Below, piece after piece: positions 1 to 64,000 of a stretch of 64,000 nt of DNA (position 1 is its first letter; every line of letters starts with the position of its first letter). The stretch spans positions 1 to 64,000 of the forward strand of contig NBIV01000245.1 in assembly GCA_003194525.1 (NCBI GenBank), written 5' to 3'. A program made the position numbers and the translations under genes. This DNA comes from Gracilariopsis chorda (Eukaryota; Rhodophyta; Florideophyceae; Gracilariales; Gracilariaceae). Under the pieces are notes generated by a model, which did not search any database, had not been told where the DNA came from, and saw only the letters and a list, made by a program, of their open reading frames with translations.

Positions 1-2298
1 GCGGCGCCGGGAGGCTTCGTCGTACGCCCCTCAAGCTACTCGATCCGCCTCTTGAATGAACACTATATGCCGGTGCTGAACTTCGTGGCGTTCCACTCAC
101 CATTTCAACCTCCCCGTCCTCCCCAGCTTGTTCGACATCCTGAACTGCAATTTCCATAGGCTCGGCCTCTTGCTGGACGGATGCAGCGGCTTCTGAGAGC
201 TCTACATCGCCCTGGCCTTCACCTTCAGCATTAACGCACAACTCGGGCATCCACTTCCCCAGCTTACCCTTGAACGCGCTCACAGCCCGCCCAATGGTTA
301 CTTCACGCAAATCCATACGGCACCTTCACGAACCTGTTGACTTGTTCAACGCCGAAAGCCTCGACTGTAGTCGTTCCGTTTGCAACCGCGGACATCGTAA
401 TTTCCTGTCGTAGAAATTCCTCCACATCAAGACTGAGGGCGCGAGCCCACAACTTAATTTCGCGGCTGAACGCAACCACCCGGCTGTAAAAGTACGACCG
501 CACCAGCTCAAACCCACCCCGAATGTCGGGGCCCTTCGGTCCGGTATAAAACTTGAGGCATTCCATCGCGAATGAGAAGTCACGAACATCCAGTTTCAGT
601 AGCATATCACTGGAAAACGTGTGTGAGCCCGATGGCGGCCGCTCCTCACACACCTTCTCAAACACCGGTAGAAGCGCAGGCACTCGCGCTAGTTTGAGAC
701 CCACATCAGCAAAACGACGAAGCTGACGTGTGTCTAACTTCCCGATCACCTCGCTCGACTTCAGCACACCCGCCAATTGCGAAGGGGTATTCTTCCCCCC
801 CACTCCGCGTTCCACTTGTACGGTTCCTACCATACTGACTGTGGAGTGTACGCGATCCGCAAAGCGCATCTTCAGCACCGCCGACGACGTATCATTCAAT
901 AATGTTCCAAGACGAAGAATCTCACTAGGTGTGAGGTCCTTACCATCTCGCCTCTTCCACATCAACACGCGCAATGCTTGCGTGATCTGCCGCCACAACT
1001 CCGATTTAGCCTGCCGACGCCGATGTATAATTCGACGGTGCCTGCCATCTATGAGTTCAACACGTCGAACAATACGCCCGTTCTCCACAAATCCGTCCTC
1101 CAAAGGACGCCCGTTGTGTCCACGGTAACACTCACATGCCAGACGAATAAAGCAAACCTTCCGATCAAACTGCTCTTCCAGTTGCTGCAAATGATTCTCA
1201 CTCACACCACGCGGACTGAAGTGAGGATCATCAATGAGCTCTAACTCAATTATATATTCCTGTACTTCATAATCACTGAAGTTGATACGCTCGTACACAA
1301 TGCAGGTGCCTATATCCACCAACGGTTCGACATCACCTTCGCTGTACAGAGTGCGTGGGTTCACACTACCATCCGGCGCTGCCGTCACCGCACAATTTCC
1401 ACCTCATCCATTTCACCCCTCTGGGTCGCGGTACCTCGCCCAGAACTACGGAGAGCAGTACCGGGAGACGCTAATGACATGCGCTCCAGCTGGGATTCGT
1501 CTTCGCCATCCCCTCCACGCACCGTTGCGGGTAACGAAAGCGGTGGCATCGGCGGTAGGGTCTTGGTGCCCGCTACACCAGGCGCACGGCGCGGCGTGCC
1601 TGCACGGCTCGTACTGCCACCCGCAACGCTAGAGTTTCCGGCAACCGGCCCACGTGAAGAGTGGTTCGCATCATTCCGACCATCCGCTCCAGAACTCGAC
1701 ACTGGTACTGTTTGTGAGGTGGGCACCATAGCGCGTAATGCGGAGCTTGGCGCTGTGCCAGACTTCGACAAGGAACGCGTCGCCGAACGATTCGACTGTA
1801 CCACAACGGTGGGGCCCGGAATCTTCATGCTTGAAGGTCGAGTACCCGGATGAACACTGCTTCTAACAATCGCTCTCGTGCCGCTAGCCCGCGGGGATGC
1901 CGACACAGAACGCCCGCCTGAAACAGTTCTCCTTGAACCGCTTGACCTCGGGATTTGACTTCTTAACCGCACAGAAGCTGACGCACTTCCACGCGGACGC
2001 ATCAACGTTAAATCCCAAGCCACAAACAGTCCACATGAATTTCAGACAGATGCTTCGGTGGGTCTTCGCCCCTTTGAAGGATAAGGGTACGCCGCACCCC
2101 GATCACCTGTTATGCGAACGCGGTGCACAACCACCAAATCCTCGTTTGGCTTCGCGATCTCCGAAAGCTCATGCCCATGGAGCGTACGGCTAAGCTTTCC
2201 ATCACGCGAGACAGAACAGCCTCGCCAGCAACCTTCCCATCCGCGAAGATCAACGTTACTTCTTCGCCGGCCCTGAACGAGTGTGCGTTTTTCGCCAT
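1..2298 (-). pseudogene. ParB-like domain protein, broken, runs off the left edge
   Basis: I start it at the ATG at 2298 (MAKNAHSFRAGEEVTLIFAD), a conserved-looking start facing the gene at 3702. A short N-terminal domain is followed by a long Ser/Arg/Pro-rich linker (about 1400-2020). A folded part (about 300-1390) follows, with a pattern like the ParB/sulfiredoxin fold: an NPR-like FSPRG, a helix, then VELIDGRHRRI in the place of the usual DGHHR box. An acidic tail continues to the window edge. The reading passes through an in-frame TGA near 2040 and frame changes near 2200, 1388 and 305, so this copy is probably dead unless introns explain them. In bacteria and phages ParB-like domains often travel with DNA methyltransferases, which fits the neighbour across the palindromic array. 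The fold call is pattern recognition only; the protein could be a different nucleic-acid-binding family. Confidence 0.4.
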
Positions 2299-2737
2299 GT
2301 TGAGTTCGCAGGCTTTTGGTTCCAACCTCAAGAACAACGAAAAAGGGATGTATAGAATGGATGGAAAGAGGGAATAGAGGGAGTACGGATGGATACCCAG
2401 TTAAGAGAAGAACAAACAAGCGGGGAGGTTGTAGATTGAGGCGACGGGCTGCAACTCTCGTGAGCGGCCACGCCAATTGATGGCGCCCGCAGTTTTCAAT
2501 TTCCCACTTGTCAATCTCAAAGGCCGCCGGCGCACCCCGGCACAGTGCATAATAAACAGTTATGTCCCCTGCCACGTATAATGGCACCTTGCAAAGTTCA
2601 TGCCACACGCTGCGCACTCATAATGCAACACAGTTTGAAAAGCCACACTGCAATATAAAACCTGCTTCGTAAGCTTTTGAGACCTCCCTTCCTGTAACAG
2701 CCCTGACCAGCGCTCAAGCATTCGCGCAACTCTGCAC

Positions 2738-3345
2738 GTGCGTACATGTACAATGGGACTATATCCCGTCGTACATGCGCACAGTGGACGCTGGCCATTT
2801 GCGCTCCATAAACATTACAATTTTTTAGCCTGCAGTGGTCGAGCCACAGGACTTTTTCCTGTCGTACATGCGCGCAGTGGTCGCTCGACCACTGGCGCTC
2901 CAAAAAATTACAATTTTTAGACTGCAGTGGTCGAGCGACCACCAACATGTACGACAGGAAAGTCCTGTCGTACATGCGCGCAGTGGTCGCTCGACCACTG
3001 GCGTTCCAAAAAATTTTTTTAGCCTGCAGTGGTCGAGCGACCACCACCGCCATGTACGACAGGAATCCTGTCGACATGCGCGCAGTGGTCGCTCGACCAC
3101 TGGCGCTCCAAAAATTACAATTTTTTAGCATGCAGTGGTCGAGCGACCACCACCGCCATGTACGACAGGAAAAAGTCCTGTCGTACATGCGCGCAGTGGT
3201 CGCTCGACCACTGGCGCTTCAAAAAATTACAATTTTTTAGCCTGCAGTGGTCGAGCGACCACCAACGCCATGTACGACAGGACAGTTGCCTGCGGTACAT
3301 AGCTGCATTGGTCGCTCGACCACTAGCGGCCGAAAAACCGCCTTA
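2738..3345. repeat. Tandem array of nested palindromes, about 107-bp unit
   Basis: About five to six units. Each has CCTGTCGTACATG, then a short palindrome GTGGTCGCTCGACCAC, an A/T core (AAAAAATTACAATTTTTT), the reverse palindrome GTGGTCGAGCGACCAC, and CATGTACGACAGG. The CCTGTCGTACATG starts fall near 2859, 2966, 3068, 3177 and 3289 (spacing 102-112). Each unit can fold end to end, and contains two 7-bp hairpins with 2-nt centres. The array lies between two divergent genes. The many open frames through it are by-products of the repeat. Function unknown: origin, recombination end, promoter array or insulator are all possible. Confidence 0.9.
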
Positions 3346-3636
3346 TTACCCAGCTGCCGTCGGCGCGCAGGATGTATTCCTGACGTTCAAACCCCTAAGC
3401 CTCCGTCTTCACCTCCCTTTCCCCTAAGCGATTGTGTCACGTTCCGTATCCCTACGCTTCCCAATCTTTCCCTTCCTTCCTCCTCTTTTTGAACATTGGT
3501 GTACTTCACAACCGTTGCGAGACGATTCTGTATTACGCACCAACGACCGCTCCGTTTACGGATATTTGAGCTGCTTCCTTTACGCTTGCGAACCCCGTTG
3601 GTAATCAGACGACCGCTTGCTCACGAATTTCTCACG

Positions 3637-3644
3637 TATATAAA
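3637..3644 (+). promoter_or_regulatory. TATA box for the methyltransferase-SET gene
   Basis: TATATAAA 65 bp before the ATG at 3702, flanked by TCACG and CGTGA as a small inverted repeat. Spacing suits a core promoter with a short 5' leader. Confidence 0.55.
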
Positions 3645-5194
3645 CGTGAAGATCGTCGTACCAGGTGCTCATTCAACCGGCTGCGAAACGCAATTTTCAT
3701 AATGCCCAACTACACGAAGACCATCTTGGCTCTGTTGGAGCTACGCGATGAGTATGCGCGTGAACGAACGCCAGGCGATCGTCCTAGGAACGCCAAGTAC
3801 GCCACTCTCGTGGATCACGCGATTCGGGTGCGAAGGAACTCCACTGCTGCGCGCGCGAGCTTTGCTCCCAAGCAACCAACACCCGAACGTGTCTACTTTC
3901 GGGGATGAAGAACTACGCCGCGCGTTGTTGTCCACTTCGAATACCACTCGCAATGCGTTCCAACAAACGCACCAAATTGCGAAAGTGATCGACCAAACAG
4001 ACACCGAAAATGAATCAAGGGTGAAGGACTACTACCGCATATGCAACGCACGTGGTATAAACTTCACAATTCACTTCTTGCTCAGCGACTTGATCAAATC
4101 GCCCGTCACGGGCATTAATACGCGCAAGAACAAACGCACCGATGTCCCAACAGAACGCGCTTCGCGATTCGAGGTGTTGATTTACATGACGATGTTCGTA
4201 CAGTTGTCTCGCCAGCGCGTAGCTTTCTCTGGAAAGCGAAAGCGAGGACCACCCATTCCGGGTGCTCAGACGACGCCGAGCTCCCTTAGGAACTTCGACG
4301 CGTTCACCTGCAGCCGAGTTGCGTACGGTGTGCAACAGGTGACTCGCTCGTGGGATTGCTTTGCCACCTTTCTCGGATTCACTGACGTTGAGAGCATGGT
4401 GTACCCGTATATCATTTTCGATCCGGACAGCTTGGGGTTTGAAGTAATAGGCAATCGTGAAGATGGCTTCTCTCCACTCACGCAGCTTAAAACTCTCACA
4501 GGGACCTTAAATCATGCACCGACCCATCCCAAGTGGACTCCAAAGCGTTCGCACAATCGGACGAGGTGGATTCAAGCCTCCGCGCACTGAGTGAGGAGTT
4601 CCTTAGCGATGTGGTCAGCGTCGTCTCACATCCCCGACTGTACGAGGCGAACTTGCGCCCATGGCAGTTGCTGCTAGAGTTGCTTCCAGACGACAAGCGT
4701 AAGGCAATCGAACCGCAGCATTCCCGGCAGCGTTCGTTCCCCCAACGGTTCGACAAGCTGAGTGCGCAGCTTTGGAAACCCATTCGTGAGGTCAACACCC
4801 AACACCACAACGCGCACGCCAGTGCCAAATCTGCCACTACTGCTGCTGGGCGTCCCGCCACTTCCGCCATACCAGTGGACGTCATAGACTTGGTACAAGA
4901 ACCCACCAGCAGCAGTAGCAGCGGTGGAACCACGGGCAGCAACCCCAAAGCGCCCCACCCCCCTCCTCGCTAGGCCCGGACCCACAGAGTACAATGGAGC
5001 GCGATCTTCCTACAGCGAGGAGCAGGCGGACATCATTCCCCCAGACCAGCCGGCCGACGTACACGTGCTCAATGCGTTGGAATTGGTGCAGGAGCATATG
5101 ATGAAGCATTACGCAATGTATTGCTGCGGCTTTGACGACCTCGTGGATGTGCACAACACATTGCGTGCCCCGGACTCGTGCCATGCTCCCAGGC

Positions 5195-5940
5195 CCAGTT
5201 GGTATTGACAGACCCCCCTTACGCCATTCGCTCTATGCGTGGCAGGCCGAACAGCGACTACGACACCTCACCGTCGCCGACATGAAAGGGTTACAATAAC
5301 AATGAGTCGCTTGTTACGTGCTGGTGGCCACTTCGTCATTTTCTGCTCGCTTGAGCAGTTCCCGCGTTGGCGTAAGCTGTTGAACAGCGTTGATCGCAGG
5401 GAAGCCGATGGTACCGTTGCCCCAATGTTCCGCGTGGACCACTGCCCATTGCACATGATCCGTGCACCGGGTAACAACACCGTGTCGCCGGGCCGAGCAT
5501 CTGGATAGTTGATACCCATCACCCAATACGCGGTGCATGGCGTCAAAACAGGTCTCACTCGGGCGCAAGAGGACAAAATGGTGAACTCACCAACTTCAGT
5601 TACGTCCCGTTCCACGGTCACCGTCGTACAAGAACGTCATCGACCGTGGTTCCGGCCGTCGATGTGAATGAGCGTCTCATGTGTTCCCGCTACACAGACA
5701 GCGGAGATGTTGAAGCGTGAGGCTGTTCGTCCAGACAGAAGCCGATTACACTCAACATGAGCTCATTGCCAGGTTCTCCCAACCGTTTGATACGGTTCTT
5801 GACCTGTTTGGCGGCACCTTCTCGACAGCGCTTGCCTGCATGTCTTTTAAGGAAGGAGAAGCACGCAGATTCGTGGGTGCGAAGAAGGACGAAGCATGCT
5901 TCCACCACGCCAGACATCACGCACTGAAACACTTCTCAAG
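5195..5940 (+). other. DNA methyltransferase catalytic domain (order IV-TRD-I)
   Basis: Domain entry within the fusion gene. The catalytic DPPY is at 5211-5222 and the SAM-binding DLFGGT at 5801-5818, about 190 codons apart, with a variable target-recognition part between. The stretch before motif I (HELIARFSQPFDT) matches the usual helix leading into the SAM loop, and GAKKDEACFHHARHHAL matches the acidic strand end and following helix. Confidence 0.8.
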
Positions 5941-6279
5941 CTCATCGCCGAGAACGTTGCCAGCGTTACCGTCACGCAAGGTTTGGTGGATGCAGCCAAC
6001 GCTGTTCACAACTACTTTAAGGGATATCTGCGTCCCTCCCGGACTTGGGCAGCCGTGCCAAACTTCCCTCAATACTAAAACGCTACCGGAGCACATAGTT
6101 TTGTATTGTTCTCTAAATGGCGTGCACAGGACTTCGTCACCACCGGCCTTCACATGGACCTCTCCCAATGGCCGAGAAGTACCAAGAACTCTTCAATCTA
6201 ATGAGCGTGAACGAGCTCCCGCTCATGAGGCTTCAACGCTACGCCTTATTGTGGCTGAATCAACCATTTTGCACCCGTC

Positions 6280-6790
6280 TGCTGGGGCTGGCGTTTTTGC
6301 AAGCTGTTACGTTCGCCGAAGATGAGACAGTCTGCACCTTTTTACGGTACGTTGGTGTATCACGACATGTCCCAGCGAAACCGAAATCCACAACACATAT
6401 GGCTCCGGCTTGATGGGCGTTACCCCACAGGATTTCCGTACGTATTGTATGCAAGTGGACCTCAGGGCTCCGGACTTCACCTCCCTCATCGGACTGAACA
6501 AGGAAAAGAAAATACCAAGCGTTTGGATCTTGCCAGCTCCCTTTTGCGTAGGAGGACTCATCATGACCCAAGGTACCTCCAGTTGGATCCCGACGGGCAG
6601 CCCGTTCGTGATAGTTTCAAACCCAAACGAACGGCCAATGTCTACGTTGATCGTTCTGCGATATCTGCGCTTAAAACACGTAAGCACCTCGAGCCTTACC
6701 ACTCTGATAACAACCAGAGCTTCCCGCCGTATAGCACGCGAGAGCAACTCTTCATCGACTACGGTACTTCTTACGATTGGAACAATAATC
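6280..6790 (+). other. SET-like domain at the C-terminus of the methyltransferase gene
   Basis: GAGVFASCYV resembles the SET N-terminal GxGVFA signature, FYGTLVYHD the next strand, and EQLFIDYGTSYDW the GEELFxDYG end. SET domains methylate lysines, mostly on histones. The middle NHxC motif is not visible, so activity is doubtful even in an intact relative. The pieces fall in two frames. Confidence 0.5.
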
Positions 6791-6852
6791 TTGGTACCCC
6801 TTCGCCCCAAACACCTTCTTCGACTTCTACAAAACACAATAAAAACCCCTAA

Positions 6853-7400
6853 AACCCTCTCTCTAAGGGTGAAAACTCCTAAACAAATTCCTCAAACCTG
6901 TTCCTTTGCATGTGCGTAAGAACGTATTACGTAATCCTGTGCCGTATTGTAGTGTGCACCGGCTCATTGCCACTGTGCGCATGGGCATGTGTATCACCTC
7001 ACACACAGCACACCTCCCACCTTACCAAAAACCCAATTACAGTTTGTGTATGACGTCATGTGTGAACCTAAAACGCACGCCCACATATCTCCAGCCGCAC
7101 CAGCCCCGTTTTCCCTCTGCACCTCATGGTGTGCATGTTTGGCGAGTATTAGTGCCATAGCCTATGCGAGCTCATACTTCTCACGCTGTATGAGCGCGCC
7201 AAAAACCCACATTGCGGCGCCTTTGCGCAAGCCCCCTCACAATCATCACTACAAAAGCCCACCAACCTGCCCCTAATAAACCGCTTCCCATCTCTCCCCC
7301 TACCCCAAAAACGCCTACAACTCAACCACACGCAAAAACCCATCTCTATCTCTCGCTCTGCCTTTCTTTTTATCTCCTTCCCTTCTGCAAGCATACCACT
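6853..7400. other. Intergenic, no gene seen
   Basis: About 550 bp with CCCCTAAAACCC-like motifs at the left (6845-6900) and a pyrimidine-rich run (TCTCTCGCTCTGCC and similar) just before the ATG at 7401, which may serve as an initiator region. No protein signature recognised on either strand. Confidence 0.5.
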
Positions 7401-7594
7401 ATGGACAACCTCACTTTGCACAACCACTCCATAGGACTGGAATCTATCCAGCCTGGTCCGGCTCCAAACGCGAACACAACCACAATCCAACCGTCTAAAC
7501 CCCAACTCTACCGCCATAATCTCAACGTCAGCCGGGCAGATCGCGGATAAAGAACGAAATGCATCCCCCTCCTTCACCAACCCGCTTGACACCG

Positions 7595-7960
7595 TAACAA
7601 CCTTGCCATTCACTCCATCGGATTCTTTGTCCTGTGCATCAACTGCGAATCTGCATCCCCTCGCGACGTGCCTTGCGCTATCATCTCCGAAAGGCGCACT
7701 TCCTCCCCCAGGAAGAGGCTCGCAAAGCATCCGACATCATGTGGTTCCCGCAGAAACGAAATGCTTAAGCAGAACAACCTCCCCCCGCTATTGAATTCGT
7801 ATGATCCGGAAGCGCCGAGCCAAAACGTGCTGTTCTGTGTCCACTAGCCGGGCTGCAAATATTGAACGGCTACCGCTGCGCGCAGTGCACCTCCTGCTAC
7901 ATTGACCTTCAGCGTCTCCATGAGCACATCACAAACCCACATTCCAATCACGCGCATTCG
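7595..7960 (+). other. DUF3505-like paired zinc-finger segment
   Basis: Two pieces: ILCPVHQLRI...RALRYHLRKAHF and NGYRCAQCTSCYIDLQRL followed by HEHITNPHSNHAH. The second has the Cys-x2-Cys ... His-x3-5-His spacing of a C2H2 finger. In fungal telomere-linked helicases, such a pair sits at the N-terminus. The two pieces are in different frames here. Confidence 0.6.
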
Positions 7961-9724
7961 TTTTCTTGGCTAATAGAACCTAACATCGAAGCAAAGCACC
8001 GTAAAAGTGCGAACCATATTCGGCGGCCCTTGCCTTCTGCTGTTTAAGGTTGAGCTCCGCCTCCCCCGTTGGCACCATAAGCAAACACCTTGAACTGCCT
8101 ATCCAAACGGTCAACACTCTGCAGCAACCCTTTCTACCCCAAAACCTCCAGTGCCAGCCCTTGCACCGATACTGCCACAGCCCATGCAACCCCCCAACCC
8201 GAACAAAAACTCCAGACACCGACAATACTGCAACCGGAACACAAAACCGAAGAAGCAATGAAAAACTTCTTCAAAAGCTTAAGCACCTCATATATCCAAA
8301 CCAATCATCTGCATCTGCAGCCACAAGCACAACAAAAACCCAACTTCTTCATTGCGTGTACCAAGCTAGACATCATACTCCAGTCTGTTTCTGTCAGCCT
8401 CAAGGACGCAACCATACTCACAAATCCAACATGTGCAAGCGACATCGATGCAATGGCTGCTATGACCAACGATGTTTTCATGTACCTCACCAAAGTTCCA
8501 TTTCTCATGTGCATCATTCCGCCATTCTTTTTCCAAAAGCTCAACCAACGCTCCGCCTCGCAGGACACGCTCAAAAGCTACGCCTCTGATATTGCCCGTC
8601 TCTTGCTATTCACAAAAAAAAGGCCACGAGCATGACGTCAACCTGGTTTCACAAGCGCAAAAACACTACGGCCTACCTCCAAAGCGTTACCCTAAAACCT
8701 AAACTCCTACACAGCGCGCTCACTGCCCACCTTCTGCAGACGCTCCCCCGTATGCATCTATGCATACACTCACTGTGCGCAAATTCATTGCGGCCGCTTC
8801 TGTGCTGGTTCACAACAGCCGAAGATGCCATCAACCAACACGACAAGCGCTACCACTATTCTAGTGCCAACGAGCTCACCCATTTACTCGCCGCTCTCCA
8901 ATACGGAGTCGCAGCATGCGCCATCCATCACGTGCATAACCTCACCAAGCAGCAATGAAAAACCCCTCATCAGCTTACTTTCGAGATGCAGCAAGTGGAA
9001 TTGTCGGTTGACGTGAAACCAAACAATGCTTTTTCTTTCATCCGCAAAACTCTCAGCTTTGCTATGAACATAGCCACTAAAGAAAGCATCAACGTATCGT
9101 TCGTGGACTGCGATATGCACTCGCACTGCGGCATCGTTGGCGACATTCACTTGGGTCTGCCCGCGCTCGGTTCTATCGTCAAAAAGCTCCATGCCGAAAT
9201 TGAAGACATCATCATTGATGATCTGCTATTGGGATCTCCATTCCCCCCTGCATTCACAAACCACATCCACGCTCTAAAAGACCAACCATCAAACAAAAAC
9301 CCCGGCTTCTCCTTCCTCCAACACCCGCACAATGGCTCTTTTCTACACACCTGCTTGCAGTATGTACTGCAATGCCTAAAGAACCCATCCATAAACACAT
9401 CGCACCATTCGCTCCAAGCTCCCTCCCCACCACCCAACGATACCCCCACAGTTCTTATTGCTGGTATCCACTTCTACACATCTGCTCTCACCCGCTGGCT
9501 CGCATGCGCACAAAAAGTCCAGGAGCGCTCCTCGTCGTTCTCCACTTTGCCTCCGGCTCCCCAGCTCGCGGAACCAAGATTGATTCGTATCGTCTGCACA
9601 ACGATTTGTTCCACCAACGCTGCCTCATACTTCTCGACTCTCAACCCGTTCTCATCACGCGTTACCTCAAAACTCAAAAACGCTAAAGGAGGCGCTCGCC
9701 CAACTCCACGCTTCCCAGATCCAA

Positions 9725-10135
9725 AGACAGCTGAACTCCTTCTCACTTACCTGACGCTCATTCGCCTGCTCGAAACCTGGTTCGTTTCGGCTATACACGT
9801 CGAAACCCATAAACAGTCACATTGGCGTATGTTGTTCTCAACCCACGGCATGCCCATGGACGCCCGAAACATTCGCCGAATCATCAGCTCCACTCTGCTC
9901 GACGCTGGGTTTAAACTCACCTTTGCCGACTACCGCAACTTCACAGTAGGAATCACCGCTCTCATTTCTTCCACTGCCGCAAACGACATTGACAAAAACG
10001 CTCTCCAAGGCCATCCTGGAAGAATTCATCTCCACCGCGCACAATCAAGCTGGGCACACGGCACACACTGCGGAGCTCATGTACGCACGCACCCCACACG
10101 ACGTCAGTGGAATGCAACAAACCGAACTCAGCAAG
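9725..10135 (+). other. Tyrosine-recombinase-like segment ahead of the helicase
   Basis: LLLTYLTLIRLLETWF, then FADYRNFTVGITAL (in the place of the HxLRHT box) and NQAGHTAHTAELMYAR, which reads like the C-terminal GHxSxxTTxxYxH box of tyrosine recombinases, with the His and the Tyr present. The last piece is in the next frame. Similar QAGHT..YAR strings occur, as I recall, before the helicase in fungal subtelomeric RecQ proteins. Confidence 0.5.
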
Positions 10136-10439
10136 TACAAAGAATGGTCCACCAAATGGCACTCGCTACTCAATTTGAGCAAACATGCCGCAAAGAAGCG
10201 CTCTTGCCGTGACACTCCTCAACATCAGAGCACCACCCCTCCCGCCAAGCGCCCCATTCCCGCATCACAACCCATCTCACCTCCGCACTGCCCTTACAAT
10301 CCGCCGAACGACGTGTTTGCACCCCTGGCCCGCTCATCCTCCCTACTCCACAGCCGCCCAACCCCATCCGAGCTCACAAGAGGTGGAGCGTCGCTTCATA
10401 CACCCCCACCGCTCAATTTTGAATACAGACTCGGCACGT

Positions 10440-11713
10440 TCCTCAACGCACTCCGACAAATGCTTGCCAATGGCTCCTCAGTGTTTAAATCACCTACGCA
10501 GTTTACCGTTACGGGGCCGTGTTTGAAAAGCGGGGAAACATGCTTATGCTCACTCTAACCGCCTCTTGAAACACATTGTCTGTACTGCTCCCGATGTACA
10601 TGGAGAAGGGCTCATATTCCTCCATCATTATCGTTTCTCTCAAAGCCCTCCTTACGGAGTACGAACAACGTGCGGCAGCCTTTCAGCTTCAGAGCAGCAC
10701 ATCCCTGCAAACCAATGGCGGCACGGAAACATTTGCGGATGTCTATATATTGTCAGTCGAAGTGCTTGACTCCGCCTCTTTCAACTCCCTGCTTCAACGC
10801 TTGTTGCACAAACAAAAACTGGCCCGCATCGTGTTGGATGAAGTGCATTTATATCTGTTATGGCAACACTTTCGCCCATCCCTTGCACACATCCACAATG
10901 CGCTTTCCATGGTACCCCCCCCATATACCCCGTGTACTGCTCAGTGCCACCGTGCCGCCCCGCGATCGTCCACTCCTGCTATCACAGCTTTCAATACCAA
11001 CAGCTTACCTGTATACCACTTCCACCGCCCGTAACAATATCCGCTTCTCCGTGTACGACGCTTCCCCAAGCGTAAAAGCCCCTCGAATTCGTACTGCCGC
11101 AGGTACCTATCAAAGCTTGTTCCAACATCTGCTTCAGACAGGCGTCCCGTACTTCCAACAACAAGTCTCAACATTGTTCACCGCAAGTACTGAATCCTTG
11201 GTCCGCATCATCCTATTCACACTCACACGCTCAGCTACAGAACAACTACACCGCGTCATTCAACAATACGTACAAGGAACATTATCTCACCAGTTCCCTT
11301 CCACATCTTTCATTTGCCTCTTCTATCATGCCCGCTTATCCGACCACGAAAAGGATAAAACACACGACGACTGGCTCCATCGCTTCTCCGTTCCGCCATC
11401 CGCCGCCGTAACCCAAACCGTTATTTTCATGACTTGCACTTCCGCCTTTGGAACAGGACTCGACACTCCAAACGTTCGGCTAGTGCTAATTTTTGGAGGA
11501 TGTGCCAGTTTGGCCGACCTTGCCCAGCAGGCCGGCAGAGCGGGTCGTGACGGCCGAAATGCGCGCTGCATCACTATGTACTCAAAGCCGTACTTCAAAA
11601 TGATACAAAATCTTCTTTGCTCTACAAACAACCAAAACCCCAACGACATCGCCAGTTCTTATGTCGACTCGCTTGCCACAGACCGCTGGAACCAATTGAA
11701 GACGTGGATGTAA
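10440..11713 (+). other. RecQ-type helicase core
   Basis: Visible motifs: RIVLDEVHLYL (DEVH box at 10837-10848), RVLLSATVPP (motif III), LVRIILFTLTRSATEQL (motif IV), MTCTSAFGTGLD (motif V) and QQAGRAGRDGR (motif VI). The expected P-loop before LSVLLPMYMEKG reads TAS, a stop, then NT, so the GKT lysine is gone. Loss of only this motif among well-kept others points to fairly recent decay. Confidence 0.9.
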
Positions 11714-12772
11714 CTGACGCTCGTGTGCCACCGTAACGCCCTTTACGCCCACATTTATGGAACCGAACCAGGCGTTTGCTTATTCACCGAAGACGCTGTG
11801 AACTGTGACATTTGTGAAAAAAAAACCCGCAACTTCCAACCCGTTTCGAACCGCACCTACCCAAAACACTTCTACCCTAAAAACACAGTCACAGCCTGCA
11901 AAACCCACACCCTCCCCTCCAAATCAGACACCTATAGCCTCCACAGGTACCGCCTCTCTTGACATGTCACCCTTCATCCTACCGGAGCCAAGCTCAAACC
12001 TTCAGATGCCGCCATACAATGGTTCTCTCCCATCGCTACAACCACTCCCTTCGGCGTCCGCAGCCGCCAATTCAGTCAAACGCCTAAACAACAACCTCCT
12101 CTCGTCTTCGCCGCCTTTCATCACTTCTTTCTCTTCTTCAGAGCGGCACACCAGCCCGCTTCAGTCTAACATTTCCGCTTCCTTTTTTTTATCGCATCAA
12201 CTCCATTCCCCCCGCTCGTATTGTGCGCCACATTCAGGAGATAGCACGCCGTCTCCACTCTTTACGCGTTCCGTGTCTTATCCAAGCTCAAACTCCCGTA
12301 ACCAAGGAAAACCATGTATGCTCCTATGCATCCATTCGATGCCATCGATGCTTCTCGGACTCCCACCACGCGTTTGAGTGCCCACACAACAAGAACCCAC
12401 CCAAGACCTGCTACAAGTTCCATATGGGATAGTGCAAGGGACTCAAGGCCCATTCAGATCCCAAAACATATTGTACTCGGGCATGTGAGTTTATCCCACT
12501 GCGCCAGATTGCATGGCTTCTCTGGCGCAAAGACCCAGACATGCGCAACACCATTGCACTCAACTTCTTTGAAGAAGAACGCAACTCTCAGTTCAACAAT
12601 ATTTCTACGAGCAGTACATCTGAATCCGCTAAAGCAAAGCAACAAGACCAACTTTTCCACCCCTGGTTGAGGACAACAGACCGCAGGGCCGTTCCCAACC
12701 TTATACGCCTCATCACTTGGTACAAATCTACAACTGATCTTGTATAGCTTTCCGTGACACCATGATGATAAC

Positions 12773-12778
12773 AATAAA
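12773..12778 (+). terminator. Polyadenylation signal of the helicase gene
   Basis: AATAAA 26 bp downstream of the final stop codon at 12745-12747. Confidence 0.6.
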
Positions 12779-12921
12779 TTTGTGGCCATAAGCTTCACAT
12801 GTTTCTATTCGTTAAGTATAAAAACCCCCCACACATCCTCACATGTTGAGAAACGCGCATGTGCGACCAAAACGAGAAACACCTTCCGCTTCCTTCTATT
12901 GTATTCTTATCTGTGTTACGC

Positions 12922-13090
12922 ATGTACGACAGGAAAAAGTCCTGTCGTACATTCACAGAGTGGTCGCTCGACCACTACCCTTCAAAACATTATTATTGTT
13001 TTGCTGCAGTGGTCGAGCGACCACTACGTTCATGTACGACAGGAAAACGTCCTGACGTACATCGCCGCGGGGGTCGAGCGACCCTAAAAC
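12922..13090. repeat. Second copy of the nested-palindrome array
   Basis: About one and a half units of the array at 2738-3345: CATGTACGACAGG, TCCTGTCGTACAT, GTGGTCGCTCGACCAC, an A/T core (ACATTATTATTGTT), GTGGTCGAGCGACCAC, and a diverged third palindrome (GGGTCGAGCGACCC). It begins about 145 bp after the helicase polyadenylation signal. The matching arrays bracket the methyltransferase and helicase genes. Confidence 0.85.
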
Positions 13091-14250
13091 ACCCCAAAGT
13101 CTCCGAGTTCAGTATTTCCATAGCCACGCCACTATCTTTTAAACATACGACAGCACTATTTCCTAATGCACCCCGCCTACGGCGGCGCACAACAAAGCAT
13201 TCCAATTAAAGACCGCTTTAGGACAAAGCGTGCTCTACATACCACTGCACACTTCTGCAGCACACAACGCCCACCCCCAAAAGTCGAAAAAAACCCCTTC
13301 ACAACAGCACATGCTATGCAAGACAATTCTGTTTCTGTTAACATTCTGCAACCCCTAAAACACCTAAAAACCCATAAAACACTAATAAAATAAAACCGAG
13401 GAATCTAAGTGCAACCCCCCAAAATGTCTAGAAGTAAAACCCCTAATACCAATACACCCCGTAGAAAACGCCGAGACCCGATCGCAAAATTGCCCATAAA
13501 AGCAAAACCTCTAAACAAAAATTGAATAGAACTTGCATTTCTTAAGTGTACGGCTAATCATAATCTTTTAAAACATTCAAACTCCCCTATCCGCAACACA
13601 AATCAATAAAACACACTAAAAAGAAAAACAACGTTTACAAAAACCCCTAAGACGTTCTATTCACATATTTCTACGTGTAGAGAACTAGGCCATATATACG
13701 ATTTTCTAGATCTTGCAATTTTCAGTATGCAAAGTCCAACTTTTAGTACTCTGACACATCCATAATCCTGGAAAGTACAGCTTACCAGAATGGAAGCGCC
13801 TAAAACGTTGCCGAGCGAACAAATATACAACCCTAACACCCTGTAGCGCTACACCTTTAAAACCACATCCCAGCTCCCAAAAACCCTTAATAGAGAAAAC
13901 GTTCTTATCAGTATTCAGCCCCCAACGGTACCTCGATATGAAATTTTGTACTTCTCCTTTTCTTCTCCAACTGCACCTAAAAACAACTAAAACCTCCTAA
14001 CATTGCCATATCCCTAAAATACAATAACCTAGAACGTTTCCTAATGCTAATATAATCCCCTAAACACCCTTACATTTAAAATCCCTAAACTTTAATATGA
14101 AGGTTCTTACAATACCCTAAAACCTTTCTTAATGCTAAGAACATCAAAGTATAAACCCCTAATTTTTAATACCAAGGCTCTTCATTCTTTCCCGGAAGCT
14201 CCCTAATAAAAGCCCGATTCGTCTCATTTGTTCCATGTTCATAAACATGC
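13091..14250. repeat. AT-rich gene-free DNA with degenerate CCCTAAA-like motifs
   Basis: No coding signature. The top strand is rich in CCCCTAAAAC, CCTAAAAACC, CCCCTAAT, CCCTAAAAC and CCCCTAAAC at irregular spacing (for example about 13350-13385, 13640, 14040-14090, 14110-14160). They resemble scattered, eroded telomere repeats of the CCCTAAA/CCCTAAAA type, which would fit the neighbouring telomere-linked helicase gene. Simple base bias could also produce some of them. Confidence 0.45.
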
Positions 14251-14279
14251 CCGCAATGCTTCGTTTGGGCATATATGAC

Positions 14280-15300
14280 CAGTACTACAAACCCCTAAAC
14301 ATTTGTCAAACATTTAAAAAAACGCATTTCTTGGTTTCCACAAATCTCCTCAAAACCAAGCGCTTTCGCCCTTTTGCACAATATGCGTTAAAATGCCCAC
14401 ATTGCATGGTTTTAGCAAATGTTGCAAAAACCAAGCACTTTTGCAGTTTAGTACAATGTGCCAAAAAAATCCACGCTTTGCTTGGTCTCTCACCTAAATG
14501 GCCTAATACCAAGCGCTTTCGAATATTTCTACAATGTGCCAAAAAAACCCCGCATTGCTAGGTTGCGTGAATGTGCCCAAAACCAAGCGCTTTCGATCAT
14601 TTGCACAATGTGCGTAAACATGCTCGAAATGCTTGCTTTGGGCAAATGTGTCCAAAACCAAGCGCTTTCGTACATTTGTACAATGTGCAAAATATTCACG
14701 TGTTGCTTGGTTTCTGCAAGGCAGTCCGAAACCAAGCGCTTTCCCACATTCTGCAAATGATCCAAAAAACATCCCACGCGCTTGGTCTGCGAAAAGCTGG
14801 CTAAAACCAAGCGCATGGAGCATGCGACCAAACCTTGCCAAACCAGCTCAGAAACCATGCTTCTAAAGCCTCCGACACGCACATATGCGCGCGTGCGCAC
14901 TTTCAGGACCTCCCTACAAGGCTCTGACAAATCATGGCTAAACCCAAGCGCTGGGGCACCCTACATTGGCGCGCTAAACCACTAAAGATGCGCTCAACTA
15001 CGCTACTTACACGACATGTACGCGGGACGTGCCATATATGCCTAAAACCAAGCGCAAACGCCGATGTCAAATCCTAATCTTTTGATGTATGCGCTTGGTT
15101 TTTGGCCAAACCAAGCACTCTATAATATTAAGCCCGGTTTTTTGAGCTCAAGCGTTTGTTTCATAACCGCCGCACAGCGCTTCATCATCCACTGAAGGCA
15201 TGAAAAACGTACATACAGCGATTCCACCACTCGTTCAACGTTTTGCGTCAGAACCAAGCGCTTGCCGACACCCCTCAAAACCAAGCGCAACCCCACACTT
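14280..15300. repeat. About 75-bp minisatellite carrying ACCAAGCGCTTTCG
   Basis: ACCAAGCGC recurs near 14356, 14430 (GCAC variant), 14508, 14583, 14658, 14731 and 14804, a period of 73-78 bp. Units also share CATTTGCACAATGTGC and a TGCTTGGTTT that is inverted relative to ACCAAGC, so each unit can fold. Single, more diverged copies continue to about 15290. Open frames through it are repeat by-products. Confidence 0.85.
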
Positions 15301-15795
15301 ACATGCAACACTACTATAAGAAGCTCTACAAAATTTGGAACCAACCACGAGCTATCCAATGTCACTACGAGCTGTCGACGCCCGACCGTGCAGCTTCGTT
15401 TTACAGATATCTCGCCCTCGGATGGAGCGCGTCTTCGGTAGGTGATGTAGCACTCATTCTCGAGCTGTGTGGATTCGGAGCGAAGAGGATCAACAAAGTG
15501 CATCAAGCAGGTCAACTCGCGCATGCACAGCAAAGAAACGATGTGAGCACCCAGTACCCGCAATTGACTGGAAACTTGGTAAAATGGAGAAATGGTGTGG
15601 GAGACGGATTTCAACAGATTGTTACTCATGGCGGAGGTCAACTTGCACACACCCGCTACACGAGCTCTCTATTCGCCTCGTCGCAAATCCACCCGTCGTA
15701 TCCAAGGCATTCCTTACGAACTCAAGGCTCTCCGCCGTTGTCTGTATCTTGATAACATCGTTGTGGATGCTTTGCACGGAGACGGTAACATCCCT
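15300..15795 (+). pseudogene. Unrecognised coding fragment
   Basis: A non-repetitive stretch with protein-like composition between the minisatellite and gypsy A. One frame reads FYRYLALGWSASSVGDVALI and another reads RRIQGIPYELKALRRCLYLD, so if it is one gene it has shifted frame near 15590-15650. I do not recognise the family. The 5' side uses the last minisatellite copies as sequence, so the true start is unclear, and the 3' end is cut where gypsy A begins (about 15800). Confidence 0.3.
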
Positions 15796-15799
15796 TGGT

Positions 15800-17165
15800 G
15801 CAGATCGCAGACAAAAAAAATTTCAAGATCGCGTTGGAAGACACTGTCCTGGAAACTGTCTAAGGTAGTTCGGGGGCTGATTTCAGTGCCATTGTATCAA
15901 ATACGTTCTGTCAAGTAATCTCGGATATGGCGAACCTCGACAACTGGATCTGAAACGACCCATTGCTCTTGCGGGTGCTTTCAACAAGCAACGACTCAGA
16001 CTTTTTCGCCTCTAGATCATTAAGATGACAATAAATATCTATATCCCCTGTTCAACCATCCCCGTTTGTAGCAGGCAATTGGTTCTTTTTGGTCGTGGAC
16101 CATCCAGAAAGGAGATACGCTTAGGTGGTCAATTTTTGCGTTCTACAGGTTTCAACCTGCAGTATCATCTCGACCATGTTAAGGAAGCACTTCAAGACAA
16201 ACAACTCGACGAGCTGGACCCAGAAGTTGCACAGCTGGTAGCAGCAAATTACAAGGGCCTGTCATACGCAGACGCCGACGATGACCCGATAGAACACCCT
16301 GAGTGTCTATCTATGGGAATCCAAGAAGACAGCGTAGAGGCTCTCTAACAAGATTTCGGAAGAACTATCAACGGAGTACCGGGTAACGAAATATCTGATG
16401 GATGACAGTAGAGACTCAAGGATATGCTAAAGAAGTACCGTGACCTCTTCAGCATCAAACTGGACACTGGTCCTCCCCCAGACGTCCCTCCGCTCGTTAT
16501 CACTCCCAGGAAGAACGCTAAACCATACCATATGAACTAAAATATGCACCGCACCAGAGGGACTTCATCGTCCAGACTATCGAGACGTTGGAGGCAATGG
16601 AAGCCGTTTATAAGAATCTCTCTGCACGATGGGCCTCACCAGCTCTTGTTGTCCCGAAACCAGGCTCAACTAGACTTCGTTTCAGAGTAGATCCACGTGG
16701 ACCCAATACGAGTACCATTCTGATGGCATCGTCAATGCGACACCTCGACTTCAAGATTGAGGACATGGCAGGCAATAATTGTTTCGGTAATCCGGATTTG
16801 GCTCACGACTACTGGCAGCTACCGCTATCTAAAGGATCTCAGGAGATGATGTCAATACAGACGCCGCTGGGTGTCTATTCATCGGAACGCCTACTACAAG
16901 GGGGTAACGACTCCAGAAGTTATGTCTAAGCTGAGCTCGCGCATAAGTTTAAAGGGCAAGTCGACAAATTTCTGCAGTGGATAAACGATTTCGTTTTCCG
17001 TGTCAAAACTGAGATGAAACTGCTTTCGAATATAGAATACTTTTTCCAAGTATGTCAGGAGATTGGTTTGAAGATCAATGTCGGAAAAAGCCATCTAATC
17101 CAGAGAGAAGTTCAGTTCTGTAGATGGATCATTTCATTGGAAGGCAGCCCATACCATCCACGACA
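15800..17165 (+). mobile_element. Gypsy A: broken Ty3/gypsy fragment (protease to reverse transcriptase)
   Basis: Homologous to gypsy E2 at about 56450-57800: the protease-linker region with LSYADADDDPIEHPE, and a reverse transcriptase with LRFRVDPRGPN and a Q-x3-DF counterpart of the active site. It lacks gag, RNase H, integrase and both LTRs, and carries many breaks, so it is old. Its right end passes directly into gypsy B, mid reverse transcriptase. Confidence 0.85.
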
Positions 17166-20100
17166 CTCAACTTAACAATCTCACTCCCTGGTTCTAACGT
17201 TCCCGTTAGAATCCGTGGCGTCCAATTCATCATTGTTGACAATGAAATGGATGAAATCCTATTGGGTCGGCCGTTTCTGAACACAATCGGTTTCGATTTA
17301 TCCGAACATTTGCGCCGAGTGCACCCACTTATCCATGATAAGCACGTGGACGAAATCCATCCACACAAGATCAAGCTCGCTACCGCCATATCTAAGGGAC
17401 TCTCATACGTGGACGCTGATGACGATCCTATCAAACTACCTGAATGCCTCGCAGCTGGCATAGGTAAGAATTCAGAGGAAGAAATCAACAATGCTTTCAA
17501 TAACCGTATCGAGGAAGCAAAGAAGAATGGAATATCAGATCTAGGACTCAATCACATCAAAATTTTCCTTGCTGAATATAGAGATGTATTCCGTATGAAA
17601 CTCGGTCCAGATCCTCCCGCTACCGTTCCACCTCCCTTCATTACTCCTGCAGACAGCTGCAAACCATCGCGGTCTCCCCAAAGACGATACGCTCCGCAAC
17701 AGTACGAATTCATCATCAATACAGTACGAGAACTGGAGTCAATCGGCGCTATATACAAGAATCCTTCCGATAGATGGGCAAGCCCAGCTCTCGCCTACAG
17801 AATCCCGGTTCTTCAACCCTCCGGTTCACTGTGGACCTCCGTGGGCCAAATGCCAGGACTGTACCTATTCAACCGGCGATGCCTCACCTCGTTTCGAAGT
17901 TCCAGGACATCTCTGTGAGTGTATGATTCGGCCATTTGGACCTTGCCCACGGGTACTGGCAAGTACCTCTCGCAGCGGAGTCTCAAGAGTTGCTGTCAAT
18001 CCAATCTCCGATCGGTGTCTGCTCATCACGCCGCCTCCTTCAAGGCGGAACCGACGCTGGCAAACATTTTCCAGCAGTATTGCAGCATAAGTTTGACGGT
18101 CGGGTCGACAAGATGCTACAGTGGCTCGATGATTTCTTATTCTACGCAACCAATGGAAAAATATTTGCTGGATAACATCGAGTCATTTCTACAGGTGTGT
18201 AGCGAAATTGGGCTCAAGATTCATGCTGAGAAACTGAACCTATTCGCCACCACAGTACAATTATGTGGACGTGAAATCTCCAAGGACGGCATTCAATACC
18301 ACCCTAGGCAATTCGAATCACTCGTCTCAATGCAGAAGCATAGTCTCACTAATGAACTACAACAGTTTATTTGCGCAACAAACTGGATGCGTAACTCGAT
18401 CCCTGCGTACTCACAGTGCATCGTTCCCCTGCACAACTTGCTCGAATCTTGTTACAAGAAGGTTGGAAACCGCACCAAGCAAGCACTACGCAAACTTTCC
18501 ATCACCACCTCGTGGGATGCAATTCATGATGCAGCTTTCAAAGAAATCAATGATCAACTCACTGTTTCTGTAAAGCTCGGTTTTCCAGAACATGAGCAGA
18601 ACTTATGTCTTTTCACAGACGCATCAGATACTCATTGGGCTGCTATCCTCACACAAGTACCAACGGAAGAACGATCACAGAAAATCGAAAAGCAGAGACA
18701 TGAACCTCTCTGTTTTCTTTCGGGAGTATTCTCTGGATCATCCTTGAGCTGTTCAGTACCTGAAAGAAAAGGGTACGCCATCGTCAAAGCAATGTGTGGT
18801 CTCGATTATCTGGTACTAGGCCGCGAAGTAACCATATTCAAGGACTACGCAAACCTAGTGTATCTCTATGATCCGTATGGACATAACACAGGTATCCCAA
18901 AGCACACCGCAAGCAAGCTCATGCGCTGGGCAATCAAACTCAGCGCCTTTCGGTATTTAGTAGAACATCTACCAGGAGAGCACAACGTATGGGCTGACAT
19001 GCTTATTAGGTGGGCTCTAAGCCCAAAACGTAAGGTCAAAACAACAAAAGTATTGCATACCAAGTCATTCATGTGTGCTCCCATCAACCCTGGAACCTAT
19101 CCGAATCTCGATTAGCCGAGTATCAACGACCTCATAACGTCCCGGTCATAATCCAAGCAGAATCCACCTGGTACATTCATGCGAACCGAACAAGAGTTCA
19201 AAGATAGTGATGATGTTATTTGGATACCATCTGTTGGTCAGGACAGGAAAGCTGGAGCGGGCAGTCGCACGACGGAGGCGTGCGAGTGAACGCGAGGCGA
19301 GGGAACAGGCACAGGAACTCAGAAGTTCGTCTGAGGATGCCTCCGGTTTCGGTTTCTTCACACCGAAACCGGGTATTTATTCTGCCTCCTTCGGGCAGCT
19401 CTCAAACAGGAAGCTACCTCGTTTGACTTGTCGTCACCCACGGTCTATGGGTAACAACTCTCAAACCCGTGGTGCTGGTCTACCTACGATAACCTGCTAC
19501 CTACGCAACCTGCTACCTACAATTCAGCCGCATATGCGTCTCACGCATGATGCGCAATCAACACCATCCGATGAAGCACATCTTAAGCTCCGCATTATCA
19601 TCGCTGCCCACACAGGACACGGTGGAAAACGTAGCCAGCGCGTTACTTTCGCGTCTATCAAGGCTCATGTCTCTTGGAGCAAAATGACAGAAGACGTATA
19701 CTCGTTCTTAAACTCCTGTCTGCACTGTTTGTGTGCAGAATCAGGGAAAATCGTACCTCTTCCACTCGGACACGCTCTTCACGCTGTGGAACCAAACAAG
19801 GTTCTTCATTTTGATTTTTGTTTCATGTCGAACGGGGAGAATGGCTACATTTATTCCCTGCTACTCAAGGACGATCACAGTGGCTACATCTGGCTGACGC
19901 CCACCAAAGAAACTACTGCAGAAACCGTAGCTGACGTTCTTATCAAGTGGTTTGCGGCAATTTGGGGTCGTGAAACATTGGGTTTCCGATCGTGGATCGC
20001 ACTTCAAGAATGAATTAGTTCGACTACTCAAGAAGGGAACCTATTAGGCCCATCACTTTACACTGGCATACTGCCCTTGGTCAAATGAAACAGTCGAAGT

Positions 20101-20935
20101 CGTTAATCGAGAACTGCTCCGTGCAACAAGAGCACTGCTGTCCACGTATAAGCTTCCACACAAGTGCTGCCCAAGTATGCTACCCGTAGTACAGTCCGCT
20201 TTGAACAATTGCATCCTGGAACGCCTCGGAAACCGCTGTCCTCTCACCGTCTTCACTGGACACCCTCAAGACGGTCCACTTACATTAGTTACACGCAAGT
20301 TCGGTAAGAACGTGAAATTGTACTCCATTGGCGATATTCGGTACACTCAGTGACAACAAATTCAAGCAACGCTGAACGCTTTAGAGAGAATTCACAAAGA
20401 CGTCGCTGTACGCTCCGATAAGAAACGCCGCTCTGCTGTAGGCTCACACAATCGAAAGAGGAACGTGAGAGCTATCAAATTTACGGAAGCAGATTATGTT
20501 CTACGAGGAATAATGCAGCATGAACCCAAAAGGAAACCTTCTCTCAAATGGTTAGGTCCCTATCGCGTCGTCGATTGTCGATCGGATTACATCTTTATTA
20601 TCGAGAACCTCCTAGATGAATAGAAAATGGAAGTCCACGCCCGCCGTCTAAAGTTCTTCCGGAACAAGCACTATCAAGTATGTGAAGAAATCCTCGAACA
20701 TCTCCGGTATCAAACTGGCAAGCTCCTTGTCGTGGAGTCCTTCACCGATATCCGAAGATATCACGGAACTGTAGAGCTACAAGTCAAATGGCGCGGCTTT
20801 ACAGGAGACGAAGCGGATTGGTTCAAACTTTCGTCCATACGGGAGGAAGTTCCTCAGCTGGTTACAGAATATCTAGAAGACCTTTTAACCAGCGGAACCA
20901 AACGTCAGCGCTCCGTCGCTGCATCTCTCTAAACT
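17165..20935 (+). mobile_element. Gypsy B: broken Ty3/gypsy chromodomain element, 5' truncated
   Basis: In order: protease C-terminal part with ILLGRPFLNTIGF (about 17.2 kb), reverse transcriptase (17.6-18.3 kb, WLDDFL), RNase H (LCLFTDASDTHWAAIL, about 18.6 kb), integrase (HCLCAES zinc part, then LHFDFCF core, 19.6-20.3 kb) and a chromodomain-like end (VELQVKWRGFTGDEADW, 20.75-20.93 kb). No 5' LTR or gag remains. A TGTTGTGTCAGG at about 20973 could open a 3' LTR, but I cannot find its end. Roughly eight or more breaks; old. It is also interrupted by a solo LTR. Confidence 0.88.
19232..19563 (+). mobile_element. Solo LTR inserted in gypsy B
   Basis: A 332-bp sequence starting TGTTGG and ending ATCAACA, flanked by the 5-bp direct repeat CCATC (19227-19231 and 19564-19568), and interrupting the integrase region of gypsy B. 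It holds a perfect 11-bp hairpin (CCGGTTTCGGT at 19343-19353 with ACCGAAACCGG at 19362-19372) right before GTATTTATT. This is the expected scar of an LTR element lost by LTR-LTR recombination. The family is not one of the other LTRs in this window. Confidence 0.85.
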
Positions 20936-21500
20936 AATCTTGGTCGCAACATCACCTACCAAGATCATGGGACAATGTTGTGTCAGGCAGCACCGTCGGC
21001 ATTTATGCCATGTCATCGTAGTATCCCGCAAACCCTCTTCGTCGTGGCCAAGTTCACCAAGTAACTGTATGTTGGACAATGAACACCAGGTGATATGTGC
21101 CACAATAGTTTTTATCTAGTTAGGTTACACTACAGTACAAACTAGCTATTCTACATTTGTCGGCGGGGACTTTTCAAAAGACGAGGCCAACGGGCACACC
21201 ACATAACGCCGGGACGGCCTGGACGGTACCGGTAACCCAAGCAGTAAGAGTGCCGGGATCTTGGGTGTGCCTTTCCTTTGTGCCTTCCTCCTTTGCTACC
21301 TTTCCCTTTCCACACCGACCCGCCTTCTTCTTGCCTACGTCTACGATCTTATTCCCTTTTCTTTCCAACACCATCCACTGTGCTTCCAAGACTCGTCAAC
21401 ACCCTCCTTCAGTAGCTTGGTGGCTTTCTGCTACATTCTAAAACCGAGTCTCGTTTAATGAGTGCATTCGGAAATTTCCAGATGGACGTTCTCGCCAAAC
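20936..21500. other. No gene; possible eroded LTR
   Basis: It follows the gypsy B chromodomain. It may contain the remains of its 3' LTR from about 20973. I see no protein signature. A C/T-rich run lies at 21280-21420. Confidence 0.4.
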
Positions 21501-22838
21501 TTGTGTCCATATATGAAAGCCAAGTCACTTGTCCTTTGGCCTATCCTTGGCCAAATATGGCGATCAGAATGGACCCTTGGAGGGTCCATTCAAACTGCCA
21601 AACGTTCCGCCAAAACTTCTGAGACCAGTACCAGTGCCAAATAAACTTGAGACTCCGAAGAGCAGTAGCACCTGCTTGTTCTGCCAGTTACATGGCTACC
21701 ATAAGCGTCGTGATCACCATCAAACGCCGCAACAAAAACGAACGTATCGTCGCAGTCACCGGGCAGCTCAGTACACGAGAAAGGGTCTCCTTCATCCCAC
21801 GCGGTCAAGGGAACACACACCTTGGCAACGCTTACTTAGATGGGGAACCGACAACGATTTTATCATAACAACAAACATTACCAGATCAATCTTTACAAAC
21901 ACGCTTTTCCCACTGTTCAAAACAGCGCAGCAACAACAGAATTATGGCAGTCCATTTCGTAGAACGGCTTCAAAGCGTGGTAGAAAAACACTTCTGCGTT
22001 CCATGGACCTTCTTAGTCTAGCGCTAAACTACTTAAAGACAAAATGCAAGTCTTATCAGCTATGTCCCTTCTTTGGAATTGTGCCATCCACTCTTTGCAT
22101 GTGGTTGGACTTCTCTCTCTTTGTCCTTCTAAAGGCAATAACATCACCAAATGCAGAACACTTTCATGTGCGCTGACCCACTGCAGACGAACAAGAATCC
22201 TCTGCGGCGCTTTTGGAAAACAATCGAAGGTTCGGTTTCCTTCTGACAGGCGTGTTTGGCATACGGATGGAGGGCGTTTCAAGTGCCAAAACTACGGCAA
22301 CGCTGATCTACAAAATGCCTTCTACGAAGGATAAACTCAGCAAGAAGAAGTCACTAATCTGTTTGTTTTCAACTTTTATGCGGAAATCATACATGCAGCG
22401 ATAAATTACCCGGGAAGCTGGCATGACACTAGACTGGCTGGAATATCTGGTCTCTACAACGATAAACCTTGGGACGAAAGGACGTCTCCTGGCATGGCAA
22501 TCTTGGGGGACTCTGCTTTCGTGAACAACACGAGGTGCACGAACGGTAAAATTGTGCGAGCTCGAAAAACGAATGAGACCAACGAAATTCCAGAGTCCCA
22601 AGAGCTAGTGGTGATAGATCTTATCATGAAAAGAGTAATGCCGAGCGAGCGGCAAAGCGCAGAGTGGGGTATAAGAGCACTCAAAGGACCCTTTCCTCGT
22701 TTGGATGCCACATTGACTACAGATGCTAAGCGCCGAGGTATCCTTATAGAACTGGCAGTTCGCCTGTTTAACTTTCGCACTCGCGTCATGGGTCGCAATC
22801 GCATTGCCGGTACCTACAATCCATCTACTTTACCGTGA
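21500..22838 (+). pseudogene. PIF/Harbinger DDE transposase, broken
   Basis: N-terminal region: GRKTLLRSMDLLSLALNYL followed by SYQLCPFFGIVPSTLCMWL (about 21.97-22.12 kb). Catalytic region: DGGRFKCQNYGNADLQNAF (first Asp region, about 22.27 kb), INYPGSWHDTRLAG (second Asp, about 22.42 kb), GMAILGDSAF, and SERQSAEWGIRALKGPF carrying the Glu (about 22.65 kb). It ends IAGTYNPSTLP at 22838. The breaks I see are an in-frame TGA at 22174-22176, a frame change near 22250 and an in-frame TAA near 22330. The N-terminal 150 codons are less certain and may hold another shift. The protein would cut and paste the element together with the Myb-like partner on the other strand. I could not find the terminal inverted repeats. 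Confidence 0.85.
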
Positions 22839-22856
22839 GCGCGTGCTGCAGCCCGA

Positions 22857-22910
22857 GGAGCAAAGTGCGCGTTAAAGCTCGCTGGTGCACGCATTCGCGC
22901 ACTTTGCTCC
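22857..22910. terminator. Perfect 15-bp inverted repeat between convergent Harbinger genes
   Basis: GGAGCAAAGTGCGCG (22857-22871) and CGCGCACTTTGCTCC (22896-22910) with a 24-nt loop, 20-70 bp past the transposase stop and about 60 bp before the stop of the Myb-like gene. It could be a shared 3' end or processing structure. Confidence 0.5.
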
Positions 22911-22971
22911 CACTTTTAAGCCCGCGCGAGCAGAAACCCTGGAGGGTTACATGACGTTCTGAACGAATTCG

Positions 22972-23816
22972 TTACTGTTGGCGCTCTGGCGCCACACTGC
23001 TGGACAGCTTTTCCACCAGGTCATGAAGAGTGGTGCTCAGCGCAGAAATCATGGCCTTTGTATCGAGTATGCTCCTGTTGAAGTCTTCTCTCAGCGCTGT
23101 TACTTCCTTCTTTACAGCGTTTGAAATCAAGTATTCATGATCTATCGTGACTCTTTCGCCGTCCTGAGTGGTAGACATCGATTTTGCAATCACTCCCATA
23201 AACTCTGTCATGGACTCCATACTGCGAACCAAAGTGTCTTCCACTTATTTTTCTTCCCATGTAAACCAGTCATACCAATCGGACGCTTTCTTTCCTGCAC
23301 ACCAATTTCTGCCACTCCAACATCGTCGTCCTTCCCGCTAGGGTGCTCCGCATAGTCGTCATTGTCGCTGTCGTTGTCAACGAGCTTCGCGGTAATTGTG
23401 CCTTGTATACTTTGGGGGATATGTTTTGCCGTACGTACATCTGGGGGGCACGTTGGATCTCCTGTAGGCTTCTTTGCGTTGCAAAGTTTATCGAATTTGT
23501 TTTTCAGTGAATCCTGATCACGCAGAGGACGAAAATTCTGAGTGCACCATTTGTTGATTTCGTCAGCTACCATCGCCTACATGTTGGCACCGACAGTTTT
23601 GCTACGTTCTATGATATCCAGCATGGTGGAGACATCGTCTTTGCTATAGTTTGGAGCACCACTGCGACCTTTTGCTTTGAACTCTCTTCCTTTTGTGGGC
23701 GACTGTATGGGTTTTGGTGAAGAGGCAGTGTACTTTGCGGCCTCTTTGTAGCTCTTAATCACTGGGGAGGACACAGCTGTTGCAGTAATGTCACTGGCCG
23801 CTGCTTCCTTGGGCAT
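22972..23816 (-). pseudogene. Harbinger-associated Myb/SANT-like protein (DUF6818-type), broken
   Basis: Start chosen at the ATG at 23816 (MPKEAAASDITATAVSS). A longer frame upstream lacks family resemblance. Ser/Thr/Lys-rich N-terminus, then a Myb/trihelix-like domain: GRSGAPNYSKDDVSTMLDII, ERSKTVGANM, MVADEINKWCTQNF, RDQDSLKNKFDKLCNAKK and PTGDPTCPPDVRTAKHI. An acidic stretch follows (NDSDNDDYAEHP), then a C-terminal helical, likely coiled-coil tail ending APERQQ. Two breaks: a TAG about five codons before MVADEIN (where Trp is expected) and a frame change near 23240. Such proteins bind transposon ends and help import or recruit the transposase. Convergent with the transposase, the normal Harbinger two-gene layout. 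I recall this domain mostly from oomycetes, fungi and red algae. Confidence 0.75.
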
Positions 23817-23942
23817 TTTGGCGAAGCGAATTCGGTGGTAAAGGGAGATGAGACAAAACGATAACGTGCTTGCCGTTTGCAAGGATGCGAAGGAAGCAAA
23901 GAACTCTTGAGGGTTTATTGTATCAGGTGTTGCGGTTGTCTG

Positions 23943-23963
23943 TTTGGCGCCAATATTTGGCGC
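23943..23963. promoter_or_regulatory. Two TTTGGCGC sites upstream of the Myb-like gene
   Basis: TTTGGCGC at 23943-23950 and 23956-23963, about 130-150 bp before the ATG of the Myb-like gene. They match the E2F consensus TTTSGCGC. They may instead be subterminal transposase-binding repeats: a similar GGCCAAATATGGCG lies near 21550 on the other side of the element. Confidence 0.25.
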
Positions 23964-24064
23964 ATCAAATGGCGTATGTATTTTCGAATCGGAGAACGAC
24001 CGCGCCAAACCTTTGTCCAGTTGGCTATCTGTTTATTTCCGAATTCACTCAATACACTGCATAG

Positions 24065-25904
24065 ACTAGTTTTTTAGCACGTGTCTGACGCACCGCTTGA
24101 AAGTACATGCTGAGAAATCCGAACTGTTTCTACGAGAGGCCCGTTTCTGCGGACTGCTCTTCTTCTTCTTCTTTATTTTGGGTTCAATATGTCTGATTAC
24201 GGCATATTGATAGAGGTTTTTTCTTTTTATGAGAAAAACCTCTCTCTCCTAAGAAAGGCTAACAACTTCTGTGGCCACTGGCGGACTATCTCCGCCAAAG
24301 TCTTACCTTTTCTCTCTGCTGCGGCAGGAAGCTCGCGTCTCCTAGAATCTGTCCGCTTAGTACAACGAAGCACATAGTTTTCAGCGCTGTTGGTAGCGGG
24401 CGTGTTACAGTCACATCGTGATGGTTTCCCTTCTATGTAACTTGCAACAGGGTGAAGCTTCGGCGTGTGTCCTACATAGATCTTGCGGACAGCTCATTTC
24501 CGTCGAAGGCATCCAGTACTCCCCCGATAACCTCACAACTCTACTGAACATGCACAAGCCAACGTACGCGTGGGACCTGCAGCAGCTACTCTGAGCATCC
24601 AATTGGATGCGTTCGTCAATCCCCTCCTACTCATCTTTCATTGCACTGTTACACAGCCTCCCCGAAACCATTTATAAGTGCAAGGGTTCTCGAACGAAGC
24701 GCGCCATTGCGAAAGTCCCCTTAACGAGCTACTGGGGAACAAAACATGATGATTCTTTCGAAACTACCAAGCAACAGTTAGCTCGTTCAACGAAACTCTC
24801 TCATTCAAAGAATGGGCACAAGTTATCCTTGTTCACTGATGCATCGGAGACCCATTGTTCTGCCATACCAACGCAAGTTCTGGACGGCCAGCTGAAACGA
24901 TGCATCGAAGATCAGGAACATGAACCGTTTTCTTTCCTCTCGGGTAGTTTTACCGGAGCAGTCGCTGGATGGAGTGTACCAGACGAGGAAGGCTTTGCCA
25001 TGGTGGAGTCTATGACCAACTTGGACTACCTGGTGACCGGAAGGACGGTTGCAATTTTTACCGACCACGCCAACCTTGTGTACCTCTTTGATCCGTACGG
25101 TCAAAGTTTTGGGATGTCAAAGCACACGGCAAGTAAACTGATGAGATGGGCATTGACACTGCGTGGTTTCAGATATGTGGTCGAACACCTGGCAGGAAAG
25201 CGCAACGTCTGGGCAGATATGTTGTCTCGGTGGGATGTGCAGCCGAGCAGAAAGTTATGCGCTGTCAAAATCACGTCTCTTCTACTCTCAACAATAACCC
25301 TTTCCCTGGACGCAAGGCTCGACTGGCCTATAAGGGAAGATATCCGTGAATCACAGAGTCCCGCTACGCAGAAGCCTCCTGGGCGATTCAAGGACCGAGA
25401 TGGAATAATAAAAGATGTGAAGGGGGTACTCTGGGTACCGAAACAGGACAAGCTGATGCAACTCAGGATCATGGTAGCCGGCCATGCTGGGCTGAGGGGA
25501 CACCGTGGATATAGGATGACGCAAACGACCATCGCGGCTCATTTCTGGTGGGACTCGGTGACGTCGGACGTTGAAGGATTCGTTAAATCTTGCCTTCATT
25601 GTTTGGCTACCGAAATCGGAGAGACCGTGCCGCGTCCGCTCGGCCGCTGCATGCTGACTGCCTTAACGAAGTGTTACATTTCGACTACTGCTACATGATG
25701 GACGGTGTCGGAGGTTCCAAGTATGTGCTCATATTGAAGGATGACTTTAGCAGATATGTTTGGCTCATTGCAATGGCTGAGGCTAATGCAGAAAATACCA
25801 CTAAGGCACTATTGTCGTGGTTCGCTTCGTTCGGTATCGTGCGCACTTGGGTTTCGGATTGCGGCTCACACTTCAAGAATGAAGTGGTCCGCTCTCTTTG
25901 AGAG
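24065..25904 (+). mobile_element. Gypsy C, 5' remaining part (reverse transcriptase to integrase)
   Basis: Ty3/gypsy sequence from the end of the reverse transcriptase (LKVHAEKSELFLREARFCG, about 24.1 kb) through RNase H (LSLFTDASETHCSAI, about 24.83 kb) to the integrase core (FRYVVEHLAGKRNVWADML at the RNase H-integrase border; WVSDCGSHFKNE at about 25.86 kb). The 5' LTR, gag and protease are gone. It is interrupted by a LINE fragment (24160-24483) and, at 25904, by the young gypsy E1. A handful of breaks; older than E1. Confidence 0.88.
24160..24483 (-). mobile_element. 5'-truncated LINE 3' end with target-site duplication
   Basis: On the minus strand it encodes the last ~70 codons of a LINE polyprotein: a CDCNTPATNSAENYVLRC zinc-like piece, RRRELPAAAERKG, IVRQWPQKLLAFL, RRERFFS and a stop. 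A short 3' UTR with AATAAA ends in (GAA)4. It is flanked by a 12-bp near-exact direct repeat TGCGGAC[T/A]GCTC (24148-24159 and 24484-24495) that belongs to gypsy C. The protein end matches the LINE relic in the palindrome spacer (RRRELPPLRERQG, IVRIWPEKL, RERFFS). Confidence 0.8.
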
Positions 25905-26349
25905 TGTTGATGTTAGCGAGTATCATTTCGAACGGCTGGATGTCCGAAGCGAAAGCAACTTGCAGAAGAAGCTTCACTACGTTACACAGAACCGTGAGCC
26001 TTGTACCGCAGGAAAGCTTAGGAAAAGAAAGGCTTGAAGTAGGCGTGCCCTGCTGTAGAGAGAGCAGCACGCCAACAGCGACTTGAGAACGTTTGAGCAA
26101 GAACCGTTCAAGCTAGACGTACACAAGAGAACGTATTCTTTATTGTATAGAACAGCTAGAAATCCTGTACTACACGGAGTAGCACAAAAATGCAGAGCTG
26201 TCGTACGAAGTATAAAAAGACCGATCACCCGCAGAAGAGCAGTGATCGGGGGCATCCTGGGCAGGAGATCCGGGGTCCTTGTGCCTGTTCCTGTTGCCCG
26301 CGCTACTGCACTCACGTCATCGCACTCTGCAACCCTGTTCTGATCAACA
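25905..26349 (+). repeat. 5' LTR of gypsy E1
   Basis: 445 bp, TGTTGA...TCAACA. TATA box TATAAAAAG at 26211-26219, immediately followed by an 8-bp hairpin (CCGATCAC 26221-26228, GTGATCGG 26242-26249). A second stem lies near 26042-26073 (GGCGTG...CACGCC). Confidence 0.93.
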
Positions 26350-29300
26350 AAGCGCTTTGATCTCTTTCTGCAAAGAGTAATAGAACGGTTTTGGAGCAAG
26401 ATGTCGTCGTGTGGGATAATCAACACGATCCAGGCCCCTACTCTCGAAGGAGCCTCGCAGCCCGAGCTCATCAAATTCGAAGTCGATTTCGCTGCGTACA
26501 ATGAGCGCATCGAAGATATCAATTCGGCAAGGCCCCCAAGTCAGCGAATCAAAGCAGCATCAATCAGGCAATGTATGAAGCCAAGACTTTTACACAGCCT
26601 TTGCATTCTTGGCCGCATTGGAAACGCTGGATCATCCGAAGAGGCCACGGACGAGGCCGTGAAGATCTGGTTTGACGCACGTTTAGCATCGACGATCTCG
26701 AACCTAAGCGACCGAGTGGAAGAGGCATTGGCCACCGTGAAGTACAAGCATATGCATCGGGACCCGTCTGGAGCCGCCGAAAACCTTGTGTTGGAAACAA
26801 TCGCTGCTTTGGATGAATACAATGCTTCCAGCATTATTACGGACCGCGATCAATGTAAGGAACTTATTGCCAAGCTGGTGAAGAAGCTGGAACCTGCTGA
26901 GCTGCGGCAGATTGTAACGGACCAGATGCGCCTCTGGAAAAAGGAGCAGAAAGGGGATATTAAGTTCTTTACAAATACGATATCCACACTTGCCGCACAG
27001 GTGCGCACCGTACAGTGCGCAATGGCAAAACTGAAGCGGAAAGATACGCACATGCGTGAGCAAGGTAGGCACGCAGGGAGAAATGAAGGACCGGATCGGA
27101 AGAGATTGCGAAGAACCCCGGGAAAGCCGCATAGTAACGACATCGAGAGAACTAAAGGAGACAAGAAGAAATATACAGAGATGTATGCCACCGGGGAATG
27201 GAAGAAGCCGTGTTTGAACGTAGAGAAGTGCTCAGGGATTCATCCAATCAGTAAATGTCCGGTGACTACGAAGGAAGAGAGACGTGAGCTACTGGACAAG
27301 CATTTCGGCAAGAAGAAAACGCTTAAGGTGAGAGCCGTTTCTCTTGGCCCAGCAAGCGAGTCGGAGCCAAATGCCGAGGAAGGAAGGTACAGAATCTTCC
27401 TGAACGACATCGAAGCAGCGGCATTGGGGGACTCTAGCGCAGACTATTCAACGATTCCGTCAGATTGTTTCGAAACTATTATAGCCAAGTATCCGGAACT
27501 CGTGGTCGAACAGCTCCCAATCCCACTATCCGTTGAGACTGCACTGTGTGCCAAGGACTTAGGACAGTCCGTTTTTGCTCGAAGGAGGGTGAGCCTGAAC
27601 CTGACGATAATACTGCCACAGACAGGATTGCCGGTGTGTATCAGAGGAGTTCAATTCCTGATTGCGGACTCGAAAATGCCGGAAATCCTGCTGGGCAGGC
27701 CTCTCCTGAAAGCCATGGGATTCGATTTCAACGCCCATTTGCAACGCATGGCACCTCTGATAGACGGTAAGTCGGAACAAGAACTGCGTGAAAGGACGTA
27801 CACACTGGCATCGACAAGCTATCACGGGGCGAGATACACTGATGGCGATGAAGACCCAATTGAATTGCCCGAGTGCCTCCATGCCGGTTTCGGACCTGAC
27901 ACAGTTGAAGAAATAGAAGCAGCGATCAGGTCGGCAGTCGGTGAGGCAAGGAAGAATGGCATGTCTGACACGGGCGCCAAAAGGCTGGAAGTCCTGCTGA
28001 AGAAGAATCGAAGCAGTTTCGGGATTCAATTGGGATCACAACCGCCAGCAGAAGTACGCCCATTGTCGATCAAACTCGCACCAAACGCCAAACCGTACCG
28101 CACACCACAGCGAAGATATTCCACAGCTCAGAGAGCGTTCATCTCCCACACCATCAAGCAATTAGAAAGAAATGGCGCCGTGTACAAGAACGATCAGGCA
28201 AGGTGGGCGTGCCCCGCACTGGCAGTACCGAAATCCGGAAAAGATAAACTACGGTTTACTGTTGACCTACGCGGAACAAATTCTCGGACTGTACCACTGC
28301 AGTCGGATATGCCTCACTTGGAATCAATGTTACAGGAATGCAGCGGAAGTAGATGTTTCGCCAATATCGATTTTACGCACGGATACTGGCAGCTGCCGCT
28401 CGATGAGATGTCCCAGGAACTGATGTCGATCCAGACACCGTTAGGAATTTACTCCCCAACCAGAACATTACAAGGAGGCACGGACTCTGGCAATCATTTC
28501 CAAGCCGTGACGAGGGAAAAATTTGAAGGAAGGGTCCAAAGGATGCTGCAATGGTTGGACGACTTTCTCATCCACGCCCAAAATGAAGAGCAGCTCCTAT
28601 CTGAACTAGAAGCATTCCTCCAAGTGTGTAGCGAGGTGGGTTTCAAATTAAATCCGAAGAAGTCTTGTTTCTATGCCACTGAAGTCAAGTTCTGCGGGAG
28701 AATCATTTCGGCCGAAGGTGTCCGCTTCGACCCTAGGAATTTCGAGGTCCTGTTGAGAATGAAAGCACCTTAGACTGCGGACGAGTTGCAGCAACTGCTG
28801 TGCGCAACCAATTGGCTGAGGAATTCTATACCGAACTACGCGCGCCTTATCGAACCGCTACACAACATGTTGGAAGAAGCATGCCGGAGAACGGGGAAAA
28901 GAACGAAGAAAGCGTTGAAGAAGGTGCGACTCAATTGGACTGCCGAGCATGCCGAAGCATTCGAACTGGTCAAGAAACAACTGGCACGAGCAACAACACT
29001 CTCGCTCCCGAAGGAAGGTTATAGGATTTGTCTCTTTACGGATGCATCCGAAACTCATTGGGCAGGAATTTTGACTCAGTCCCCTGAATCAGATAAGGAC
29101 AAGAAGATCGAGGACCAATTGCACGAGCCCCTCTGCTTCTTATCCGGTGCGTTTAATGGGTCCTCCGAGAGGTGGAGTGTACCGGAAAAGGAAGGGTACG
29201 CCATCGTAGAGTCCATGTGCAGGCTGGACTACCTCATCGTCGGGCGGACTGTATCAATATATACGGGTCACGCGAACCTCGTATATATTTACGACCCATA

Positions 29301-31054
29301 CGGTCGTAACCCTGGGGTACCTAGGCATGTTGCAAACAAACTCACAAGGTGGGCTCTGAAGTTGAACGCATTTCGATTCGTGATAGAACACGTGTCTGGG
29401 GAACGAAACTTTTGGGCTGATATGCTTACAAGATGGGCTGTCAAAGCCAAACGGACGGTAGAACCAACCGTCACGGGACGTATTCGAGCACTGATGACAG
29501 CACCAATCAACCCCGGCCTGGTCAAGGACTACGACTGGCCCACGATGCACGATATTATTACGTCACAGAATAGCAGCAGTGTGGCGCCTCCAGCCCAATA
29601 CACGAAGACAAACGGCATCATACGAACCCCGAAAGGTCAGATCTGGATTCCGGAAGGAGATGAGAAACTACAGTTCAGAATCATGATTGCCGCTCACACT
29701 GGGAAAGGAGGACATCGAGCAACAGATCCCACATTAGATACCGTAGCAGCGCAATTTTGGTGGAAAGACCTAAAGAAACACATTAGTGCCTTCACTAGAT
29801 CTTATCTGCACTGCCTTGCTACTGAGTCTGGAAGGATGGTACCGAGACCATTGGGTCACACCATGCACGCCAACAAGCCAAACGAGTTGATACATTTCGA
29901 CTATTGCTACATGGGAAAGGAAGAGCACGGTGAAATATACTCCCTTATTGTGAAGGATGACCTGTCTGGCTATGTGTGGATGAGAGCAGTAGAAGAAGCT
30001 GACGCGGAAACGACTGCAGATGTACTCATGGATTGGTTCGCGGCTTTTGGTGTCTCAAGATCATGGGTTTCAGATCAAGGCAGTCATTTCAAAAACAAGC
30101 TCGTGAAGCTACTCGCACAGAAGCTGAAGGCAAGCCATCATTTCACTCTTCCCTACTGCCCATGGACCAACTGTTCAGTTGAGATAGTCTGCAGAGAGTT
30201 ACTTAGGACATGTCGAGCAATGCTTTCAGAATTCCAACTTCCCCAGTCAGCCTGGCCGTCCGTACTGCCACTGGTCCAATCAGCTCTGAACAGCGCACCG
30301 GCAAGAAGACTGAACGGAAGTTGCCCTCTCACAGTGTTCACAGGGCTGCCACAGGACTCCCCATTGACTGCTATTCTACGAGGGAAAGCAGAAGTGAAAT
30401 CTGTACAGGATATAAAGGTATCTCAATCAACGGCTCTGAAGAACTTAGACAAGTTACATCAGGCCTTACAGAACATCCATCGCGTATGCGCGGAACGATC
30501 AGGGAAACAGCGCAAAGCTTCGGTCGACGCGCATAATCGTCGTACTGGTGTGAAACCCGTCAATTTCTGCAAAGGAGATTTTGTATTGAAGGCGGTAATG
30601 CAGAGAAATATCCGGGCAAAGACCTGCCTGAGGTGGCAAGGACCTTTTCGCGTCACGGAATGCCGCCAACAGTATATTTTCGAAGTCGAAGATCTGGCTA
30701 CTGGAAAATAGGAACTCGTACACGGAAGGACGCTGAAAATTTTCCAAAACAAGGATTTCGAAGTTACAGAGGAGCTACGAGAACATCTGGCATATCAGAA
30801 GAACGAACTGTTGGTAATCGAGGACTTCCAGGATATTCGCCTACGAAAGAGAAATATCGAACTATTAGTGAAGTGGACAGGTTTCGAGAACAATGAGGCT
30901 GACTGGGTTGATTTAAAATCATTACAACAGGATGTGCCAGATTTAGTACAAGAATATCTCACGGAAACAAAGAAAGGAGGAACACGCAGACAACAAAATG
31001 TAATCGCATCCATTAACCAAAAATAACCAACCACGGAGGCTGGTTATGGGGGAC

Positions 31055-31499
31055 TATTGATGTTAGCGAGTATCATTTCGAACGGCTGGATGTCCGAAGC
31101 GAAAGCAACTTGCAGAAGAAGCTTCACTACGTTACACAGAACCGTGAGCCTTGTACCGCAGGAAAGCTTAGGAAAAGAAAGGCTTGAAGTAGGCGTGCCC
31201 TGCTGTAGAGAGAGCAGCACGCCAACAGCGACGTGAGAACGTTTGAGCAAGAACCGTTCAAGCTAGACGTACACAAGAGAACGTATTCTTTATTGTATAG
31301 AACAGCTAGAAATTCTGTACTACACGGAGTAGCACAAAAATGCAGAGCTGTCGTACGAAGTATAAAAAGACCGATCACCCGCAGAAGAGCAGTGATCGGG
31401 GGCATCCTGGGCAGGAGATCCGGGGTCCTTGTGCCTGTTCCTGTTGCCCGCGCTACTGCACTCACGTCATCGCACTCTGCAACCCTGTTCTGATCAACA
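31055..31499 (+). repeat. 3' LTR of gypsy E1
   Basis: 445 bp, about 99.3% identical to the 5' LTR by eye. TATA box at 31361-31369, and the same hairpin at 31371-31399. Confidence 0.93.
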
Positions 31500-32403
31500 G
31501 AGAGCAGACTAGAGGCTCTCACCACTTCACGCTAGCCTACTGCCAGTGGAGCAACGGTACAGTTGAAGTCGTACGTAGAGAGCTGTTACGCGCCACTAGA
31601 CCGTTGTTATCAAATCTTCAACTACCGCACAAGTGCTGGCCTGATATTGTCCTTGTTGTGCAATCGATCCTGAACTCTACTCTGGCAGAAAGGCTGGGTA
31701 GACGTTGTGCATTCACCTTATTTACAGGGCTACTGCAAGACACTCCATTGCAGTCGGTTAGAGTGAAGCTTGGGAAAACGACTATTGTGAAAACCGTCGA
31801 AGATCTTCGCGCAAGAAAGCTGATAAGGATGCAAGAAATCCAACGTGCAGTTCACAATATGCATAGGGATTTCGCCAATCGTTTCTCACAGAAGCGACGC
31901 AAGGACGTGCAGAGACATAACGCGCGCGTACCAAAGTTCGTGCGGTTAATTTCGCGGAAGGCGATTTTGTTCTGCGGGGAATCTTTCGAAAGGAACGAGG
32001 TGGAAAGCCCGCAGTGAGATGGCGAGGTCCGTACCGTGTGGTGGCCTCCCAGTCGGAATACACCTTCACCATAGAAGACCTCCTTACAGAAGAGCCGAGC
32101 AAGGTACATGGTCGCCGTCTAAAATTCTTTCGCAACAAAGATTTCAACGTCACGGAAAAGGTGCATAACCATCTCGCATACCAGCAAAATGCGTTTCTCG
32201 TGGTGCAAAACTTCGACAATATACGCAGCGTTCAAGGACATGTCGAGTTGTTAACGAACTGGCGGGGATTCGCAGAGGTAGAAAGCTCATGGGTTTCGCT
32301 TGCTTTGCTGCGCGAGGACGTACCTGAGTTGGTCAAGGATTACCTCAACGATATCCAGAAGTCAGGCTATCGTCGGCAGAGATCGTTAGCGTTCTCTGTG
32401 TAA
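31500..32403 (+). mobile_element. Gypsy C, 3' remaining part (integrase end and chromodomain)
   Basis: Continues the element interrupted at 25904: integrase tail (HHFTLAYCQWSNGTVEVV) and a chromodomain-like end (VELLTNWRGFAEVESSW) to the stop near 32403. The reading is broken in a few places. The first 5 bp are the E1 target duplication. Confidence 0.88.
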
Positions 32404-32873
32404 AAATGGCACTGCCGTGCTTTTCGGAAATCGGTCCCTAAGGGACTGTTAAACACTCTGACCTCGCTAAGTCCAGGGGGACACGTAACGCCTCTAGCCG
32501 TGGGTACCAGGGCTGGAGCATTCTTGGCCACTAAAATCGGTACAACACGTAACGGCTAATCTCTAAAGGCCGTGATTGGGCGACGTAGTCCACTCTCGAG
32601 ATTAAGCCTATGCGCAACGTACACTCACGGAATGAGTGATGGTTGACCTCCCTATCTAGCTATGGATCCAGAGATCGCGCTTTTGCCACGGAAGAATGAC
32701 GCAAGTGCCGAACGCGGCGCTCTCGCGCGATCTCGGCCGTCCACCCTCGTTTGGAGTGGCTGCACGCGCGCTGCGTTGAAGTGTAATGCACAATGTTAGG
32801 ATCTGTAGGGAGGTAATTAAAACACTCTGGAAGGAAGGCGAGGAAGGTCTGAAAGGCTGAGGGGAACCGCCTC
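32404..32873. other. No gene; possible remnant of gypsy C 3' LTR
   Basis: TGTTAAACACTCTG at about 32447 follows CCCTAAGGGAC and might open gypsy C's 3' LTR, but I found no matching 5' copy or clear end. No coding signature. Confidence 0.3.
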
Positions 32874-33356
32874 TGTTCCCCCACAACTTGCCACAGATAG
32901 GACTGCGAGCACGGGCCCCGCGATAAGCAACAGTAAATAGTACTCTCTGCTAAGTAGCAAGTTCGTAGCTAACTGCGTCGCTAGCCAATGCGCAATTGAC
33001 AACTGCGCGGACAGCAAATGCGTGGATGGGAACTGCGTGCGTTACAATTTTTCGCGTGCAATGGTGGTAATGTAGCTAACGTTATTGCCGAGGTCGATTG
33101 ACAATAGAATTGGCAGGGGGGCGCATAGAAGGCCTTCCAAGTTATTGGAAGGCAACTTACATTGCAGAAAAGAGAGAATGACGTGTATGTTTGATTTGCA
33201 GCACTCTTGCCTCTTAGTTCAGCTCTATTTTCTCTACAGTACTTCCGTGTCTCGGTTCTACTAGACGCTCACCCTCCGTATTTCTGGCATCCACGAAGAC
33301 AGGTCTCGTAGATTGTCATCTCTGTATTTTTCGCGGACGACCAACACTGGACAACA
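32874..33356 (+). mobile_element. Solo-LTR-like sequence related to the gypsy E2 LTR
   Basis: It shares an ordered series of blocks with the E2 LTRs: TAGCAA...TGCG...CAACTGCG repeats, GGGCGC, CATAGAAGG followed by a hairpin (CCTTCCAA 33133-33140, TTGGAAGG 33145-33152), and the end CAACACTGGACAACA (E2: CAACACTGAACATCA). Start estimated at TGTTCCCCC. No convincing target duplication (GCCTC before, GCTTG after), so it is old or its edges are off. Confidence 0.6.
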
Positions 33357-34548
33357 GCTTGGAAAGCCGCTACTATTGGTACCGCTGGTACCGATTCGGT
33401 ACTACGAGTGTACCAACGGTACAACGGGGCCGAATAGCAAGCGCGCAGTTGGAGCGGAGGATCGCGCTGGGGCCAGTTGGTTATGGCCATGCCCCTTCAT
33501 ACGCGAATTGATGTTCGGATCAAAACCAAACGCAAATATGAGAAGTGGCTGAAAAGAAAGCCACACGTGGCACAGGACGGGGCCGCCTGAAGCGACTCCT
33601 GCAGCGCCACCCAGAGATGCTCGGCACACCTGCGGCGTCATACATACAGTACAGGGTGAGTTAGGTACAGAACGCTATAGTGTTGGGAACGTTAGCGTTG
33701 CTGCACGCTGGTTCTCTGCCACCGCGTGCAGCTCTTCGCGTCCGCGTCCGCGTCCACGTCCGCCCACCGTCTTCGCCCAACGCCACGGGCGCTATAGAAC
33801 AGCTCCCTACCTGAACCCCGGCCCTCGTTGCTTCCGCGGCTCATCAATCCTGCTCTCCCCCAGCAGCTCTTGCGCGGCATTGGCCTCAGCTCCAGTTCTT
33901 GCCACTCCTCTATGCTTCGCTACGAGGCTTGGTTGCCTGTCTTCCGACCCCGCACAATTGCAGCATACCCCCCTGCACTAAACGTACGTGTCAGTGCCTT
34001 TGCAAAATGCCAGCGCTTTGCTAGATGCCGGGACAGATGCTTCATTTCTTGATGCCAATGAATACGACGCACCAAAATATACAGGGCAGTCTGGAAGGGT
34101 AGCCGTTCTGCACCTCAATCTTTCCAAATGGCCTGGACTGGCTCGTACTGTCGACAATTAATCTCACACGCTACTGCTGTAGGCCGCTTATTATGGTCAC
34201 CATCACTGCGTCTCTTATCTTGCAGTTGTTCATGCAGCCGACATAGATGCCGTCGATCGCAGGGTGCTATAGCGCTACATATAGCTTTGGAGAGGAATCA
34301 TCACTCGGTATCCAGTGCGCATGTTAGGCTGGTGCAGACACCTCCATCACACATTTCCAAGGAAACACGCCCTACCAATTAGCCCCGTCCCCAAATAAAC
34401 CTTCAACCAACTCTTGCTGTAATTCGCGTACCAACATGTTCGACATGCACAGCCGGCACGAGGTCATGCAAAGCATCCAGCACCCCGCAGTCTAGTTCTG
34501 TTCTATTATATTATTCTCCCAATCTCTTACGCCAAGTCCTGGCAACTC
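33357..34548. other. Intergenic, no gene recognised
   Basis: About 1.2 kb with no protein signature on either strand. It holds a short CGCGTC-type tandem repeat at about 33738-33762. The DHHC gene may begin upstream of its first recognisable codon, but I see no support for exons here. Confidence 0.5.
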
Positions 34549-35335
34549 ATGATTGGAACCGGGCTCATAAGCCTGCCATTTTTTGTCGTAGAGCATGTTT
34601 TGTTGTTCATCAGCGTTATATACCCTCTCACCACAGCGTTTGGAAATCCAGACGATCTTACGAGAGAAATCTGTGATACATTTGTGAGCTACATTCAAAA
34701 GTGTGGTCACAAAGACAAAGGCATTGATCTGCTGCCATATGTTTATTGTTACACATGTTTAACAGAGAAGCGTCCACGATCAAAGCATTCTGCAGAGCAG
34801 GATATTTGCGTGCAAATGTTTGACCATGATTGTCCGTGGCTCAATAATTCTATCGGTCGCAATACGAGAAGACAGTTTTTGCTACTTATACTTGCAACTC
34901 TTATTTTGCAAATGGTTTTCATGTCTGCTGCCGTTCGAGTGGCAATGACATCCCCTTCACTTTCTGTTTTCATGAGAAGCTACCCCGCTGGAATCATGTT
35001 TGGTGTTGGTACATGTGGTGCTAGCTGCTTTTTGTGTCATGCTTTTCGCAACTCAGATTCAGTTGGTTGCGAGAGGGAGAACAGCGTATGAGCACATAGT
35101 AGCAATGAGAGACAAGATCACGTCAGATCCGTACAAAAAGGACATCTGGAAAAATGCCATATCGTTTCTGACATCAACTGGACCTGGCACTGGTGTGTTG
35201 TTGTTGAAGAGGAACTTGAAGACTTTTCAAGACGTCGCTCTTGCATCTTGTACGCCTTTTCTGCCTACAGATCTTCAAAAATTAGCGTCTGAAGAGCAGG
35301 ACGTAGACGTTCGGTCACCTCCAGGCAACCTCTAA
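34549..35335 (+). pseudogene. DHHC-family palmitoyltransferase fragment (DHDC variant)
   Basis: A membrane segment (LPFFVVEHVLLFISVIYPL), then the cysteine-rich core: YCYTCLTEKRPRSKHSAEQ and CVQMFDHDCPWLNNSIGRN, then two hydrophobic segments (FLLLILATLILQMVFMSAAV and VLVHVVLAAFCVMLFA), and a GRTAYEHI matching the TTxE motif after the last membrane span. S-acyltransferases attach palmitate to cysteines on membrane proteins. The signature is DHDC, where most have DHHC; some ankyrin-type members have DHYC. The last membrane span is in another frame, reached near 34990-35030, so this is either a broken gene or has a small intron. The N-terminal part, including any ankyrin repeats, is not visible. 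The stop is at 35333-35335. Confidence 0.7.
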
Positions 35336-36131
35336 AGATTTCATTGTCCAGATCATTGCCCCCGAAGGTTTTACTTTGTACCTGGCTTAGGGGAGCAGTC
35401 ATACCATATTCACTATGTTCATATCCAACTTCTTTTCACCATAAAGTACAATAACTAACCATCTAATCATGTTTGTTTGTCAGTAATCTGGAATAGTGAA
35501 TCTTATTCAAGCGAAGGTGACACTATTGTCGAAGAACAGAACAACAAACACTGTTCAAAACTAAGCACTTGTCCCAGGATTGTGCAAAGAGCTAGGGGTT
35601 CCACGGCCGCCCATGAAGCTAAGAACAGACTTTCGTAGGTGGAAGAATAGGAACAAGAAGGCAGGCGGGTGAGCAGTGGAAGAAAATTAAGACAACCTGT
35701 GAAAGCAACTTGAAGATCCTGTACAAACGTTAGACGAAGGTGGAAAGGATGATCTTGCTAACTGCGTGACATATCAGGGTGTTGTGGGCATTGCGGATCA
35801 GCAGATATTTGGAATCACTGCCCTGGCACATGGTGGGCAATCAGCACAAGGGGATGGTACCGTGGGTACATGTGGTTGTGAATTGACGTTTCTGAACTTT
35901 TGGATGCACAGGTAGGAAGAGTAATGAGAGCAGTAGAGAAGTTGGTGGCTAGTAGGAGTATCTCTAGGGCACCCTGTCAGTTGTAGCTCTTGGCCAGAAC
36001 CGTTTTGACAGGGTTTGCGGTTCTACAGGAGGTTAGAAAGTACTTCGATGGCGTTGGCCCAGAAGGGGTAGCCATTTCGTCAAAAGGAGACGGGTTTCCA
36101 CTGAGTGACTTCAACGAGTTGTGGGTATCTG
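35336..36131. other. Intergenic, nothing recognised
   Basis: About 800 bp between the DHHC fragment and the palindrome. No coding signature or repeat seen. Confidence 0.5.
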
Positions 36132-38255
36132 AAGGGAAACGTTAATCTTTGCACCGTTCGTAATGTGAATTGCAAATGGTACGCGAAAGAGATTGGTGTA
36201 CAGTACATTGTTACATGGTGGCGAAGGACAGCGGACGGTAAGGGTCTAACGCTTCATCTTTGTGTCCTGTGTTGAGGCGTTTCCAACGATGCTCGATCGT
36301 AGCGACGCTGCCGGACTCGTTCCTTTTCTGGTTGCTAGCTAGGGAAGGACTGAAGAGCGGTGCAGTTGCGCCCAGCTCTTGGCGAGTTACATACAGCGAG
36401 TGGCTGTTTGAGCAATTGCCCGTTATTGTAAAATATTTGGGGCGGCGGTGGCGTGTGCCCATCTGGAGCCATGTGAAGAACTCGGCATGCGACGCGCATG
36501 CCGTACATGCGCAGCACAAGCTTCAGGAAGAGGAGAGGCGCGAAGCTAAAGGGGCGCGTACGCGTCTGGCTCCGCGCTTCTGGACTCCAACCGATGCGCA
36601 AGCGATAGAAGCGTAAACGCTTGTGCTGCAAGACGCCAACGGCGACCCGACGATCGCGGGCGATTTAGGCGCCCGACGGACAACGTTCGCGTGCGAGAAC
36701 TCCCAGTATAGCGTGTAGAGCTCATTCAACACCCTAAGCCATACGTTTACAACGTACACGGATCGACGGCTTTCCTGTGGCAATTTGGGCTCGAATTGAA
36801 AACCCAATCCCTTTTGGTGACAGGCTTAAAGCAGGTTGTATGTATTCTCCAAAACTATCAAACAGCAGAAGGGGCGATTATTAGCGATGGGCAGTCTCCG
36901 ACAGACCCAGGTCTTGAATGTGTTTACATGGACGAAGCACTTTGATGAAGTGAAACTGAGAGGTGTACTTTAGTGAGAGTCTGTTCATTTGGGAGCAGTC
37001 ACGTTTCTGTTCAACGTCCATGGGCTACTTGAAATACGCAGAGCCCTGCTTATCTCGAGTGGAAAGCTTGAAAACTCGTTAGCTTCTCAAATGGCGTCTT
37101 GGTGACCCAACCATCCACTGAACGACCTCGAACAGGAATGAATCTTCGGCGGTGCAGTTTTCTGTAGGAAGGATCCTTTTGCATCGGCTGGCGCTACAGA
37201 TCGGGAGAGGAGACATGTTTCGAAAACCATGAAAGGAAGTTTCAAGATGATAAACGAGGTGAACATTTCAAATGTAATGTGCATATCTACATCCACTGCA
37301 TGGATGATAGTGTCCTGGATTAGGCGACGTAAGTTCTTGTTCAGACCGATGGAGACTGGATGTTGTTCGATACAAGAGTGTTTAGGAAGTTTCAGTGAAG
37401 TTTCTAATGGACAAAACAGTTCGCGGTGTAGTATCGGCTATTTCTGAAAGAAAGGCTTTCGTGCAGCGCAATTTGACGGTAGAAATCACAGGATTCGGAG
37501 CAATGTCGAAGGAGGAGAAGGTCTATCGGCGATGTGATAGGTTGCGTGACTCTTAGTTTACGGGTTTTTATCCTCTATGTCAGAGACCGCATATTCCCTA
37601 TATATGTGTTCATACTCTACGTAGAAGCCAATGTGGTAAACATATACGTTTAAATCTTAATCCTGACGCCCAACAACGATTCCTCTGCGAAGTAAGAAAC
37701 TCTGAAGGCCTCTCTGCTTTCTGCAACTTCTATGTCATGTTGTTGGGTTAAGTGAACCTGTCAGATTTCTTTGCTAATATTTAAATGGTAGGACGTAAAG
37801 CACGGTTGCTAGCTCTGTTGTTATTGTTTGAAAGTTTCACCAGAGGCTAAGGAATATACCAAGCCATTCTGTCAGTATTATACCGTATGCATTTGCGGAA
37901 GAAAACTACCAGCAGCAGTTCGAATGTGCTGGGGCCAAGCAAACCGTTGTTAGATGGAGATGTTAAACATTACGAACCCAAAAACTTCACAATTCAACCA
38001 CGAGAGGCGGTAGACATGAATCTGGAAGCACAGGGCGTAAAAGCCCGTGAGGTGTGCGTCCAACAACCATTCCCCTCTACTCATCCCGAAGAAGAACGAC
38101 AAGTACTTTCAAGTTCTTCGGTGAGTCTCTCGATGCCAGTAGTCACTGCGCTCCAATAAAAAAGTACAATTGGGAACGCCATACAAGAATATACGGTGGT
38201 AGGAAGATGCCATCGACAGCAGCACTACGTCATGGTAAATGAACAGGAGGGAGAG

Positions 38256-38341
38256 CGGCTATCTACAGGCGACGCGGCCTCGCGGATATCTACAGGCGAC
38301 GTGGCCTCGCGGCTATCTACAGGCAACGCGGCCTCGCGGCT
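38256..38341. repeat. 27-bp tandem repeat, three copies (left arm)
   Basis: Unit GCGGCTATCTACAGGCGACG plus CGGCCTC, three copies with single-base variants. The length is a multiple of three, and in one frame it reads LSTGDAASR three times. Confidence 0.8.
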
Positions 38342-38886
38342 TGTCTCGTTGAGGCAAAACATCTTAGTCCGGGAATATACACAGTTCATGCCACAGTGAG
38401 ACAGTGAGACAGTGAGAGCCGTCCTACGACTTTCGAACGTATACGTACCTTCCCAACATAAGGCCGAAACTTGGGTCACTGATCTTTGCAAACAAGACAT
38501 GGTGGTAGTAGAGAGCAACACATGCGGTTCTTGGTTCCCTAGCAGCCACGGTGCTGGTGCAGCCCTGGAGCTTGAGTGTACGGGGTGCAGTTGCTGAACA
38601 GAGAACATGTTTCAACAAGAACAGAGCCGTCAACAAGCACAAGGAGTGGAATAGACATATCAGCTATACCCTCTTAACTGGGACGGATGCGAATATTTGC
38701 AGGATCTTTCGCAGCCCTTGTCAGACCAACACATGCGTACAACTGCTCTGAAGGTAGGACGAGTTCCGTGATAGTGCATAAAAAGAAGAAATGAAAAGTA
38801 GCAGAAGGTGATGGGTCTAGATTCCGGAGGTAGTAGAGACAGAACTGAGGGAAAATGTGCCAACCCTATGAATTATTGAAAATGTT

Positions 38887-39258
38887 GCATCGGAGAAAAG
38901 CCTTGGCATGCCTACCCAACTACAGCTGGAGAGAAAGATCGATTTCTTGGAGGATAGGCAAGGGCTTCATGTCCGCTTTTCAAGTGCTGAGCCAACAACT
39001 GAAGATCCACAGCCGTGGTTGGGAATATATCTCTCCGAAGAGCACAAAAAACTCTGGAGCAGCTGTTTACCAGGCATTTTTCAACCATACATCTGATGTC
39101 TACATGGCTCCACAAAAAGAATAGCTTGTCCGCTCGGAATCTGGCTCAACACACAACATACTGTTGATCACTTAGTTCCACGATGTCGCCATAGAGCAAC
39201 ATTACGACGGAAAGAGCGGCCTCCCCTTGTTGAAAAGCAAGGCTTTAACGCCAAGCAA
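38887..39258 (+). mobile_element. LINE C-terminal relic in the left arm
   Basis: It encodes LERKIDFLEDRQGLHVRFSS, ACPLGIWLNTQHTVDHLVPR and RRKERPPLVEKQGF, which line up with the LINE relic in the spacer (LRKEIEFLEVKQRNRVRLTS, FCPLGCVLNILNSVDHFVLR, RRRELPPLRERQG). Frames change between the pieces. It is followed about 100 bp later by ATGGAATTAGGGACTCGG and an (AC)n tract, as in the spacer copy. Confidence 0.7.
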
Positions 39259-39569
39259 TAGTTAGAACATGAGCAATCAAAGTTGCTGGTCTGATTAGAC
39301 AGTGAGGGGTTCCTCCTAGATCAGCCCTACAGCTGTCATGGAATTAGGGACTCGGTCAAAACACACACACACTATCTTGTTAATCTAGGGGAAGGTACAA
39401 CGGACCCGAGCATAACCAAAAGATTGAACTTTGGACAAGGTTGGATCGGAATGGAAAACAACGCTAGGGTAGATATGCAACATGAAGTTTACCAGTTTGT
39501 ATATTCTGCTAAAGAGAGCACACATTTCTGTCGTATGCATGTGTAATGTACAAAATCCAAAGGAGTATA

Positions 39570-40181
39570 CTAAGGGATCAAACCCAAATTCTTCTCTGGT
39601 TTTCTAGATTCCTCCGTGACGGACACACACAAATCGTGAGAATGTTTCTTCGGAGAGGGCGAGCAGTGTGTTTTCGAGCGCTTTGAACGCCAATACCTTC
39701 GACAGTATCGTTTGCGGGGCGGGAAGAGCGGTGGTATGTGAGTAAGGGAGAGAGGAGTGTGTACTGTGAAAGATTTTTGTGTTGGAAGAGCGCTCCGGAT
39801 ACGAAAACGCTCGACAGAAGGTGTAACATTTTCTTGCTTCTTATCATTGTTAAGAACGATATAGCGGTTGTTGCGGAAGGCGAAGATGACTCTTCCGGGG
39901 TAGAAAAACTTGTCGAGGGGTAAGTATTGGGCAATGCGAGCGTTGATCAGCGATGCGATGGCGGTTTGTGCGGTTTGGGGGGCTTGGGGGGCTTGAGTGG
40001 CTTGAGCGGCCTGGGGGGCTTGGGCGGCCGGGGGGGCTTGGGCGGCCTGGGGGGCTTGGGCAACTTGGGCAACTTGGGCGGTCTGGAAAGTTAGGGCGGT
40101 GTGAGCGGTGACGTTTGGTGGAGCATCTGGACACATCGTGGGAAGGGGTCGGATGATGACAGCGGGAGGAGGACGCGGCAA
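39570..40181 (-). CDS. Hypothetical protein with AQAPQ repeats (left arm copy)
   Basis: An open frame on the minus strand with a TATA box (40246-40252) about 65-110 bp upstream. The first ATG-type start in frame gives MCPDAPPNVTAHTALTFQTA; a TTG start lies 15 codons earlier. A low-complexity AQAPQAAQ repeat is followed by a globular-looking part (IASLINARIAQYLPLDKFFY, then GRVIFAFRNNRYIVLNN) and a basic Arg/Ser-rich end. I do not recognise it. The mirror copy at 47247-47881 has a different repeat length that shifts the frame through the repeat, so at most one copy is intact. Confidence 0.4.
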   Translation of the reverse strand: MPRPPPAVIIRPLPTMCPDAPPNVTAHTALTFQTAQVAQVAQAPQAAQAPPAAQAPQAAQATQAPQAPQTAQTAIASLINARIAQYLPLDKFFYPGRVIFAFRNNRYIVLNNDKKQENVTPSVERFRIRSALPTQKSFTVHTPLSLTHIPPLFPPRKRYCRRYWRSKRSKTHCSPSPKKHSHDLCVSVTEESRKPEKNLGLIP

Positions 40182-40245
40182 TGGTACGAGGGCGGTACGC
40201 GTTCACTTAAGAGGCAGCGCTCATCAAAAGCACTGAAAGACCCCG

Positions 40246-40252
40246 CTTTATA
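40246..40252 (-). promoter_or_regulatory. TATA box of the AQAPQ-repeat gene, left arm
   Basis: TATAAAG on the minus strand followed by CGGGGTCTTTCAGTGC. Identical in the mirror copy. Confidence 0.5.
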
Positions 40253-42908
40253 GCAATCGCGTGCGTCACGCGTCGGCGTCCCTTCTAAGAGTAGCCAATC
40301 GCAGCGCGTGCTACGGCGCGCATTTTGAGCGGTCTATCCCCGAGTCCACGTGGAATTCCTGCAGCCATGCTCTCGTTCTGAGATGATTCCGTGCCTCCGA
40401 CGTGAGGGGGATGGCGGTGGTGGCTTTGTTGTCGTTGTTTGCAGAGAATGCGGATGGGCACGTTCTGGGGAGGAGATAGTTTGTACCTAACGAACTGCTG
40501 ACATTTCACGTAGTAAGCTCTACGAGACTTGAATATAGCAGTACACCAAGCTTTTGGTACCCCATGCTCGCAATTTGTACCACATACCGTGCAAGCTTTG
40601 GTCCCTCAGGATTAAGAACACATCAGCCATTTGCTACATTGGCCCCAGAAGTTAGCGAACAAAAACATCCACAGATTTGCGAACGCCAAAACGAGGACAG
40701 AAGACAGTCGAGAGCTGTGCAGATCGTTACAAAACTCTGGTTTCACCCGATACCAGCGACCTGCATCGAAAAAGAAAGTTTTGTCAAACGACGCCTTAGA
40801 AGCGTTTTAGGTTTTTGAGTACCTTATAAGCGCCTTTGATGGAGATCATCGGTACGTTCTTGGTAGAAGGTCTATCATGCGATACCACCAGGTTAAGCTT
40901 TCATGGAGAGGCTTGCTTGTTACCTCATTTCCGCAGCATGCTAGATCTAAGGAGAGTTGAATGGGGAGGTAAACTGAGTCTAAAGAATTCAAAGACATAC
41001 CGAGTATTGAAGTAATGGGCGGTCACGGAGCTTTGTTGCTGTTGTCAAGTGTGAATACCTCTAAGCGAATACTTTGACACAATACAATAGTGTGGATTCC
41101 TGAGAATCTATGTTGTGCTACAATATAATGAAACTCCTGAAATTCACGAAGCGCCGAGAAAGCTTGGTTTCACTAACCCTTGTTTTCCGATTTACTCTCT
41201 GAAGTATAGCCATAACTAGGTGTTCTTTTATTATGTTGTCATCTCCAAACTTTGTTTCTCGTTCTTTAGTGATAGCTCTTGGTAGGCTTGGAAGAGTGAG
41301 ATTGCGCTCAGGAAGCAACTGAAAAGCAGTCCCTGCTTCTGATCTCACGGTATACGTTTTTGTCAGCCCGGTTCTTCAGAGGGACCGAGTGCTTGTGCAT
41401 CGATTGCATGAGTATCAAGAAGGATTTTTCCATTTCTGTGATTGTTGAGTGGCCACAAAGGGTCGAAATGAATACAAAGGGGTCAAGGAGCCAGAACGTA
41501 TCCGCTATTATCTCCAAGAAAACGCGTTTGAATCAGACGAGACTCAGGACCGCGGTACGGATGACATGATATTGAGAGATGAAACTGAGGTAGAGTCGTC
41601 GGAAATAAGACGTCGGTAGCAACGGAATGGGATTGGTTCCATTAATAAAATGTACAAGGACAAGGATTCGAAAATGTACTTGATTGCACACCGATGATGA
41701 CATCGGTTGTTTCCCAGTTGATTATTAATATCACGAACGCATCTTTTGAGAGAACGGGTCATGTTGAACAATCCAAAGCTAAGGAAAGAGAATGACACGA
41801 TTGGAAATGAAGCGGGTGGTGTGAATGTGTGAGATACGGTTTGTAGCTGTTGGAGGTAGTACACCGCAGCCGATCGGCTTTACGGCGGCGAGTTCAAGTC
41901 TCAGCACGAGAATCAATTCAAAGGTGTGCTTCATTGGGCATAGAAAACCAACCGGCTGGTTACAAGTGGAAACGTTGTCATTCAAAACTCCGCACTTGGT
42001 GCCAAGTCACTACACCAAAATGGCGTCGCAACATACTCTTCAACGTATCCGTTATTGGATCATTTAGTAATCTCTCATAGAAGTACTGAACTAGTGTTGT
42101 TTGGATAACTATGGATCGTCAACATATATCGACGAGCGATAGGACGTCGTCGACTTAATGAGAAACCGTATTTAAGCGACAGGCGTCAAGAAGTACGGAC
42201 ACGCTTCCACCAGACAGTTGTAGCTATGTCCATCCTGTTCTGGACATGGCAAATCAATCCAACCCGCCTTGGGTACCAAACTACGCAATCCATGTTCTGA
42301 CAGCCACTCCTTCAGACGGAGCCCAATCTAGAACCTCAGTATACCGCCACGCAAACTCGTATTTATGCATGCCCTCTCCTGCCTCACGGCGGCATAGAAC
42401 CTCTCCTAAGCACATGGCTTCTGTCATCCCATTGGCGCTACTGCCGTGGTGATGCCACACTATGCCTTTTATTTCACGATAGTACATCGTCTTCAAGAAG
42501 GAAATCATGTGAGCCTTACCTAGAAGCCGAAAGCAGATCGTAGGAACAAAGCGTCGCGAAGATGTCAGCTAACCGGAGACAAAGCGCAGAAGTAATTTAA
42601 ACTCGGATGCCTTTCAGTATGTTAACATGGCCAGTGTTTGAGGAGAGCAGTGCCTCTGTTGGCATACAAAGCTATCACATTTATCCGTTCGTTAAAGCCA
42701 AGCTCAGCGGGAGATCTTTATTGGGTTCGCCTACGATGTTGGTAACAACCTCTTCGCTAGACCTGGGGTAAGAATCCCGGGTCTTCCAGATCTAAGAAGC
42801 TCTGTCAGTTCCCCAACCAAAACGAGGGAAAAGGGCGGGAGGGCTCAGAAGCAGCAGAGCAAAGGAATGCGCTCTGCGAGTGACCTTGTTTTCCGCCTTC
42901 CTCGGCTC

Positions 42909-44542
42909 GAGGCGTCCCGTACTAACTTTTCGAAGTTACTACCGCTGCTTTGGAATTAGAGGCATGTGCCCGTAAGCACAAAAATACACATTACTCAGGT
43001 CACAAAACATCGCGTTCGGGCGACCTTCAATATTAGTTGATCAGAAGATATGTGCCCTCGTAACCCATGCCTGTATCGCATTTGGTACACTCTACTGTGG
43101 TTATCAGGAGACTCTAGGGACAGCAAAAGACACGTATCCAAGAACAGGATACCTGAATGATGGGAGAAGGCTAGAGTGACCCCAACATAATGATCTATGT
43201 GTGTGTGTGTTTATATGAGCTCGTGTCTCTAATTCCAAGACTAAGGTAGGGGTTACATTGAGAAGAACCTCTCTCTCTCTAGATAAATCGACAGCTTTTC
43301 TGGCCATATCCTTACTATTGATGCGGCGTCAGAGCCCTGCCTCTCTCGGAGAGGCGGGAGCTCTCGACGCCGGGATGCCGTTCTTCTGTGGCATCTAAGA
43401 ACGAAATGGTCTACACTATTAAGTATGTTGAGCACACATCCGAGCGGGCAGAAACATTTTCTGTTGTGTAGAAAAGTGGAGACTGGATGTAGCGTCGAAA
43501 CGTGACCTGTAAATATTTGCAACAGGGCAGTATGCGCCCTCCTTAGAGTCAATACCTTTGATAGTGACTCTGGGACTTCGCTTACTGGCTCTGTGCTAGT
43601 AAGACGGACGCGGTTTCTCTGTTTCACTTCCAGAAATTCGATCTCTTTCCGGAGCTGCTGCGCTAAGAGGAGACCAAGGCTCTTCTTTGCAAGTTCGTCG
43701 GCGGCTTCGTTTTGTGGTAACCCGCATTGTCCGGGTATCCAAACAATTTGACATTGGCAATAGTTTGTTATCAATGTCATGCATTCAGAGATGTCCTATA
43801 GCTGGCGTGTTTGGCGTCGTTGGGACGTTTGCAAGCCTTGAGCGAGGCTTTTTGAGTCCGTAGCAAATCTGATTGTCCCTCTCCAGCCACAGCAAACTTT
43901 CACAGCAATTTCGGATAGAGCTCGCCGGAACGCTGCTAGCTCCGCAGTGTACGAGCAGACCCCTATCCCAGCTGGGACTATTCCTGTTTAAGGTTCGATC
44001 CTCCCTTTCATAGTGGGCTATGATCAAGTATCGGGCAAGACCGCCGTCCACTTTCGACGATGTACAAGTGCAAACTTGTACAGCTTAAAAGCGTATCTAC
44101 TCAGCAGAGATATTTGAAGGAACGTAGGAGAAAACTCACTGTCGCACTGGATGTTGCGGGATGGACGGGCTCAATGACAACTGCTGACTTGATAATCCAT
44201 TGCATAAACATCACAAGTCAGGGAGTTGTGGACAAAAAAACTGCGCTTCATTTTCTGACGAGACGGGGTACATCACCGCCAATGTGTGCGTATCTTCCAC
44301 GTCCTTTACGTGAAACTGAGGCGGTAAAAAGTCTGCGCTGGGCCGGTGGGTGCACATGTTGGGCCCCATCATGCACCTTTGTACCACCTGCGCCATGACC
44401 TGTAAGGTGTATACAGTTTGTTTCTATAGTGTTTCAAGGGACGCAGAAGCTTGTTTATCCGGAGCAGAGAATGCGACACGTTTCGGCTCTCGGCAGTGTG
44501 CTGGCACTGGCGCGTGGTGGAGCAATCGAGCGTTGACGCCGA
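42909..44542. other. Palindrome spacer
   Basis: About 1634 bp not shared by the arms. It contains the LINE relic at 43253-44060 and a (GT)n tract at 43198-43212. The rest (42909-43190 and 44060-44542) shows no gene. Confidence 0.85.
43253..44060 (-). mobile_element. LINE 3' end with RNase H domain, in the palindrome spacer
   Basis: On the minus strand: a VDGGLAR start (first Asp), YTAELAAFRRAL (Glu), IRFATDSKSLAQGL (second Asp) and VWIPGQCGLPQNEAADELAK (last Asp), the RNase H motifs used by I/Jockey-like LINEs. The usual LINE C-terminal zinc-like region follows (CPLGCVLNILNSVDHFVLRC), ending RERFFS. At least two frame changes and a stop lie in the RNase H part. A 3' UTR follows with GGAATTAGAGAC and (CA)n. 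5' truncated; no reverse transcriptase core seen. Confidence 0.8.
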
Positions 44543-47200
44543 GAGCCGAGGAAGGCGGAAAACAAGGTCACTCGCAGAGCGCATTCCTTTGCTCTGCTGC
44601 TTCTGAGCCCTCCCGCCCCTTTTCCCTCGTTTTGGTTGGGGAACTGACAGAGCTTCTTAGATCTGGAAGACCCGGGATTCTTACCCCAGGTCTAGCGAAG
44701 AGGTTGTTACCAACATCGTAGGCGAACCCAATAAAGATCTCCCGCTGAGCTTGGCTTTAACGAACGGATAAATGTGATAGCTTTGTATGCCAACAGAGGC
44801 ACTGCTCTCCTCAAACACTGGCCATGTTAACATACTGAAAGGCATCCGAGTTTAAATTACTTCTGCGCTTTGTCTCCGGTTAGCTGACATCTTCGCGACG
44901 CTTTGTTCCTACGATCTGCTTTCGGCTTCTAGGTAAGGCTCACATGATTTCCTTCTTGAAGACGATGTACTATCGTGAAATAAAAGGCATAGTGTGGCAT
45001 CACCACGGCAGTAGCGCCAATGGGATGACAGAAGCCATGTGCTTAGGAGAGGTTCTATGCCGCCGTGAGGCAGGAGAGGGCATGCATAAATACGAGTTTG
45101 CGTGGCGGTATACTGAGGTTCTAGATTGGGCTCCGTCTGAAGGAGTGGCTGTCAGAACATGGATTGCGTAGTTTGGTACCCAAGGCGGGTTGGATTGATT
45201 TGCCATGTCCAGAACAGGATGGACATAGCTACAACTGTCTGGTGGAAGCGTGTCCGTACTTCTTGACGCCTGTCGCTTAAATACGGTTTCTCATTAAGTC
45301 GACGACGTCCTATCGCTCGTCGATATATGTTGACGATCCATAGTTATCCAAACAACACTAGTTCAGTACTTCTATGAGAGATTACTAAATGATCCAATAA
45401 CGGATACGTTGAAGAGTATGTTGCGACGCCATTTTGGTGTAGTGACTTGGCACCAAGTGCGGAGTTTTGAATGACAACGTTTCCACTTGTAACCAGCCGG
45501 TTGGTTTTCTATGCCCAATGAAGCACACCTTTGAATTGATTCTCGTGCTGAGACTTGAACTCGCCGCCGTAAAGCCGATCGGCTGCGGTGTACTACCTCC
45601 AACAGCTACAAACCGTATCTCACACATTCACACCACCCGCTTCATTTCCAATCGTGTCATTCTCTTTCCTTAGCTTTGGATTGTTCAACATGACCCGTTC
45701 TCTCAAAAGATGCGTTCGTGATATTAATAATCAACTGAGAAACAACCGATGTCATCATCGGTGTGCAATCAAGTACATTTTCGAATCCTTGTCCTTGTAC
45801 ATTTTATTAATGGAACCAATCCCATTCCGTTGCTACCGACGTCTTATTTCCGACGACTCTACCTCAGTTTCATCTCTCAATATCATGTCATCCGTACCGC
45901 GGTCCTGAGTCTCGTCTGATTCAAACGCGTTTTCTTGGAGATAATAGCGGATACGTTCTGGCTCCTTGACCCCTTTGTATTCATTTCGACCCTTTGTGGC
46001 CACTCAACAATCACAGAAATGGAAAAATCCTTCTTGATACTCATGCAATCGATGCACAAGCACTCGGTCCCTCTGAAGAACCGGGCTGACAAAAACGTAT
46101 ACCGTGAGATCAGAAGCAGGGACTGCTTTTCAGTTGCTTCCTGAGCGCAATCTCACTCTTCCAAGCCTACCAAGAGCTATCACTAAAGAACGAGAAACAA
46201 AGTTTGGAGATGACAACATAATAAAAGAACACCTAGTTATGGCTATACTTCAGAGAGTAAATCGGAAAACAAGGGTTAGTGAAACCAAGCTTTCTCGGCG
46301 CTTCGTGAATTTCAGGAGTTTCATTATATTGTAGCACAACATAGATTCTCAGGAATCCACACTATTGTATTGTGTCAAAGTATTCGCTTAGAGGTATTCA
46401 CACTTGACAACAGCAACAAAGCTCCCGTGACCGCCCATTACTTCAATACTCGGTATGTCTTTGAATTCTTTAGACTCAGTTTACCTCCCCATTCAACTCT
46501 CCTTAGATCTAGCATGCTGCGGAAATGAGGTAACAAGCAAGCCTCTCCATGAAAGCTTAACCTGGTGGTATCGCATGATAGACCTTCTACCAAGAACGTA
46601 CCGATGATCTCCATCAAAGGCGCTTATAAGGTACTCAAAAACCTAAAACGCTTCTAAGGCGTCGTTTGACAAAACTTTCTTTTTCGATGCAGGTCGCTGG
46701 TATCGGGTGAAACCAGAGTTTTGTAACGATCTGCACAGCTCTCGACTGTCTTCTGTCCTCGTTTTGGCGTTCGCAAATCTGTGGATGTTTTTGTTCGCTA
46801 ACTTCTGGGGCCAATGTAGCAAATGGCTGATGTGTTCTTAATCCTGAGGGACCAAAGCTTGCACGGTATGTGGTACAAATTGCGAGCATGGGGTACCAAA
46901 AGCTTGGTGTACTGCTATATTCAAGTCTCGTAGAGCTTACTACGTGAAATGTCAGCAGTTCGTTAGGTACAAACTATCTCCTCCCCAGAACGTGCCCATC
47001 CGCATTCTCTGCAAACAACGACAACAAAGCCACCACCGCCATCCCCCTCACGTCGGAGGCACGGAATCATCTCAGAACGAGAGCATGGCTGCAGGAATTC
47101 CACGTGGACTCGGGGATAGACCGCTCAAAATGCGCGCCGTAGCACGCGCTGCGATTGGCTACTCTTAGAAGGGACGCCGACGCGTGACGCACGCGATTGC

Positions 47201-47207
47201 TATAAAG
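47201..47207 (+). promoter_or_regulatory. TATA box of the AQAPQ-repeat gene, right arm
   Basis: TATAAAG, mirror of 40246-40252. Confidence 0.5.
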
Positions 47208-47246
47208 CGGGGTCTTTCAGTGCTTTTGATGAGCGCTGCCTCTTAA

Positions 47247-47881
47247 GTGAACGCGTACCGCCCTCGTACCATTGCCGCGTCCTCCTCCCGCTGTCATCAT
47301 CCGACCCCTTCCCACGATGTGTCCAGATGCTCCACCAAACGTCACCGCTCACACCGCCCTAACTTTCCAGACCGCCCAAGTTGCCCAAGTTGCCCAAGCC
47401 CCCCAGGCCGCCCAAGCCCCCCGGCCGCCCAAGCCCCCAGGCCGCTCAAGCCACTCAAGCCCCCCAAGCCCCCCAAACCGCACAAACCGCCATCGCATCG
47501 CTGATCAACGCTCGCATTGCCCAATACTTACCCCTCGACAAGTTTTTCTACCCCGGAAGAGTCATCTTCGCCTTCCGCAACAACCGCTATATCGTTCTTA
47601 ACAATGATAAGAAGCAAGAAAATGTTACACCTTCTGTCGAGCGTTTTCGTATCCGGAGCGCTCTTCCAACACAAAAATCTTTCACAGTACACACTCCTCT
47701 CTCCCTTACTCACATACCACCGCTCTTCCCGCCCCGCAAACGATACTGTCGAAGGTATTGGCGTTCAAAGCGCTCGAAAACACACTGCTCGCCCTCTCCG
47801 AAGAAACATTCTCACGATTTGTGTGTGTCCGTCACGGAGGAATCTAGAAAACCAGAGAAGAATTTGGGTTTGATCCCTTAG
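47247..47881 (+). pseudogene. AQAPQ-repeat hypothetical protein, right arm copy with repeat-length change
   Basis: Mirror of the left-arm gene. The CCCAAGCCCCCC-type repeat (about 47380-47475) differs in length from the left arm by a number not divisible by three, so the N-terminal frame does not run on into the IASLINARIAQYLPLDKFFY part as it does in the left copy. The C-terminal half is the same. Confidence 0.4.
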
Positions 47882-48193
47882 TATACTCCTTTGGATTTTG
47901 TACATTACACATGCATACGACAGAAATGTGTGCTCTCTTTAGCAGAATATACAAACTGGTAAACTTCATGTTGCATATCTACCCTAGCGTTGTTTTCCAT
48001 TCCGATCCAACCTTGTCCAAAGTTCAATCTTTTGGTTATGCTCGGGTCCGTTGTACCTTCCCCTAGATTAACAAGATAGTGTGTGTGTGTTTTGACCGAG
48101 TCCCTAATTCCATGACAGCTGTAGGGCTGATCTAGGAGGAACCCCTCACTGTCTAATCAGACCAGCAACTTTGATTGCTCATGTTCTAACTAT

Positions 48194-48565
48194 TGCTTGG
48201 CGTTAAAGCCTTGCTTTTCAACAAGGGGAGGCCGCTCTTTCCGTCGTAATGTTGCTCTATGGCGACATCGTGGAACTAAGTGATCAACAGTATGTTGTGT
48301 GTTGAGCCAGATTCCGAGCGGACAAGCTATTCTTTTTGTGGAGCCATGTAGACATCAGATGTATGGTTGAAAAATGCCTGGTAAACAGCTGCTCCAGAGT
48401 TTTTTGTGCTCTTCGGAGAGATATATTCCCAACCACGGCTGTGGATCTTCAGTTGTTGGCTCAGCACTTGAAAAGCGGACATGAAGCCCTTGCCTATCCT
48501 CCAAGAAATCGATCTTTCTCTCCAGCTGTAGTTGGGTAGGCATGCCAAGGCTTTTCTCCGATGCA
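48194..48565 (-). mobile_element. LINE C-terminal relic in the right arm
   Basis: Mirror copy of the relic at 38887-39258. Confidence 0.7.
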
Positions 48566-49111
48566 ACATTTTCAATAATTCATAGGGTTGGCACATTTTC
48601 CCTCAGTTTTTGTCTCTACTACCTCCGGAATCTAGACCCATCACCTTCTGCTACTTTTCATTTCTTCTTTTTATGCACTATCACGGAACTCGTCCTACCT
48701 TCAGAGCAGTTGTACGCATGTGTTGGTCTGACAAGGGCTGCGAAAGATCCTGCAAATATTCGCATCCGTCCCAGTTAAGAGGGTATAGCTGATATGTCTA
48801 TTCCACTCCTTGTGCTTGTTGACGGCTCTGTTCTTGTTGAAACATGTTCTCTGTTCAGCAACTGCACCCCGTACACTCAAGCTCCAGGGCTGCACCAGCA
48901 CCGTGGCTGCTAGGGAACCAAGAACCGCATGTGTTGCTCTCTACTACCACCATGTCTTGTTTGCAAAGATCAGTGACCCAAGTTTCGGCCTTATGTTGGG
49001 AAGGTACGTATACGTTCGAAAGTCGTAGGACGGCTCTCACTGTCTCACTGTCTCACTGTGGCATGAACTGTGTATATTCCCGGACTAAGATGTTTTGCCT
49101 CAACGAGACAA

Positions 49112-49195
49112 GCCGCGAGGCCGCGTTGCCTGTAGATAGCCGCGAGGCCACGTCGCCTGTAGATATCCGCGAGGCCGCGTCGCCTGTAGATAGCC
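49112..49195. repeat. 27-bp tandem repeat, three copies (right arm)
   Basis: Mirror of 38256-38341. Confidence 0.8.
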
Positions 49196-51320
49196 GCTCT
49201 CCCTCCTGTTCATTTACCATGACGTAGTGCTGCTGTCGATGGCATCTTCCTACCACCGTATATTCTTGTATGGCGTTCCCAATTGTACTTTTTTATTGGA
49301 GCGCAGTGACTACTGGCATCGAGAGACTCACCGAAGAACTTGAAAGTACTTGTCGTTCTTCTTCGGGATGAGTAGAGGGGAATGGTTGTTGGACGCACAC
49401 CTCACGGGCTTTTACGCCCTGTGCTTCCAGATTCATGTCTACCGCCTCTCGTGGTTGAATTGTGAAGTTTTTGGGTTCGTAATGTTTAACATCTCCATCT
49501 AACAACGGTTTGCTTGGCCCCAGCACATTCGAACTGCTGCTGGTAGTTTTCTTCCGCAAATTCATACGGTATAATACTGACAGAATGGCTTGGTATATTC
49601 CTTAGCCTCTGGTGAAACTTTCAAACAATAACAACAGAGCTAGCGACCGTGCTTTACGTCCTACCATTTAAATATTAGCAAAGAAATCTGACAGGTTCAC
49701 TTAACCCAACAACATGACATAGAAGTTGCAGAAAGCAGAGAGGCCTTCAGAGTTTCTTACTTCGCAGAGGAATCGTTGTTGGGCGTCAGGATTAAGATTT
49801 AAACGTATATGTTTACCACATTGGCTTCTACGTAGAGTATGAACACATATATAGGGAATATGCGGTCTCTGACATAGAGGATAAAAACCCGTAAACTAAG
49901 AGTCACGCAACCTATCACATCGCCGATAGACCTTCTCCTCCTTCGACATTGCTCCGAATCCTGTGATGTCTACCGTCAACTTGCGCTGCACGAAAGCCTT
50001 TCTTTCAGAAATAGCCGATACTACACCGCGAACTGTTTTGTCCATTAGAAACTTCACTGAAACTTCCTAAACACTCTTGTATCGAACAACATCCAGTCTC
50101 CATCGGTCTGAACAAGAACTTACGTCGCCTAATCCAGGACACTATCATCCATGCAGTGGATGTAGATATGCACATTACATTTGAAATGTTCACCTCGTTT
50201 ATCATCTTGAAACTTCCTTTCATGGTTTTCGAAACATGTCTCCTCTCCCGATCTGTAGCGCCAGCCGATGCAAAAGGATCCTTCCTACAGAAAACTGCAC
50301 CGCCGAAGATTCATTCCTGTTCGAGGTCGTTCAGTGGATGGTTGGGTCACCAAGACGCCATTTGAGAAGCTAACGAGTTTTCAAGCTTTCCACTCGAGAT
50401 AAGCAGGGCTCTGCGTATTTCAAGTAGCCCATGGACGTTGAACAGAAACGTGACTGCTCCCAAATGAACAGACTCTCACTAAAGTACACCTCTCAGTTTC
50501 ACTTCATCAAAGTGCTTCGTCCATGTAAACACATTCAAGACCTGGGTCTGTCGGAGACTGCCCATCGCTAATAATCGCCCATTCTGCTGTTTGATAGTTT
50601 TGGAGAATACATACAACCTGCTTTAAGCCTGTCACCAAAAGGGATTGGGTTTTCAATTCGAGCCCAAATTGCCACAGGAAAGCCGTCGATCCGTGTACGT
50701 TGTAAACGTATGGCTTAGGGTGTTGAATGAGCTCTACACGCTATACTGGGAGTTCTCGCACGCGAACGTTGTCCGTCGGGCGCCTAAATCGCCCGCGATC
50801 GTCGGGTCGCCGTTGGCGTCTTGCAGCACAAGCGTTTACGCTTCTATCGCTTGCGCATCGGTTGGAGTCCAGAAGCGCGGAGCCAGACGCGTACGCGCCC
50901 CTTTAGCTTCGCGCCTCTCCTCTTCCTGAAGCTTGTGCTGCGCATGTACGGCATGCGCGTCGCATGCCCAGTTCTTCACATGGCTCCAGATGGGCACACG
51001 CCACCGCCGCCCCAAATATTTTACAATAACGGGCAATTGCTCAAACAGCCACTCGCTGTATGTAACTCGCCAAGAGCTGGGCGCAACTGCACCGCTCTTC
51101 AGTCCTTCCCTAGCTAGCAACCAGAAAAGGAACGAGTCCGGCAGCGTCGCTACGATCGAGCATCGTTGGAAACGCCTCAACACAGGACACAAAGATGAAG
51201 CGTTAGACCCTTACCGTCCGCTGTCCTTCGCCACCATGTAACAATGTACTGTACACTAATCTCTTTCGCGTACCATTTGCAATTCACATTACGAACGGTA
51301 CAAAGGATAACGTTTCCCTT

Positions 51321-53032
51321 GGGGAAAGTCTAGCAGAAACGTTGGACGAAGGTTAGAAGTTAGCGCTGGAGAATATATGCGATTGCTTCCCGTTGATGCT
51401 GGAAATAAGAGCAGCATCCAAAAGAGATAGAACAAATGAAGATAATATAAAATAACCCTTATAACAGAGATCTCATGGCACATTTTCTAGCCATGGGAGC
51501 AGAGATTCAATTGTTTCCATCCTTAGGAACAAGTTCGTGCAAAAGAGGATATAGTACGTATGATGGAATTGCTCAGTTTTGGTCTTGGATTGTTTCTAGC
51601 CTCTCTCAAACTTCCACTCATGTCTAAGTTTATCGGAATGCGGTACTACATATGTGCAACATTAAAGTCTGAGGGTTCCCTCCAAAGTTAACGCTTTTGC
51701 TTTGAAATCGTGGGTGACCGTCTTGCAATAGAATCACCGAAGTACTCCAATGGATTGATGTTGAAAGTGTACAGAACGACACACTTGCTACCGATCCAAA
51801 ACGCTGCCTATGACGTATGTGCAGACACACGATCGAGATTTCCCTAGAGCCCCGACAAGAGCCTCAGACAAGGCGTCTTACTCGACGCATCGGTAGCAGA
51901 ACACCGGTGTTAACACGGAGAAGCAACATACTCCCTGAGATTGAACCAAGGCCCGCACGTATAACTTCTACTCTATCAGCGACAGGGGCCGCCCCTTCTA
52001 CATTATTGTACACGATTGTAGAGTAATTATCATGAATTCATCACTGACAGCCCGGCTTGGAGCATGATGCCTACAATGGCACAAGGAAATGCCAGGAGTC
52101 TAATGGAATAATTGGTATCGCAACTTAGGCAAAAGGTGGGCAATGGCTTGGTTCCTCGAGGACTGAGTGCGTACTACTCAATACGGGCATGATGAGTTGG
52201 GATGGCATTTACTAGCACCAACGATGATCAAGCCGTGGCCCCGAGTGCTGACCCGGGCAGAAAAAGGGAAATCTGATAAGCATATGAGAATCTACTACCT
52301 CCTTGAGTGACAGAGATGTCCTCTCATATACATGCCCGCAAGAAGACGCGGCAACCGGTTACTGAAGTACCAGCGGCCACTGTCGTTACTATTCTAACTA
52401 TTCTAAACAGAGTTACAAATATTAATTACAACAATCACAAAATGGAACTGCCTACCCTATGTGGGCCACTGGCCCGTGCTTAAGGTATGAACCGTACCTT
52501 CAGCCCTTCCAGAGGGTATTGCGAGACCTAAATAACCCCATTCTCAGAATTGCAGCGTTCCCGCGCACAATATGGTCAGTTAAGCATATTTCTTGCTTAA
52601 AACAACGCGCTTTGTAGTAGAAATAATGCCTCTCGGCAACACTGATATCAGCCCACGAGAGGTTCTAGTGGTATGGGTCACGCCAACTTCTCACCTTTGA
52701 GCTTGGAGCTTCTCTTTGCCGTGGCGAAAATGCCGCCCTAGAGAATGAGAGTATTGCTCGTTTAACTTATGACGAGGAACAAATTCTTAGGGTAGTGCGC
52801 TCCTTCTCAGAACCGGAAAGAAATGATGCTTTCAGTAAAATGGCATCGCCTCATAGACATGTAGAGCCTTACGTTACTTTCTTGATCTAATGAAAGTGTC
52901 TTTTCTTTGGTCTGAGCAATACTCGAGATGCCACACGGCATGTAGTCACCTTACAAGCTCTGTGCAGTTCTGCAGTTCTTTGGTCGCAATGAGACCTCCT
53001 CGAAACCCTCATGGGCTCTTTATCGTAGATTA
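51321..53032. other. Intergenic, nothing recognised
   Basis: About 1.7 kb between the palindrome and the copia element. No protein signature, repeat array or LTR seen on either strand. Confidence 0.5.
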
Positions 53033-53412
53033 CGTTGCGCTGCAGCAAAATGCTGCATTAAGGAAAACATCAGGATATTTTACTATATCCTGTTTGGCGC
53101 ATACCCGTGGCTTTCCACGTCGAACAATGAGGCTTGTCTGCGCAAGAAGTCTAATCGAACCTCAAGGTCTGTTCCCCGCCTCTTAGGCTGCCGCATTGGT
53201 AGACAGGCACATGTGGAGTATCTCAGAGAGGAACTCCACCTCTAAGCAGTATTTAAGAAACACTTGAACAGCTAAGTAGACTAGGTCTGAAAAACAGTAT
53301 AAGTAGCAATAGATCTAGCTTGATCTGAGTAAAAAAAAGAAGGTAACTTCAACTACCGCACTACATTTACCCCTTGCAACTGCACTGCACACTGCACAAA
53401 CTAAGTTTCAAC
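53033..53412 (+). repeat. 5' LTR of the copia element
   Basis: Matches 63112-63492 in blocks such as CTGCAGCAAAATGCTGCATT, TTTCCACGTC, ACAATGAGGCTT and AGATCTAGCTTGATC. Edges are approximate; divergence is high. Confidence 0.75.
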
Positions 53413-54961
53413 TGGTTTTGGGCCTATGTGCAAGCGGATTGTCTATGATGAACGATGGATGACGATCTTGCTGAACCGTCTAAGCTACGTCTTTCTTCAC
53501 TTCTGGCAGAGAGCTACCACATGTGTTCCCGGAAAAAGGAAGTTGTTCTACGCGCGAAGGGTCTTTGGGATGTAGTCAATGGCACCGATTTTCTGGATTC
53601 GAATTCTAGTGAACAGGAAGCGAAGAAGTATGATGACAGGAAAGAAATTGCGTTGTCATGTGTTCTGTTGTCAGTTGGAGACTAATGTATGACGTCGGTA
53701 ATTGACACCAAAGACTCTGCAGTTTTATGGTTCACTTTGAAATGGTGTCACAGATCAGTATTGATGGTGTACTGGAGACGTATCAAGCAATTCGTATATC
53801 AGCTTGGGAATCTGTTCTTGAGTACATGAACCAACTGACAAGGATTTAGTATAGGCTCTGCAGCATCGGAAAATGCCAAAACGAGGAAGATAATCTTAGG
53901 GCACTACTGAGAGGATTGGCGAGAGAATTCAATGTGACGGTTGACAAGATATAGGCAACTAACAAGACGTTCAGAGATGCCGTTCCAATCATTATTTCTA
54001 AGGAATCCCAGCTAGACTTGAGTCAAATCAGGGATTCCGTTGAAAGAACGGCTACTGCCTTCTTTGAAAAAGAACGGTCGCCGCTCAGTGAGAAATTATG
54101 CTTTCCATGTGACAAGAATGGCCATATTAAGCGTTTTTGTCAAGAAAACCCAAGAACAAGAGATCGAAATGCAGCTCGATTTTCACATAAAAGGAATAAG
54201 ACGCAAGGGAAAGATGAGGATCAGCCAGAGCAGAAGGCATGGGCATCGTTGAAAGCAGGTGGGCTGGATGGAAGAGGTCACAGCTATGCCCTTGGGAAGC
54301 ATGAATAGTATCTTGAATCAGGAGCAAGCCAGTACATAGCAGACTACATTGAATTATTTGACGGTCTTATCAAGTACGCACTATTTGCTACGGTATCCGT
54401 ACGAAATGGGCATTACATATAGGTGAAAGGAACAGGGAAATTGAAATGCCGAGGAACATGCTTTGGAGAAAGACGCAACACATCTCGCGAAGAAGTTCAA
54501 TATGTTCCCGGACTGATGTGTTACCTTCTGGCAGTCAGTTCCATCCATCGAAAGGGATATATGGTGGTAATTCAGACCAATATTAGCAAAGATTGTATCT
54601 GTCTAATTGTTAATCAGACCACTGGCAAGGTAGTGGCACTAAGAGTGGAGAAGGAAGAAGGCATCTGTGAGATGATTTTTCAGCCTATAGGGAAAACCTA
54701 TATTTTTGTACGCAAGAGCAAAAATGTGACTATGTTCTGACATAAACGCTTGGGTCACATAAGCGACGAGGGAATCAGAAAACTTTGGAAGATAGTAAAC
54801 GGCATGGAGGATGTGAAGGTATCCGCTCTGGATTTTTTTGAGGCTTGTGCCCTTGTGAAATCCCCACGAAAACCAAGACCATCCACGGACCCCACGAAGA
54901 AGGCAAGAAAAGTCATGGATCTGATACATTCAGATGTCATGTGTCCCATGAATAATTCATC

Positions 54962-55428
54962 AGTTGTAGCAAATACGGCATCACCTTGGACTACACGATA
55001 GATAACACTGTACGCTGGGTAGCAAATGCGTAGGCGGCAACCGCTGTGCCCACAAATGCGCAACTGACACTTGCGTAGGTAGCAAATGCGTTGCTGTCAA
55101 CTGCGTAGATGGCTTTACCCCGCGCGGTACGCAAGTTAGTGTGTGACTATCGCGCTTGCCGAGTTTGACAGACAATGGGCTCGGCAAAGGGCGCTCATAA
55201 AAGGCCTTCCGATTCTTCGGAAAGCAACTCACGAGGCAAGACACAGCAAGTGAGGTGCCCGTTCTCTTGCCGCGCTCCTACGTCTTTCAGTGCTTCTACC
55301 GATACCCTACAGTAGGTCCACGCTGCGTTCTCGCCTTGCGCACTCTCGGCAATCTCCGCCACAACGCTAGCGTCGTTTTGTTGTTGGTCGTCTTTGGGAC
55401 TTCCTCGCTCGGGCAACACTGAACATCA
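54962..55428 (+). repeat. 5' LTR of gypsy E2
   Basis: 467 bp, ending AACATCA. TATA-like CATAAAAGG at 55196-55204, then a hairpin (CCTTCCGA 55205-55212, TCGGAAAG 55217-55224). Confidence 0.9.
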
Positions 55429-58400
55429 AAGCACTTTGCTCTAAAGAGTACCAGTGTAGTCAAGCAAGAAAGGTTCAACAAAGACATGGGTACGTCAAAC
55501 TACGGAGTCATTTCGTTTATTCAGCCACTGTCGCTGAAAACCATCGACCAGCCCTCGCTCATCAGGTTTGAAACGGACTAAGCGGCTTACTGCGCGAAAA
55601 TTGAAGACGTGAAGAAAGACAGGCCAGCTGACCAATGTCTTTCTACGGCCTCTATCAAGGAATGCATGGAATTTGCTACGCTACATGCGCTCTGCATGAT
55701 CGGAGAGATAGAAGGGGCTTCTTCTGTCGAGGATGCTACAGCGGAGAAAGTGAAGCTTTGGTTTGAAAATTCTTCAACATCGACTCCAAAGGATCTAGCT
55801 GAGAGGATCGATGCTGCACTAAGGCTAGTTTCGTATGTTTCAAACAAAGAAGATACAGCTGGAGGCGTGTCCAACTTCATCATCACCGTCATCACCGCAC
55901 TTGATCAGAACAACGCCCCCGAAGTCCTCAAGGACAAAGACATGTCTAAGAAATTCATCGACCGTCTAGTGCCCAAGTTCGAAGCGGATGTTCTTGTCGA
56001 ACGGATCAAAATGATGCGAAGAGGCTGGAATGAGGAGCAGTTATGCGGCATCAAACTGTTCAAGGAAGAAGTGGCGTCCATGGCGTTGGAAATCGCACTC
56101 ACGGAGACTGCAATGGCTAGGGTCAACCCTTCTAAATCGAAGCACTCTCGTCGGCAAGGAGGAAAACCGTCAACACCTGCCGCATCGAACGGAAGGGAAA
56201 CTTCATTCTCTCGTCCCAAGACAAAGGTCGGAAAGCGTTCGAATGAGAGAAAGGACATCGAGTGGACCGAATCCTGCCTGAATCCAAACTGTTCTGAGAA
56301 ATATCGCCTTAGGACTGCAAGAACACTCCAGAGGAACGGAAACCGGAACTGTTTGAGACGTACTACAGCACCAGGGCAGCGAAAAAAGCCAAAGCGATTA
56401 AGGATTTGTCGACAGCAAGTCCTACGGTACCCATAGCAGACACGGGAGGGTTCAAGTTCGCGTTGGAAGACACTGTCTTGGAAACCGTCTTAGGTGCTTC
56501 TGGGGCAGATTTCAGTGCAATCGGATCAAACCTGTTCATTCAGGTACTCTCGTAGATGCCGAACCTCGACATCCGTCTTTTGGACCGACCCATTGCCCTG
56601 GCGGGTGCTTTCAGCACCAGCAACGACGCAGAAGTTTTCGCCTCTCGATCAGTTAAGATGGCAAAAACTATCTACCTCCCGGGTTCCAACATCCCAGTGC
56701 GCGTCAGAGGAGTGGAATTCTTTTTAGTGGATCACCTTATGGAGGAGATACTCCTCGGTCGTCCATTCCTTCACTATATAGGATTCAACTTGCAGGATCA
56801 TCTCGTCAGTGTCAGGGACGCGATTCACGACAAGCACCTCGATGTACTTGACCCAGATACTTTAAAGCTCGCAGCTGCCAAGTATAAGGGCCTGTCATAC
56901 ACAGACGCCGACGAAGACCCAATAGAACTACCTGAGTGTCTATCTGCGGGAATCGGAGAGGACAGCGAAGAGGCTATCAAGGAAGCTTTCAGAAGAATTC
57001 TCGACGAAGCAATGAGTAACGGAATATCTGATGCAGGACAGAAGAGACTCGAGGACATGCTCCAGAAGTATCGTGACGTCTTCAGGACCAAGCTGGGCGC
57101 TGACCCGCCTGCCGACATCCCTCCACTGGTTATCACTCCCATGAAGAACGCCAAACCACACCGATCACCCCAACGCCGCTATTTACCGCACCAGAGGGAC
57201 TTCATCATACAGACTATCCAAGAGTTGGAGGCCGTGGGGGCCATTTACAAGAATCCTGCTGCAAGATGGGCCTCACAAGCTCTGGCGGTCCCAAAACCAG
57301 GCTCAGCTAGGCTTCGTTTCACAGTAGATCTACGTGGACCCAATGCCCGTACCGTTCCGATACAATCATCGATGCCCCACCTCGATTCCAAATTTCAAGA
57401 CATGGCACGCAGTACTTGTCTCGCTAATCTGGATTTGGCTCACGGCTACTGGTAGCTACCCCTATCCAAAGAATCGCAAGATATGATGTCAATACAGACA
57501 CCACTAGGTGTCTATTCATCGAAAGGCCTACTACAAGGGGGAAGCGATTCCGGCAACCATTTCCAAGCTGTGCTCGCGCACAAGTTTGAAGGGGGAGTGG
57601 ACAGATTTCTGCAGTGGCTAGACGATTTTGTTTTCTATGCCAAAACCGAAGCGGAACTGCTGTCCAACATAGAGCATTTCTTGCAGGTATGTCAGGAAAT
57701 TGGTTTGAAGATCCACGCCGAGAAGACACATCTCTTCCGAAGAGAGGTTCAGTTCTGCGGACGGATCATATCATCTGAAGGCATTCATTACCATCCATGG
57801 CACTATGACGCTCTTGTGGCTTCGAAGCAACCTAGGATGGCTACCGAGCTGCAGCAATTCGTGTGCAGAACGAACTGTATGCGCAGCTCTATCCCGGACT
57901 ACGCCCGACGAATAGCACCACTACACCAGCTTCTGGAAGATTGCTACAAGAAGGTTGGAAAACGAACACGTAGGGCACTCCGCAAGCTTTCCATCACCGA
58001 CAAGTGGGGCGCCGACCATGATTCAGCTTTCGCTGACATCAAGGATCAACTGGCTGCCTCAGTCCAGCTGGCTCATCCGCACGCGGATCATGACTTGTGT
58101 CTGTTCACGGATGCTTCCGAGACGCACTGGGCAGCCATCCTGACACAAGTCCCAACCGGATACCGAAACAATCCGATCGAAGAACAGAGGCACAAACCTC
58201 TGTGTTTTCTGTCTGGATCTTTCTCGGGATCAGCTGGAAACTGGTCAATTGCTGAGAAAGAAGGGTACGCAATCGTTGAGTCCATGTGCCGTTTGGACTA
58301 CATGACCATGGGACACGAGACCAACATATTCACTGATCACGCCAACCTAGTATACTTGTACGACCCGTATGGTAGGAATCCCAGCATTTCGAGGCAAACT

Positions 58401-60119
58401 GCGAGCAAAATCATGCGATGGGCAATCAAGCTCAGTGCTTTTCGCTATGTCGTCGAACATCTTCCTGGGGAACAAAACGTATGGGCGGACATGTTGACGA
58501 GATGGGCTGTCAAACCTTCTCGGCATGTTCATTCCAGTAAACTTATGAAAGCAATGGCCCTCATGGTAGCTCCTCTGAATCCTGGCCTCGACCCGAAGTT
58601 GGACTGGCCCAAACTATCCGACATTATTGCAACACAGAAAGAAACCAGCGACAAACCTCCGAATCAGTTCAAGCCGACATCCCAAGGAATCCGAAATCAA
58701 CAGGACGTGCTGTGGATTCCGAATGAAGCACCAATACTGAAGCTCCGCATTATCATCGCCGCTCATACCGGTCATGGTGGTCATAGGAGTGCCAATTTGA
58801 TCATGGCTACAGTTCGGGCAGACTTCTACTGGAAGAGAATGGAGGATGATGTGAAATCTTTCGTCGACACTTGCATCCACTGTCTGTGCACAGAGCCTTC
58901 TATTACTATTCCACGTCCACTGGGTCACACGTTACACGCAGAGCAGCCAAACGAGTTGATCCATTTTGACTTTTGCTACATTTGCCCAGTAGAAAAGGGC
59001 TTTCTGTACGTACTAGTCGTCAAAGACGACCACAGCGGATATGAATGGCTCGTGCCTGCCACGGAAACCACTGCTGATGTGGTAGCAGATACACTCATCA
59101 AATGGTTTGCATCCTTTGGTACTGTTAAGCACTGGATCTCGGACCGTGGAACCCATTTCAAGAATGAATTTTTCAGGATGCTGAAGGAAGTAACGAAGTC
59201 GGCTCATCACTTCACGCTCGCATATTGCCCTTGGTCTAATGGTACGGTAGAAGTGGTTAATCGAGAATTGCTAAGGACTATGCGCGCTCTCCTGTCAGAA
59301 TACCAAGTATCCATCACTTGCTGGCCAACCATTCTACCCGTTGTTCAATCGGCACTGAATAACACTGAGTTGGTGCTCCTCGGCAACCGGTGCCCTCTCA
59401 CCGTATTCACAGGACACAAACAGGACATTCCACCAGCAGTAACGCACAAGGAACGTGGAAAGACGGTGGTAATGAAGATAGGCGATGTACGACAGCGACA
59501 ACTACAGAACATTGAGAGCACGATGCAGTCGCTGGAGAATATGCACAAGAACGTAGCCGAGCGAACCACCAAGAAGGGGGAACAAGCTATCGATACACAA
59601 AACTGCAAGACCAATGTGAGGGCGATCAATTTCACTGAAGGCGATTTTGTACTACGAGGAGTCGTCCAGAGGTCTAATAGTCGAAAACCTGCGCTCAAGT
59701 GGACCGGCCCCTATCGTGTCATTGAATGCAAAACTGAATACGTCTTTTTGGTTGAATCATTGTTGGACCACAAGCGAATGGAAGTGCATGGGCGAAGACT
59801 GAAGCTTTTCAGAAACTCGGACTTCGAAGTGACCGAGGAACTGCGAGACTACTTGGCCTATCAGCAGGGTGAGATGCTACTTGTTGAGGATTTTCTGGAC
59901 ATAAGGCAAAAAAAGGGAACCACAGAGTTGCTCGTCAAATGGAAAGGATTTTCCGAGAACAAAACAGACTGGGTGACTTTCAATTCTATTCAAGAGGATG
60001 TACCTGCACTTGTCAAAGAATATCTCGGCGAAGTTAAATGTACCGGAACTCGCCAGCAAAAGAAAGTTGCTCCATCTCTGTAACTCTCCGCCGTTTTCAC
60101 TTAGAGAATTACGGGGCGC

Positions 60120-60586
60120 TGTTGTAGCAAATACGGCATCACCTTGGACTACACGATAGATAACACTGTACGCTGGGTAGAAAATGCGTAGGCAGCAACC
60201 GCTGTGCCCACAAACGCGCAGCTGACAGTTGCGTAGATAGCAAATGCGTTGGCGTCAACTGCCTAGGTGGCTTTACTCCGCGCGGTACGCAAGATAGTGT
60301 GTGACTATCGCGCTTGCCGAGTTCGACAGGCAATCGGCTCGGCAAGGGGCGCTCAGAAAAGGCCTTCCGATTCTTCGGAAAGCAACTCACGAGGCAAGAC
60401 ACAGCAAGTGAGGTGCCCGTTCTCTTGCCCCGCTCCTACGTCTTTCAGTGCTTCTACCGATTCCCTACAGTAGGTCCGCGCTGCGTTCTCGTGTTGCGCA
60501 CTTCCGGCAATCTCCGCCACAACGCTAGCGTCGTTTTGTTGTTGGTCATCTTTGGAACTTCCTCGCTCGGGCAACGCTGAACATCA
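60120..60586 (+). repeat. 3' LTR of gypsy E2
   Basis: 467 bp, TGTTGTAGC...AACATCA, about 94% identical to the 5' LTR by eye count. Confidence 0.9.
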
Positions 60587-63111
60587 TCATCGTTGAGATG
60601 GGAAAAGTATTTTGTAGCTACCTGTGACAACAGAAGTTACCTCTCTCTAATACGATTTACCACAACAAGGTCGCAGGTGGAAGAAGCGGTACGAGGAATG
60701 GTAGCAGAAATGGAGCAGCAGCCGTGGAGGCAGCTAAGACGATTTCGTTATGAGAATTCACAAGATTATCTGTCATACTCCTTCCAGAAGTTGCTCAGAG
60801 AACAAAGAGCTCAGTTAGAGAGCACTCAAACATACAGCCCGGAGTCCAACGGAAAAGCAGAGGGCCTCAACCGAACAAAAACTAATAAGGCTCGACCGAT
60901 GCTCGTGGCATCTAAGAGCACCGCACATCGAAAGACCCTATGGGCGGATGCAATCAATACTACTAACGATATCCGTATCAGGAGCTACAATAGCTCCAAT
61001 GCAGGTACACTATAGGAGGCTTTTGTGTAAATTACTCCTGATGTGATACACTTACGCGTACGTGGTTCACAGTGCTATGTGCACATATGAAAACCAAAAC
61101 GCAAGCCACTGAGCACATATGACAAAAGAGCGCGTAAGGGTATACTCATTGGTTAGGAGAGAGATTCTTGTTAGAAGGTATTCTATCCATATTCAGGGAA
61201 ATGTGACGTGTAGAAGGACGTCAGAGTTATGAAAAACGAGTAGATTGGTTGAACATCATCAAGGAAACGAAAACCGAATCTCTCTAGTAGATATCGGTAA
61301 GACTTGCAGAGGACACGAAAAAACGTGAGGACAGCGAGGCTTTACTAGAAGTCACGTCAGAGCACTCTGACATAGAAGAACACTCTGATGAAGAGTTATC
61401 AGAAGTGGAGATCGATTTGGATCTTCTCACGCAATTATCCAATTCCTCCAAGACGTTCTGGAGGACTCCGAGAACCTACCACAGGGTATATCCCGAAGTT
61501 TTTAGTGGAGTTAATGATTTGCAATTGGTTAGAAATGTCTCACAAGTACGTTATAGACACATTCACGTACGCTGCGTGTCGAAATCAGGCACAGGAGTTG
61601 AGGCAGACAATGAAGGAAGAGATGGCGAACATGATGTAAATGAATGTTTGAACTCTGAAATAACTGTCAGAGTACTGCAAGACTTTGGACAACAGGTGGT
61701 TTTACTTCAAAAAGATAGACACTGATGGCAATGGAACTCGATACAGGGCCCTACTGGTGGCCAGAGGACTCCATCAACGAAAAGGAATTGATTACAACGA
61801 ATTATTTGCTCCTGTGGCAAGATATGCAACGCTAAGGATACTCTTAGCAATGATGATAGGCTTGAATTTGGAATTACTCCAATGTGACTTACGAGCGGCG
61901 TTCGTAAATGGGGAGCTCAAAGAGATATTTCACATGTCCCAGCATGAATGTTTTCTACAGAGAGAGAAGGAAGAATATGTGTATCTTCTTCAAAAAGCTT
62001 TGTATGGTCTCAAGCAAGCGTCAAGGGCTTGGCGGAAGAAGTAGGCGCAGATATTGAAAGCATTGGGTTGCACAGAGTCGAATGAAGATCTGAGATTGTT
62101 CTTTGCGTGCTCATGAAAAGAGAAGGTCTGGTTACTGATCTATGTTGATGACGTACTTATGGCTGGACAGAGTAGAGACAACCTTATGGCCTTTCTCGAA
62201 GAATCCGCTAAGCCTGTTCAGATGCGCATCGGTTTCGCAGCAACCAATTGTCTTGGAATCATACTGAACTACTTTAAGAGGTACGAAGTGCTATTTATCA
62301 ACAACAGGTCTATGACTCAGGCTTTGGTAGAGAACTTTGGATTACAGAAGGCAAAGCCAGTCTATTACCCAATCCAGGATTTTCCATTGATGCAGAGCAA
62401 ATATGCATACAAATGGGAGTTGGATGTTCCCTATCACGAGCTGGTAGGATCTGTGATGCATCTTTCTACAACAGTTCTTTCAGACATGGAATTTGCTTTA
62501 GAATTTCTGGCAAGGTTTGTGAATGACTACAGGATAGAACATTGGACAGCAGCAACGGGAATAGTCAGATACGTGCTAACCACAATCAACTACAAGATCA
62601 AATACCGAAAGGAGCGGAACCGAATTTGGTAGGATACTCTGATGCAGATTGTGCTGGAGATAGGGCGGAGAGGAAGTCCACGGGTGGTTTTGTCTTCATG
62701 TTTGGAGGAGGACCAGTAGCATGGAGGAAAAAGAAACAGACTGGGGAGGTCCAGTCTACACGTGAATCAGAATATGTTGCAATGTACTTTGCAGTCCACA
62801 AGTCAATCTGGCTGAGGAGGCTACAAGAAGAACTACGGGGACAAACACTATGCCGGGTGACCCTGTTTGAGGACAATCAGGGGATGATAGCACTAAGCTT
62901 TGATGAGTCCTAAGGTGAACGATCAAAGCACATTCATGTGAAGTATCATCTTGTACGAAGTGTGTTCAACGTGGTATAGTGAAGGTGGAGTACGTGAATA
63001 CCAAGGACATGGTAGCAGATGTCCTCACCATGGCATTGGAAAAGATGGCCCACAGCCCTGCCGTACATGCACTACAACTCAGTGAAGCGTAGGACGTGCA
63101 AAGAAGGGGAT

Positions 63112-63492
63112 TGTTGCCCTGCAGCAAAATGCTGCATTGAAAAACAATTCAGGACATTTTAACATATCCTGGTTGGCTTATTTGAGTGGTTTTCCACGTC
63201 GGACAATGAGGCTTTTCTGTGCAAGGAGTTTGGTCAAACCTAGAAGTCTGTTTACTAACTACCAAACTGCCGCATGGGTAGATAGCCATCGGTGGAGTTC
63301 TTCAGATATGATGTTCACCTCCAAGCAGGATGAAAGAAACAGTTCAAAAGCTAAGTACGCTATGTCTCAAAGCCAGAACAAGTAGCGATAGATCTAGCTT
63401 GATCAGAATAGAAAGAAGAAGGTGGCTTCAACAACCACACTACACTATTCCCTTTGCAAATGCGCAGCACACTGCTTAAACTAAGCTTAACA
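63112..63492 (+). repeat. 3' LTR of the copia element
   Basis: Starts TGTTGCCCTGCAGC after a purine tract AAAGAAGGGGA and ends near CTTAACA. No clear target duplication, as expected at this age. Confidence 0.75.
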
Positions 63493-64000
63493 AAATTTCA
63501 TTGTTGCATTGTGTAGACGTGAACGTCACTTGTCATTGGCTCTTTTCTATTTAATATGGTTGCATCTAACGATATCAGGAATACTTCGAACAAATATGAG
63601 CTCTGCTATGCAAAACCGGAGAAACGCGAACAACGATCAAAATATGGAACGGGAAGATGTTTCATAGTTTCCACAGCAGCTAGCAGTACTGGAGAATACA
63701 CTCTAGCAACAAGGAAATATTATTCAGAATTTTTAGGCTTGGCGAGACAACGGGTACATTATTTCTGGCTAACGGTTGAGCAAGAGATTTGAAGTCAATC
63801 TCGGTTTAAATCTTTAGCCAGACTGCCGCAGATTGCCAGTCTGAAGGAGTGAAGAGTTTCTTCTACTCAATCGAGAAGTGTCGAATGTTTTGGAACTACT
63901 CAGAGACTACGATGATAGCTTTGACTCAATGCCATTTGTAGGACCATGCATCGTCATGGATGCTTTGCCTAAAACGCGAACACCAAAAGCCTGAAACATT
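63493..64000. other. Nothing recognised to the right edge
   Basis: About 500 bp with one short open frame (63556-63792) that has no family resemblance I can name. Confidence 0.4.

What the first reader, a model, noticed from the sequence alone, without database searches (positions are those of the whole stretch)
3702..6852. Beta-class DNA methyltransferase joined to a SET-like domain in a eukaryote
Seen: DPPY at 5211-5222 lies before DLFGGT at 5801-5818, the beta order, and SET-like strings (GAGVFA, YGTLVYHD, EQLFIDYG) follow within the same transcription unit. Known: beta-class enzymes are mainly bacterial N6-adenine or N4-cytosine methyltransferases; SET domains methylate lysines. Inference: an intact relative would mark both DNA and chromatin, perhaps of the element that carries it.
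Basis: partly seen in the sequence, partly recalled or inferred. Interest (0 to 1): 0.85.

Follow-up and report, generated by a model that had tools for sequence, protein, structure and literature searches.

The report
Decayed eukaryotic DNA methyltransferase with SET-like tail
A broken gene in a repeat-rich eukaryotic sequence once encoded a bacterial-type DNA methyltransferase and perhaps, right behind it, a protein-methylating SET-like domain; such a pairing would be unusual, but this copy is dead and no intact relative was found.

Summary
The methyltransferase half is real: a frameshift-tolerant scan with nine phage-type methyltransferases puts its best place on both strands of the 64 kb at 5068-5954 (94.9 bits, next 36.3; 0 of 300 shuffles), and a read-through passes Pfam N6_N4_Mtase (1.5e-7) in beta order. 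The SET half is likelier than not, but unproven. Pfam SET and solved structures give nothing usable. Scans with seven solved eukaryotic SET chains, or 60 pooled SETs, rank this region first at three settings, mostly through its last 20-54 codons; a first bacterial profile does so at one of three settings over 6284-6765; a second does not. A TATA-like box (3637), an ATG (3702) and the first AATAAA (6838) fit one transcription unit, but the frame is broken many times, so this copy cannot work. A decayed OrsD/helicase gene shares the repeat-bracketed stretch. No relative with both halves was found; the collections searched are not of eukaryotes. Partly supported; new variant of a known kind.

The parts
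3637..3644 (+). TATATAAA, TATA-like box upstream of the gene
   Evidence: motif scan; sequence; function inferred
3702..4986 (+). N-terminal part of the broken gene from ATG 3702, no recognised domain; holds VDVIDLV at 4875-4895, which resembles a SUMO-interacting motif (recalled, no test)
   Evidence: Pfam gave only chance-level hits on the frames scanned; structure prediction of 3904-4509 gave pLDDT 31, useless
5068..5954 (+). decayed beta-class DNA amino-methyltransferase domain: DPPY 5211-5222, then DLFGGT 5801-5818
   Evidence: frameshift-tolerant scan, best place on both strands of the window; Pfam N6_N4_Mtase 1.5e-7 on a read-through with X, 5.2e-4 and below cut-off on the single open frame 5714-6322; PHROG 67 3.3e-13
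6284..6765 (+). decayed SET-like domain: GAGVFA, EDETVCTF/YGTLV, then REQLFIDYG
   Evidence: frameshift-tolerant scans: 6284-6765 first in the window with profile 1 at cost 3 and with the pooled profile at cost 3; 6605-6765 or 6707-6765 first with the eukaryotic profile at costs 3-5 and with the pooled one at costs 4-5; not first with profile 2; Pfam SET silent
6838..6852 (+). AATAAA and the last stop codon of the broken gene
2744..3337 (.). tandem array of a quasi-palindromic unit of about 106-112 bases, left of the gene
12871..13092 (.). same repeat unit, right of the helicase gene; the two arrays bracket the gene pair
7805..11710 (+). broken neighbour gene: OrsD-like zinc finger (7805-8044), DEAD (10570-11031) and Helicase_C (10559-11710) pieces
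   Evidence: Pfam: OrsD 4.2e-4 and DEAD 4.4e-5, both below their cut-offs; Helicase_C 2.2e-10, above it

Best explanation
3702-6852 is the decayed remnant of one eukaryotic gene. Its ancestor encoded a protein with an unassigned N-terminal region, a beta-class DNA amino-methyltransferase of bacterial or phage origin, and a C-terminal SET-like domain. The likely mechanism of the intact ancestor is that the permuted methyltransferase domain bound AdoMet at the DLFGGT motif and methylated an amino group in DNA with DPPY. N6-adenine is the more likely target because DPPY is the commoner form in N6-adenine enzymes (recalled). The SET-like domain then methylated lysine or, since no NHSC motif is seen, served as a protein contact. 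The gene shares a stretch bracketed by a complex repeat with a decayed OrsD/helicase gene, so it was perhaps cargo of a mobile element. Shown: the methyltransferase homology, the motif order, the broken frames and the shared flanking repeats. Likelier than not: the SET homology. Inferred: a single protein, its activity, its bacterial or phage origin and its mobile nature.
For: Methyltransferase: 94.9 bits at 5068-5954 against 36.3 for the next place, 0/300 shuffles and 0/300 column permutations; Pfam above its cut-off on the read-through with X, while two wrong-frame versions of the same segments gave no family; PHROG 67 3.3e-13; motif I residues D261/G265 (DLFGGT) invariant with seven phage enzymes and one viral-contig enzyme. 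SET: the seven-chain eukaryotic profile puts its best place on both strands inside this region at three costs (28.2 bits at 6605-6765; 24.4 and 23.4 at 6707-6765; shuffles as good 0, 0 and 1 of 500, permutations 0, 0 and 0 of 500); the pool of 60 likewise (26.8 at 6284-6765; 23.1 and 22.1 at 6707-6765; shuffles 0, 0, 0 and permutations 2, 0, 1 of 500). Profile 1 gives 31.3 bits over 6284-6765, first in the window at cost 3; in the region, at costs 2, 3, 4 and 5, shuffles as good are 0, 0, 1 and 0 of 1000 and permutations 0 of 1000 each. SET domains decayed in the computer score medians of 27.0 (ATXR5) to 51.9 (G9a) with profile 1, so 31.3 is in range. One unit: TATA-like box 3637, ATG 3702, first AATAAA 6838. 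Decay rather than generally poor sequence: two gypsy-type elements in the same window have long frames with few stops.
Against: Pfam SET gave nothing on the read-through or on three of its pieces nor on the open frames; NCBIfam gave nothing and solved structures nothing SET-like. hhalign against a 16-SET alignment gave 5.7% probability on ten residues, P 0.0067; the methyltransferase read-through used as control got P 0.019. Profile 2 (30 SETs of another phylum) scored 20.9 bits at cost 3, not first in the window, with 11/500 shuffles and 25/500 permutations as good, and no better at costs 4 and 5. Profile 1 does not rank the region first at costs 5 and 7, and over the whole window 2 of 150 permuted profiles reached 31.3 (0 of 60 block shuffles). 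With the eukaryotic profile the N-terminal piece alone scores 13.4-17.4, about what shuffles give (means 13.0-15.6). The middle of the SET alignment runs through frames with stops, the C-terminal piece itself jumps frame, and no NHSC motif is read naturally. For the methyltransferase, NCBIfam (0.01, far under its cut-off) and solved structures (DpnA, 0.033) are weak. A stop at 6076-6078 lies between the two halves in one frame.
Confidence: 0.55

Rival explanations
1. The methyltransferase is real but the tail is not a SET domain: the three strings are chance resemblances in a decayed, unrelated C-terminal region.
For: Pfam, NCBIfam and PDB do not see SET and hhalign barely does; one independent SET profile does not rank the region first; with the eukaryotic profile only the C-terminal piece stands out.
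Against: Eukaryotic and pooled profiles put their best place of both strands in this region at each of three costs; profile 1 does so at one of three over the whole length; SET-start and SET-end anchors lie in the right order.
Confidence: 0.3
2. Two neighbouring genes, methyltransferase then SET, not one fused protein; the stop at 6076-6078 followed by an ATG at 6117 would be the boundary.
For: The stop, and an ATG directly after a stop in another frame, are in the sequence.
Against: Only 38 bases separate them, with no AATAAA between 3400 and 6838; so close a pair on one strand would be odd for separate eukaryotic transcription units (general knowledge).
Confidence: 0.15
3. The gene is intact in the organism and the frame changes are indel errors of the assembly.
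For: The gene and its broken neighbour lie near the left end of the window; if that is near a contig end, low coverage could leave indels (general knowledge; where the contig ends is not known).
Against: Two gypsy-type elements in the same window have long frames with few stops, and a 366-aa frame at 306-1403 on the minus strand in the same stretch is open. Other gypsy-type copies in the window are broken too, so decay is common here.
Confidence: 0.12

Closest known systems
N4CMT of bdelloid rotifers (Rodriguez et al. 2022, PMC8885841; abstract and passages read)
   Same: A bacterial-type permuted N6_N4_Mtase (PF01555) in a eukaryote, joined to a chromatin-related C-terminal domain.
   Different: N4CMT carries a chromodomain, makes 4mC and is intact; here the tail is SET-like, the gene is decayed and its target base unknown. 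The paper says that the rotifer enzyme has no eukaryotic homologs.
Phage DNA methyltransferases (PHROG 67; loci L038-L044)
   Same: Motif order and profile match; 35-40% identity over 52-60 residues in the 20 rows listed of 66 phage records.
   Different: Free-standing genes in the annotation of the seven loci fetched; 18-24% identity overall to the eight aligned enzymes.
MetB and MTA1c, fungal 6mA writers (review PMC13297926, passages read)
   Same: DNA N6-adenine writers in eukaryotes, MetB of bacterial origin.
   Different: PF02384 and MT-A70 families, not PF01555; no SET domain in either in the passages read.
Retrotransposons carrying DNMTs (de Mendoza et al. 2018, PMC5890265; title and start of abstract in the search listing)
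   Same: A mobile element bearing its own DNA methyltransferase.
   Different: C5-cytosine enzymes in retrotransposons; here an amino-methyltransferase in a unit not proven mobile.

Membership tests
Beta-class DNA amino-methyltransferase (N6_N4_Mtase, PF01555) | catalytic motif IV (DPPY) before AdoMet motif I | tested here: met
   DPPY 5211-5222, DLFGGT 5801-5818, both inside one profile match
Beta-class DNA amino-methyltransferase (N6_N4_Mtase, PF01555) | match above the Pfam cut-off | tested here: met
   32.1 bits against 26.7, only on a read-through with X at the frame changes; the single open frame reaches 20.5
Beta-class DNA amino-methyltransferase (N6_N4_Mtase, PF01555) | intact open frame | tested here: not met
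   six frame changes and one further in-frame stop in my reading of the domain
Beta-class DNA amino-methyltransferase (N6_N4_Mtase, PF01555) | methylation of adenine N6 or cytosine N4 in DNA | not testable with these tools
   needs an enzyme assay on an intact relative
SET domain (PF00856) | match above the Pfam cut-off | tested here: not met
   no hit with the limit at E 10 on the read-through or three pieces
SET domain (PF00856) | profile similarity beyond chance, allowing for frame changes | tested here: inconclusive
   yes with eukaryotic and pooled profiles, mostly by the C-terminal piece; partly with profile 1; weak with profile 2 and by hhalign
SET domain (PF00856) | GxG start and ELxxDY end motifs | tested here: met
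   GAGVFA and EQLFIDYG aligned to the two ends of profile 1
SET domain (PF00856) | NHSC-type motif | tested here: not met
   only reached through a forced path across frames with stops
N4CMT | C-terminal chromodomain | tested here: not met
   no chromodomain in the ten frames scanned of the gene or in the read-throughs
N4CMT | N4-cytosine specificity | not testable with these tools
   needs an enzyme assay
Mobile element cargo | terminal repeats around the unit | tested here: inconclusive
   shared repeat arrays at 2744-3337 and 12871-13092, but each unit is itself quasi-palindromic and no target-site duplication was sought
Mobile element cargo | transposase or recombinase in the unit | tested here: inconclusive
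   Pfam on selected open frames of the unit found, beside the methyltransferase, OrsD and helicase pieces and chance-level hits; not every frame was scanned

The most novel reading that the evidence does not exclude
Intact relatives exist and are two-handed chromatin writers, one polypeptide that methylates DNA on an amino group and lysines through a SET domain, carried by a mobile element with an OrsD/helicase gene and used to mark the element's own copies.
Probability: 0.2. Interest if true: 0.8.

Novelty: new variant of a known kind. Interest (0 to 1): 0.5.

Why it matters
The rotifer paper reports its N6_N4_Mtase, joined to a chromodomain, as without eukaryotic homologs. A separate eukaryotic methyltransferase of this class joined to a SET-like domain would suggest that eukaryotes or their mobile elements have more than once coupled captured bacterial DNA methyltransferases to chromatin. 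It would make directly testable whether 4mC or 6mA outside the MT-A70 route marks such elements.

Tried and rejected
Relatives: five viral-contig scans for the gene's own pieces or motifs found no relative, and one matched only an unrelated frame of 44 residues. The DLFGGTFST pattern found two methyltransferases in viral contigs (L001, L002). In genome contigs it found five contigs: L003 and L007 show the motif in frames of 59 and 47 residues, and the other three gave nothing in my motif translation. Phages gave only distant methyltransferase matches (66 records; 34 records). Plasmids gave no match for the SET read-through, and phages none for the minus-strand frame 306-1403. No collection of eukaryotic genomes was available.

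SET by ordinary means (Pfam, NCBIfam, PDB, hhalign) gave nothing usable. A fold prediction of the N-terminal frame was useless. Folding the SET-like part was not attempted: it needs several frame changes, and by its description the tool takes at most one such word. Papers: of the held library only the rotifer paper names both N6_N4_Mtase and a SET domain, and none names both PF01555 and PF00856. The titles and abstract starts listed show no report of such a fusion. Besides listings I read only passages of PMC8885841, PMC12695648 and PMC13297926.

Rows dropped: of the 30 SET loci L008-L037, 23 were used in profile 1. L013, L021, L031, L033, L034, L035 and L037 were left out as long, partial or odd frames, by eye. 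All 30 of L046-L075 were used in profile 2. The hhalign alignment held 15 of the 23 plus EZH2.

It ranks 6605-6765 or 6707-6765 first, and the N-terminal piece is near chance there. I therefore lowered SET homology from about 70% to about 65%, the best explanation from 0.60 to 0.55, and raised the no-SET rival from 0.25 to 0.30.

Full report
What is in the sequence. The strings named in the finding are at the stated places. Between the ATG at 3702 and the stop ending at 6852 there is no continuous frame. My reading of the methyltransferase part moves between frames six times and contains a further stop in frame; the SET-like part moves five times. A TATATAAA lies at 3637 and the first AATAAA between 3400 and 8000 at 6838, so the layout fits one transcription unit, without proof.

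The methyltransferase. The single open frame 5714-6322 hits Pfam N6_N4_Mtase at 5.2e-4, below its cut-off. With the pieces joined by X the match is 1.5e-7 and 32.1 bits (cut-off 26.7) in two stretches, and two wrong-frame versions of the same segments match no family. PHROG 67 (DNA methyltransferase) gives 3.3e-13. NCBIfam gives only 0.01, far under the cut-off, and the best solved structure is DpnA at 0.033. To avoid the bias of choosing frames by eye, I wrote a profile scan that allows frame changes at a cost. With a profile of nine methyltransferases (seven annotated phage loci, plus L001 and L002 from viral contigs) the best place on both strands is 5068-5954, 94.9 bits at cost 3, and 5178-5932, 69.1 bits at cost 5. 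The next places reach 36.3 and 26.8, and 0 of 300 dinucleotide shuffles and 0 of 300 column-permuted profiles reach the observed score at either cost. The motif order is that of the permuted beta class.

The SET-like part. Ordinary searches are silent: Pfam, NCBIfam and solved structures (none, one unrelated hit at 1.7). hhalign against 16 SETs aligns only TREQLFIDYG, with 5.7% probability and P 0.0067; the methyltransferase read-through used as a control got P 0.019, and the two wrong-frame controls 0.33 and 0.68. The frameshift-tolerant scan was run with five profiles. (1) 23 SETs from the class of a gammaproteobacterial MAG plus human EZH2: 6284-6765 is the best place in the window at cost 3 (31.3 bits, next 25.0). 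At cost 5 it splits into two pieces ranking second and third on the plus strand, behind 24664-24813, and at cost 7 only the C-terminal piece stays among the six places listed. In the region, shuffles as good were 0, 0, 1 and 0 of 1000 at costs 2 to 5 and permuted profiles 0 of 1000 each; over the whole window at cost 3, 2 of 150 permuted profiles and 0 of 60 block shuffles reached 31.3. (2) 30 SETs from the phylum of a Planctomyces MAG: 20.9 bits at cost 3, not first in the window, 11 of 500 shuffles and 25 of 500 permutations as good; similar at costs 4 and 5. (3) Sets 1 and 2 together: 25.2 bits at cost 3, first on the plus strand, second to 26.1 on the minus strand, with 1 of 500 shuffles and 2 of 500 permutations as good; at cost 5 first on both strands. 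(4) Seven solved eukaryotic chains: first on both strands at costs 3, 4 and 5 with 28.2, 24.4 and 23.4 bits, but at 6605-6765 and then 6707-6765; the N-terminal piece alone scores 17.4, 15.4 and 13.4, near the shuffle means of 15.6, 13.5 and 13.0. (5) All 60 together: first at costs 3, 4 and 5, at 6284-6765 (26.8) and then 6707-6765 (23.1, 22.1). As a sensitivity check, SET domains of four solved proteins decayed in the computer (10% substitutions, five indels) scored medians of 51.9 (G9a), 43.8 (SETD8), 32.8 (SETD7) and 27.0 (ATXR5) with profile 1. The observed score is in the range of a decayed, divergent SET. The alignment is convincing at its two ends and poor in the middle, it jumps frame within the C-terminal piece, and no NHSC motif is read naturally. 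I put the SET homology at about 65%.

Surroundings. Downstream, in the same direction, lie pieces of a broken gene with an OrsD-like zinc finger (4.2e-4, below cut-off), DEAD (4.4e-5, below cut-off) and Helicase_C (2.2e-10) matches. The two genes lie between arrays of one quasi-palindromic repeat unit at 2744-3337 and 12871-13092; a self-comparison of the window showed no further copy longer than 150 bases. This suggests, but does not prove, one mobile unit. The rest of the window holds gypsy-type elements (by domain order; a chromodomain above the Pfam cut-off in the one frame scanned), a DDE_Tnp_4 frame and a DHHC gene, so the source is a eukaryote, species unknown. Two gypsy-type elements have long frames interrupted by few stops: 809 and 645 aa in one frame with a single stop between, and 299 and 875 aa likewise; others in the window are more broken. 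That argues that the broken frames here are decay and not general sequencing error, although local assembly error is not excluded.

Relatives. The collections on hand hold viruses, prokaryotes, phages and plasmids. None gave a relative with both halves.

Comparison. The nearest known thing is N4CMT of bdelloid rotifers, a captured bacterial N6_N4_Mtase joined to a chromodomain (PMC8885841, abstract and passages). The design is alike, a DNA writer tied to a chromatin domain, but the tail and the state of the gene differ, so I do not file it there. Fungal 6mA writers in a 2026 review belong to other families (PMC13297926, passages). The main text of a 2025 survey of eukaryotic 6mA does not contain PF01555 (PMC12695648, term search). 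Searches of the held papers listed no report of an N6_N4_Mtase-SET fusion; papers outside that library were not searched.

Verdict. Methyltransferase: settled. SET-like tail: likelier than not. Fusion and self-marking: open. The copy here is dead unless the frame changes are assembly errors.

Noticed in passing
36132-42916 and 44535-51320: Inverted repeat with arms of about 6.8 kb, 99.7% identical, about 1.6 kb apart: a large palindrome, real or an assembly product.
   Followed up: no
25907-31505: Nearly intact gypsy-type element with 449-base direct terminal repeats 99.1% identical, pointing to a recent insertion.
   Followed up: partly
54963-60586: A second long gypsy-type element with a chromodomain; terminal repeats 94.2% identical.
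   Followed up: partly
306-1403, minus strand: Open frame of 366 aa containing VELIDGRHRR, which resembles ParB-like proteins by eye only; Pfam, PHROGs, NCBIfam and phages gave nothing usable. One phage locus fetched here has a gene annotated ParB-like beside its methyltransferase.
   Followed up: partly
8959-10555: Between the OrsD-like and helicase pieces, strings such as ADYRNFTVG and QAGHTAHTAELMY recall tyrosine recombinases by eye; Pfam gave nothing on the two frames scanned.
   Followed up: no
14243-14814: Tandem array of a 74-75 base unit.
   Followed up: no
L001, L002: Two IMG/VR contigs carry methyltransferases with DPPD in place of DPPY and DLFGGTFTT.
   Followed up: no
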